A program made the position numbers and the translations under genes. This document shows positions 1-38,904 of a stretch of 38,904 bases of DNA, piece after piece (within the stretch, counting starts at the first letter, position 1; every line of letters begins with the position of its first letter). The stretch spans positions 1 to 38,904 of IMG/VR virus record IMGVR_UViG_3300048930_000153; one strand, 5' to 3'. This DNA is from a virus. The notes under the pieces were generated by a model, which ran no database searches, had not been told where the DNA came from, and saw only the letters and a list, made by a program, of their open reading frames with translations.

Positions 1-243
1 TTCTTTAAAGATTACGGGAGGGCGTGCGGTCATTGGGGGCAGTGGCAAGATGCTGGGGATTGCCCTGCGGCACCTGAAACCCACCCACAACGTCCCGGAT
101 GGTCGTGGAAGGAAACACGGTCTCCTTCTGAATGCCTTGGATCACCTCGATTCGCTTACTTCAATCTTTGGGATTCCATCCACGGCAAAGACAGTTGGGC
201 TGCCAACCCCTACGTGTGGGTGATTGAGTTTAGGAGGGTGAAA
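1..243 (+). repeat. Left copy of 243-bp near-terminal direct repeat
   Basis: Bases 1-243 match 37887-38129 with one mismatch (C128 versus T38014). The match ends at 243/38129 and the sequences differ completely afterwards. The left limit cannot be seen because the window starts here. The repeat lies inside the 3' part of the ASCH-like gene. Confidence 0.95.
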
Positions 244-255
244 GGAGTGCGATGA
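1..255 (+). CDS. ASCH-like phage protein, C-terminal fragment (5' end outside window)
   Basis: The open frame runs from base 1 to TGA at 253-255 and encodes the C-terminal 81 residues or so plus the tail GVR of a protein that is complete at 37398-38132. The two differ by one codon in the shared part (TCT Ser here, TTT Phe there, base 128). The last residues differ because the sequences diverge after base 243. ASCH-fold proteins are small RNA/nucleotide-binding or nucleoside-amidohydrolase-like proteins; the role in phages is unknown. The stop overlaps the ATG of the next gene at 252. Confidence 0.7.
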
Positions 256-437
256 AAACCAGCCATAACTTCGCCAAGCGTGAATGGGTTCAATGTGGCA
301 ATGGCATTTGGTCGCATGTCAGCGGCGTAACAGCCAGGAGGATTTCGGAATGGCCTAGCAAGTGGCGGACGGGGTGCGGGCGGGTGTTTAGGACGTTTGG
401 GCAGATCAAGCAATGGGTGAAGGAGAGTGTGAAATGA
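252..437 (+). CDS. Small hypothetical protein (61 aa)
   Basis: Not recognised. The protein is basic and Trp-rich with no membrane segment. It starts at an ATG overlapping the TGA of the ASCH fragment (ATGA), preceded by a GGAG-type Shine-Dalgarno in AAAGGAGTGCG. Its stop overlaps the next start at 434. It belongs to a chain of tightly coupled small early genes, so expression probably depends on translational coupling. Confidence 0.6.
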
Positions 438-787
438 GCAATACTGAAAGAGTTGCGTTCGCGTGCGTTGGCGCGCTTGTGGCGTTGGTTGTAATGGCCA
501 TCATGGCAACAGAAAGAGCCAGAGACAGGGTGAGTGAACTTGGCCAAGAAGCCATCCAGCTCGGATTTGCTCAGTACAACCCAACGAATGGGGTTTGGGA
601 GTGGAGAAGCGGAGATGAAACGATAACGAACTACGTTGCCGTAATTCAAACCAACCACGTTTCCAATTACAAGGACGGAATGGTTGCGGGAATGAGGATT
701 GGTTTTCTGGTTCACGCTCAGGGCAGAAACATTGAGGAGTTCATTGACGAGACCAAGAGCGAATGGGCGAAAGAGGATGCGAAATGA
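434..787 (+). CDS. Small membrane protein (117 aa)
   Basis: I chose ATG 434 rather than upstream in-frame starts because it overlaps the previous stop (ATGA) and follows AAGGAGAG. Residues of about 6-25 form one hydrophobic helix rich in Val, Ala and Ile. The remaining 90 residues are soluble and end in an acidic stretch. This predicts a single-pass inner-membrane protein with a cytoplasmic or periplasmic tail. No family recognised. Accessory functions such as superinfection exclusion are possible but unsupported. Confidence 0.65.
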   Translation: MSNTERVAFACVGALVALVVMAIMATERARDRVSELGQEAIQLGFAQYNPTNGVWEWRSGDETITNYVAVIQTNHVSNYKDGMVAGMRIGFLVHAQGRNIEEFIDETKSEWAKEDAK

Positions 788-987
788 GCAAATGGATATG
801 CCAGCATAAGGGGTGGTGGACGCTCGAAGATTTCGGCGCGGTTTGCCTAGAGAGGGATGGGTGGTGGTATTACAAAAGGCACGGATATCTATATTTTAGG
901 TACGATTGCGCTGAAAGTGGTCCACACAAAACCATGAAGCGAGCGATGAATGCTTGTGAGGATGAGCGAAGGAGGAAGCATGACTGA
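784..987 (+). CDS. Trp/Tyr-rich hypothetical protein (67 aa)
   Basis: Not recognised. The ATG at 784 overlaps the previous TGA. The protein is rich in Trp, Tyr and Cys (CQH near residue 7, CLE near residue 23) and has a basic, Arg-rich C-terminus. No membrane segment is seen. It is part of the small-gene chain upstream of the SNF2 helicase. Confidence 0.6.
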   Translation: MSKWICQHKGWWTLEDFGAVCLERDGWWYYKRHGYLYFRYDCAESGPHKTMKRAMNACEDERRRKHD

Positions 988-1249
988 TGAGCAATGCAGG
1001 GCGACGGTTGAGATCGCCATCAAGCGCGGGTTCTGCTCGCTTGCGGTTCCGTGGCCAAAGGTAGTCGAGAGAGCGATCAAGAGAGGGTTATGCTCAAAGC
1101 CGAAGAACGCCAAGCCAGTGCCAATCAGCATCGGCAAAGACCCAAGGGGCAATCGGTACGCGACGCCAGAGGATGCGAAGAGGGCTCATGTGATATATAT
1201 GAGGGATTATCGTAAGAGGTGGAAGGAAGCGAGGAAGGCGAGGAAATGA
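980..1249 (+). CDS. Basic hypothetical protein (89 aa)
   Basis: The ATG at 980 follows a GGAGG-type Shine-Dalgarno (968-975) and lies just before the stop of the previous gene. The protein is highly basic. It carries two similar short motifs, AIKRGFCS and AIKRGLCS, about 24 residues apart, which suggests a small internal duplication. The C-terminus is a Lys/Arg helix (WKEARKARK). It could bind nucleic acid, but that is inference from charge only. Confidence 0.6.
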   Translation: MTDEQCRATVEIAIKRGFCSLAVPWPKVVERAIKRGLCSKPKNAKPVPISIGKDPRGNRYATPEDAKRAHVIYMRDYRKRWKEARKARK

Positions 1250-2616
1250 AAAACAACCAACCAATGAAGCAAGTCAGCTACGCAGACTTCCTTGAGCGCA
1301 AGACTCAACTAGGGAGCCAAGATGGGTTCAAGCCTCTATGGATGCCGGACTTCCTGTTTCCGTTTCAGCGCGCGCTGACGACTTGGGCAATCGAGAAAGG
1401 TCGTTGCGCCATCTTCGCTGATTGCGGGCTTGGCAAGACTCCAATGCAGCTTGTGTGGGCGCAAAACGTCGTTGAGAAAACCAATAAGCCGGTCCTTATT
1501 CTGACCCCGCTTTCAGTTGGTGCGCAGACTGTCCGCGAGGCCGAGAAGTTTAGTGTCGAGTCAAAGCAATCTCGCAATGGGTCAATACCATCCAAGATCG
1601 TCGTCACCAACTACCAGCAACTCCACAAGTTCGATTGGAAGGAGTTCGGTGGGGTTGTGTGTGATGAATCCAGCATCATTAAGAGCTTCGATGGGGCGAT
1701 CAAAACCCAGGTGACGGACTTCATGCGGAAGCTGCCCTACCGATTACTTTGTACGGCAACGGCGGCTCCGAATGATTATATCGAGCTGGGGACTTCGAGT
1801 GAGGCGTTGGGTGAGTTGCGCAGAGTCGAAATGATGGCGCACTTCTTCAACCACGACGGCGGAGACACGTCGAAATGGAGACTAAAGAAGCACGCGGCTA
1901 AGGGCGCTTTCTGGCAATGGATCTGTTCATGGGCTAGGGCTATCCGAAGGCCAGAGGACATCGGGTTCAATGGTGACGAGTACATCCTACCAAAGCTAAC
2001 CACTGTGGAGCATGTCGTTTCCGCGACGGCGCCCAACCCCGAATATCTTTTCGACATGCCGGCGGTTGGACTTGATGAGCAACGCGCTGAAAGACGACGG
2101 ACAATCAATGAGCGATGCGAAATGGCCGCGAGCCTGATCAATTCGACCAACAAGCCGGCGTTGGCGTGGTGCCATCTTAATGAAGAAGGGAGCATGATAA
2201 CCAAGATGATTCCCGGCGCCGTGGAGGTTTGCGGGTCGGATTCTGACGAGTTCAAGGAGAAGACATTTGAAGCGTTTTGTGCTGGTGAAATCCGCGTCAT
2301 TGTCACCAAGCCAACTATTGCCGGAATGGGGCTAAACTTTCAGCATTGCGCCCATCAGACATTCTTCCCGTCGCATTCCTTTGAGCAATGGTATCAGAGC
2401 ATCAGGAGGAGTTGGCGGTTCGGGCAGAAAAACCCCGTCAGAATCGACGTGATTTCAAGCGCCGGCGAATCAGGCGTGTTGAACAACATGAAACGCAAGG
2501 CTGACCAAGCCAACGAGATGTTTGCAAAGATGGTCGAGCTAATTAACCACGAGCTTAAGATTCAAAAACACCAACCTCACACAACCCCGACCAAAACACC
2601 AACATGGCTATCCTGA
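1246..2616 (+). CDS. SNF2-type DEAD/DEAH helicase (456 aa)
   Basis: Superfamily 2 ATPase. A Q-motif-like FQ sits near residue 40, Walker A GLGKT at 61-65, DExx box DES at 140-142, motif III TATAAP near 170, and motifs V-VI in the C-terminal third (GMGLNF, then QSIRRSWRFGQ with two arginines). This short SNF2 architecture is common in phages, where the gene often precedes a DNA methyltransferase. Here it overlaps one by 13 nt. Likely roles are DNA translocation or remodelling during replication or modification; the substrate is unknown. The start at ATG 1246 overlaps the previous stop and has a GAGG Shine-Dalgarno. Confidence 0.88.
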   Translation: MKNNQPMKQVSYADFLERKTQLGSQDGFKPLWMPDFLFPFQRALTTWAIEKGRCAIFADCGLGKTPMQLVWAQNVVEKTNKPVLILTPLSVGAQTVREAEKFSVESKQSRNGSIPSKIVVTNYQQLHKFDWKEFGGVVCDESSIIKSFDGAIKTQVTDFMRKLPYRLLCTATAAPNDYIELGTSSEALGELRRVEMMAHFFNHDGGDTSKWRLKKHAAKGAFWQWICSWARAIRRPEDIGFNGDEYILPKLTTVEHVVSATAPNPEYLFDMPAVGLDEQRAERRRTINERCEMAASLINSTNKPALAWCHLNEEGSMITKMIPGAVEVCGSDSDEFKEKTFEAFCAGEIRVIVTKPTIAGMGLNFQHCAHQTFFPSHSFEQWYQSIRRSWRFGQKNPVRIDVISSAGESGVLNNMKRKADQANEMFAKMVELINHELKIQKHQPHTTPTKTPTWLS

Positions 2617-3530
2617 ACCAAGCAATCGAAGAAAAGTATGCGATCTACAACGGCGATTGCATTGAAGTGATGCGAGACCTTCCTAGTGCATCTGTTCACT
2701 TCTCGATTTTCTCTCCACCTTTTGCGGATCTCTACTGCTACTCGGACAGCCCAATGGACCTTGGGAACTGCAAGAACTATGAGGAGTTCTTTATTCACTT
2801 CGGATTTGTCGTTAAGCAACTGGCGCGGATAATCAAGCAGGGAAGAAACTGCGCAGTTCATTGCATGGACATTCCAGCCATGAAAGAGCGGGATGGGTTC
2901 ATTGGCATCAAGGACTTCTCTGGGGACATCATCCGGCTCTTTCAAGAACACGGCTTCATTTATCATTCCCGGCATACCATTTGGAAAGATCCCTTGATTG
3001 AGGCGACGCGCACGAAGGCGCTTGGGCTTATGCACAAGCAACTCCAGAAGGACAGCATCATGAGCCGATCAGGGCTTCCTGATTACTTGCTTTGCTTTCG
3101 GAATGCCGGGGCGAACGAAACGCCAATCACCCACCCGGACGGACTGACAACCTACGCCGGGAGCGACACGATACCTCGCGCCGAAGGAATTAAGCGGTCA
3201 CATAACATTTGGCGAGCATACGCCTCCCCAGTGTGGATGGACATTCGACAAACAAACACACTGAACGCGAAATGCGCCCGCGATGCTGACGACGAGAAGC
3301 ATCTTTGCCCCCTCCAACTCGACGTAATCGAGCGAGCCTGCGTGCTGTGGAGCAACCCTGGTGAAATCGTGTTCACCCCATTCATGGGCGTCGGAAGTGA
3401 GGCGTATGGCGCTGTTATCAACGGAAGGAAGGCGATTGGGGTTGAACTGAAGCCGGCGTATTACAATCAAGCCGTACTCAATTTGGCGTCAGCAGCTAGC
3501 CACACAGAGCAGGAGTTGATTACGGTATGA
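2604..3530 (+). CDS. DNA N4/N6 methyltransferase (308 aa)
   Basis: Amino-methyltransferase of the beta arrangement. Catalytic motif IV SPPF is at residues 37-40, and the AdoMet-binding motif FMGVGS is near the C-terminus (about 259-264), followed by the typical IGVEL strand. It would transfer methyl from AdoMet to cytosine N4 or adenine N6; SPPF is seen in both classes. No cognate restriction enzyme is visible, so an orphan phage methylase protecting progeny DNA is likely. It starts inside the SNF2 gene (13-nt overlap), so the two are co-translated. Confidence 0.88.
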   Translation: MAILNQAIEEKYAIYNGDCIEVMRDLPSASVHFSIFSPPFADLYCYSDSPMDLGNCKNYEEFFIHFGFVVKQLARIIKQGRNCAVHCMDIPAMKERDGFIGIKDFSGDIIRLFQEHGFIYHSRHTIWKDPLIEATRTKALGLMHKQLQKDSIMSRSGLPDYLLCFRNAGANETPITHPDGLTTYAGSDTIPRAEGIKRSHNIWRAYASPVWMDIRQTNTLNAKCARDADDEKHLCPLQLDVIERACVLWSNPGEIVFTPFMGVGSEAYGAVINGRKAIGVELKPAYYNQAVLNLASAASHTEQELITV

Positions 3531-3823
3531 ATACCATATTCTCCGCATACTGCGCCTGCGCCATCTGCTGCGGGCAATGGGCCGACGGACTAACCGCCAG
3601 CAACACCAAACCAATCCAAGGAATCACCATCGCTGGACCGCGCTCAATCCCACTCGGGACTCGTGTTTTGGTTTCGATTCCAGGATACTCCACCAACGCG
3701 ATGATCGTGCAGGATAGGATGGCGAAGAAGTGGGATGGGAAACGGTGGGATGTGTATTTTCGGGACCATCAGGAGGCGAGGGGGTTTGGATTAAGGGTTG
3801 GGAAGGTGGAGGTGATGAGGTGA
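3527..3823 (+). CDS. 3D-domain double-psi beta-barrel protein (98 aa)
   Basis: The whole protein is one 3D domain as found in cell-wall-active double-psi beta-barrel proteins (MltA/RlpA-like). It has an N-terminal AYCACAICCG Cys cluster, TAS and PLGT turns, and the conserved Asp pattern VQDR and WDVYF followed by H and the terminal FGLR segment. Family members act on peptidoglycan. No signal peptide is seen, so release would need a holin (candidate at 21106). It is the best endolysin-like candidate here, although it sits far from the holin. The ATG overlaps the methylase stop. Confidence 0.75.
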   Translation: MNTIFSAYCACAICCGQWADGLTASNTKPIQGITIAGPRSIPLGTRVLVSIPGYSTNAMIVQDRMAKKWDGKRWDVYFRDHQEARGFGLRVGKVEVMR

Positions 3824-3969
3824 AGGCCAAAAACCCCACGACATGCAGCGACTGCCATCACTGGTGGAAGCTTGAGAATCGACGGGGAGGGTTCTGTAAT
3901 TACTGGTGGTCGATTAAAAGACCCAACGCTCATTGCTTAGTGTGGATGAAAAGGAGGAAGGAAAAATGA
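3820..3969 (+). CDS. Mini zinc-finger-like protein (49 aa)
   Basis: I chose GTG 3820 because it overlaps the previous TGA and lies 7 nt after GGAGG (3808-3812). The protein has CSDCHHWW near the N-terminus and two further Cys (GFCNYWW and AHCLVW), plausibly a four-Cys/His metal site. No family recognised. It overlaps the next ATG at 3966. Confidence 0.6.
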   Translation: MKAKNPTTCSDCHHWWKLENRRGGFCNYWWSIKRPNAHCLVWMKRRKEK

Positions 3970-4328
3970 ACCTCCCCATGCAACCCGACGAGGTTCGCGC
4001 CTTCGTCAAGCGCGAGGGCATAACGCTGCGGGAGAATGATTGGAGCGGATCGGCTGGCAGGAAGACGGACAAGAGGCGATACAAAACCTATTACGCAAGC
4101 GATGCGGAGAAGCGGCGGGCAATCTCAATCCGGCGCATGATGTGGGGTAGGAAGCAGACGAGTGGGGTTTGTGCTTGCGGTAGGCCAGCGACAGTAAGGA
4201 CCGGGGGGGCTGGGGTGTCGTTTGTGTGCGATAGGTGCCTATTGTGGGAGCGCGAATACTACGACACGAGGAGGAGGGGTAGGACTATAATGACGAGCGA
4301 GGAAAGGAAGGAGCAAGATGGGAACTAA
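3966..4328 (+). CDS. Zinc-ribbon hypothetical protein (120 aa)
   Basis: ATG 3966 has AGGAGGAAGG upstream and overlaps the previous stop. The protein is basic. A C-terminal CxC...CxxC ribbon (CACG near 71, CDRC near 90) should bind zinc, and the chain ends in an Arg-rich helix. Likely nucleic-acid binding by inference. It overlaps the next gene by 11 nt. Confidence 0.65.
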   Translation: MNLPMQPDEVRAFVKREGITLRENDWSGSAGRKTDKRRYKTYYASDAEKRRAISIRRMMWGRKQTSGVCACGRPATVRTGGAGVSFVCDRCLLWEREYYDTRRRGRTIMTSEERKEQDGN

Positions 4329-4749
4329 TTATTACCACATAACACAGGTTGGGAACGTGTGCGAGCATTGCGTCAAGGGTGAGCGCGAAGAGCGCAGGCA
4401 CATTGGGAAGTCTAGTGCGGGATGGTGCTTTTCTCTGAGAGTGTATCCAGAGGATGGGATTACAGGGTTGGATGACTGGAAGAAGGAGTGGGCGAAGGGT
4501 GGGGAGATTGTGGATGAGTACGGGGATGATTTCAATGCGGAGACCATGCGTCTAATCATTGCAGAGCGGCATGGCAGAGTGTGGAATGAGAGGGATTGGG
4601 ACCTGATGGGATACACAGATGAGGCCGATTTCCACGCCAAGAACCACAGCGAGCGAGGGCCTGGCAACTTATTGAGGCACAGGCGCGACAGGTTCTGCGT
4701 TGGGCATGGAGAGGGGACCTGGGATCTTGTGGTGGGGGAGTTTTCATGA
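4318..4749 (+). CDS. Conserved phage protein of the MGTNYY type (143 aa)
   Basis: It begins with the MGTNYY start, followed by a CEHC motif and HIGKSSAGWCFSL. I recognise this N-terminal signature from many phage proteins of unknown function. The N-terminal Cys pair with the His may bind a metal. The middle is acidic and ends before a basic RHRRDR segment. Start ATG 4318 is 6 nt after AAGGAG. No catalytic function can be assigned. Confidence 0.7.
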   Translation: MGTNYYHITQVGNVCEHCVKGEREERRHIGKSSAGWCFSLRVYPEDGITGLDDWKKEWAKGGEIVDEYGDDFNAETMRLIIAERHGRVWNERDWDLMGYTDEADFHAKNHSERGPGNLLRHRRDRFCVGHGEGTWDLVVGEFS

Positions 4750-4967
4750 ATGACATATCAGCTAACGATTGGATTGAGGCGCAGACTAAAGCGATGGAAG
4801 GAGAGTTTGGATGCAGCAGGCCAAGTCCGCGCAACTGGGCGATGGGGTTTGAGCGAAGGGCCAAGCCAAAGGCCAAGCCAAGGGCTAAGCCTAAGAGGGC
4901 TGAGGTGAAGGATGGCGGGGTTGTTGCGAGTGGGGATGGGTGGTGCGTGAGGAGGGGCGACGGATGA
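4746..4967 (+). CDS. Small basic protein with KPKA repeats (73 aa)
   Basis: The ATG at 4746 overlaps the previous stop. The N-terminal half is ordinary. Residues of about 38-50 are an Ala-Lys-Pro repeat encoded by three 12-bp tandem units (4857-4892). Such Lys/Pro tails often bind DNA nonspecifically. It sits just upstream of the packaging genes. Function unknown. Confidence 0.55.
   Translation: MNDISANDWIEAQTKAMEGEFGCSRPSPRNWAMGFERRAKPKAKPRAKPKRAEVKDGGVVASGDGWCVRRGDG
4857..4892 (+). repeat. Three 12-bp tandem repeats (AGGGCCAAGCCA-like)
   Basis: Units start at 4857, 4869 and 4881 (AGGGCCAAGCCA, AAGGCCAAGCCA, AGGGCTAAGCCT). They lie in frame in the 4746 gene and encode the Lys-Pro repeat. 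Confidence 0.8.
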
Positions 4968-5092
4968 ATGCACTAGGCAAAACTTGCCCACTAGCGCAAT
5001 CAGCTAGGCAAAAACTGCCTAAAGGAATCTTTTGCCTAGTTGGAGAAGGTTGCGGGTTAGGACCCTGGTTGGCAGTTCCTGTGAAACCATGA
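4964..5092 (+). CDS. Hidden 42-aa ORF between early genes and TerS
   Basis: The frame runs from ATG 4964 (overlapping the TGA of the previous gene) to TGA 5090-5092 (overlapping the ATG of TerS). It is preceded by GAGGAGG (4951-4956 region). This double ATGA coupling is the house style of the genome and supports translation, perhaps mainly to deliver ribosomes to TerS, whose own Shine-Dalgarno is weak. The product has several Gly and Cys residues and no family. Its codons contain the CTAGGCAA cluster, so the DNA sequence itself may be the selected feature. Confidence 0.5.
   Translation: MNALGKTCPLAQSARQKLPKGIFCLVGEGCGLGPWLAVPVKP
4973..5039. promoter_or_regulatory. Cluster of CTAGGCAA half-sites before TerS; candidate cos/pac or TerS-binding site
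   Basis: CTAGGCAAAA occurs at 4973-4982 and 5004-5013. Inverted copies are TTGCC at 4984-4988, TGCCTA at 5016-5021 and TTTTGCCTAG at 5030-5039. 5004-5013 and 5030-5039 form a perfect 10-bp inverted repeat. Shorter hairpins (4976-4980/4984-4988 and 5005-5010/5016-5021) nest inside. In lambda-type phages the packaging site lies just before the small terminase, exactly this position. Function is inferred from position and symmetry. A terminator is less likely because no T tract follows. Confidence 0.45.
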
Positions 5093-5538
5093 AAAATCCC
5101 TCAACACCACATAGACGACGCAGAAAACCACAACACCACAAGTTAAGGAAACCCGACATTGACGATGGAAACCTTGACGACGTTGACGACATTGAACCGA
5201 TGGGCGAACCCGTGGACACCGCCGGCCTATCCGAGCGCGACGGTCTCTACCGTGTCCAGCGCATGAGGCATGAGCACAAGCTGGCGTTAGAGCGCGGACG
5301 AGTCCTTGACCGCAGCGCCGTGGAGCGAGCGCTGGCCGAAGGGATGGCCCAGTTGTTCGGTGCGCTGGACCGCCTCTTCTGCGCGGAGTTCCCGGCGCTT
5401 GGGAAGGGCCTCTCAGAGCGCGAACTCCGCGCCCTCGCGCGGAAACAGATCGAGGAGCTTAAGCGAAACTTGCGCGAGTCCCTATCGACCAGGCGAATGC
5501 AGTTAGAGCAACAGCGGGTAAAGGGCCAGCCGGCGTAA
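5089..5538 (+). CDS. Terminase small subunit, putative (149 aa)
   Basis: It lies directly before the large terminase, whose ATG overlaps this TAA by 1 nt. The first 20 residues are very basic (RRRRK). A short acidic stretch follows, and the C-terminal two-thirds is helical and charged with a long final coiled-coil-like helix. That fits small terminase subunits, which recognise the packaging site and recruit the motor. I chose ATG 5089 because it overlaps the stop of the 4964 ORF; an upstream TTG at 5032 is unlikely. The assignment rests mainly on position and length. Confidence 0.65.
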   Translation: MKNPSTPHRRRRKPQHHKLRKPDIDDGNLDDVDDIEPMGEPVDTAGLSERDGLYRVQRMRHEHKLALERGRVLDRSAVERALAEGMAQLFGALDRLFCAEFPALGKGLSERELRALARKQIEELKRNLRESLSTRRMQLEQQRVKGQPA

Positions 5539-7340
5539 TGGACGACGAGGCGCAAACAATCCGCGCATGGGAAAAGGCGGTTCCGCCAGACCGCGCCACC
5601 GACCCAATCTCATGGGCTGAACAACACGTCCGCCTACCTGGATCCGCACGCTCCGACCGCTTCTCGCGCAGCATCACGCCATGGACCGCTGAGGTGCTGC
5701 GCTGCATTGACGACGACGTGACTCGCCGGGTGGTGTTCGCCAAGCCGATTCAAGCTGGCGGCTCCGTGGTTGGAGACATAGCCTTGTGTTATTGGGCAGC
5801 CAACAGCAGCAGCGGAGACATTCAATGCAACTGGCAAAACGACCTCCAGGCTGAGTCGCGCTGGGTGAAACGAATCGAGAAGATCCTCAAGTCGTGCAAG
5901 CCGGTCATGGCGCGATGGCCGGACCCAAGGGACAGGACTAAGATCAATAAGGGGCAGATCATCTTCCCCCATTGCAACCTGATGGTCCAAGGCGTCCACA
6001 CCGATCGGCGCGTGGCGTCAGACAGCATCAAATACCAGATCAACGAGGAGGTCCATGACGAGGCGGGATGGCTCACAGGCAGGCTCGCCCAAGCATTCGG
6101 TCGTCTCACGGCCTATTGGGATTCAATCTCGATTGTGATTTCCAACGCAGGCCGAGAAGGAAGCGAACTTCACAAGGAGTTTATCGCCGGCACGCAGGAG
6201 CATTGGGAGGTTCCGTGCCCAAGCTGTGGGCAATTCCACGTTCTCCGCACACAGTTCGACAAGAAACGTCCGGAGCTTGGAGGCTTGCGCTACGACGCCG
6301 ATGGCTGCCGGCGGGAGGACGGAACCTACGATTACAACAAGCTTGCGCCCACAGTGCGCTATCAAATGCCGTGCGGCTATGAGATGCCGGACGATATTGC
6401 CATCCGCCGCAAGATGTCGCTTGGCGGTCGGTATGGCGAGCCGCACAACACAGGCGCAACCAAGGAGACGCGCAGTTTTACTCTTGAGGCAGTGTCGGTG
6501 GACTACATCGCATTCCTGACATTGATTCAGGAAAAGCACACGGCGATTAGGGCAATGCGTCACGGCGACCCGGAGCCGTGGTTCCGATACCTCCGCGAGC
6601 GCGAATGCCGTTTCACGTCCGACGAGGACAGGCCATCAGTGAGCGTGGTCAAGCTCACAGAGGCTCGGAAGGTACGCGGAGGCATGGAGAACCGGGCGGC
6701 ACGCTTCGGCGCATTAGACCGGCAACGCGGGTCGCTAGCCGGCGGCGAGCTTCCTCACTGGTGGGCGGTGGTCCGCGACTTCGATGGGCGCGGAAACTCC
6801 CGGCTGGTATGGGAGGGCAAGCTCCTGACCGATGAGGACGTGGTGGACATGCTGCGCCGGATGGAAGTGCCGCCCAGGTGCGTCGTAGCTGACTCTGGGG
6901 ATGACACGGTGCATGTCTATCGGTTCTGCATGGCTAACGGATACAACGCCATCAAGGGCGACTCCCAAGACCTATTCGCCCATCCTGACGGTGGACGGAA
7001 GATTTACAGTCCCGAGAAACTGCTGGCCGCGATGTTAAACGCTCCGTTGTCCGGTCGGGAGATGATCGATGAACCACTGTTTTGGCACTACAGCAAGGCT
7101 GGAATCCGCGACCGGCTGCACTGGCTTAGGACATCAGGCGAGGTGGCGTGGGAGGTTCCTGACGACGTGAGCCGAGACTACCTGAACCACATGGACGCCG
7201 AGGAGCTTATTGAGCGCAAGGACCGCCTCGGTGCCATCGTCAAGGAATGGGTTCAGCGCAAGGCTCGAAACGATCTTTTCGTCTGCGAATGCTACATCGC
7301 CATGATGGCCGACATTGGAGGTTTCTTTGCCGCACGATGA
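5538..7340 (+). CDS. Terminase large subunit, GpA-like (600 aa)
   Basis: Packaging ATPase/nuclease of the lambda GpA family. It has a degenerate Walker A at residues 69-77 (KPIQAGGSV), Walker B-like YQINEEVHDE near 167-175, a CPSCG Cys pair at 227-230, and nuclease-domain aspartates in ALDRQ (about 394) and VADSGDD (about 452). A length near 600 aa is normal for the family. It pumps DNA into proheads and cuts the concatemer. GpA-type motors go mostly with cos cutting but also occur in headful phages. Confidence 0.93.
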   Translation: MDDEAQTIRAWEKAVPPDRATDPISWAEQHVRLPGSARSDRFSRSITPWTAEVLRCIDDDVTRRVVFAKPIQAGGSVVGDIALCYWAANSSSGDIQCNWQNDLQAESRWVKRIEKILKSCKPVMARWPDPRDRTKINKGQIIFPHCNLMVQGVHTDRRVASDSIKYQINEEVHDEAGWLTGRLAQAFGRLTAYWDSISIVISNAGREGSELHKEFIAGTQEHWEVPCPSCGQFHVLRTQFDKKRPELGGLRYDADGCRREDGTYDYNKLAPTVRYQMPCGYEMPDDIAIRRKMSLGGRYGEPHNTGATKETRSFTLEAVSVDYIAFLTLIQEKHTAIRAMRHGDPEPWFRYLRERECRFTSDEDRPSVSVVKLTEARKVRGGMENRAARFGALDRQRGSLAGGELPHWWAVVRDFDGRGNSRLVWEGKLLTDEDVVDMLRRMEVPPRCVVADSGDDTVHVYRFCMANGYNAIKGDSQDLFAHPDGGRKIYSPEKLLAAMLNAPLSGREMIDEPLFWHYSKAGIRDRLHWLRTSGEVAWEVPDDVSRDYLNHMDAEELIERKDRLGAIVKEWVQRKARNDLFVCECYIAMMADIGGFFAAR

Positions 7341-7530
7341 CATCCCCGAGAATTGGGACCGCCTGCTTTCGCGGTCGGAGCTAGCTGGTGAATTAGGCCG
7401 CGCAGTCTCCTACGTTGACGCCATGATTCGGCGCGGGTTCCGCATGATTGGCGGACGCTCCACTATCCGCCTCGCGTTGGAATGGCTCGCTGAAAACCCC
7501 AAGCCAAGGTCTGGCGAAAGTAAACGGTAG
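7327..7530 (+). CDS. Small wHTH/HTH-like protein after terminase (67 aa)
   Basis: I chose TTG 7327 because GGAGG (7317-7321) lies 5 nt before it; TTG 7315 is the in-frame alternative. The sequence SRSELAGELGRAVSYVD followed by a short arm and GRSTIRLA resembles the winged-helix fold of MerR/Nu1/excisionase-like proteins. It may be a second DNA-recognition subunit for packaging or a late regulator. It overlaps TerL by 14 nt. Confidence 0.55.
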   Translation: MPHDDIPENWDRLLSRSELAGELGRAVSYVDAMIRRGFRMIGGRSTIRLALEWLAENPKPRSGESKR

Positions 7531-7563
7531 CGGGCGGGGTCCCACGGTAGTTGCAGGAACGGC

Positions 7564-7968
7564 ATGGACAGCCATGCTGAAACCGTGGTCGTACCCACCG
7601 CGTTCAAGCGCACCATTCTTCGGGTCATTTACCAGTCCGCCGTTGCGGATTCAGTGACCTTGCAGGCTGCGCTCATGGCTGCGCTTACGGCCAAGTATGA
7701 GGCGGACGGGTCTGGCAGGGTAATGACGGCGACCTCGTTGGGCGGACACTCCATGCAGTGGTCCACCACGTCTGCAACCCGAGGCTCCACCCCGCAGCAA
7801 ATCATTGAAGCTGTCGAGGAGTTGCTAACCCTGGCTGAAGCCCTATCCGCTGCCACCCCAGCCCCAGCCAACGACGCCGCCCTTTTTGCGGCCATGCTCG
7901 TCGAGCTTGTCCCGTGCGTTGAATACCGCATGGACTTTCTGACCAGCCGAAACCAGGAGGGCCTCTGA
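7564..7968 (+). CDS. gpW-like head-tail connector, putative (134 aa)
   Basis: The position between terminase and portal matches lambda gpW. The segment MTATSLGGHS followed by a helix with IEAVEELLTLAEAL resembles the helix/beta-hairpin/helix pattern of gpW, although the protein is longer than lambda gpW (68 aa) and has an extra Ala-rich C-terminus. Such proteins stabilise packaged DNA and provide the tail attachment site. Identification is by context plus weak motif. Confidence 0.5.
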   Translation: MDSHAETVVVPTAFKRTILRVIYQSAVADSVTLQAALMAALTAKYEADGSGRVMTATSLGGHSMQWSTTSATRGSTPQQIIEAVEELLTLAEALSAATPAPANDAALFAAMLVELVPCVEYRMDFLTSRNQEGL

Positions 7969-9422
7969 TGGCTGGATACCTCGCCAACCTGTTCAGCGCC
8001 ATCCTGGGGAAATACTACTCCCCCACGCAGGACATCACCCGGTCGTATATCCGCTCGCCATTGCAGGATGTCCGTAAGGACTGGAGCGCCAGCACGCGGC
8101 AGGAGCAGGTGCGGCTCATCCGCCATTTCGAGCAGACGACCGGCATCGTCAACAGGTTGGCGGATTTGTTCGAGGCTTACACGGTTGGGGTGGGGTTGAT
8201 GACGCATCCGGCGAGCGATGATTCGGAATGGAACGACACTGCCGACGAATCCTTCGCCACATGGTCCGACAACGCCGATGTGATTTCCCGGCAGTCGTTC
8301 GGGACGATTCAAGGACTCATTGCGCGTGCGTGGTTCGTTGATGGGGAATGCTTTGTAATTAAGGACACTAAGAGCCAGAGTGGGCGCCCAAGACTGCGCC
8401 TTGTCGAGTCTCACAGGGTATGCACTCCGCCTGGATACAGCGAGGAAAACGGGGTCTATGATGGCGTTGAAATCGACGAACGCAAAAGACCGGCGGCGTA
8501 TTGGATTAAGGAGCTTTCAGCCGATGGGATGAGGTGGGAGTGGGAGCGTTACGACGCCGGGATGATTGAGCACATCTTTGAGCCTCAGCGCCCAGACCAA
8601 TACCGAGGCATCCCATTCCTGACGCCCGTCCTTCGCCACCTCCACGACCTCGACGACCTCCAGGCTTACGAGATGCTTTCGGCCAAGGGCAACTCGGAGA
8701 TTTCCAACATTCTCAAGACAGAGACCGGCGAGGCGCCAATCAGCCCATTGATGGCGAAGTTTCGTGGCAACCAAAGCGTTACAACCGGAACCGGCGCGGT
8801 CATTACCGAGGAGCGGATTGATTACGTCAGGAAGGCACTTGGCGGGCGCACGGTGGCGCTGAAACTGAACGAGAGCCTAGAGCAGCACAGGAGCGACCGG
8901 CCCGGTGCTGCGACAATGGAGTTTTGGCGGTCCATCAAGGAGGAGATTTGCACCGGAGCCGGCATCCCTTACGTACTCGTGTACCCCGGCTCCATGCAGG
9001 GGACGGTGTATCGGGGAGCCCTTGATGCCGCAGATGCTTTCTTCCGCGCTCGCTCCAGCGTCATGCAGGCTTTTGTTCGGCGCATATACGCATGGGTTAT
9101 GCGCTTTGAGGCCGCGAGCAATCCCAAGCTCCGACCTATGCCGGCGGACTGGTACAAGGTCGTTATCCATCCTCCACGCAGCGTCAAGGTGGACATCGGC
9201 TACGACAGCAAGGCGGCAATCCAAGAGATCGATGCCGGGCTTTCCACCTACGACATGATTTACGGGCCTCGTGGGTTGGACTGGCGCGAGCAGTTCACTG
9301 CGCTGCGCGAGCAACAGCTATTTGCGGAAGGAATTGGATTGCAGCTTGGACAGCAAAAGAAGGCGGAACCCGAAAAGAAAGACGAGGAAGAAGAACCCAA
9401 ACCGGAGCCCGCAAAACCATGA
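7968..9422 (+). CDS. Portal protein, lambda gpB-like (484 aa)
   Basis: It starts ATG 7968 overlapping TGA, with a strong CAGGAGG. The sequence shows the lambda-family portal features: an N-terminal RSPLQDVRKDW region, TTGIVNRLADL, a DGECFV beta strand, the ESHRV segment and C-terminal GIPYVLVYPG followed by YRGALDA. The last 20 residues are a Lys/Glu-rich tail. It forms the dodecameric vertex ring through which DNA enters. The next gene starts within its stop. Confidence 0.9.
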   Translation: MAGYLANLFSAILGKYYSPTQDITRSYIRSPLQDVRKDWSASTRQEQVRLIRHFEQTTGIVNRLADLFEAYTVGVGLMTHPASDDSEWNDTADESFATWSDNADVISRQSFGTIQGLIARAWFVDGECFVIKDTKSQSGRPRLRLVESHRVCTPPGYSEENGVYDGVEIDERKRPAAYWIKELSADGMRWEWERYDAGMIEHIFEPQRPDQYRGIPFLTPVLRHLHDLDDLQAYEMLSAKGNSEISNILKTETGEAPISPLMAKFRGNQSVTTGTGAVITEERIDYVRKALGGRTVALKLNESLEQHRSDRPGAATMEFWRSIKEEICTGAGIPYVLVYPGSMQGTVYRGALDAADAFFRARSSVMQAFVRRIYAWVMRFEAASNPKLRPMPADWYKVVIHPPRSVKVDIGYDSKAAIQEIDAGLSTYDMIYGPRGLDWREQFTALREQQLFAEGIGLQLGQQKKAEPEKKDEEEEPKPEPAKP

Positions 9423-11368
9423 GTGAGATTTCAACAATCAAACAGGAGGACGGCAGCCATGTTGTTTCCATCGAGGGATTTATCGGTGAGGACTATTTCA
9501 CTGGCGCCGGAAATACCGCCGCCGCTTTCAAGGCTGCACTCTCAAGGATTCCGCGCGATCAGGCTATCACCGTGGGCATCAATTCAGAGGGCGGCAGCAT
9601 CCAAGAGGGCCTCGGCATTTACAACGCGATCCGCGAGCGCGGCAACGTAACGACCAGAGTGGATGGCTACGCGCTGTCTATCGCGTCATTAATTGCCGTA
9701 GCTGGCGCCAAGGTAATCTCACCCAAGTCGTCCGTCTGGATGATTCACAACCCATGGACGATTACAGCCGGGGATTCCGAGGAACACCGTCGAGCCGCTG
9801 ACTCGCTGGAAGTTAACGCTGACGTGCTGGCAAGCGTCCTGTCTGAAAAGACCGGCAAGGACAAGGATGAGATCCTTGAGGCGATGGCGGGTGAAACGTG
9901 GTTCTCTGGCGAGCAGGCAGTCGAGTACGGACTCGCCGACGCAATGACAGACGAGACAACCAAGAAATCTGCGCTCGCCCGCACCTACCGACACCCAATG
10001 TCATTCGACCGCACTAAAGCGATCCTCAACACTTTCCGCGCCCCAAAGCCGGAACAACGAAAGGACACACACATTATGGATACTGAGAACAAACCCGCAC
10101 CGGCTGGGGCTGGCAATGCCCCGGAGCCGAAGGCGGAAAACATCGTGACTCGTGAACAATTCGCTGCGCTTCAGATTGAAATGCAGGCGATGAAAACCAA
10201 GGCCGAGACCGAGCGTAAGGCCCGCATCGAGGCGCGTTGCGCCACCTTGTGCGCTGAGCGCAACCTCGACCCAGCGAAGTGGACCGAGCGGGCGTTGAAA
10301 GACGAGACCGTGATGGCTGACATCGAAGCCATCAAGGTTCCCGACAAGTCGCCCGGACCATCGCGCAAGGTTGACGGTGGCGGTGAAGGCCCACTCGACG
10401 CCGCATTCGCCATCAAGGACTCTCCCAAGCGGTTCCGCTTTATGCGGGACAATTGGAGCGAGCTCCGGCAAGCCGAGGCTTCCGCGAAAGGCCGGCAGAT
10501 CATGGCCGCGAACACCGGCACGGACAGCGCGACCCTTATCGGCAGTTTCCTTGCCGCTGGCATCGTTACCGTGTTGCAGAACAAATGCGCCGCCTTGCGG
10601 GCTCTCACTCGCGACTTTGGCACCGGCCCGATGGCTCCGCGTCAGCCGGTGGTGGTAACCAAGGTTAGCGCCGGCGGAACCGCGCAAACCAACGCGACGG
10701 ACTTTGAGGATACCACTAACTTCGTTGGAACAGCTGGAGCTGTGTCCATTACTCCGTCTCAAATCACGGTCGGAGGTTACATTGACAACGCGGAACTCAA
10801 CAGCGGGTTCCGCATTGGGATGTGGACCGAGATCAAAGCCGCCGAGATGGCTGACAAACTCATGGCTGCGGTTGCCGCGATCATCACCACCGGAAACTTC
10901 ACGGCCACCCCTCACCTCTCCGCGTCGGCTTCGTTCGGAGGCGATGATATGCGGACCTTGTGGGGTATGCTGAAAAAGGCGAATCAGAAACACCTCATCC
11001 TTGATGGTGAGTATTATGCCCGATTGCTGCCGTCCACCCGTGAGGAGTTCAACGTGGCTGAGGCTTCATGGCCGGGGTGGAATGGTGTTTTCCTGAACAC
11101 CGTTTGGACTGGAGCCACGGCCAACACTGTCGGCTTCGCGTGCGATCCTCAGGCGATTGCAGTTGCCGCTGGGTTACCACTGACATCCGCGCAGTCTGGA
11201 GCCGCCGGCCTTGGTCAGTCGGTCATCACGGTTCCCGGCGTGGAACTGAGCGTCCAGCAGAATAGCTGGTTCTCCAACAAAACCCGCACCGAGTGGGTGA
11301 CTTGGGACGTGGTGTTCGGCGCCGCGCTCCTCGACGCAACCGCGGGCGTGCTCGTGAAATCCAGCTAA
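9419..11368 (+). CDS. Prohead protease-scaffold-major capsid protein fusion (649 aa)
   Basis: Residues 1-190 are a ClpP-like S14/S49-type phage protease. The catalytic triad candidates are Ser87 (YALSIAS), His110 (MIHNPW) and Asp174 (GLADAM). Residues of about 218-330 are charged and helical, like a scaffold/delta domain. Residues of about 345-649 look like an HK97-fold capsid subunit (TLIGSFLAAG, then the TDFED and GVFLNTVW regions, and an aromatic-rich end). One frame encodes all three. An internal ATG at 10076 (residue 220) with AAAGGA about 10 nt upstream could give a separate scaffold-capsid product. Self-cleavage probably frees the capsid protein. Confidence 0.85.
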   Translation: MSEISTIKQEDGSHVVSIEGFIGEDYFTGAGNTAAAFKAALSRIPRDQAITVGINSEGGSIQEGLGIYNAIRERGNVTTRVDGYALSIASLIAVAGAKVISPKSSVWMIHNPWTITAGDSEEHRRAADSLEVNADVLASVLSEKTGKDKDEILEAMAGETWFSGEQAVEYGLADAMTDETTKKSALARTYRHPMSFDRTKAILNTFRAPKPEQRKDTHIMDTENKPAPAGAGNAPEPKAENIVTREQFAALQIEMQAMKTKAETERKARIEARCATLCAERNLDPAKWTERALKDETVMADIEAIKVPDKSPGPSRKVDGGGEGPLDAAFAIKDSPKRFRFMRDNWSELRQAEASAKGRQIMAANTGTDSATLIGSFLAAGIVTVLQNKCAALRALTRDFGTGPMAPRQPVVVTKVSAGGTAQTNATDFEDTTNFVGTAGAVSITPSQITVGGYIDNAELNSGFRIGMWTEIKAAEMADKLMAAVAAIITTGNFTATPHLSASASFGGDDMRTLWGMLKKANQKHLILDGEYYARLLPSTREEFNVAEASWPGWNGVFLNTVWTGATANTVGFACDPQAIAVAAGLPLTSAQSGAAGLGQSVITVPGVELSVQQNSWFSNKTRTEWVTWDVVFGAALLDATAGVLVKSS

Positions 11369-11377
11369 CCCTGAACC

Positions 11378-11623
11378 ATGAGACCGTTCATCCTTCATGT
11401 GGACCATCCGCAGCAGCCGACGAAATCGGCTCTCGTGATGGGGCCGGAGAGTGATCCAAACAAGGTGGCGTTGGAGTATGCCAACGTGAAAGCAAGTTTC
11501 GAGCACTCATTCGGTCCAGGCTTTCTGCTGTACTTCAATGGTCGTGGTGAACCCGCGATTGCTCAAGTCAGCCGGAAGCCTGCGGTCAAAGACGAACCAA
11601 TCAAGAAAGGACAATCCAAGTGA
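11378..11623 (+). CDS. Small head-region hypothetical protein (81 aa)
   Basis: It lies directly after the capsid gene. The protein is soluble with a compact beta-like core and a basic C-terminal tail. No family recognised. The position suggests a head or head-completion accessory protein. Its TGA overlaps the GTG start of the next gene. Confidence 0.55.
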   Translation: MRPFILHVDHPQQPTKSALVMGPESDPNKVALEYANVKASFEHSFGPGFLLYFNGRGEPAIAQVSRKPAVKDEPIKKGQSK

Positions 11624-12051
11624 AATCGTTCAAACTCATCATGGCCAGCATCTTCGGGATGCTTGGCCTTAGTCTCGGTGCTTATGGTCAGAGCTACGGA
11701 TACCAGGTATTCGCGCCGACGACCATGACCGCATCGTCCACCTCAAACTACACCCACACCATCGACGTGCGTCGCCAGGCGACTGTTGCGCTTTCGTTGG
11801 CTGGCGTGAGTGGTGGAGCTGGCACTGACAACCTAACCCTTACGTTCGCGCCTTCGGTTGACGGCGTGAACTTCACCACTGCGGCTAATAGTCGCATCAC
11901 GTGGGTTGTTGCGGCGACCGGCGCCACTCCGCATGTTCATTCCACAAACATCACGGTTGGCGGATATGGATACCTGCGACTCGTGAGCGTGCAGAATGGC
12001 GTGGCGCAGACCTACGCCTATACGTTGACCGCATCAAACAAGGGTCTCTGA
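11620..12051 (+). CDS. Secreted beta-rich protein with signal peptide (143 aa)
   Basis: The GTG 11620 start overlaps the previous TGA, with AAAGGA upstream. Residues 1-23 are a clear Sec signal: Lys at 2 and 5, a hydrophobic core MASIFGMLGLSLG, and AYG before Gln at the likely cleavage site. The mature part is Thr/Ser/Ala-rich with alternating beta strands, like a phage decoration or fibre domain. A signal peptide is odd for a gene amid head proteins. The function is unknown; it could be virion-attached or exported. Confidence 0.6.
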   Translation: MKSFKLIMASIFGMLGLSLGAYGQSYGYQVFAPTTMTASSTSNYTHTIDVRRQATVALSLAGVSGGAGTDNLTLTFAPSVDGVNFTTAANSRITWVVAATGATPHVHSTNITVGGYGYLRLVSVQNGVAQTYAYTLTASNKGL

Positions 12052-12054
12052 TTC

Positions 12055-12363
12055 ATGGGCCTGGAACTCCAACTCCACGCCGCAGGGCTGGCCGAACTCA
12101 TTCGTGCGTTCGGCCAGCCATTCACGGTTGATGGCGTTGCAGGGACGTTCCGTGGCTTGTTGGATAATCCCATCGTTGGACTTTCGCACAGCGTTGAAGC
12201 CGGACAGGAACAGGACGGCGGTACGCTTTACAGCAAGAGGGAAGCATCCTTCACTCCGATTTCAGGAATGCGCGTAACCATTCGCTCACGCCACTACACA
12301 ATCGACCAAGTCACCGACGAGCAAGGCCATTGGGCTATGCAACTCATCGGGAGGAACCGATGA
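12055..12363 (+). CDS. Head-tail joining (stopper/FII-like) protein, putative (102 aa)
   Basis: It has the size and order of lambda gpFII-like head completion proteins. The pattern GVAGTFRGLLDNP in the middle and HYTIDQV...HWAMQLIGR at the end is typical of the small beta-barrel neck proteins annotated as head-tail joining. It would seal the connector and form the tail docking ring. It overlaps the next start (ATGA). Confidence 0.65.
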   Translation: MGLELQLHAAGLAELIRAFGQPFTVDGVAGTFRGLLDNPIVGLSHSVEAGQEQDGGTLYSKREASFTPISGMRVTIRSRHYTIDQVTDEQGHWAMQLIGRNR

Positions 12364-13169
12364 CTGTCGAGGTGAACATGGCCGAGCTGAATCAAGGCAT
12401 GACCAAGCTCGCACAACTCACAGGCAAGGAGCTTGTGACAATCGTGCGCGAGCAGGCGCGACTGTTCTGCTTCGATGCCATGAAGTCCACGCCGCCATTT
12501 GTTGGGAAACCTTATGCGCCATTGACCGAGGGATTCCCAGCGCAGCGCAAGGCGGGTGAGATGGCGGTTGAGAGGGACATTGGAACTAAGGCAATGCAGC
12601 CGCTAACAAGGCTGGATATTTTCAAACCCAATCAAGAGAAAGGCGACGACCTTGGCGTTTACCTTAGCCGGCTAATTCGCAGAAATCGCACGCTCAAAGC
12701 TGAGGAGATTCTTAGGAAGAACAAAATCCGAACGCTTGGAATCCTTAAGAGGGCGGACGCATCACTGCACGAGCGAATCAGGGACAATAGGGGTAGGGTT
12801 CAACGAAACATTGGCTATCTAGTCGTCAGCGAGCCGAGTGTTAGGTCTCTAATTCGCAAGAAAAAGAAGAACGTTGGACTAGCTAAGGGCGGTTGGGTGT
12901 TTTCGGTTAAGGCTGTATCCACAAAGCTTGGCGTTCGCCATCGAGTTCCAGGCTGGCTTTCTAGGGCTCACTCGTCGTCAAGTGGCATCTATTTCGAGTC
13001 CGGCGCTGGAGATGGCGTAACCATCACAGTTGGAAACGTGGTTCCGAAAGCTCAAGGAATGCGAAGCATGATTGAGCAGGAAGCCTTGCGTAACCGCGTC
13101 CGAAACCTACCACTTCAAATCCGGGGCGTTGAACGAGCCCTTGCGAGAAAGGCACGGCAATGGCGGTGA
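12360..13169 (+). CDS. HK97 gp10-like / minor tail Z-like neck protein (269 aa)
   Basis: The ATG 12360 start overlaps TGA and follows GGGAGGA. It sits at the position of the tail-completion protein after the stopper. The protein is Arg/Lys-rich, with an N-terminal helical region including VREQARLFCFDAM and STPPFVG typical of gp10/Z-like proteins, then a long basic middle and a beta-rich end. At 269 aa it is longer than HK97 gp10 (about 120 aa), nearer lambda Z. It probably links neck and tail tube. Confidence 0.6.
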   Translation: MTVEVNMAELNQGMTKLAQLTGKELVTIVREQARLFCFDAMKSTPPFVGKPYAPLTEGFPAQRKAGEMAVERDIGTKAMQPLTRLDIFKPNQEKGDDLGVYLSRLIRRNRTLKAEEILRKNKIRTLGILKRADASLHERIRDNRGRVQRNIGYLVVSEPSVRSLIRKKKKNVGLAKGGWVFSVKAVSTKLGVRHRVPGWLSRAHSSSSGIYFESGAGDGVTITVGNVVPKAQGMRSMIEQEALRNRVRNLPLQIRGVERALARKARQWR

Positions 13170-13681
13170 CAATCGCATCCACCAGCGAGGTTAAAATCAC
13201 CCGAGGAAACGGGTCGCTCTACACCGGACGCATCACACTTCGACCGCCGTCTCGCGTGGTTGCTGACGCGCAATGGTTCGTTGCGTTGCCAGTCCACGTT
13301 CCCGTGTTCGATGGTGTTTATTCGTTCACGTTGGAGGCTGGCCTTTTCTGGCTTCACGCCCCAAGCACCGAGAGGGTGCCTGTGGTGGTTCCTGCGACTG
13401 GCGGACCATACACCATCCAAGAGCTAATCGAAGACCCTGCCGCACCGCCAGAGCCCGACCCGGAGGCTCCTGTCACTGCGCATCTCGAGTTCGCCACCGT
13501 CACGGCAATGCTTTTCGCGGACTCTGACACTTATCTCACTGCGATGTGCAAAAACTACGAGGTGGACGACGGAATCATAACGACATGGCTCAAGGTCGGA
13601 ATCACTGGCCTAACCGACAACGGAGACAGCGTGCGCCAAACCAACGACGGATCGTGGTTGATTCGAACATTCCCGAGCTAA
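13160..13681 (+). CDS. Beta-sandwich adsorption-module protein A (173 aa)
   Basis: The N-terminal half follows an Ig/carboxypeptidase-regulatory-like pattern: YSFTLEAG, then LHAPSTERVPVVVPATGGPYTI. The next gene repeats this pattern, so the two are paralogues. A Pro/Glu linker (APPEPDPEAP) separates it from a C-terminal beta domain with GDSVRQTNDGSWLI. It is probably a small virion or fibre protein; no enzymatic motif. The start overlaps the previous gene by 10 nt. Confidence 0.6.
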   Translation: MAVTIASTSEVKITRGNGSLYTGRITLRPPSRVVADAQWFVALPVHVPVFDGVYSFTLEAGLFWLHAPSTERVPVVVPATGGPYTIQELIEDPAAPPEPDPEAPVTAHLEFATVTAMLFADSDTYLTAMCKNYEVDDGIITTWLKVGITGLTDNGDSVRQTNDGSWLIRTFPS

Positions 13682-13682
13682 C

Positions 13683-14138
13683 ATGCCAACTGTAACCGGC
13701 CATCTCATTTCAGCCGACGGGACAGGACTACTTACCGCAGTCAAGTTCACCACCATTTCCGCGCCAGTTGAGTCCAGTGGCTCAATGGTTAGCGTCACCG
13801 AGAAACGGACGAACACTGATTCAAGCGGAGACTTCTCGCTTACACTGGAGGCTGGTGACTACACTGTTGAATGGTACAACGGCGAGAAGCTGACCGAGGT
13901 GACGATTGCGGTGCCGGCAGGTGGCGGGCCGTACACTCTGACGAATATCACAGAAGGATCGCTGACCTACACACGCACGGTCGATCCACAATACATCCTC
14001 AAGTCCGACCCTGGCCAATCCTTCCGCGTGAACAACGGACACCTCGAAATCTACAATTACACCACTGAGGAATGGAACCCAATCGTCAACACTGGCGCTG
14101 CCGGTTCCGAGCGCATCGGATTGGGAGGAGCGAGCTAA
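13683..14138 (+). CDS. Beta-sandwich adsorption-module protein B (151 aa)
   Basis: This is a paralogue of the 13160 protein in the segment DFSLTLEAGDYTVEW followed by VPAGGGPYTLTNI. It adds an N-terminal strand pair GHLISADGTGL typical of prealbumin-like/CarboxypepD_reg folds. The C-terminus has a DPQYILKSDPG element. It probably forms fibre or neck-appendage subunits, by inference. Confidence 0.6.
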   Translation: MPTVTGHLISADGTGLLTAVKFTTISAPVESSGSMVSVTEKRTNTDSSGDFSLTLEAGDYTVEWYNGEKLTEVTIAVPAGGGPYTLTNITEGSLTYTRTVDPQYILKSDPGQSFRVNNGHLEIYNYTTEEWNPIVNTGAAGSERIGLGGAS

Positions 14139-14141
14139 TTT

Positions 14142-14513
14142 ATGGCTGACGAAATCACGGTAACTTTCAGGTTCGAAGCGTCGAAGGGTGGCGTTGAAAT
14201 GGACTCGCGCTCCATCCGCACCGTGTTCGACATGACAGGAGTAGACATTGGTGGACCAGTCACGCAGTCGGTTGGAACATCGCATGAGGCCCTTGCGGCG
14301 CCAGCTGACGTTGCATTCCCTGCCCATGTAGCAATTCAGAACCTCGACGCGACCAACTACGTAGAAGTATTTCAAGACTCAAGCGGCACACTCCAAACAA
14401 ACCGACTTCGCCCCGGTGATCCTCCGTGTTTTCTCGTGAACACTGGCGCGGTCCCCTACGTGAAAGCCAACACCGCCGCCTGCCTAATCCAATTTTGGAT
14501 CGTTGAGCAATGA
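14142..14513 (+). CDS. Beta-rich hypothetical virion protein (123 aa)
   Basis: ATG 14142 follows GGGAGGAGCG. The protein is beta-rich with a DATNYVEVFQD segment and a RLRPGDPPCFLVN turn, resembling small phage capsid/fibre decoration proteins. No family recognised. Its stop overlaps the signal-peptide-bearing spike gene, so the two are coupled. Confidence 0.55.
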   Translation: MADEITVTFRFEASKGGVEMDSRSIRTVFDMTGVDIGGPVTQSVGTSHEALAAPADVAFPAHVAIQNLDATNYVEVFQDSSGTLQTNRLRPGDPPCFLVNTGAVPYVKANTAACLIQFWIVEQ

Positions 14514-17500
14514 GAATAACTATTGCCATCCTGTTCCTGTTTTGCCTTTCTTCCTACGGGCAAGCTCCCGTCCGCACAGTGGACACGGTTGCCGACTTGA
14601 TTGCGCTCAATCCGCAGCCGTACGCCGTTGGCGGGAAACTGACCGTGACCACTCTTGGATATTTCGCGCCAGGCGATGGCGGTGGCCAGGAGTTCCGAGC
14701 AGTTGAATCAGGTTCAACAACCAACCTCGGCACCGTGTTTGCATCTGGTCGCGCCGGCTGGCAATGGCACGCCGTCAACTGGGATGGGGACGTGCGGAAG
14801 TTTGGGGCGAAAGCAGACGGAACAACTGACGATTCAGCATCCATACAGGCCGCGGTTGACTACGCAAGGACGAAGGATGGAATCACCTATTTGCCAGCAG
14901 GGGCCACCGGCAGGAAGGCGACATACCTAGTTGCGTCTCCAATTCGCCTTTACACACAAAGCCAACTACTCGGAGGCGGCAGGGACACCACAATTATCAG
15001 GCTCGCGCCGGGGTCCAACCTAGGTACGAACCGAGCGGTTATTCAAAGCGACCTGTTCGAGAACAACGTCCAAACATGGATAGCCGACATCGACAATCCG
15101 GTGCCTGGTGTCATAGCGCGGGCTCGGATTGAGAATCTCACGGTAGATGGTTCGCGAGAGACTGGATCTCTCTCAACCGGCATCGCGCTAAATGGCGGGC
15201 CGTTCATCCTCAATAAAGTATCTGTCATCAACACTGGATCGCATGGGATCTGGACGTATAGCGGAACAAATGGAGTCAGTTCAACGTCTGGCGATATTTT
15301 CGACGACTGGTGGAGAATGCACGAATCCTCTTTCACCGACATCGAGATCGCGTCCCCCGGTGGGCATGGGTGGCTCTATGAGGGTCCCAATGATTCATGG
15401 CTGCACGACATCAAGATAAAAACCCCTAGGTGGGCCGGGTTCTACCAATCGGGTCGAGGCAACGGTGGATCGATCCAAATCGGTGCCATGCACGCATACA
15501 CGGGCGGCGGCGGAGTTGACCACTGGGACGGATTGCCAATACCCGACGAGGAATATCCCGACTCCACAATGTTTCTATTCGCGAGCAGCGCGCACATTGA
15601 CTTTCTGTACGTTGACCATCACACGGGGCTATACGGGGCAATCTTTCGAGCCAACTCCATGCTTGTTGATCGTGTTCACATCCTTCATCCGAACCAGTTT
15701 CAGGACAGGGAATCGGTTGGGCTTTGGATCGCTGGCCAATCCATATCAATCAATAGCATCAATTACGCAACAAGGTCGTGGCAGTGGGCGCCGAATACCG
15801 CTTACACAACAGGCACCCGCAGAACGTGGAATGGAAACGCATACACAGTTACCAGTCCAGGAACGAGCGGAACAGAAGGGCCGTCAGGATACCGAGACGT
15901 TCCGACGGACGGCACTGTGACGTGGGAATACGCATCGCCAGCCCCACCAAGAGTTGCCGTGTTAATCAGCGGCAACCGCACCCAAATCGGCAAATCTTAC
16001 ATTTCACATTTTGGCGACTACGCAGGCCAGCCGATTTCTTTCTGGGTCAATCCGACGCTGTACGGAGCGCAGATTGACGCGTACACGCTCAGCGTAGCTG
16101 GTGGTCGAGCTGTCGGCGGGTTGTTTCGAGGCGAAGGTCTTGACATTAAAATCCATGCCGACTTGATGCGGGTTGGCGCCGTCATCGAAGAATCAACGAG
16201 CAGTTCCTACGAGGTTATCGCCAACAAGGCTGATGACGTGGCGATGCTCAATATTGGAACATCCACGCACAACAGGGCAAACAAGTTCTCCGTGAGGCAT
16301 AACAGATCGAACTCCTCTGCCGATCTTGCTAGAACAACCTACCACGGCACCAGGATTCCAAGGTTTCGCAACAGCCTAGAATTATTGGATAGCGACTATC
16401 GCAACTCGTCGATCTATGATGCTGGAGATGTTCTGACGAACATTGCTTATACCGCCAGGTCTCCATGGGCTGCGACAACAGTATACTCACTTAACGATGT
16501 CAGGACTAATTCTCTCGGCTCGATTTACCGCGCTACAATTGCCGGAACATCATCGTCGTCTGAACCTACCCATACAACCGGAACGGCCTCGGATGGCTCG
16601 GTGACGTGGAAATGGGTTGGGGATGAATACGCTGCTCTGCAATTAACCGGAGGCGTGCAGTCCGATGGGTGGTACACTGGACAATGGGTATGGTTCAACG
16701 ACAGGCAGATCAGGAAGGTAGTCGATTACGACGGACAATCCAGAATCGCAAGATTCGATGTCCCTTATTGGAGGCAGCCGAATGAAACCAACACATTTTG
16801 GATTGAGCCGGTCAAGCGCGTCCACACCGGGGCGCTGCAAGCGCTGCCGACGCCAATAGACTGGAACGCTTCAACCGCTGTCGCTGTTGGCGATATACTG
16901 CAAACCACCAACGCATCGCCATTCCGCTGGTACAAGGTATTGGTGAGTGGGACAACTGGCGGCTCTGCTCCGACATCCGAATCGGCATCTGTAGCCAACG
17001 GCACATCTACCCTGAAGTTCCTCGGGCAGCTCAATCGGCTATTCAAGCTCGCAGAAACGGCATCTGCCATTGATTCATTCTACGTTGGGAATCGAACCCT
17101 TAATCTGACATTTGGCACCGGAATCGGGCAAAGTAGGGTCATTACCCATTACGACGGCGAAACGCGCATCGGAAGCGGAGTGGATAACTGGTTTGTCACG
17201 CCTGGCACCGCATCATACTTCATCAGCTCAAGTTTTTACGGAAACCCAGGGCACAACAATGCGGGGGTCGTGTCCGGAAGGACGATGTCCTTCCTATCGG
17301 ATACCGCGTTCACTGACGCCACCTTGACAGCCGTTGACGCGGATGTGCGGTCGCATTATGTGGTATCACTTGGAGGCAACCTCACCGTTCCGTCTCCAGA
17401 CCCGGCCCCACAGGGCTCGCAACTCATTTTCCAATTCCGGCAGTCGGGCTCCGGTGGATACAGCATCACGTGGCCGGCCGATTACGTGACGAGTTACAGC

Positions 17501-17593
17501 AATGACGGGAACGATGTTGGAACACATGCCACGGTGGGGTTCATTTTTAACGGAAAAACCTGGCAGGAAACGTCAGTAACTCCATGGCAATGA
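14510..17593 (+). CDS. Tail spike: pectate-lyase fold with carbohydrate-binding repeats (1027 aa)
   Basis: Residues 1-18 are a Sec-like signal (IAILFLFCLSSYG, Gln at +1). Residues of about 95-125 carry the pectate-lyase-superfamily entry motif FGAKADGTTDDSASIQAAV, opening a right-handed beta-helix that runs to about 420. Three modules of about 55 aa at roughly 420-478, 650-706 and 782-840 share the W-x-x-x-T-x-Y/V ... G-T-S/T ... P-T/G ... D-G-T-V-T-W pattern of small carbohydrate-binding domains in phage fibres. A beta domain ends the chain. It likely binds or cuts host surface polysaccharide; catalytic residues cannot be assigned by eye. Confidence 0.8.
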   Translation: MRITIAILFLFCLSSYGQAPVRTVDTVADLIALNPQPYAVGGKLTVTTLGYFAPGDGGGQEFRAVESGSTTNLGTVFASGRAGWQWHAVNWDGDVRKFGAKADGTTDDSASIQAAVDYARTKDGITYLPAGATGRKATYLVASPIRLYTQSQLLGGGRDTTIIRLAPGSNLGTNRAVIQSDLFENNVQTWIADIDNPVPGVIARARIENLTVDGSRETGSLSTGIALNGGPFILNKVSVINTGSHGIWTYSGTNGVSSTSGDIFDDWWRMHESSFTDIEIASPGGHGWLYEGPNDSWLHDIKIKTPRWAGFYQSGRGNGGSIQIGAMHAYTGGGGVDHWDGLPIPDEEYPDSTMFLFASSAHIDFLYVDHHTGLYGAIFRANSMLVDRVHILHPNQFQDRESVGLWIAGQSISINSINYATRSWQWAPNTAYTTGTRRTWNGNAYTVTSPGTSGTEGPSGYRDVPTDGTVTWEYASPAPPRVAVLISGNRTQIGKSYISHFGDYAGQPISFWVNPTLYGAQIDAYTLSVAGGRAVGGLFRGEGLDIKIHADLMRVGAVIEESTSSSYEVIANKADDVAMLNIGTSTHNRANKFSVRHNRSNSSADLARTTYHGTRIPRFRNSLELLDSDYRNSSIYDAGDVLTNIAYTARSPWAATTVYSLNDVRTNSLGSIYRATIAGTSSSSEPTHTTGTASDGSVTWKWVGDEYAALQLTGGVQSDGWYTGQWVWFNDRQIRKVVDYDGQSRIARFDVPYWRQPNETNTFWIEPVKRVHTGALQALPTPIDWNASTAVAVGDILQTTNASPFRWYKVLVSGTTGGSAPTSESASVANGTSTLKFLGQLNRLFKLAETASAIDSFYVGNRTLNLTFGTGIGQSRVITHYDGETRIGSGVDNWFVTPGTASYFISSSFYGNPGHNNAGVVSGRTMSFLSDTAFTDATLTAVDADVRSHYVVSLGGNLTVPSPDPAPQGSQLIFQFRQSGSGGYSITWPADYVTSYSNDGNDVGTHATVGFIFNGKTWQETSVTPWQ

Positions 17594-19818
17594 AACGACA
17601 CTTCCCCATCATATTCGGCCTCGCGTGTGCGTGCTTCCTGATTGCGGCGGCGTTTGTTCGGTCGCAGCCAGCGACTCCGCCGACGCCGCTGGTCTCTGCG
17701 GTGATGACGGACACCAACGGGGCAGTGATTCCCGCGGATTTCTTCATCATCAACTCAAACCTAATCAACGATGTCATCCGCCCAGGTGCCGGAGTGACTG
17801 GTGCGGTTGTGACGGTGTTTGGCAGGGATGGCGCGGTTGTGGCAACGCTTGGAGATTACGAGGCAGACTTGGTTTCGTGGGCGGGTGCTGCGCCAACGAA
17901 CTACACGCCCGGGTCAGCGACGCTTGAGGGACACATCCTTGGGATTGACAATGCGCTTGGAAGTGTGAGCGGAGCGATTTCTGACGGCGACAAAGGCGAC
18001 ATCACCGTTAGCGGATCGGGGGCAACGTGGACAATCGACAACGGGGTCGTACAAAACGAGAACCTTGGCGGCGACATTACAACCGCTGGCAAGGCGATCC
18101 TCGACGACGCGGACAATGCGGCTCAACGAACCACCCTGGGGCTTGGCACGGCAGCCGTGGAGGCTTCCAGCTCGTTCGCTGCGGCTTCCCATGCTCACGC
18201 AGGTGAGGACATCACCAGCGGCACTGTAGCTGACGCACGCATAGCCTCGACCATTGCGCGGGATTCTGAGGTGACATCGGCAATCGACACGCATCAAGCG
18301 CTCAACCTCTACCAGCGGACAAACTCCGCGCTGACGCAAATCTCAGACATTACCGGAAACGCAACCGGGGATCTCCTCTATTACACCGGCGGATCGTGGG
18401 CGAGGATTGCACGGGGAAGCGATGGTCAGGTTCTAAAATCTTCCTCAACCACCGTGCTATGGGGTGAGGACCAGACGGGCGGCGGAGGCGTGAGTGATGG
18501 AGATAAGGGCGACATCACGGTTTCTTCGTCCGGGGCAACGTGGACCGTGGACAATGGCGTCATCTCCACAAACAAATGGGCCGACGCCGCGCATGAGTTT
18601 GTTTCAACTCATCTCACTGAGGCCGAGGCGTCGATTCTATATCAACAGACGAATGCGGCGCTGACGTCCCTCTCGGCAAATCCTCAACTGTATCAGGCGA
18701 CAAACGCCAGCCTAACGGCGCTCGCAGCCGATCCTCAAATCTATCAGGCGACCAATGCAACGCTCACGTCACTCAGCGCGCTAGGTAACGGCGTCATAGC
18801 CAAAACCGGCGCTGGCACAGTGGCCAATCGCACCATCACTGGCGACTCCGAAATCGTAGTCAGCAACGGCGATGGAGTGAGCGGTAACCCAACCCTGTCC
18901 ATCGCGGCCAGCATCACAAGGGACGCAGAAGCCGCAGCAGCCTACGCAGCAATTTCCCACGCCCACGCAGCCTCCGACATTACCAGCGGCACAATAGCCA
19001 CAGCCCGCCTCGGTTCTGGTACAGCAGACAGCACGACATTCCTGCGCGGTGACGGTTCGTGGCAGACTCCTGCGGGCGGAGGAGGCTCTTGGGACGGATC
19101 TCCGATTGCGAGTGGGACGATTACCAATCTGTATGTTAAAACCATAAATGGAGAAACATACGCATCGGTGATAAAGGGAAGCCTTTGGGCAGATGGCGTT
19201 GACGGAGGAGAGAACACCACGACATTTTTTAGGCCGTGGCAGGCAAGCCTTTTATCGAGCGGAACTGCTAACACGCCAGCATCCTATTCGTCCGATTACG
19301 TACATGGAGCACAGCTTTGGAAGTCTTCGGCATCCGCAAACTCTGGTGTTGGTCAATTCCTGAATCATCAGCGTGTAATGCGCGGAGGCGAAAAAGGGAT
19401 CATAATTATCACGCTTCACCAGACCAACAACATGGTTGGATATTTTGGGTTTCATGACAACGCAACGACTGGCGTTGGAAATGAAGCGGTAAGGATAACA
19501 ATTTCAGGAGGTGAGCTTTACGGTGAATGCGGAGACGCTGCTTCATTTACTGCAACAGCAACCGAGTTCATTCCTGAGTTGAATGTTACATACTGGCTTG
19601 AGGCTGAATTAACAACCACCAGCCTAGCTACGTTTAGGGTCTATACCATTTCGGACGGTGCTCTAGTTTGGTCTGACACAATCACTGCAAATATACCAAT
19701 AAACGTGGCTAGAACAACTCAATCAAGGTACGTGTATTTCCACACCGGAACCACGGCGCAGGACATAGCAACGGTTGATGCGGTTGGTGTCATAGAAACA
19801 AAAGTTAGAATCCAATGA
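17590..19818 (+). CDS. Repetitive tail fibre with signal peptide (742 aa)
   Basis: I prefer ATG 17590 (ATGA overlap); ATG 17584 adds two residues. The N-terminus KRHFPIIFGLACACFLIAAA is a signal/anchor, with Gln after VRS at the probable cleavage point. Two copies of a GDKGDITVS..GATW motif (coding 17982-18047 and 18496-18561) and tandem LYQATNAxLTxL units form fibrous repeats. The last 230 residues look like a lectin-type jelly roll (GVGQFLNHQRVM, YWLEAELTT). It probably binds receptors next to the spike. Confidence 0.75.
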   Translation: MKRHFPIIFGLACACFLIAAAFVRSQPATPPTPLVSAVMTDTNGAVIPADFFIINSNLINDVIRPGAGVTGAVVTVFGRDGAVVATLGDYEADLVSWAGAAPTNYTPGSATLEGHILGIDNALGSVSGAISDGDKGDITVSGSGATWTIDNGVVQNENLGGDITTAGKAILDDADNAAQRTTLGLGTAAVEASSSFAAASHAHAGEDITSGTVADARIASTIARDSEVTSAIDTHQALNLYQRTNSALTQISDITGNATGDLLYYTGGSWARIARGSDGQVLKSSSTTVLWGEDQTGGGGVSDGDKGDITVSSSGATWTVDNGVISTNKWADAAHEFVSTHLTEAEASILYQQTNAALTSLSANPQLYQATNASLTALAADPQIYQATNATLTSLSALGNGVIAKTGAGTVANRTITGDSEIVVSNGDGVSGNPTLSIAASITRDAEAAAAYAAISHAHAASDITSGTIATARLGSGTADSTTFLRGDGSWQTPAGGGGSWDGSPIASGTITNLYVKTINGETYASVIKGSLWADGVDGGENTTTFFRPWQASLLSSGTANTPASYSSDYVHGAQLWKSSASANSGVGQFLNHQRVMRGGEKGIIIITLHQTNNMVGYFGFHDNATTGVGNEAVRITISGGELYGECGDAASFTATATEFIPELNVTYWLEAELTTTSLATFRVYTISDGALVWSDTITANIPINVARTTQSRYVYFHTGTTAQDIATVDAVGVIETKVRIQ

Positions 19819-20234
19819 AGACAATTTTATTTTTCTTGATGTCGGCGGCTTGTTGTATTGGGCAGACCTACGATGTCCTTCTATACAAGGACACACCTAA
19901 CCCTGACGGCATCCCCGGCAACTGGCCAGCACGGGTGGAAATCTCAACCGGCAGGCCATCTCCATGGTTTCAAGTCACCAAGGCCCAGCTTGAAACCTAC
20001 AAAGCCAACAACGCAGCAGCCTACGAGCAATGGGAGGCACAGCGAGAAGCCGACAAACTCGCCGCCGAAACTGCCGAACGCACTCGGCGCGAGACATTGA
20101 TTGCCCAAGCAATCAGCGACTTTCAAATGGCGTTGGATAACTGGGCAAACCTAACCGCCGCCCAACAGAAAGCGGTTCTCCAACGCTGCGTGCAAGTTCT
20201 CATTGCCCTACTCAAAGACGAACTCAAACCATGA
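19815..20234 (+). CDS. Small secreted fibre-associated protein (139 aa)
   Basis: The N-terminus KTILFFLMSAACCIG with Gln at +1 is a signal peptide. The Cys pair makes a lipoprotein possible, but the lipobox is imperfect. The mature part has a beta segment (YDVLLYKD), then a long charged helix (about 55-115) and a LTAAQQKAVLQRCVQ segment often found at the C-terminus of small phage fibre-accessory proteins. Coupled to both neighbours by ATGA overlaps. Confidence 0.6.
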   Translation: MKTILFFLMSAACCIGQTYDVLLYKDTPNPDGIPGNWPARVEISTGRPSPWFQVTKAQLETYKANNAAAYEQWEAQREADKLAAETAERTRRETLIAQAISDFQMALDNWANLTAAQQKAVLQRCVQVLIALLKDELKP

Positions 20235-20683
20235 AACACCTCCTCGCCATCCTCCTTCTCCTGCCGTTCGCTGCGTTCGCGCAGGAAGACCCCGAATCAA
20301 CTCCCATCGTCGATATCAACAAGGGCATCAAGCTCGTTTGGGACGCCGGCCTCGGCTGGGAAGGTCACAACATCCTCAACCACCGCATCAGCATCGGCAC
20401 CGAGAGCGGAGTCTATACCGATGGCCGACTCGTGGATGGGCGGGTGCCTACGTCCACTGAGCCAGTGATTGTGATGGTTGAGGCGCCGGGGACCTATTAC
20501 GTTGCGGTGTCAGCGATCAACGATCTCGGCCTTGAGTCGGCTCCAAGCAACGAGATCAAGGTTACCGTGCGGTCCATTGCGACGCCCAGCGCCCCGGTGA
20601 TCCGGCTTGGCGAGCAGTTTGAGGTTTTGGCGGTTACGGAAACGGTAACGACGACGCGGATCATCAAGGAAGTGAAACCCTGA
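20231..20683 (+). CDS. Secreted fibronectin-III-like protein (150 aa)
   Basis: The signal peptide is KHLLAILLLLPFAAFA followed by Gln. The mature part is one Fn3-like domain: LVWDAG, then a TYYVAVSAIND strand and ESAPSNEIKVTV, the usual Fn3 end. A Thr-rich tail follows. Fn3 domains in phages decorate tails or heads and bind sugars or proteins. The start overlaps the previous stop. Confidence 0.65.
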   Translation: MKHLLAILLLLPFAAFAQEDPESTPIVDINKGIKLVWDAGLGWEGHNILNHRISIGTESGVYTDGRLVDGRVPTSTEPVIVMVEAPGTYYVAVSAINDLGLESAPSNEIKVTVRSIATPSAPVIRLGEQFEVLAVTETVTTTRIIKEVKP

Positions 20684-20694
20684 CGAGGGATGTT

Positions 20695-21105
20695 GTGATA
20701 TGCCCCACCCAAGTAATGAATGACAAAAAGCCATCGGCAAACTGGGAATCCTTGTTTCAGGTTTTGTTCAAAGTATTCCTGATGACATATCCATTCATGA
20801 TTGCCGGTGGAGTGTGGGTAACCCAAAGCATCAACAAGCATGAATCGTCAATTCGTCAGTTGGAAACTTGGAAATCAGAAGGACACATCCAGGCGGCGAG
20901 CATCCTTCGCGCTGAGATTTTGCGCGATGTTAGCGTTGATGCACGCCGCCAATCCGATGAGAATGGATCTCGTATTGAGAGTCTGCGGACCACTCTAAGC
21001 GCAACAACCTCTGAGCTTGCGACGTTTCGGGCGCTGACGGAGCACAAACTTGGAGAGTTGGCGAGCAGTCAAAAGAAGATGCTAGAGCTATTGGAAAGGA
21101 AATAA
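20695..21105 (+). CDS. Membrane-anchored coiled-coil protein, holin-accessory candidate (136 aa)
   Basis: GTG 20695 lies 4 nt after GAGGGA; ATG 20716 is an alternative start. One transmembrane helix (FLMTYPFMIAGGVWVTQSI) is followed by about 80 residues of heptad-rich coiled coil ending in KKMLELLERK. It stands directly before a two-TM holin candidate, so a lysis role (holin partner, spanin-like) is likely but unproven. Confidence 0.55.
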   Translation: MICPTQVMNDKKPSANWESLFQVLFKVFLMTYPFMIAGGVWVTQSINKHESSIRQLETWKSEGHIQAASILRAEILRDVSVDARRQSDENGSRIESLRTTLSATTSELATFRALTEHKLGELASSQKKMLELLERK

Positions 21106-21288
21106 ATGGAGCCTGAACCAAAAAGCGAGAGTAAGGTCTTAGGCGTTTCTGTTCGTGGCTGGATTGCGTCAATCATCATCGTTACCGTCTGTGCTATGTC
21201 TGTGATGCGGATTGACATTGCAGAGCCTCTCTATGGTTTAGCTATGGCTGCGATGGGGTGGTATTTCGGGCAGAAGGAGAAGTCGTAA
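21106..21288 (+). CDS. Holin-like protein, two TM helices (60 aa)
   Basis: It has a charged N-terminus, a first helix GWIASIIIVTVCAMSV, a short turn (RIDI), a second helix PLYGLAMAAMGWYFG and a basic tail QKEKS. The size and two-helix layout are those of small class II holins, and the GWYFGQK ending is common among them. It would permeabilise the inner membrane at lysis. It sits in the late operon, between adsorption and tail genes. Confidence 0.65.
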   Translation: MEPEPKSESKVLGVSVRGWIASIIIVTVCAMSVMRIDIAEPLYGLAMAAMGWYFGQKEKS

Positions 21289-21809
21289 TGGGCTGCATCC
21301 ACGCACAACGACTTGAGTCGGCGGCAATCAAGATGATCGCCAATATGTGGTCATTGGAGCCCGACGTTTCAATGCAGCCGGTCGAGGCTATGCCATTAAA
21401 GCTCATCGTCAACACTGGCGAGCGCAGCGACGGTGAGGAGTTTGTTGTGAATCTATACTGCGGTCACTCCGCCGAGAAGGTTGAGCTTCCTTCGATTGTC
21501 GCTTACGCTTCTCCAACAACAGAGGACGAACCCGGCAATGGATTGTGGAATGTTGAATTGCACGTGCAGTTGCAAGTATCGGCAGACAATGACGCCGGAC
21601 AGGAATCGACGTTCAAGAAGCTAAATCGATTCTCCACATGGCTTGGGACATTGATGAACGCCACCGACCTGCACGTTGACCTAACTATCTCGGGCGGCGA
21701 CTTGTCCGTCCTTGGCGCATGGGGAAGATCCGCTGCGGTATCAGTCGAAGGTCGGCGCCGTCAACATACCTACTCAATCCAAACCCTCGTCAGTCTCTAC
21801 AATCTCTGA
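21288..21809 (+). CDS. Tail terminator/completion-like protein (173 aa)
   Basis: ATG 21288 overlaps the TAA of the holin and follows AAGGAG. It stands immediately before the tail tube gene, where tail terminators lie in siphophages. The sequence shows an N-terminal helix (RLESAAIKMIA), beta strands VELHVQLQVS and a helix FKKLNRFSTWLGTLM, in keeping with the alpha/beta fold of gpU-like proteins. Assignment is mostly by position. Confidence 0.5.
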   Translation: MGCIHAQRLESAAIKMIANMWSLEPDVSMQPVEAMPLKLIVNTGERSDGEEFVVNLYCGHSAEKVELPSIVAYASPTTEDEPGNGLWNVELHVQLQVSADNDAGQESTFKKLNRFSTWLGTLMNATDLHVDLTISGGDLSVLGAWGRSAAVSVEGRRRQHTYSIQTLVSLYNL

Positions 21810-21826
21810 AAACGAAAGGCTAAAAG

Positions 21827-22291
21827 ATGGCAACTCAAATCGGTGCACACGCGGTAGTGTTCGGCCTCCCTGACGCTGGAGCGGATACCGTCAAGGTCGG
21901 AACCACATCAAGCCCTACGTCGTGGGCTTTCAAGATCACGGGCGTGGACTACCGGAAGGAAGCGGACGAGGAAACCACACAGAATGAAACAGGCGATGTT
22001 CTCAATTCTACCACCTACAACTTCCGTGAACGCCTCACACTGACCGGCTACCCATACGGCGCCAACACGGCGGCGGCTATCACGGCAAACTTGCTTCCTA
22101 CCATCGGCCATCTCGTTCGCCTCACCGGCAGCAACGCGACCAACGATGACACCGATTGGGCGTTGGCATCAACCGGCACCGACTGGAAGCTCACTGGCGC
22201 GTCCAAGGCGCTCACCAACGCTGGCAAAGCGACCATCACGCTTGAGTGCGTCCGTTACGCAGGCATCTCCTCCTACGTCCACCTGACGTGA
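21827..22291 (+). CDS. Major tail tube protein, putative (154 aa)
   Basis: It is Thr/Ala/Gly-rich and all-beta, with the tube-like pattern WAFKITGVDYRKEADEE...FRERLTLTGY, which resembles beta-hairpins of tail tube/Hcp-fold proteins. A small size near 150 aa is normal. It follows the terminator candidate and precedes chaperone and tape-measure genes. The stop overlaps a GTG start. Confidence 0.6.
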   Translation: MATQIGAHAVVFGLPDAGADTVKVGTTSSPTSWAFKITGVDYRKEADEETTQNETGDVLNSTTYNFRERLTLTGYPYGANTAAAITANLLPTIGHLVRLTGSNATNDDTDWALASTGTDWKLTGASKALTNAGKATITLECVRYAGISSYVHLT

Positions 22292-22878
22292 ACCTTTCCG
22301 ACCTCCACTCTCGCCTCCATTGCAAATCACGGTTCCGCGTGATGGGCCAGGAGTTGCTACCACTCACGCTTGGTCACGTGGAGCGGCTGGAGTCGTTGGG
22401 CGTTACCTCCGGGGACTCGCCCGCGACTCTGGCCGTTTGCGTGTTGATTTGCTGCCAGACGTTGGAGGAGTTCGACCAGTTCATCGAATCGCGATGGCTG
22501 AAGGCGAGACTGTGGCTTTGGGGTCTGCGGTTGCATCACTGGGATTACCCGGAGCATTTCGCGGCATGGGTGGAATACTACCGTCACCACGTCGAGGTGC
22601 CGGCAGCGGATTGGTCGAAGGGATACGCGAGGCAATCGCCAGTTCCATTCACTCGCCACCTCCGAGTTGTGCTGATGTCTGAGCTTGGCTATTCCGCGAG
22701 CGAGCTATCGGAAACGCCATACTCTGAGGCTTTGTGGAATTACTTCGTGTTACAAGAATACCGCGGGCGATGCGCGATTGGCGATCAAAGCTCAATCGAT
22801 AGGCGCGCTGATATGCGCGACGCTGAAAACGCGAAAGATGCTGAGGAATTGATTAGGGAAGTGTTATGCCGTTCCTGA
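22288..22878 (+). CDS. Tail assembly chaperone-like protein (196 aa)
   Basis: The GTG 22288 start overlaps TGA of the tube gene. The protein is helical, with a beta start (LLPLTLGHVERLESLGV) and an acidic Asp/Glu/Ala-rich C-terminus. It lies between tube and tape measure, the normal place for the gpG-type chaperone. I found no convincing slippery site giving a longer GT form. The C-terminus overlaps the next start by 13 nt. Confidence 0.5.
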   Translation: MNLSDLHSRLHCKSRFRVMGQELLPLTLGHVERLESLGVTSGDSPATLAVCVLICCQTLEEFDQFIESRWLKARLWLWGLRLHHWDYPEHFAAWVEYYRHHVEVPAADWSKGYARQSPVPFTRHLRVVLMSELGYSASELSETPYSEALWNYFVLQEYRGRCAIGDQSSIDRRADMRDAENAKDAEELIREVLCRS

Positions 22879-23714
22879 CCTGGACATTTCGAGGTGACAA
22901 CAGACCACTGACGCAGGCGTTCAAGAACGTCGGGGCGCAGGCCGCAGTTGTTGGGAAAGCTGCCGGAAAGGAGTTGGGCAACCAATTCAAAAGCGCCGTC
23001 ATGTCCTACATTGGAGCAGGCGCGATCATTGGAGCGGCTCGCAAACTGATGGCGACGGCTCAAAGGCTGACATCAGAGGCAGCAACAGAGGGGGTTGACG
23101 TCGAGGCCCTGCAAGAGTTAAAGGAAGCAGCGGAGTTGACTGGGATGACGATTAAGGATCTGCGCGAGGCTGCGCCGGAATCAATAGAGAAGTTCTCGGA
23201 GTTGATGGAGGCAATTCAAAAGTCTGGCGGAATTCTGGACGCTCAAGTTGTTGCAGACTTGCAGGAGGCTTCCGACGCTTTCGAGGAGGCTGTGATTTCA
23301 CTTTCTCCGTTGCTCGCTAGCTTTTTGAGTGTTGCGGCTAAAGGAACTGGTAAGGCGTCCGAAGTTGTAGGCTTTGATAAGATTGCGCGCGGCCTTAGGT
23401 CTGGCAATAAGGAGCTAGTCGAAGAGGGAAGGAAGATGGTTGGAGCTTCCGAAGATTCCCCGGAGCGTAAAAACTCTCGCAAGGAGAGGCGCGAGGCTGC
23501 TCTGGCATTCAGGCAAGAGCTTGAAAGAAACAGGCAAAACATAGCCATTTTAAGAAGAGGCGTCGGCGCAGAACTCAACCAAACATTTGGCGGCGAGTTC
23601 CGACCAGAGACGCGCATGATGTCCCAGCCGTTCATGATGGGTCCGATAGTTGAGCAACTCAAAGCTGCCAACCTCAAACTCCAAGAGCTTAACCGAACAG
23701 TGAAGGATCAGTAA
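22866..23714 (+). CDS. Tape measure protein, unusually short (282 aa)
   Basis: It starts with a beta-strand opening (FLTWTFRGDNRPL) like many tape measures, then AFKNVGAQAAVVGKAAG and a Gly/Ala hydrophobic helix (YIGAGAIIGAARKL). A long helical run follows, including TSEAATEGVDVEALQELKEA, LSPLLASFLSVAAKG and a charged C-terminal coiled coil. Tape measures set tail length. At roughly 0.15 nm per residue this one would give a tail near 42 nm, which is short for a siphovirus. Confidence 0.6.
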   Translation: MPFLTWTFRGDNRPLTQAFKNVGAQAAVVGKAAGKELGNQFKSAVMSYIGAGAIIGAARKLMATAQRLTSEAATEGVDVEALQELKEAAELTGMTIKDLREAAPESIEKFSELMEAIQKSGGILDAQVVADLQEASDAFEEAVISLSPLLASFLSVAAKGTGKASEVVGFDKIARGLRSGNKELVEEGRKMVGASEDSPERKNSRKERREAALAFRQELERNRQNIAILRRGVGAELNQTFGGEFRPETRMMSQPFMMGPIVEQLKAANLKLQELNRTVKDQ

Positions 23715-24466
23715 TGCCAACGACGCAAATCGGAACAGCGGGGCTGATTCAGTTGCCATCCGCCAGGGTCTACGACCCATCTTCTGGCGATCGTAGCGTT
23801 GCGCGGTGGAAGGGCGACCACGCAGCAGCGGTTACAGCTTACAACGGCTATATTGGGTCAGGCGTGCGGGCGTCGATTGAGCCGGGAGAAGGAGGTAAAT
23901 CCATCCTCGTCGTCGAGGACATGGGAGCTATCGGCGGCGATCCAGACGACGCTGTTGAGACCATTTGGACGCTCGCGCCAGTTCGGGACGAGGCCAGCCT
24001 TTGGGATCACCCGTCAGTCGTTGCGCTCACGTCCGCGATGTCCAACGATGGATTAAGGACGTTCCGTGGTGACATGGAGAAGCTACTCAATCCGACCTAC
24101 GAGGGAGAGGTGATAGACATTTCACTCCTAACCTCTCCGCTCGATACGTTCGCCCGCATGCTGATGGCCGGACAGAACACATACACGCGAGCTGGCGCTG
24201 TTCTCCGCAAGACCCGCATCGTCAGCCGCGACACCAACCTTTCCCGCGACCTACAGAACGTAGAGCGAGTCTATACCACGGCGCAGCTTGTCTCGTGGGA
24301 GGACGTGCCGGACGCAATTATCTCCACGCTTGAAACTGGCGGATGGCTCAAGACGTTCGGAGGCGTGGAGCAACTTAGTGATGGGCGCTTTCAACTGACC
24401 GTCGAGTGGGACTACGCTCCCACAGGAGTCTGGCCAACCCCATTCCCTTACGCCGTGGCAACATGA
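23714..24466 (+). CDS. Tail protein after tape measure, distal-tail-like (250 aa)
   Basis: ATG 23714 overlaps the TAA. It is beta-rich with repeated WxxAP and SLWDHPSVVAL segments and a C-terminal VEWDYAPTGVWPTPFPYAVAT end. By position it should be a distal tail or baseplate component, connecting tube to tip. No diagnostic motif seen. Coupled to the following 65-aa ORF. Confidence 0.5.
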   Translation: MPTTQIGTAGLIQLPSARVYDPSSGDRSVARWKGDHAAAVTAYNGYIGSGVRASIEPGEGGKSILVVEDMGAIGGDPDDAVETIWTLAPVRDEASLWDHPSVVALTSAMSNDGLRTFRGDMEKLLNPTYEGEVIDISLLTSPLDTFARMLMAGQNTYTRAGAVLRKTRIVSRDTNLSRDLQNVERVYTTAQLVSWEDVPDAIISTLETGGWLKTFGGVEQLSDGRFQLTVEWDYAPTGVWPTPFPYAVAT

Positions 24467-24660
24467 TACTCCTGCGACCAATCCCGGCCGGGCGCGGAAA
24501 GGTAGCCGCGCAACTCAAGGACCTTCGTAACGCAATCCAAGCGAACACTATTCGCAAGGTGCCTGGGTTCATGGTTAAGAGGTCGTCAACTAACACATCA
24601 CTTGTTGCCGCTCCAAGCGTCTCCAAAGCTTCTGGCGGCGGTGAAGCTGTATGGCTCTAG
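24463..24660 (+). CDS. Small basic tail-region protein (65 aa)
   Basis: The ATG overlaps TGA of the previous gene. It is basic and Ser/Lys-rich (LLRPIPAGRGKVAAQL), and the C-terminus is Ser/Gly-rich. No family. It ends inside the large tail-tip gene (10-nt overlap). Confidence 0.5.
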   Translation: MILLRPIPAGRGKVAAQLKDLRNAIQANTIRKVPGFMVKRSSTNTSLVAAPSVSKASGGGEAVWL

Positions 24661-27485
24661 GCTACGTTCCAGTCGGCGGACCACCAAGGGCGGCGCAACT
24701 CAACGGCCTAACCGCCGAGCTAGACTCAATCCTCAAGCTCCTATTCAGCGGCAAGAGTCCACTGATTTACTGGCCAGCGTGGGAGACTTCCGGCCTTTTC
24801 GGGAAGCCGTTTTACTTTGGTGATGACACAGCGTGGCCAATCCTCGACATCATCGCACCATCCGCGACGGTCTATGATCATTCGACCTACACAACCTTCG
24901 CCGCTGGACTTTCGGTTGACGACCAAGATGACGCAAAACACCTAGCCTACTCCGATTCAAATGACCCATGGACGCTCGACGATTCTTTGGAGGCACACAC
25001 AACACAGATCGACCCGGGAACGGGACTTGAAACCTATTGGTGGGCCCGCCGGCAGCCGATCACGGGAATACTTACGGCACGCGAAAGATATCGCAGGCTC
25101 GATGTCGCTGAGATCATCATTGAGGGTTGGGATCATTCCTCCGATTTCGATTGGGAGGCCGAGTGGGACAAGTATCATTTCCTGCGATTCCACAACCTCG
25201 ACCCGGAGCCGCTGACAGTTAATCTACCTGGTTCGGTTGAACTGACTATCCCTGCATTTGGTATTCAGGCGGTGCGCCGGACGTATCCGCGCGCCGATGA
25301 ATGGTCAACGACCTACCTTTATATGTGGGAAGCAATCTCCGGCGATCAGTTAATCATTGACGGGGTTCGTGAGAATAACGTCGCAAGCCTGCTTTGTTTT
25401 CATCAATGGCTTGGTGAGATTGCGCTTGGGACAAGCCCGGTTGCTGGAGTCTATGAGGACCCGCGCACAGTATGGGATGGGCGCAACATGTTGCCGAGGA
25501 CCTTGGCGACTGATTGCAGAATAGGGGAACTACTCTACCACCTCGGCAACGTGTTGAGCTTTGATGACGCGGACACTACTGGGACGGCGGCGCGAGACAC
25601 GATAGCGGATTGGGCGACATTGGAGCTTGCTGCCGGCGTTGCTGGCGTAACAGCTACAGCTTCCGGCAATACGCTCACAATCTCAGCGGCGACTGGCATG
25701 ACTGCACCAGTGGATGCAATGGGCGTCACTTCCAACATCCTGCCAGCGTCTCCGACGACGTTGCCGGTTGTGAACACTGACGGCATTGCGTTGGATGGTG
25801 ACGCTGCGACTGGAATAAAGACATCAGTTGAAGGCTTGTCCGCTCAATACACAGACCAGACGGACCCAGGAGATCCACCTATTGACGTTGAGGAGGATGT
25901 CGCCAAGGGCGTTAGGTCTGCGTTCCTGTTCGATTCCGCGCTCACGGTTTGGGGAAGCGACTTAGATGACGCCGGATCACTGGATGATGATGGAGGAACC
26001 GGAACCGAGGTTGTAACAATTCCTTCGGTTTCATGGTCGTCGGACGGTTGGCGCATTGTCGGACACGGATCGTCAACACTGCCGACATTCGCCGGCTACG
26101 CTGTTACTCAAACGGAATTGAGGCGCGGCACGTTCACATCAACGACGGTGGCGCTACCATTTGGAGGTAACGTAATTGATGGCCGAGACGATTTTGCGGA
26201 CCCGCTTTTCTCCAGCAAGTTCACCCGCGAAATCTCAGATTACGTCGGAGCAACTGACATATTCGATCAGGTGTTTTACTACGGTCACCCGGACGCGGGC
26301 GACGCGGAAGGGTTGGATGCTGGAATTGATTGGGAACCATCGAGGCAAATAAACACAGCGTCCGAGTTCAAACGCGATGAAGCGCCAGCCAATCAGCAAG
26401 CAACGCGCAATCTTCCAGTCTATGTCCTAACCGACACCGGAGATCGAGTTTTGGCTAATTATGAAACCGCTGGATGGTATCTGGCGAACCGCGCCGACGC
26501 CCAATCATTGCAGGTTGAGGACGAGCAGAAGCTTGTCCGAGTCAAAGTTATGGCTGCGCACTTCAACCGTGTGAGTCAGAGGCTTCAATCCATAACACAC
26601 ATTTACCCTTTTACCGCCGATGACGTTCTGTGGTACGGAGACATCGAGGATGGGACTTGGCCGTGGGCAGAACCTCAGAAGCCTACTGGATTCCATCGCA
26701 CTGTTCTATCGTCCGGCAGCCGGGTTGACGCGCTTGGGATCACAGTGTCGAGCGTCACATACGATTCAACGACAGGATACTACGTCACCCAGTCCAATTG
26801 GGCGGCGTGGGCCGCTGGCGTTGGACTAACGTTTCACTCGTGGAGATTGCGGAGCCCTGAGGAGGGACCGATTGCTGCGTCGGAGTTTCCGACTTTGGAT
26901 AGCGCAACCGGCGCAACGTGGTGGAGATACACGGCAGATTCCTGCCACCTCGGAGGCTTCACAACCGGCGTTGAGCGGTCATTCACGTACGCGACACTTC
27001 CAGACCCTCCGGGAGTTGTGAGTTTCACGGATGAGGAGAAACTCGTTCCACCTGCCGACTGGTTCAACATCACAACGCCGAACGCCGGAGTAGGATTCCC
27101 AGCAGGACAGATTTGGGTGAGCGAGTACGTGAACGAGTTGGCCTATGGCACTGAGTCATCTCCGGCGCCATCCGGCTGGCAACGCGCCACTGACGACCGG
27201 CTCCTGATTTACCCCATCGCACACATTGGGTATGCCGACGACCCGCACGGCCCGAACTGGTACGAAGGTGGCGGCATCCCGTATTACATCTACGATTTCG
27301 ACGACCACGAGATGGCCGTCGTCGACCCCATCCCCGAGTCCTCGCAATTCGTTCTCCGCTCCAGCCTGCCGGACACGATCACCGGGAACGACTGCGCGGA
27401 CCAGTTGGATGGGGAGTTGGTTAACGGGCAGGAGGGGTTCCTTCTTTCGCTTTGCCCACGCCTAGTGTACGTTCGGACACCATGA
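24651..27485 (+). CDS. Large tail-tip/baseplate-like protein (944 aa)
   Basis: It is the last large gene of the tail module and all-beta in character. An N-terminal PVGGPPRAAQLNGLTAELDSI region is followed by a long middle with many Trp/Tyr strands and an Ala/Thr-rich stretch (about 325-375). The C-terminal part has repeated YADDPHGPNWYEGGG-like Gly/Asp loops. Position suggests a tip or receptor-contact protein. I see no enzyme motif. Start ATG 24651 lies in the previous gene. Confidence 0.55.
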   Translation: MALGYVPVGGPPRAAQLNGLTAELDSILKLLFSGKSPLIYWPAWETSGLFGKPFYFGDDTAWPILDIIAPSATVYDHSTYTTFAAGLSVDDQDDAKHLAYSDSNDPWTLDDSLEAHTTQIDPGTGLETYWWARRQPITGILTARERYRRLDVAEIIIEGWDHSSDFDWEAEWDKYHFLRFHNLDPEPLTVNLPGSVELTIPAFGIQAVRRTYPRADEWSTTYLYMWEAISGDQLIIDGVRENNVASLLCFHQWLGEIALGTSPVAGVYEDPRTVWDGRNMLPRTLATDCRIGELLYHLGNVLSFDDADTTGTAARDTIADWATLELAAGVAGVTATASGNTLTISAATGMTAPVDAMGVTSNILPASPTTLPVVNTDGIALDGDAATGIKTSVEGLSAQYTDQTDPGDPPIDVEEDVAKGVRSAFLFDSALTVWGSDLDDAGSLDDDGGTGTEVVTIPSVSWSSDGWRIVGHGSSTLPTFAGYAVTQTELRRGTFTSTTVALPFGGNVIDGRDDFADPLFSSKFTREISDYVGATDIFDQVFYYGHPDAGDAEGLDAGIDWEPSRQINTASEFKRDEAPANQQATRNLPVYVLTDTGDRVLANYETAGWYLANRADAQSLQVEDEQKLVRVKVMAAHFNRVSQRLQSITHIYPFTADDVLWYGDIEDGTWPWAEPQKPTGFHRTVLSSGSRVDALGITVSSVTYDSTTGYYVTQSNWAAWAAGVGLTFHSWRLRSPEEGPIAASEFPTLDSATGATWWRYTADSCHLGGFTTGVERSFTYATLPDPPGVVSFTDEEKLVPPADWFNITTPNAGVGFPAGQIWVSEYVNELAYGTESSPAPSGWQRATDDRLLIYPIAHIGYADDPHGPNWYEGGGIPYYIYDFDDHEMAVVDPIPESSQFVLRSSLPDTITGNDCADQLDGELVNGQEGFLLSLCPRLVYVRTP

Positions 27486-27697
27486 TTCCCACCCACCCAC
27501 TTCCACGTCCAGGGTCTCTCTATTGCATGCGGGATTTCGCGCAAGTTGTTGTTGAGGTGCGCGGTAGCGTGATTTTGCGCAACCGCGTCCACGGGCAGGA
27601 GGTGGGCGTGGTGTACCGCAGGAGAGGCGAGGACTACGACACCTGCCGGGGGTCAGCGGAGTTTTCCCGGCTTTTTCAGTTGGTTGGAAACGGCTGA
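27482..27697 (+). CDS. Small protein ending the late operon (71 aa)
   Basis: The ATG overlaps TGA of the 944-aa gene. It is small with a beta core (AQVVVEVRGSVILRNRV, then VGVVYRRRG). No family. It is the last gene before the longest late/early intergenic gap. Confidence 0.5.
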   Translation: MIPTHPLPRPGSLYCMRDFAQVVVEVRGSVILRNRVHGQEVGVVYRRRGEDYDTCRGSAEFSRLFQLVGNG

Positions 27698-27777
27698 CGC
27701 GCAATGCGTTGGCTCATGTCCCGTGGTGGTGCTTAAAATCTTTCGGAAAATTGCTTGCAAGGTTTTAGGAGTGGGGT
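27698..27777 (+). promoter_or_regulatory. 80-bp late/early boundary with weak hairpin and promoter-like boxes
   Basis: The hairpin 27693-27700/27706-27713 (8 bp with two G-T pairs, loop of 5) overlaps the end of the late operon but no T tract follows, so it is at best a weak terminator. Further on, TTGCAA (27755-27760) and TATGGT (27777-27782) are 16 bp apart and could form a sigma70-like promoter, but the -10 box then overlaps the ATG at 27778, which has its own AGGAG (27767-27771). If the promoter is real, transcription would start downstream and use ATG 27790. Confidence 0.3.
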
Positions 27778-28071
27778 ATGGTCTGGGGCATGCAGATAAA
27801 GGTAATCCGATTCGGTAGGCCAGTTGAAAGAAGCTTCAACCGGCGGGACCAGAGTGCTGAGGCTGGCATGAGCTGCTACGATTTCTCCGAAGATGGTACA
27901 GTCAACCTCGTCGGATGGTACTTCGGTTTCACCCCCCGCGATGCTTGGGTGGGCGTTGGGGATCTTGTTGGCCAAGGCTCTGATGGAGAGCCAATCGTGG
28001 TGAACTTTAGGGGGCGCAAGATCAGCGAAGCGGAGAAAAACCAGCTCCTTCCAGCGTGGGCCGACAGATAA
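27778..28071 (+). CDS. Early-operon hypothetical protein (97 aa)
   Basis: First gene of the early operon. ATG 27778 follows AGGAG; ATG 27790 is an alternative start. The protein is beta-rich with WYFGFTPRDAW and a C-terminal GRKISEAEKNQLLP helix. No family recognised. Confidence 0.55.
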   Translation: MVWGMQIKVIRFGRPVERSFNRRDQSAEAGMSCYDFSEDGTVNLVGWYFGFTPRDAWVGVGDLVGQGSDGEPIVVNFRGRKISEAEKNQLLPAWADR

Positions 28072-28113
28072 AAATTCAACCTTAAACTCAATATTCCCAA
28101 CCCAGCCAATCAC

Positions 28114-28272
28114 ATGTCCAAACGCAAAAACCCTAAAATCGGCCGCGGAGTATCCATCCGCTGGGAGACCTACCAGTCAAGCCAAGCTAAGGCTGACGCG
28201 CTCGGCATCTCATGGTCTGAGTACGTCTGTCGGCTCATTGAGGCTGACGTTGAAAGGAAGGAGGCAAAATGA
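28114..28272 (+). CDS. Ribbon-helix-helix-like regulator (52 aa)
   Basis: Too short to stand out, but clear. The basic start SKRKNPKIG is followed by the strand GVSIRWE, then helix A (QSSQAKADALG), a turn (ISWSEY) and helix B (VCRLIEADVERKE). That is the Arc/MetJ-type ribbon-helix-helix order of a dimeric DNA-binding repressor. The stop overlaps the next ATG (28269), whose AAGGAGG lies inside this gene. It may control the early operon. Confidence 0.65.
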   Translation: MSKRKNPKIGRGVSIRWETYQSSQAKADALGISWSEYVCRLIEADVERKEAK

Positions 28273-28454
28273 GCGAAGCGCAGAAAAAGATCCTTGCCGA
28301 GTTTGACGCGATGACTCCAGCGCAGAAAAGTTTAGCCGCCTTCTACCTAGTCGGCTGGTGCGAATGCCAAGTGGCCACCGACCCAACCGGGGACGCGGCG
28401 CGAGCATTCTACCGAGCCGTTGGCTACGCATCCGTACCGGAGGGCGAACGATGA
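28269..28454 (+). CDS. Small hypothetical protein (61 aa)
   Basis: A short helical protein (SEAQKKILAEFDAMTPAQKS) with a Trp-Cys-Glu-Cys motif (GWCECQ). ATG 28269 is preceded by AAGGAGG. No family. Coupled to both neighbours. Confidence 0.5.
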   Translation: MSEAQKKILAEFDAMTPAQKSLAAFYLVGWCECQVATDPTGDAARAFYRAVGYASVPEGER

Positions 28455-28642
28455 AAGGGCCACTAACCTACGCTGAAATCGTTGCCACGATTCACCCACT
28501 CGCCGTCAACGCGCTCGCGGAAATCCGCATTGCGCTCAACCCATCCACCCGATTCGCGCAACAGCTTGAGGCAATGGAGGAGGTGGAAGCCTACCTCGAA
28601 ACCATCGAAGATGAAACCAAACCTTTACCGCCCACCCTATGA
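28451..28642 (+). CDS. Small helical hypothetical protein (63 aa)
   Basis: The ATG overlaps the previous TGA. Mostly one long acidic helix (FAQQLEAMEEVEAYLETIEDE) with a Pro-rich end. No family; overlaps the next start. Confidence 0.5.
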   Translation: MKGPLTYAEIVATIHPLAVNALAEIRIALNPSTRFAQQLEAMEEVEAYLETIEDETKPLPPTL

Positions 28643-28875
28643 CTCTCCACCGTGCCGCCAAACTGGCCGAATACACTGCCATCGGCTTCGCTGTGATCCT
28701 CCTCCTCGTGAGCCTGCGCCCTAGCGTCATCGCTCTCCTCGCATGCCTCCTCGTCATGGGCGCCTGGGTCACAGGCGCCGTCATGTGGGGACTCGGCAGG
28801 CATCACGAGGCAGACCAACCCCCCTCCGGCGAAGCCGATCCGGCAGGCCCGGAATCCACCAAGCCGCAGGTCTAG
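28639..28875 (+). CDS. Small two-TM membrane protein (78 aa)
   Basis: It has two hydrophobic helices (IGFAVILLLVSL and IALLACLLVMGAWVTGAVMWGL) and a polar Pro/Glu-rich tail. It could be an early membrane protein involved in exclusion or host take-over, which is unproven. The position in an early operon argues against a holin. The ATG overlaps TGA. Confidence 0.55.
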   Translation: MTLHRAAKLAEYTAIGFAVILLLVSLRPSVIALLACLLVMGAWVTGAVMWGLGRHHEADQPPSGEADPAGPESTKPQV

Positions 28876-28898
28876 CCGGAGGGGATGATTTTCCAGCA

Positions 28899-29114
28899 GT
28901 GAAAACCAACCAACGAGCACTGAAATCCAAAAGCCTAAGGGCGGCGCTCTATTACAGCGCCAACGGGAAGTGTCAGATATGCGGAGTTGAGCTTCCCGAC
29001 GACTGGCACGCAGACCACATAATTCCATGGAAACAATCACAGACAACGAACGTCCACCAGATGCAGGCATTGTGTCCAAAGTGCAATTTGGCAAAGGGAG
29101 GCAGATTGATTTAA
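28899..29114 (+). CDS. HNH endonuclease domain (71 aa), probably first half of an HNH-helicase
   Basis: It carries a zinc/HNH fold: CQIC and CPKC Cys pairs with the catalytic ADHIIPW and TNVHQMQALC segments, ending NLAKGG. GTG 28899 is the likely start, with GGAGGGG 14 nt upstream. In the phage family I recognise, this domain is fused directly to the SF2 helicase found next, with the helicase core beginning within about ten residues of the NLxKG motif. Here a -1 frame change separates them at the slippery site 29093-29099. Confidence 0.75.
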   Translation: MKTNQRALKSKSLRAALYYSANGKCQICGVELPDDWHADHIIPWKQSQTTNVHQMQALCPKCNLAKGGRLI

Positions 29115-30739
29115 GGAGTTTTCAACAGGAGTTTTACAAGTCCACATCCGGCGCAGCGCTTGGACTGCGGCGGTTCAATGAAATCATCGCGTGCGTAACG
29201 CCGGGCGGCGGTAAGTCAATCCTTCCAATTCTTTGCGAGCCGTTGCTGCGCGGTGTGGCGCAAAAGATTTTATGGGTCGTTCCGAGGGTGAACCTTGGCC
29301 AGGACGCAGAGCAAAAGTCCGCTGCGTTCGGCGTGCCGTTGCGGTTTTCTGGTAATGACACCAAACCACACAGGGGTCTTGCCGGGTACATCACCACCTA
29401 TCAAGCCATTTGCGCTGCGCCCAACCTTCACGCCTACGAGTTTGCCAATCACCGATACATCTTGGTACTGGATGAGCCACACCACATTGGCGAGGACTCC
29501 GTTACAGTTTCGGCAATCGCTCCACTATGGAACGCTGCGGTCTTCCGCGTGATGATGAGCGGCACAATGGAGAGGTGGAGTGGCGAGAAGATTGCGTTCC
29601 TCCCGTACGCTGGAAGATTGCCAGACCTCACTACGACGGAAGAAAGAAAATGCATCACCTACAGCAGGAGCGAGGCGTTAAGAGACGACGTTATTGTTCC
29701 GCTTGAGTTTTTCCACGTTGACGGAGCGGCGCAATGGATAGACGCAAGCGGCAATAAGCATGAGGAGGAGAGCATTGCTGGTAATGGCGCCTTGGCCAGC
29801 CAGATGATTTACACGGTCCTAAGGACAGACTACGCATTCCAACTGCTAAGAGATTGCGTGAATCACTGGATGGAACATAGGGCTAAAAACCCGTGGGCTC
29901 AGCTTTTAATCATTACGCACAGCGTTGAAAGATCCAAGGAGATGGCCGCCAAGGTGCGTGAGCTTTTCAATGTTGAGATTGGGGTCGCCACCGGAGACGA
30001 CCCTAAAGCCAACAAGTCGATTGCCTCGTTTTGCTCTGGCAAGACCCCCGCGATTTCAACGTGCCAGATGGCCTACGAGGGCATGGACGCCCCGAGAGTC
30101 ACTCACATAGCTTGCCTAACACACATCAGGAGCAAGCCGTGGATTGAACAGATGTTTGCCCGAGCCGTCCGAAAGTTTCAAACCAAGAGCAAGGCTTGGG
30201 TGTTCTGCCCGGACGACCCGCTGATGAATGACGTTATAAGCGCCATCAGCGCGGAGCAGGTTGAGTGCGTGAAGGAAAGGGCTCAACCCGTGCAATCATT
30301 GTGCGGGGACGCTGCGCCGCTTAGTTCTGTGGACGACCAATTCATCGTCCCTCTTGGATCCGAGGCTACCGGAAAGAGATTCTCACAGCTGGACGGAATG
30401 GTTGAGATTTCCCCTGGTGCGCTTGAGTGGATACGACAACACGGAAACCTCGACCCAGCCTCGGTGGCTTTCGCGTTTAAGTATTGCGGTCAGCAGGTGC
30501 CCGAGGTGAATGCGGAGTACAAGCCGGCAATCATAACACAAAGCCAGGAGGAAAAGAAACTGCGGTCGGCGATTCAGGAGCAGTGCAACCGACTTGACTA
30601 CATGCGCGGCGCGGAGAACGGATTCACCAATAAACAGCTTCTGCGTAAGTTTGGAGTGGCTAGGAAGGATATGAATCTGGAGCAGCTTGGAGCCGTGTGG
30701 CGGTTCCTTGCGCGCGAAATGTCTAGCTTTCAACGATAA
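29027..30739 (+). CDS. SF2 DEAD/DEAH helicase (570 aa as an open frame)
   Basis: Walker A TPGGGKS ends near residue 64, DEPHH is at 149-153, motif III SGT near 179, and motif VI-like QMFARAVRKF in the C-terminal helicase lobe. The C-terminal 170 residues are a helical tail. ATG 29027 lies inside the HNH gene in another frame, has no good Shine-Dalgarno and would add about 27 residues that read like frame noise; homology begins near LRSFQQEF. The true start may therefore be a frameshift from the HNH frame, or GTG 29081. Role: DNA unwinding or repair in phage replication. Confidence 0.8.
   Translation: METITDNERPPDAGIVSKVQFGKGRQIDLRSFQQEFYKSTSGAALGLRRFNEIIACVTPGGGKSILPILCEPLLRGVAQKILWVVPRVNLGQDAEQKSAAFGVPLRFSGNDTKPHRGLAGYITTYQAICAAPNLHAYEFANHRYILVLDEPHHIGEDSVTVSAIAPLWNAAVFRVMMSGTMERWSGEKIAFLPYAGRLPDLTTTEERKCITYSRSEALRDDVIVPLEFFHVDGAAQWIDASGNKHEEESIAGNGALASQMIYTVLRTDYAFQLLRDCVNHWMEHRAKNPWAQLLIITHSVERSKEMAAKVRELFNVEIGVATGDDPKANKSIASFCSGKTPAISTCQMAYEGMDAPRVTHIACLTHIRSKPWIEQMFARAVRKFQTKSKAWVFCPDDPLMNDVISAISAEQVECVKERAQPVQSLCGDAAPLSSVDDQFIVPLGSEATGKRFSQLDGMVEISPGALEWIRQHGNLDPASVAFAFKYCGQQVPEVNAEYKPAIITQSQEEKKLRSAIQEQCNRLDYMRGAENGFTNKQLLRKFGVARKDMNLEQLGAVWRFLAREMSSFQR
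29093..29099 (+). other. Candidate -1 programmed frameshift site A AAG GGA
   Basis: In the HNH reading frame (codons gca aag gga) the heptamer AAAGGGA has the canonical X XXY YYZ form. A -1 shift enters the helicase frame and gives ...CNLAKGRQIDLRSFQ. The zero-frame TAA follows at 29112-29114. A perfect TAAGGAG lies at 29112-29118. A one-base assembly error is the alternative. Confidence 0.45.
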
Positions 30740-31371
30740 TGAGAACCTCCACCCTAGGCGGACCAGACGAGCTTGGCGATTGCGCCGCGCCGAAGGGTTC
30801 TAAGCCGTGGGCGGTGTTCGTTCGCAATGAGCTTAACTCCGTCCTTCGCGAAGCTGAGGGGTCAAGCGACACGGCAAAGGTGTATTTTCACGCGATCCGC
30901 GAGACCGAAGCGTGGAAAGTGCTGGATGACGCCAAGGGCCAACCCTTCATGTCGTTCGAGCTTTTCTGCACTCACCGCCGACCGCAGGGGTTGGGGTATG
31001 AGATAGGGCATATCGAGCGCATCATCCACGAACGCTCCGAGCGGGAGGTGGCGGGGGCGATTAGGGCGGCGCAAGCGTCAGGTCCGCATGGGAACCTGCC
31101 GGGTGAGATGAATAGCAGGAACAGAGTTGACGTTGTAAACCCTGCTCCAACCAAAGGAGGCAACTCCCAATCCTACCTCGCCTCCCGCCTAAAACGCGAC
31201 CGCCCCGACATCGCGGCGCGGGTGGAGGCTGGGGAGTTTAAGAGCATGAGGGCGGCGGCGGTGGAGGCGGGCATCATCAAGGTCAAGCCACCCCTGGAAA
31301 TAGCACTGGCGGCATACAACAAACTTTCGGAGTCCGATAAAGAATCATTCAGAAACACAATCCAACCATGA
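30739..31371 (+). CDS. Phage DNA-binding hypothetical protein (210 aa)
   Basis: ATG 30739 overlaps the helicase TAA. The N-terminal part has WAVFVRNELNSVL and a TEAWKVLDDA helix. The C-terminal segment SYLASRLKRDRPDIAARVEAG followed by MRAAAVEAGI is a helix-turn-helix-like motif often found in phage replication-module proteins. Probably DNA binding, role unknown. It overlaps the next gene by 4 nt. Confidence 0.6.
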   Translation: MRTSTLGGPDELGDCAAPKGSKPWAVFVRNELNSVLREAEGSSDTAKVYFHAIRETEAWKVLDDAKGQPFMSFELFCTHRRPQGLGYEIGHIERIIHERSEREVAGAIRAAQASGPHGNLPGEMNSRNRVDVVNPAPTKGGNSQSYLASRLKRDRPDIAARVEAGEFKSMRAAAVEAGIIKVKPPLEIALAAYNKLSESDKESFRNTIQP

Positions 31372-31601
31372 CCACCAACCCAAACGAACCCAAACGCCAA
31401 CCCAAAACCATCAAGTTCAATGGTCGAACATACAAACTCAAGACACCATTCAGGTGGATTGACGAGAAGGTCGGAATCAACGAGGGGCCGCATTACACGT
31501 GCAAGGAAGTCCCTGGAGTGGTTTTCATGCCTGACGCGGGATACCTCTACGCCGGCCAGAAACTCGGATTTATGCACATGATCGTCCAATTCGTTTATTG
31601 A
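31368..31601 (+). CDS. Small early hypothetical protein (77 aa)
   Basis: A basic Pro/Lys-rich start, then a beta core (IKFNGRTYKLKTPF, GVVFMPDAGYLYAG). No family. ATG overlaps TGA. Its stop directly precedes the structured leader of the RecT-like gene. Confidence 0.5.
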   Translation: MTTNPNEPKRQPKTIKFNGRTYKLKTPFRWIDEKVGINEGPHYTCKEVPGVVFMPDAGYLYAGQKLGFMHMIVQFVY

Positions 31602-31734
31602 TTTCGGTGGGCAGCCGAAACCGCAACCCGTGAGTGCGGCAGACTCAGCGAGGGTCGTAGATGCCCGCTTCACGCCCTAGACCCCCGGCTAGGGTGGCTG
31701 AGCAAAACCACGGTGCCGGGGGATTATTTCGGAG
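31602..31734 (+). ncRNA. Structured leader RNA before RecT-like gene (candidate cis-regulator)
   Basis: A 143-nt gap in a genome otherwise without gaps. Hairpins: TTTCGG/CCGAAA (31602-31607/31615-31620); CCGCA/TGCGG (31621-31625/31635-31639); GACTC/GGGTC (31642-31646/31652-31656, loop AGCGA, one G-U); CCCTAG/CTAGGG (31675-31680/31689-31694). GGGCA/TGCCC (31609-31613/31662-31666) would close a junction around the second and third. The loop CCCCCGG (31682-31688) is fully complementary to CCGGGGG (31716-31722), an H-type pseudoknot. CCGAAA can also pair with TTTCGG at 31727-31732, covering the GGAG of the next gene. Confidence 0.5.
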
Positions 31735-31744
31735 AAAAACTCAA

Positions 31745-32641
31745 ATGGAAAACAAAGATACAGCAGTGCAGACAGTTCAACCGCAACTCTCACCGGTGAT
31801 CGCCGGCCCAAAGGGGTTGCAAATCGCAGACCTAGACAGCCTTTGGCGGTTCTCAGGCTATGTCGCATCTTCGGGACTCGCGCCCAAAGGAATCCAATCG
31901 CGGGAAGCTATCTTCGTCGCGATTCAGATGGGGATGGAGGTGGGGCTCACACCGATGGCCGCGCTCCAGAACATCGCAGTCATCAACGGTCGCCCGTCCA
32001 TTTGGGGTGACGCGCAACTCGGCGTTGTCCGGTCCACCGGTGAGCTTGAGCAGTTCGCAGAGTGGTACGAGGACAAGGGCCAAAAAATCCCGCGCAACCC
32101 AACCACATTTACAGACACTTTGACCGCGGTATGCCGGGTGAAGCGACGCGGATACGAAGCCGCTGAGAGTTCCTTCGCGGTGTCAGACGCCAAGTCTGCA
32201 AACCTGTGGGGAAAGGACGGCCCATGGAAGCAGTACCCAGCGCGGATGCTGCGGATGCGGGCTCGGTCTTTTGCGCTGCGCGACCAGTTTGGTGACGCGC
32301 TGCGCGGCATGCACACCGCCGAGGAGGTGGCGGATCAAGGGTCGTATGTCGATGTGGAGACGGAGCGGGTGGAGTCTGAAAAAGTGCAGGAGGCGAAGCT
32401 GCAAGAACCGCAAGGAGACGACCATGAGATGGGACCGGTGGACACGCTGGCGTCACGGCTCACCGCCGAATCCTTAACCCTCGACGAGCTTAAGGCCTGG
32501 GGGAAAAAGACTGGCAACATCGCCAATGCTGAGGCAATCACAGAGTGGGCTGACATCCCGCCGTCAGTCGCGACGCGACTCAACCGAGCAATCGCTGGGC
32601 TCTTGGCCCAACTAAAGGCGGCGAATGGAGGTGTGGAGTGA
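31745..32641 (+). CDS. RecT-like single-strand annealing protein (298 aa)
   Basis: It has the RecT-family core: GLAPKGIQSREAIFVAIQMG, then EVGLTPMAALQNIAVINGRPSIWGD near 65-89, AVCRVKRRG, SDAKSANLWGKDGPW and MLRMRARSFALRDQF. RecT proteins anneal complementary single strands during phage recombination. The C-terminus is a helical extension. I chose ATG 31745 (GGAG 31731-31734). An in-frame ATG at 31661 with GAGGG would add 28 low-complexity residues and cross the structured leader, so it is less likely. Confidence 0.8.
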   Translation: MENKDTAVQTVQPQLSPVIAGPKGLQIADLDSLWRFSGYVASSGLAPKGIQSREAIFVAIQMGMEVGLTPMAALQNIAVINGRPSIWGDAQLGVVRSTGELEQFAEWYEDKGQKIPRNPTTFTDTLTAVCRVKRRGYEAAESSFAVSDAKSANLWGKDGPWKQYPARMLRMRARSFALRDQFGDALRGMHTAEEVADQGSYVDVETERVESEKVQEAKLQEPQGDDHEMGPVDTLASRLTAESLTLDELKAWGKKTGNIANAEAITEWADIPPSVATRLNRAIAGLLAQLKAANGGVE

Positions 32642-33489
32642 GTAAGGATCTTGTCGTGTACGGAGTACAATCCAACACCGTCGTCCTGAACACTGAGGCC
32701 ATCAGGCTCAAGGACGAAGCTTTGGCGCGGTCTGCCCTCATCGGCCTAGTCAACGACGCCGAGAGCAACAAGGAGGCAACCGGCGCGATGATTGACCTCA
32801 AGCGAGTCATTGCTGCGACCGAGAAAACCCGAAAGGAAGTCAAGGAGCCGATCCTTGAGCTTGGTCGGAAAGTGGATGAGGCGGCGAAGAAGTTCAGCGC
32901 CGAGCTTGTCGAGGAGTTCAACCGCCTATCCCGATGCTCTGCGGATTTTCAGACCGCAGAGTTAGAGCGAGTGAAGGCGCAGGAGCAGGCGCGGCAGTTG
33001 GAGGCAGAGCGGATTGAGCGCGAGCGACTGGAGGCGCAGCGGGAGATTGAGCGTCAGAGGCTGGCGTCAGAAGCCGAACTGAAAGCCAAGGCCGACGCTG
33101 AGATTGCAGCGGCACGAGGCATCGCCGCAAAGGCTGAAGCTGAAGCCCGCGCCAAAGCTGAACGGGAACGCATCGCCCGCGAAGCTGAGGCTCGCTCCGC
33201 TGCCGAAAACGCCCGCCGCGCCGTCGAGCTGGAGATAGCAACGCCACCGCCCCAAGTTAAGGCCGCCGGCCAGAGCGTCAAACCGACGTGGTGCTGGGAA
33301 ATAACAGACCTCTGGACGTTGGCGCGAATGCATCCCGGCCTTGTGGAAATCACCCCCCGCAAGCGGGAGATCAATGAGGTTGTAGAGATGCAAGCCAACG
33401 CAGGAGCAACCCCACAGGTCGCCGGCCTCCGTATCTGGTCCGAGGTCAAAGTCAGCGTGCGAACAAGCACAAAAACCATCGACGTATGA
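32638..33489 (+). CDS. Coiled-coil recombination-module protein (283 aa)
   Basis: The GTG start overlaps TGA, with GGAGGTG upstream. N-terminal helical domain (about 1-95), then a highly charged Ala/Glu/Arg coiled coil (about 95-205), then a conserved C-terminal beta domain (WCWEITDLWTLARMHPG...KREINE). This architecture regularly lies beside RecT and SSB genes in phages (DUF1351-like). It may act with the annealase, perhaps as a nuclease accessory or host-nuclease inhibitor; not established. Confidence 0.65.
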   Translation: MSKDLVVYGVQSNTVVLNTEAIRLKDEALARSALIGLVNDAESNKEATGAMIDLKRVIAATEKTRKEVKEPILELGRKVDEAAKKFSAELVEEFNRLSRCSADFQTAELERVKAQEQARQLEAERIERERLEAQREIERQRLASEAELKAKADAEIAAARGIAAKAEAEARAKAERERIAREAEARSAAENARRAVELEIATPPPQVKAAGQSVKPTWCWEITDLWTLARMHPGLVEITPRKREINEVVEMQANAGATPQVAGLRIWSEVKVSVRTSTKTIDV

Positions 33490-33896
33490 ACGTAAATCGA
33501 GTCACAATCGCCGGTTACCTCGGCCGAGATCCTGAGTTAAGGCACACACCAAAAGGCTCCGCAGTCTGCAACCTCAACGTCGCCGTGACGCGGCGTTGGA
33601 AGGATGAGGTTGGAACACAAAAGGAGGAGACGACATGGGTTGGTTGCACTGCATTCGGCAAGCAAGCCGAGACGCTGGCGCAGTATCTCAAGAAGGGGTC
33701 GTGCATCTATTTGGAAGGGCGGCTCAAGAACGATAGCTGGGACGACAAGAAAACCGGGGAGAAGCGGACAAAAACCGGAGTGGTGATCGACGGGTTTCAG
33801 TTTGTTGGGAAGTTGGAGGGTTCGGCGGCGTTAGCCAAACCATCAACCCAACCTGAACCGGCTGCGGCGAGCGAAACGGACGATATCCCTTTCTGA
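33486..33896 (+). CDS. ssb: Single-stranded DNA-binding protein (136 aa)
   Basis: OB-fold SSB: NRVTIAGYLGRDPELRHTPKG at the start, VAVTRRWKD, the TTWVGCTAFGKQAE strand, KKGSCIYLEGRL, and the acidic interaction tail ending DDIPF. It protects single strands and recruits replication partners, here next to the RecT-like protein. ATG overlaps TGA. Confidence 0.93.
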   Translation: MNVNRVTIAGYLGRDPELRHTPKGSAVCNLNVAVTRRWKDEVGTQKEETTWVGCTAFGKQAETLAQYLKKGSCIYLEGRLKNDSWDDKKTGEKRTKTGVVIDGFQFVGKLEGSAALAKPSTQPEPAAASETDDIPF

Positions 33897-33897
33897 T

Positions 33898-34326
33898 ATG
33901 GAAACGAAACAATTCAAAGTCGGCCAAGTCTGGCGCGCGCGGGGTGGGTGGGAGTATCCGCCGATTAAGCGGGTGTTTAATGGGCTGGCGTATATTACCG
34001 AAAACACTGAGTCAGGAAGCGACGGTTTTTGCACCGCGCCGAGCTTAGCTGGACGGCAGAACGTACACGCTCAAACCATCTTCGACCTCCACGAACTCGT
34101 CCAAGACGCGCCCGAGCCCAAACCTAAAACCCACCGACCCCTTACCGAAGCCGACATGCCGGCGTGGGATAGGGTTATTGTAACAAGGTTGAAAACACTA
34201 CCTAGAATCAGGCGCCAGGTTGTTGTGATTTGCGATACCTGCGTTGGGCTTGGCGTCGGAGAGTTTGCTGACTGGAATCAGCTTGCCGAGAAATATGAAT
34301 ACACCATCGACGGCGGCAAGACGTAG
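33898..34326 (+). CDS. Hypothetical early protein (142 aa)
   Basis: It begins FKVGQVWRARGG, a SH3-like or PUA-like strand pattern found in small phage proteins, and has a CDTCVG motif near residue 113. Pro/Lys linker in the middle (about 72-80). No family certain. Confidence 0.55.
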   Translation: METKQFKVGQVWRARGGWEYPPIKRVFNGLAYITENTESGSDGFCTAPSLAGRQNVHAQTIFDLHELVQDAPEPKPKTHRPLTEADMPAWDRVIVTRLKTLPRIRRQVVVICDTCVGLGVGEFADWNQLAEKYEYTIDGGKT

Positions 34327-34350
34327 CTGCCTTTTTATGTGGAGGAGTGA

Positions 34351-34500
34351 ATGAAATATGCGACTCCTATTAGATCCGCAATCGCCGGATTCTGCATTGT
34401 CGGCATAGCTGCAACGCTCAATTTGGACGAGGTAAGCTCTGCTCGTTATTTGGTTTTTGTCGTTTTGATGACTGTTTTTTGGGCGACAGCCGGAGACTAA
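34351..34500 (+). CDS. Hidden two-TM mini-protein (49 aa)
   Basis: ATG 34351 follows a perfect GGAGG (34341-34345). It has two hydrophobic helices (AIAGFCIVGIAATLN and YLVFVVLMTVFWATAG) joined by a short polar turn with DEV. Likely a small inner-membrane protein. It fills the gap between neighbouring genes in register with the operon. Confidence 0.6.
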   Translation: MKYATPIRSAIAGFCIVGIAATLNLDEVSSARYLVFVVLMTVFWATAGD

Positions 34501-34503
34501 CCC

Positions 34504-34713
34504 ATGACCGACCTAACCCTCCAAAACCTAGAACGCCTCGGCATCGGACTCCTGCCCGTGCGCGACGAGAACACACAGCAGGTCACGGGATGGATATGCC
34601 ACCATCCAAGGCTGGGATGGTGGATCCAGGCGCGTACGGTGGCGGAGGCTGTCGACGCAGCGGTGCAAGGGTTGTCGGTGGAGTTTTGGGCGGAGACGAA
34701 AGGAGGAAAATGA
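34504..34713 (+). CDS. Small hypothetical protein (69 aa)
   Basis: ATG 34504 with GGAG upstream. Compact fold with WICHHPRLGWWIQA and a C-terminal helix (VAEAVDAAVQGL). No family. Overlaps the next ATG at 34710. Confidence 0.5.
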   Translation: MTDLTLQNLERLGIGLLPVRDENTQQVTGWICHHPRLGWWIQARTVAEAVDAAVQGLSVEFWAETKGGK

Positions 34714-34910
34714 AACACAGGCTGTTAAACGAAGGAGACAAGATGCGAGCAACCGACGAAGAGTGGGTGAACTGGGAGGATTGCTGGCGACGAATACCCG
34801 TCGAGTCTGCCGGCGATCGATACTTGGAGAAGTATTGGGGACCTGTGCGAAGGTCGGCCGCGGCGCGAAAGGCAAAAGTCGGCTTGCGAAACAAGCGGAA
34901 ATCTGAGTGA
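34710..34910 (+). CDS. Small basic hypothetical protein (66 aa)
   Basis: The ATG overlaps TGA with AAAGGAGG upstream. Trp-rich middle (EEWVNWEDCWRR) and a Lys/Arg-rich C-terminal tail. Possibly nucleic-acid binding. It precedes the inverted-repeat region. Confidence 0.5.
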   Translation: MKHRLLNEGDKMRATDEEWVNWEDCWRRIPVESAGDRYLEKYWGPVRRSAAARKAKVGLRNKRKSE

Positions 34911-34974
34911 ATGCCGATGGCCGCAAGGCTGGGAGTCGCGTCCCGCGGAAGCAGCAGTATGAAACAACAGAGCA

Positions 34975-35061
34975 TCCAATCCAGACAGTGTCGGAGGGCT
35001 ATTTTGCATCGCAATGATGCTTCTGCTGCGCCCTATGCGACCCGGCGCTGTCTGGATTGGA
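34975..35061. repeat. Long inverted repeat before replication initiator
   Basis: In a 167-bp non-coding interval, 34975-34988 and 35048-35061 are perfectly complementary (14 bp). Counting two G-T pairs, the stem extends inward to 34994/35042 (20 bp). The 47-nt loop folds further: AGGGC/GCCCT (34995-34999/35030-35034) and GCATC/GATGC (35006-35010/35016-35020). No T tract follows, so it is not an intrinsic terminator. The initiator gene begins 17 bp downstream after a run of seven G. Candidate single-strand initiation site or RNA regulator. Confidence 0.6.
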
Positions 35062-35077
35062 ACCTTTGGGGGGGTTC

Positions 35078-35950
35078 ATGAGAATCCGCACCGTCAAACC
35101 CGAGTTTTGGAGTCATCCCGTGATGGCTAAACTCAGCGACACCACCCGGCTTTGCGCCATCGGACTTCTCAACTGCGCGGACGACGAAGGCTACTTCATG
35201 GCGTCCCCAGCCATCATCCGATGCCAGCTTTGGCCATTCAGTGAATCCTCAGTGAATGCTCACGGAGCCCTCAGTGAGCTTTCAAACGCAGGTTGGATAG
35301 AGGTCAAAAACCACCCAACGCACGGTCAAGTCGGTTGGGTTGTGAACTTCCGCAAGCATCAACTGGTTAATCGCCCAAGTCCTTCCAAGCTAAAGGCTTA
35401 TTTCCTCAGTGAATCCTCAGTGAATGCTCACGGAGTCCTCAGTGAGCCTTCACTACCTGAACAGGGAACAGGGAACAGGGAACAGGGAGCAAGGAACAGG
35501 GAGCAAGGAACAAGGGAAATTGCGCCAGAGGCGCAGGCGGTGCTAGCGCACCTGTCGTTTGTCACGGGCAAGCAGTACCGGGCCATTTCGGAATACTCCA
35601 AAGACATCATGGCCAAGCTCAAGAAGGTGGGCGGTGATGTTGAAGGGGTGAAGGCAATGATAACCCGACAAGGCAAGCTGTGGATGGGGGACCCCAAGAG
35701 CGAGCAGTGGGTCAGGGTCTCAACCTTATTCGGCAGCAAGTTTCATGAATACTACGATGCACGCAACGCACCAATCCCAACCTCAACCACTAGCAGCAGC
35801 GGTTACGGCCGCAATCAACGCCATCCCAACTCCTGGATCGGAACCATCGCCGACAACGACCCCGACTCATGGGAGCCCCCAACCAGCTACGCCACGGTTC
35901 CCGATGCCGGAACCAAACCCGGCATGGCGCCAGAGAGTGGTGGGGCTTGA
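35078..35950 (+). CDS. Replication initiator, O-like with conserved phage C-terminal domain (290 aa)
   Basis: The N-terminal winged helix begins MRIRTVKPEFW and contains the CADDEGYF and LSELSNAGWIEV segments typical of phage replication proteins. Residues of about 150-225 match the conserved phage C-terminal (DnaD-like) domain: VLAHLSFVTGKQYR, a middle helix, LWMGDP and STLFGSKFHEYYDA. It would bind the origin and recruit the loader encoded next. The linker contains iterons and a heptamer repeat. ATG 35078 has only a G-run, a weak Shine-Dalgarno. ATG is preferred to the upstream in-frame start at 35057. Confidence 0.78.
   Translation: MRIRTVKPEFWSHPVMAKLSDTTRLCAIGLLNCADDEGYFMASPAIIRCQLWPFSESSVNAHGALSELSNAGWIEVKNHPTHGQVGWVVNFRKHQLVNRPSPSKLKAYFLSESSVNAHGVLSEPSLPEQGTGNREQGARNREQGTREIAPEAQAVLAHLSFVTGKQYRAISEYSKDIMAKLKKVGGDVEGVKAMITRQGKLWMGDPKSEQWVRVSTLFGSKFHEYYDARNAPIPTSTTSSSGYGRNQRHPNSWIGTIADNDPDSWEPPTSYATVPDAGTKPGMAPESGGA
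35239..35282 (+). repeat. Iteron block A: four 11-bp tandem units
   Basis: Units CAGTGAATCCT (35239), CAGTGAATGCT (35250), CACGGAGCCCT (35261) and CAGTGAGCTTT (35272) are spaced exactly 11 bp, one helical turn. The first 41 bp recur in block B with one mismatch. Repeats embedded in an initiator gene recall the lambda-type origin inside O. Confidence 0.8.
35407..35450 (+). repeat. Iteron block B: four 11-bp tandem units
   Basis: Units CAGTGAATCCT (35407), CAGTGAATGCT (35418), CACGGAGTCCT (35429) and CAGTGAGCCTT (35440). It lies 168 bp (56 codons) after block A, so both encode SESSVNAHG(A/V)LSE. Block B falls in the protein linker, where sequence is less constrained, suggesting duplication of the DNA sites. 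Confidence 0.8.
35460..35515 (+). repeat. Heptamer tandem repeat (eight AACAGGG-like units)
   Basis: Eight consecutive 7-bp units from 35460: AACAGGG four times, then AGCAAGG, AACAGGG, AGCAAGG, AACAAGG. The strand is purine-rich. The frame gives a Gln-Gly/Arg-rich seven-residue repeat (EQGTGNR, EQGARNR). It follows iteron block B by 9 bp. Confidence 0.9.
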
Positions 35951-36554
35951 TGAAACTGACCCAGGCGCAGAAAAGCTGGCGCGGTCTGCCGAGTGGTTCA
36001 TCCAGGCGTGCCTTCGGGATTATCGAGATAAAGGCCACTGGCTGGTCGTGGCCGGCGGTATGGGCATTGGAAAAACCCACGCAGCAAAACGAGTCTGCCG
36101 ATACATCGGAGACCACCAGATTGACCGATGGGCTCGGGGCTGGTTCACGGCAACGCAGATTTTCGCACCCGTCTGGATTCACTGGGGAGATGCAGCGGAT
36201 TGGGAGTCGGACTTCTGGGAGGATTTTCTGCGGCACGAGGTTAAGCCGGCTCGGTGCGTCGTCATCGACGACATGGGCGCGGAGGCCAACAAGTTCAAGG
36301 GTGAGGGGCCGCGGGCGAGGCTTAAGGCGCTTCTCGATGTGTGTGAAAGCAAATGGCTTTTCGCGACAACAAACGTCCCAAAGCGGGAGTGGGAGGAGAA
36401 GTGGGATCGGCGGGTGGCGGATCGGTTGAGCAAGGCGAGGTATATGACGCTTTTCGAGATGGCGAGCTTTAGGGGCCAGAAAGACCGCGCCACCCCAACC
36501 CCGCTATCCTCACCCTCGGCGGAGATTCCGACGCGTCCTAGCGGCATCCTGTGA
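35904..36554 (+). CDS. DnaC-like helicase loader ATPase (216 aa)
   Basis: AAA+ ATPase of the DnaC/IstB type: Walker A GGMGIGKT (about 51-58), Walker B CVVIDDMGAE (about 118-127), sensor-like FATTNVP and an arginine finger region RVADRLSKAR. It loads the host replicative helicase at the origin. Upstream in-frame ATGs at 35745 and 35757 would overlap the initiator by about 200 bp. I chose ATG 35904; GTG 35937 or 35940 gives the small overlap usual here. Product ends IPTRPSGIL. Confidence 0.8.
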   Translation: MPEPNPAWRQRVVGLDETDPGAEKLARSAEWFIQACLRDYRDKGHWLVVAGGMGIGKTHAAKRVCRYIGDHQIDRWARGWFTATQIFAPVWIHWGDAADWESDFWEDFLRHEVKPARCVVIDDMGAEANKFKGEGPRARLKALLDVCESKWLFATTNVPKREWEEKWDRRVADRLSKARYMTLFEMASFRGQKDRATPTPLSSPSAEIPTRPSGIL

Positions 36555-36572
36555 GCGAAAAACGGCATTCCT

Positions 36573-36833
36573 ATGGATAACCAACAGACGAAAATCCACA
36601 TCGGTTTCCAAACCACCCGCCGCGGAGTGCACCTGGAGGTCGTCGAGCGGGTTGGGAGCGTGGTGCTGGCGAAAGCTCGGTCCGGCGGCTTTGATGGCTG
36701 GGCCGTGATGCGGATCACGCCCATCGGAGAATTGAGCGCATGGCATCGGATCTGCGCAGATGCGAACAATGCGATGAGGAAGTTTCATCAATTGATTCAG
36801 GACGAGGCTTTGGAGGGACGATGCCAACTCTGA
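36573..36833 (+). CDS. Hypothetical replication-module protein (86 aa)
   Basis: ATG 36573. Beta-rich first half (KIHIGFQTTRRGVHLEVVERV) and a helical C-terminus (DANNAMRKFHQLIQDEAL). No family. It overlaps the nuclease start by 13 nt. Confidence 0.55.
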   Translation: MDNQQTKIHIGFQTTRRGVHLEVVERVGSVVLAKARSGGFDGWAVMRITPIGELSAWHRICADANNAMRKFHQLIQDEALEGRCQL

Positions 36834-37225
36834 CCGCAGCCCAACTAGAAGCCCTTGGATACACGCCCGACGGCAAGCGGGTTTCCTCAACCAACCCACC
36901 CCCGCACGTCGGAGGTCGAGAGGCTGACCTGCACGAGCAAATCACCCAATGGTGTCGGCGGAAGGGCTTCCTCGTGGTGCATAGCCGGATGGATCTGCCG
37001 ACGACCACGGCGAAAGGCGTGCCGGATTTCATTATCGCGATGGATGGAGGAAGGACGCTTTGGGTGGAAGCGAAGGCGAAGGGTGGGAAGCTTAAAACTG
37101 AGCAGGCTTGTTGGCTGAGCGCACTAGGAAGCAAGGGACATCTCGCCTTCACAGTTTGGGGCTTTGAGGATTTTCTTCTGCTTGCGGACAGCATCGGAGG
37201 TAGGAAACAAGTGGAGGAAAAATGA
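36821..37225 (+). CDS. VRR-NUC nuclease (134 aa)
   Basis: PD-(D/E)XK nuclease of the VRR-NUC type: E34 in EADLHEQI, GVPDFI with D69, WVEAKAKGG with E83 and K85, then a Gln-containing helix (TEQACWLSAL) and the final VWGFEDF. Phage relatives resolve branched DNA or assist replication. I chose ATG 36821 (GGAGGG upstream) over 36740. The first 30 residues are a linker. Confidence 0.85.
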   Translation: MPTLTAAQLEALGYTPDGKRVSSTNPPPHVGGREADLHEQITQWCRRKGFLVVHSRMDLPTTTAKGVPDFIIAMDGGRTLWVEAKAKGGKLKTEQACWLSALGSKGHLAFTVWGFEDFLLLADSIGGRKQVEEK

Positions 37226-37401
37226 AAACAATTACCCTAGTCTGCGAGGTTGAGAATGACGTTAATTTTTGGGACATCGTACAAAATCCATCGGAAGCGC
37301 TGGTTGTGTTTGTTGGGTATTCCGAAAGAGATGCGTTAGAAGATATTTACGAGATGGAGTCAAAAGCAGTGATGGCTGAGGTTAAGAAGGAGGGCAAATG
37401 A
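37222..37401 (+). CDS. Hidden small acidic protein (59 aa)
   Basis: ATG 37222 overlaps TGA and follows GGAGG; the stop overlaps the next ATG at 37398. The sequence is acidic with a beta start (TITLVCEVEN), a VVFVGYSERDALEDI segment and a Lys-rich end. No family. Confidence 0.6.
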   Translation: MKTITLVCEVENDVNFWDIVQNPSEALVVFVGYSERDALEDIYEMESKAVMAEVKKEGK

Positions 37402-38132
37402 AAGAGCGACCAATTTTATTCAGCGGGCCGATGGTCCGAGCAATTCTCGACGGGCGAAAGACGCAGACGAGGAGGGTGGTGAAGCCGCAGCCGGCAACAG
37501 TCGAGCGATGGATGGCAGGAAAGCCAGCCCCACAAAAGACAGTCATTTCCTGTACAGTATTCCGAAACCTAGCTGGAAGCGGCTGGACGAATTGCTATCC
37601 ATTCAAATGCCCCTACGGCCAGCCGGGCGACAGGCTTTGGGTGAGGGAGACGTGGAAAGCAAACGGAACCGGAGGTGGCCCGCGGATCACATTCAAAGCG
37701 GATGGCGCTGAGGAGTGGCGAAAGGATGCTCCAAATGATTCCCCTATGTGGATCGCTGACGATGATAATTGGCGTCCCTCAATCTTCATGCCTCGCTGGG
37801 CTTCTCGGATCGCGCTGGAGATTACCGAGGTGAGGGCGGAGAGGCTGAATGAGATCAGCGATGAAGACGCGATTGCGGAGGGCGTGTTCTTTAAAGATTA
37901 CGGGAGGGCGTGCGGTCATTGGGGGCAGTGGCAAGATGCTGGGGATTGCCCTGCGGCACCTGAAACCCACCCACAACGTCCCGGATGGTCGTGGAAGGAA
38001 ACACGGTCTCCTTTTGAATGCCTTGGATCACCTCGATTCGCTTACTTCAATCTTTGGGATTCCATCCACGGCAAAGACAGTTGGGCTGCCAACCCCTACG
38101 TGTGGGTGATTGAGTTTAGGAGGGTGAAATGA
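37398..38132 (+). CDS. ASCH-like conserved phage protein (244 aa)
   Basis: It begins KERPILFSGPMVRAILDGRK followed by TQTRRVVKPQ, the signature of a widespread phage protein with an ASCH-type (PUA-like) beta-barrel, then CPYGQPGDRLWVRETW and the ending WVIEF. ASCH proteins bind RNA or nucleosides; a phage role is not known. The 3' 243 bp are repeated at window positions 1-243. ATG overlaps the previous stop. Confidence 0.78.
   Translation: MKERPILFSGPMVRAILDGRKTQTRRVVKPQPATVERWMAGKPAPQKTVISCTVFRNLAGSGWTNCYPFKCPYGQPGDRLWVRETWKANGTGGGPRITFKADGAEEWRKDAPNDSPMWIADDDNWRPSIFMPRWASRIALEITEVRAERLNEISDEDAIAEGVFFKDYGRACGHWGQWQDAGDCPAAPETHPQRPGWSWKETRSPFECLGSPRFAYFNLWDSIHGKDSWAANPYVWVIEFRRVK
37887..38129 (+). 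repeat. Right copy of 243-bp near-terminal direct repeat
   Basis: Matches 1-243 with one mismatch (T38014 versus C128). Starts in codon 164 of the ASCH-like gene and ends just before its stop. Downstream sequence is unrelated to that after base 243. Confidence 0.95.
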
Positions 38133-38509
38133 AAGCTTGGGCAGTAGGAAACGAAGATGCCTATGACAGTGGCACGGTGATCGTGTTTGCCAACTCAAGA
38201 TCCGAGGCAAAGAAGATTGGAATGAAGTCAGATTGCTTTTTTGATTTGGAATGGACCGAAGTTTATTGCCGCCGGCTGCCGGAGATGGACGACAAGAACG
38301 AGCGGCAAGAGCCGCACATGCTCAACGGAGAATCCATCCCAGACCAAAGGGCTATGAGGAGGCTTGGGTGGTATCACTTTGAGTTCGGTACGAGCGACAA
38401 ATGTGAATCTTGCGGGCTTTATCCGTGGCCGGACATTCCCGAAAGCAGGCTAACGGAACATGCAGATGGGATTTATACGTGCCAGGAATGCAGGGAGAAG
38501 AAGCCATGA
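38129..38509 (+). CDS. Zinc-finger-like hypothetical protein (126 aa)
   Basis: The N-terminal part (AWAVGNEDAYDSGTVIVFAN) is beta-rich. The C-terminus has CESC and CQEC Cys pairs about 28 residues apart, a likely zinc finger. ATG overlaps the ASCH stop. This gene replaces the membrane-protein cluster found after the left ASCH copy. Confidence 0.6.
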   Translation: MKAWAVGNEDAYDSGTVIVFANSRSEAKKIGMKSDCFFDLEWTEVYCRRLPEMDDKNERQEPHMLNGESIPDQRAMRRLGWYHFEFGTSDKCESCGLYPWPDIPESRLTEHADGIYTCQECREKKP

Positions 38510-38763
38510 CCCGAACCGAAACGATTCAACGGACGGACCCTTTGACCATGGACCAGTGGCACCGGCTCCCTTGGCTTCTGCCTCGGGCGGTGGTCCTGGA
38601 GTGGACCGGGCTGACAGACCGGGAGCTGGGCCGGGAGGTGAAGGCCGGGCGCATCACCCAGTTTCGAGGCCCGTCCAAGAAGGGGAAATACTTCAAGACG
38701 GAGATCGCCCGATTGATCCGGTTGCCCGCCGGAAACCCTCCGCCACCGTCAGATGCACGCTGA
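38506..38763 (+). CDS. Excisionase/AlpA-like DNA-binding protein (85 aa)
   Basis: The ATG overlaps TGA. LLPRAVVLEWTGLTDREL followed by GRITQFR and a KKGKYFKTEIARLI wing resembles the MerR/AlpA/excisionase winged helix. The gene is markedly richer in G+C third positions (CGG, CTG, GTG) than the rest of the window, suggesting a different origin. Confidence 0.55.
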   Translation: MTRTETIQRTDPLTMDQWHRLPWLLPRAVVLEWTGLTDRELGREVKAGRITQFRGPSKKGKYFKTEIARLIRLPAGNPPPPSDAR

Positions 38764-38835
38764 TAGATGCCGATGGGTGCAGTGAAGAGACCGCAGGCTT
38801 GCCAACTGCCCTGTGGGTAGCCAACCAAGGACACC

Positions 38836-38904
38836 GTGAAGAAACGCCGGAAGGATGATGAACGCCAGGAACGCCATGAAGGCGCCGACCTGCATGGCCT
38901 GGTG
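38836..38904 (+). CDS. Partial ORF running off the right end
   Basis: GTG 38836 with AAGG about 6 nt upstream opens a frame that runs to the window end. It gives 23 residues, highly charged (KKRRKDDERQERHEG). Too little to judge. Between 38764 and 38835 I see no feature. Confidence 0.3.
   Translation, partial: MKKRRKDDERQERHEGADLHGLV

Follow-up and report, generated by a model that had tools for sequence, protein, structure and literature searches.

The window, i.e. the whole stretch of 38,904 nucleotides that was analysed (IMG/VR record IMGVR_UViG_3300048930_000153), belongs to a tailed phage, since genes for a terminase, a portal and a ClpP-type head protease were found by PHROG matches within one operon. 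All genes described here are located on the plus strand. The terminase large subunit (5538..7340; PHROG 15, E=1e-33) and the portal protein (7968..9422; PHROG 21, E=7e-56) are followed by a single open reading frame (9419..11368) encoding a head maturation protease and a probable major capsid protein. The PHROG 94 match of this product (E=1e-58) covers residues 9–307 only, and the rest is probably the major capsid protein, judging from its position and its similarity to gp10-gp11 of Verrucomicrobia phage P8625. Between the capsid gene and the first gene encoding a signal peptide (SP) lies a small conserved protein of 81 amino acids (11378..11623), which has an equal-sized counterpart at the equivalent place in both L032 and L069.

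Five genes further downstream encode a predicted SP. The first (11620..12051; signal 1–23, AYG|Q) encodes a mature protein predicted by an AF2 model to be a jelly-roll-like beta-sandwich. An SP-less fibre-like protein is encoded at 13683..14138. It was recognised by BLASTP against the mature N-terminal domain of the SP fibres of relatives (E about 0.005–0.009), with low hhalign probabilities, and its homology to these fibres is only suggestive. Directly upstream of the spike is a conserved small protein without SP (14142..14513), 99% identical in contig L010 and found at 60 loci in viral contigs. The second SP protein (14510..17593; signal 1–17, SYG|Q) is a spike with neck and pectate-lyase domains (PF12708, E=2e-16), and the third (17590..19818; signal 1–25, VRS|Q) is long and fibre-like, as judged from its repetitive sequence. 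The fourth (19815..20234; signal 1–16, CIG|Q) is charged and probably helical, and the fifth (20231..20683; signal 1–17, AFA|Q) contains an FN3/PKD-like domain by a weak PKD match. Adjoining this cassette are a membrane-associated coiled-coil protein (20695..21105; 98.5% identical in L009), which on inspection has a hydrophobic segment near its N-terminus and may have a lysis or holin-like role, and a 60-residue membrane protein (21106..21288; 67% identical in L009 and 48% in L070) that may be a holin. The L070 counterpart of the latter sits beside the SP cassette of that contig.

An earlier note on this DNA had claimed that these five N-termini carry a Sec-type signal with Gln at +1. Both elements are present in the sequence as described. 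A rule-based scan for a positive n-region, a 10-residue hydrophobic core and small residues at −3/−1 was applied to 58 chosen genes of the window and picked exactly these five as classical SPs; all have a positively charged n-region, an uncharged core and an allowed cleavage site before Gln (5/5). Shuffling the residues of the same proteins (n=2000) gave at most three SP-like genes, of which no more than one had an allowed cleavage position before Gln, at a Gln content of 3.6% in the proteome. The signals thus exceed chance. As the gene calls are mechanical open reading frames, hydrophobic starts might also stem from wrong start codons. However, the start codons of all five genes overlap the upstream stop codon in an RTGA motif (GTGA at 11620; ATGA at 14510, 17590, 19815 and 20231), the start of 17590 being the second ATG of a frame that opens at 17584, so that the signals sit within properly started genes. 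The shuffles and these overlaps argue against chance and wrong starts and, together with the conservation of the SP in all homologues of 11620 (below), make an artefact extremely improbable.

In three pairs of proteins compared between the window and L010, amino acid change in the leader versus the mature part was 41% versus 15%, 8% versus 3% and 24% versus 5%. Despite this drift the charge, the hydrophobic core and the +1 Gln were retained in 3/3 pairs, as expected for a cleaved leader; 20231, for instance, shares 93% identity with its L010 counterpart, which retains both the signal and the Gln. Several of the five proteins have more than one acceptable cleavage site. The weakest is VRS of 17590, for which AAA|F is an allowed alternative upstream. 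The unfavourable Arg at −2 of this site and the choice of other sites would suit leaders that stay uncleaved and either anchor the proteins in the inner membrane or serve as a hydrophobic segment for docking inside the particle. We consider this unlikely, as small −3/−1 residues and +1 Gln recur in unrelated genes, the Gln is kept in all three L010 pairs while the leader drifts, and the structure model of 11620 (pLDDT 76) has low confidence in the signal region, with residues 26 onwards folded compactly.

The 11620 family, defined by homology, comprises 13 members at about 23–37% identity. The hydrophobic signal is not missing from the homologues' N-termini: an SP is predicted in 13/13, and in 13/13 the gene follows the protease-capsid gene. 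The product models as a small beta-sandwich. Fold matches to the C-terminus of chlamydial Pgp3, PBSX XepA, CBM6 and viral jelly rolls tie, and no single fold family is claimed among the many beta-sandwich families. In many of the same contigs the gene is followed by SP-bearing fibre, GDSL-hydrolase or unassigned proteins, and a pectate-lyase spike with an SP is also found nearby.

Two relatives of the window phage occur as prophages connected to chromosomal DNA of Verrucomicrobiota (G447; G460, which has an integrase), and another comes from a MAG contig of Verrucomicrobia subdivision 3. Because the relatives include these two prophages, the likely host belongs to the Verrucomicrobiota, not the Bacteroidota. 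A first scan of genome contigs with a portal alignment gave no match. Spacer-like DNA matches were weak only, the best short one being 30 bases at 93%, and were set aside as a link to a host. A Verrucomicrobiota prophage of different build (L131) encodes an SP protein with a tail-fibre C-terminus (PHROG 11393, E=3e-15). Sequence comparison thus indicates that the SP pattern is a conserved trait of a Verrucomicrobiota siphophage clade and not a quirk of one contig.

The Q-rule of Bacteroidetes, by which Gln immediately follows the cleavage site of signal peptidase I, extends over entire secretomes (Bochtler 2018, PMC5837995), with Q-values averaging 71%. The 5/5 Gln of the window would agree with such values if the phage infected a member of the Bacteroidota and merely followed the rule of its host. 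This is highly improbable given that the window terminase shares 54% identity with its G447 prophage counterpart, with further relatives in the subdivision 3 MAG contig and the G460 chromosome. Gln at +1 is enriched: in a wider, largely non-redundant set of phage SPs, Gln is possible at +1 in 19/35, against 23/108 in sampled host genomes. The frequency in this wider set is about half that of the window, and about half of its SPs, in contrast to the Bacteroidetes rule, lack Gln. Taking a secretome Q-value above about 48% as the criterion for a Q-rule host, the values of 21% (G447), 26% (G001) and 11% (G460) compare with 22% in an E. coli sample under the same rule; they derive from a crude any-site rule and from putative hosts that may not include that of the window phage. 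By this crude rule the sampled putative hosts do not show the pattern that in Bacteroidetes covers whole secretomes, and what is shared is Gln after the signal peptidase I site. A search for glutaminyl cyclases of the PF05096 family gave matches in 6/59 genomes of the phylum, including a marginal one in G001, and none in G447. The Q-rule therefore appears to fit only partly. The +1 Gln noted earlier stands, while the strict Bacteroidota Q-rule was abandoned as the main frame in view of the Verrucomicrobiota relatives and the sampled hosts without high Q.

Only two of the five proteins, 14510 with its pectate lyase and the fibre-like 17590, look like adsorption proteins by sequence. The earlier view of the five as virion spikes and fibres may apply to these two, whereas 11620 models as a small beta-sandwich and 20231 is FN3-like. 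No match to known virion families was found for 11620, 17590, 19815 or 20231, nor for 17590 to a known fibre family in PHROG, Pfam, PDB sequences and phage records. A relative of 20231 (L222:3957-4544) is fn3 by Pfam; the structure model of 20231 itself was unusable (pLDDT 33). A comparison of the N-terminal domain of the SP fibres with that of lambda Stf gave no support for homology.

The spike 14510 is homologous to residues 319–570 of the Pseudomonas phage VSW-3 tailspike (27% identity, E=4e-17), with a neck and pectate-lyase region in common. The 318 residues before this region in VSW-3 include a T7-type anchor (PF03906). This anchor was not found in 14510, where a 17-residue SP stands at that place, though an anchor of another type is conceivable. 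The SP thus occupies the position of the virion anchor of the homologous tailspike.

Signal peptides on phage genes are not without precedent. Porphyromonas gingivalis phages of the Nixviridae carry five function-unknown Q-rule SP genes (Matrishin 2023, PMC10367356), which expose an N-terminal Gln as in the window phage. The host of those phages belongs to the Bacteroidetes, whereas a spike and a fibre-like protein are among the products described here, encoded within the structural operon of a phage with Verrucomicrobiota prophage relatives. In the literature searched, no account of a signal peptide on a tail fibre or virion protein came to light. Under the same rule no SP was found on structural genes of phages 11b, HK97 and P8625, and the only hits in lambda were Lom, a spanin and Bor. 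Lom is likewise encoded within the tail operon, but its annotation describes one outer-membrane protein, whereas the window phage has five different SP proteins including spike and fibre. The terminase, portal, protease and capsid genes of P8625 are distantly related to those of the window.

Since conserved Sec-type signals lie in the structural region and +1 Gln is enriched, export is the natural reading, and the earlier proposal of export is retained as a prediction. Sec export of the five proteins is predicted with high confidence, and export by the host Sec system followed by action outside the cytoplasm is also probable. The host Sec translocase would export the five precursors, whose leaders would be cut off by signal peptidase I, in most cases immediately ahead of a Gln that could then cyclise to pyroglutamate. 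After maturation these would be a small beta-sandwich, the pectate-lyase spike, the long fibre, the FN3-like protein and a small helical product, with sites of action in the periplasm, on the cell surface or beyond the cell. Spike and fibre may then join finished particles at or after lysis. Counting against this explanation are P8625, which infects a verrucomicrobial host without such signals, the lack of virion-family matches for four of the five proteins, the T7-type anchor not found in the spike, and the lower Gln frequency in the wider phage set.

It is also quite conceivable that the exported proteins never become virion parts, and are accessory enzymes or binders that loosen the polysaccharide of the producing cell, cover receptors on that cell and its remains, or target the outer membrane around the time of lysis; in principle Lom offers a parallel. 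The missing T7-type anchor of 14510 argues against simple virion attachment. Carbohydrate-active or binding-like mature domains (pectate lyase, the GDSL hydrolases of relatives, beta-sandwich, FN3-like), the small holin-like membrane genes adjoining the SP genes in the window, L070 and L131, and the precedent of Lom in the lambda tail operon point the same way. On the other hand, spike and fibre have conserved N-termini and replaced C-termini, a pattern typical of receptor-binding proteins carried on virions. Furthermore, the SP genes are translationally coupled within the structural operon, and the C-terminus of the L131 SP fibre is shared with annotated tail fibres. Docking of spike and fibre onto particles at or after lysis is tentatively, and only narrowly, favoured over free secreted proteins.

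As a whole, it is possible, though somewhat doubtful, that a Verrucomicrobiota siphophage clade exports its receptor-binding spike and fibre and a conserved capsid-gene-linked beta-sandwich through Sec, and that particles are completed outside the cytoplasm, with the SP replacing the anchor and Gln capping the mature N-termini. The textbook view is that tailed phages complete their assembly in the cytoplasm. If export takes place, this clade would either finish its particles outside the cytoplasm or use adsorption proteins as secreted tools during infection. Either outcome would change the annotation of such genes, because SPs on phage fibres would otherwise be dismissed as errors.

Signal peptides were called with a rule purpose-written for this analysis (positive n-region, uncharged hydrophobic core, small residues at -3 and -1) and applied to 58 chosen window genes. 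Only five passed, those starting at 11620 (beta-sandwich), 14510 (pectate-lyase spike), 17590 (fibre-like), 19815 and 20231 (FN3/PKD-like), and cleavage before Gln was allowed in every one. Their N-termini, read from the window sequence with a slash at the cleavage site, are MKSFKLIMASIFGMLGLSLGAYG/QSYG (11620), MRITIAILFLFCLSSYG/QAPV (14510), MKRHFPIIFGLACACFLIAAAFVRS/QPAT (17590), MKTILFFLMSAACCIG/QTYD (19815) and MKHLLAILLLLPFAAFA/QEDP (20231). Shuffled window proteins (n=2000) yielded at most three signal peptides, and at most one with Gln. At each of the five genes the start codon overlaps the upstream stop in an RTGA motif (GTGA for 11620, ATGA for the others), and the signals are therefore part of correctly started, translationally coupled genes. 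The five Sec-type signals with Gln at +1 described in the earlier note are thus confirmed, and the misplaced starts it had considered do not account for them.

The 38,904-base virus record reads almost wholly on the + strand and encodes helicase, methylase, terminase, portal and head-protease genes (PHROG matches), with recombination and SSB genes downstream. Among the window proteins (1-38904) that were compared with Pfam or PHROGs, none was recognised as an endolysin. A single ORF at 9419-11368 joins the head protease to the probable major capsid protein, and such a long ORF is also found in related contigs, e.g. L003, L032 and L069. The small conserved protein at 14142-14513 has 60 loci among viral contigs; it precedes the protease gene in L006-L008 and lies elsewhere among connector/tail genes.

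Homologues of 11620 were identified in related viral and prophage contigs through similarity of the mature part, with the signal left out (L003, L032, L069/L070, two copies in L071, L072, L140, L188, L208, L210, L216, L222). By the rule-based scan all 13 family members, the window's included, carry a signal peptide, so the trait extends to homologues in related phages; candidates in L215 and L221 are not counted because they were first selected by position and signal peptide. In these contigs the gene sits shortly downstream of the protease-capsid ORF, and other signal-bearing proteins are encoded nearby: fibre-like or enzymatic in L070 (three), L119, L032, L003, L210, L215, L221 and L222, GDSL hydrolases in L188 and L204, and one without assignment in L071. 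Some relatives with sequence beyond the capsid gene, e.g. L213, showed no signal-bearing gene, which makes this a common but not a universal trait. In the AF2 model of 11620 (pLDDT 76) confidence is low over the leader, and a beta-sandwich starts at residue 26; fold searches with it returned many beta-sandwich families with tied scores. At L215:10934-12002 and L223:10004-11171 a signal-bearing fibre is followed by a small signal-bearing protein (LRA/Q) and a lipoprotein-like gene; these may be lysis proteins. L222:3957-4544 encodes an FN3 protein resembling 20231, with a signal peptide and possible +1 Gln, directly after the terminase gene, whereas 20231 lies near holin-like genes.

Contig IMGVR_UViG_3300048587_000046 (L009/L010) has the cassette 13683-21288 in common with the window, the matching genes being 67-99% identical in protein. 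Early genes are 88-95% identical in protein, terminase and portal just 22-24%; regions 13683-21288 (adsorption/lysis) and 3527-4749 (early) are nearly identical despite the divergent terminase and portal, a cassette swap. Three signal-bearing window genes have counterparts there, all keeping signal and Gln. Within these pairs the leader has changed faster than the mature part (41% vs 15%, 8% vs 3%, 24% vs 5%) while retaining its physical character, as would be expected of a cleaved leader. Inside the LamG-domain ORF L009:12207-13295 lies a stretch resembling a signal, VRQILPVLFLLLPMVGKGA/SDFT, as though two genes had fused or overlapped in frame.

That all five are virion spikes or fibres is unproven. 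The spike and fibre may, tentatively, dock on particles at lysis. Their genes lie within the structural operon, and against L010 the first 118 residues of the spike and about 500 of the fibre are conserved with the remainder and tip, respectively, replaced, as is usual for receptor-binding proteins. In addition, L131, a prophage of Verrucomicrobiota whose head genes differ, encodes a signal-bearing protein with a C-terminus matching that of annotated tail fibres (37% identical to Enterobacter phage Mulvp2; PHROG 11393, E=3e-15). In this prophage, L131:16780-19511 holds three consecutive signal-bearing genes, then a holin-like 62-aa gene. The homologous spike of Pseudomonas phage VSW-3, however, has 318 residues, with a T7-type anchor, ahead of the shared region, whereas in 14510 that region begins straight after the signal; moreover, the evidence places none of 11620, 19815 and 20231 on a particle, and 17590 matched no fibre family. 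Given this mixed evidence, docking at lysis is nearly equalled by the possibility that the exported proteins stay free as secreted enzymes or blockers.

A Verrucomicrobia subdivision 3 MAG contig was matched in a genome scan, and searches around it led to two Verrucomicrobiota chromosomes. In G447, ordinary chromosomal sequence adjoins a prophage with a terminase 54% identical to that of the window. G460 holds a prophage that looks complete, has an integrase and is flanked by chromosome, and it encodes an 11620 homologue (SFA/Q) and a GDSL-type signal-bearing protein (VVA/Q) directly downstream of the capsid gene. Verrucomicrobiota are our best inference for the host. The Q-rule has been reported for Bacteroidetes, with Verrucomicrobia not mentioned (Bochtler 2018, PMC5837995). 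Gln was allowed at +1 in 19/35 phage signals, a largely non-redundant set, against 23/108 in samples from hosts G447, G001 and G460 (Fisher p = 0.0003, which overstates independence because the phage proteins are partly homologous) and 4/18 in an E. coli sample under the same rule; these phage leaders are thus enriched in Gln, and all those of the window allow it. By this crude rule, applied without a Bacteroidota control, the sampled hosts do not look like Q-rule organisms. PF05096 (glutaminyl cyclase family) was found in 6/59 phylum genomes. The Q-rule thus fits only in part, through the Gln enrichment, and the Bacteroidota frame of the earlier note is not supported, as relatives lie in Verrucomicrobiota.

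Under the same rule signal peptides were found on Lom, a spanin and Bor of lambda and on one spanin of HK97, but on no structural gene of B40-8 and on none of 11b or P8625. The last, an isolate phage of a verrucomicrobial strain (PMC4642752), differs from the window in lacking them on structural genes. Five Q-rule signal genes with function unassigned have been described in P. gingivalis phages (Matrishin 2023, PMC10367356), so such signals in phages were already known; no description of clade-wide conserved signal peptides on phage spike and fibre genes was found in the literature searched. The original observation is confirmed and its interpretation partly supported. Phage-encoded exported proteins are known; here the probably exported proteins belong to the structural module.
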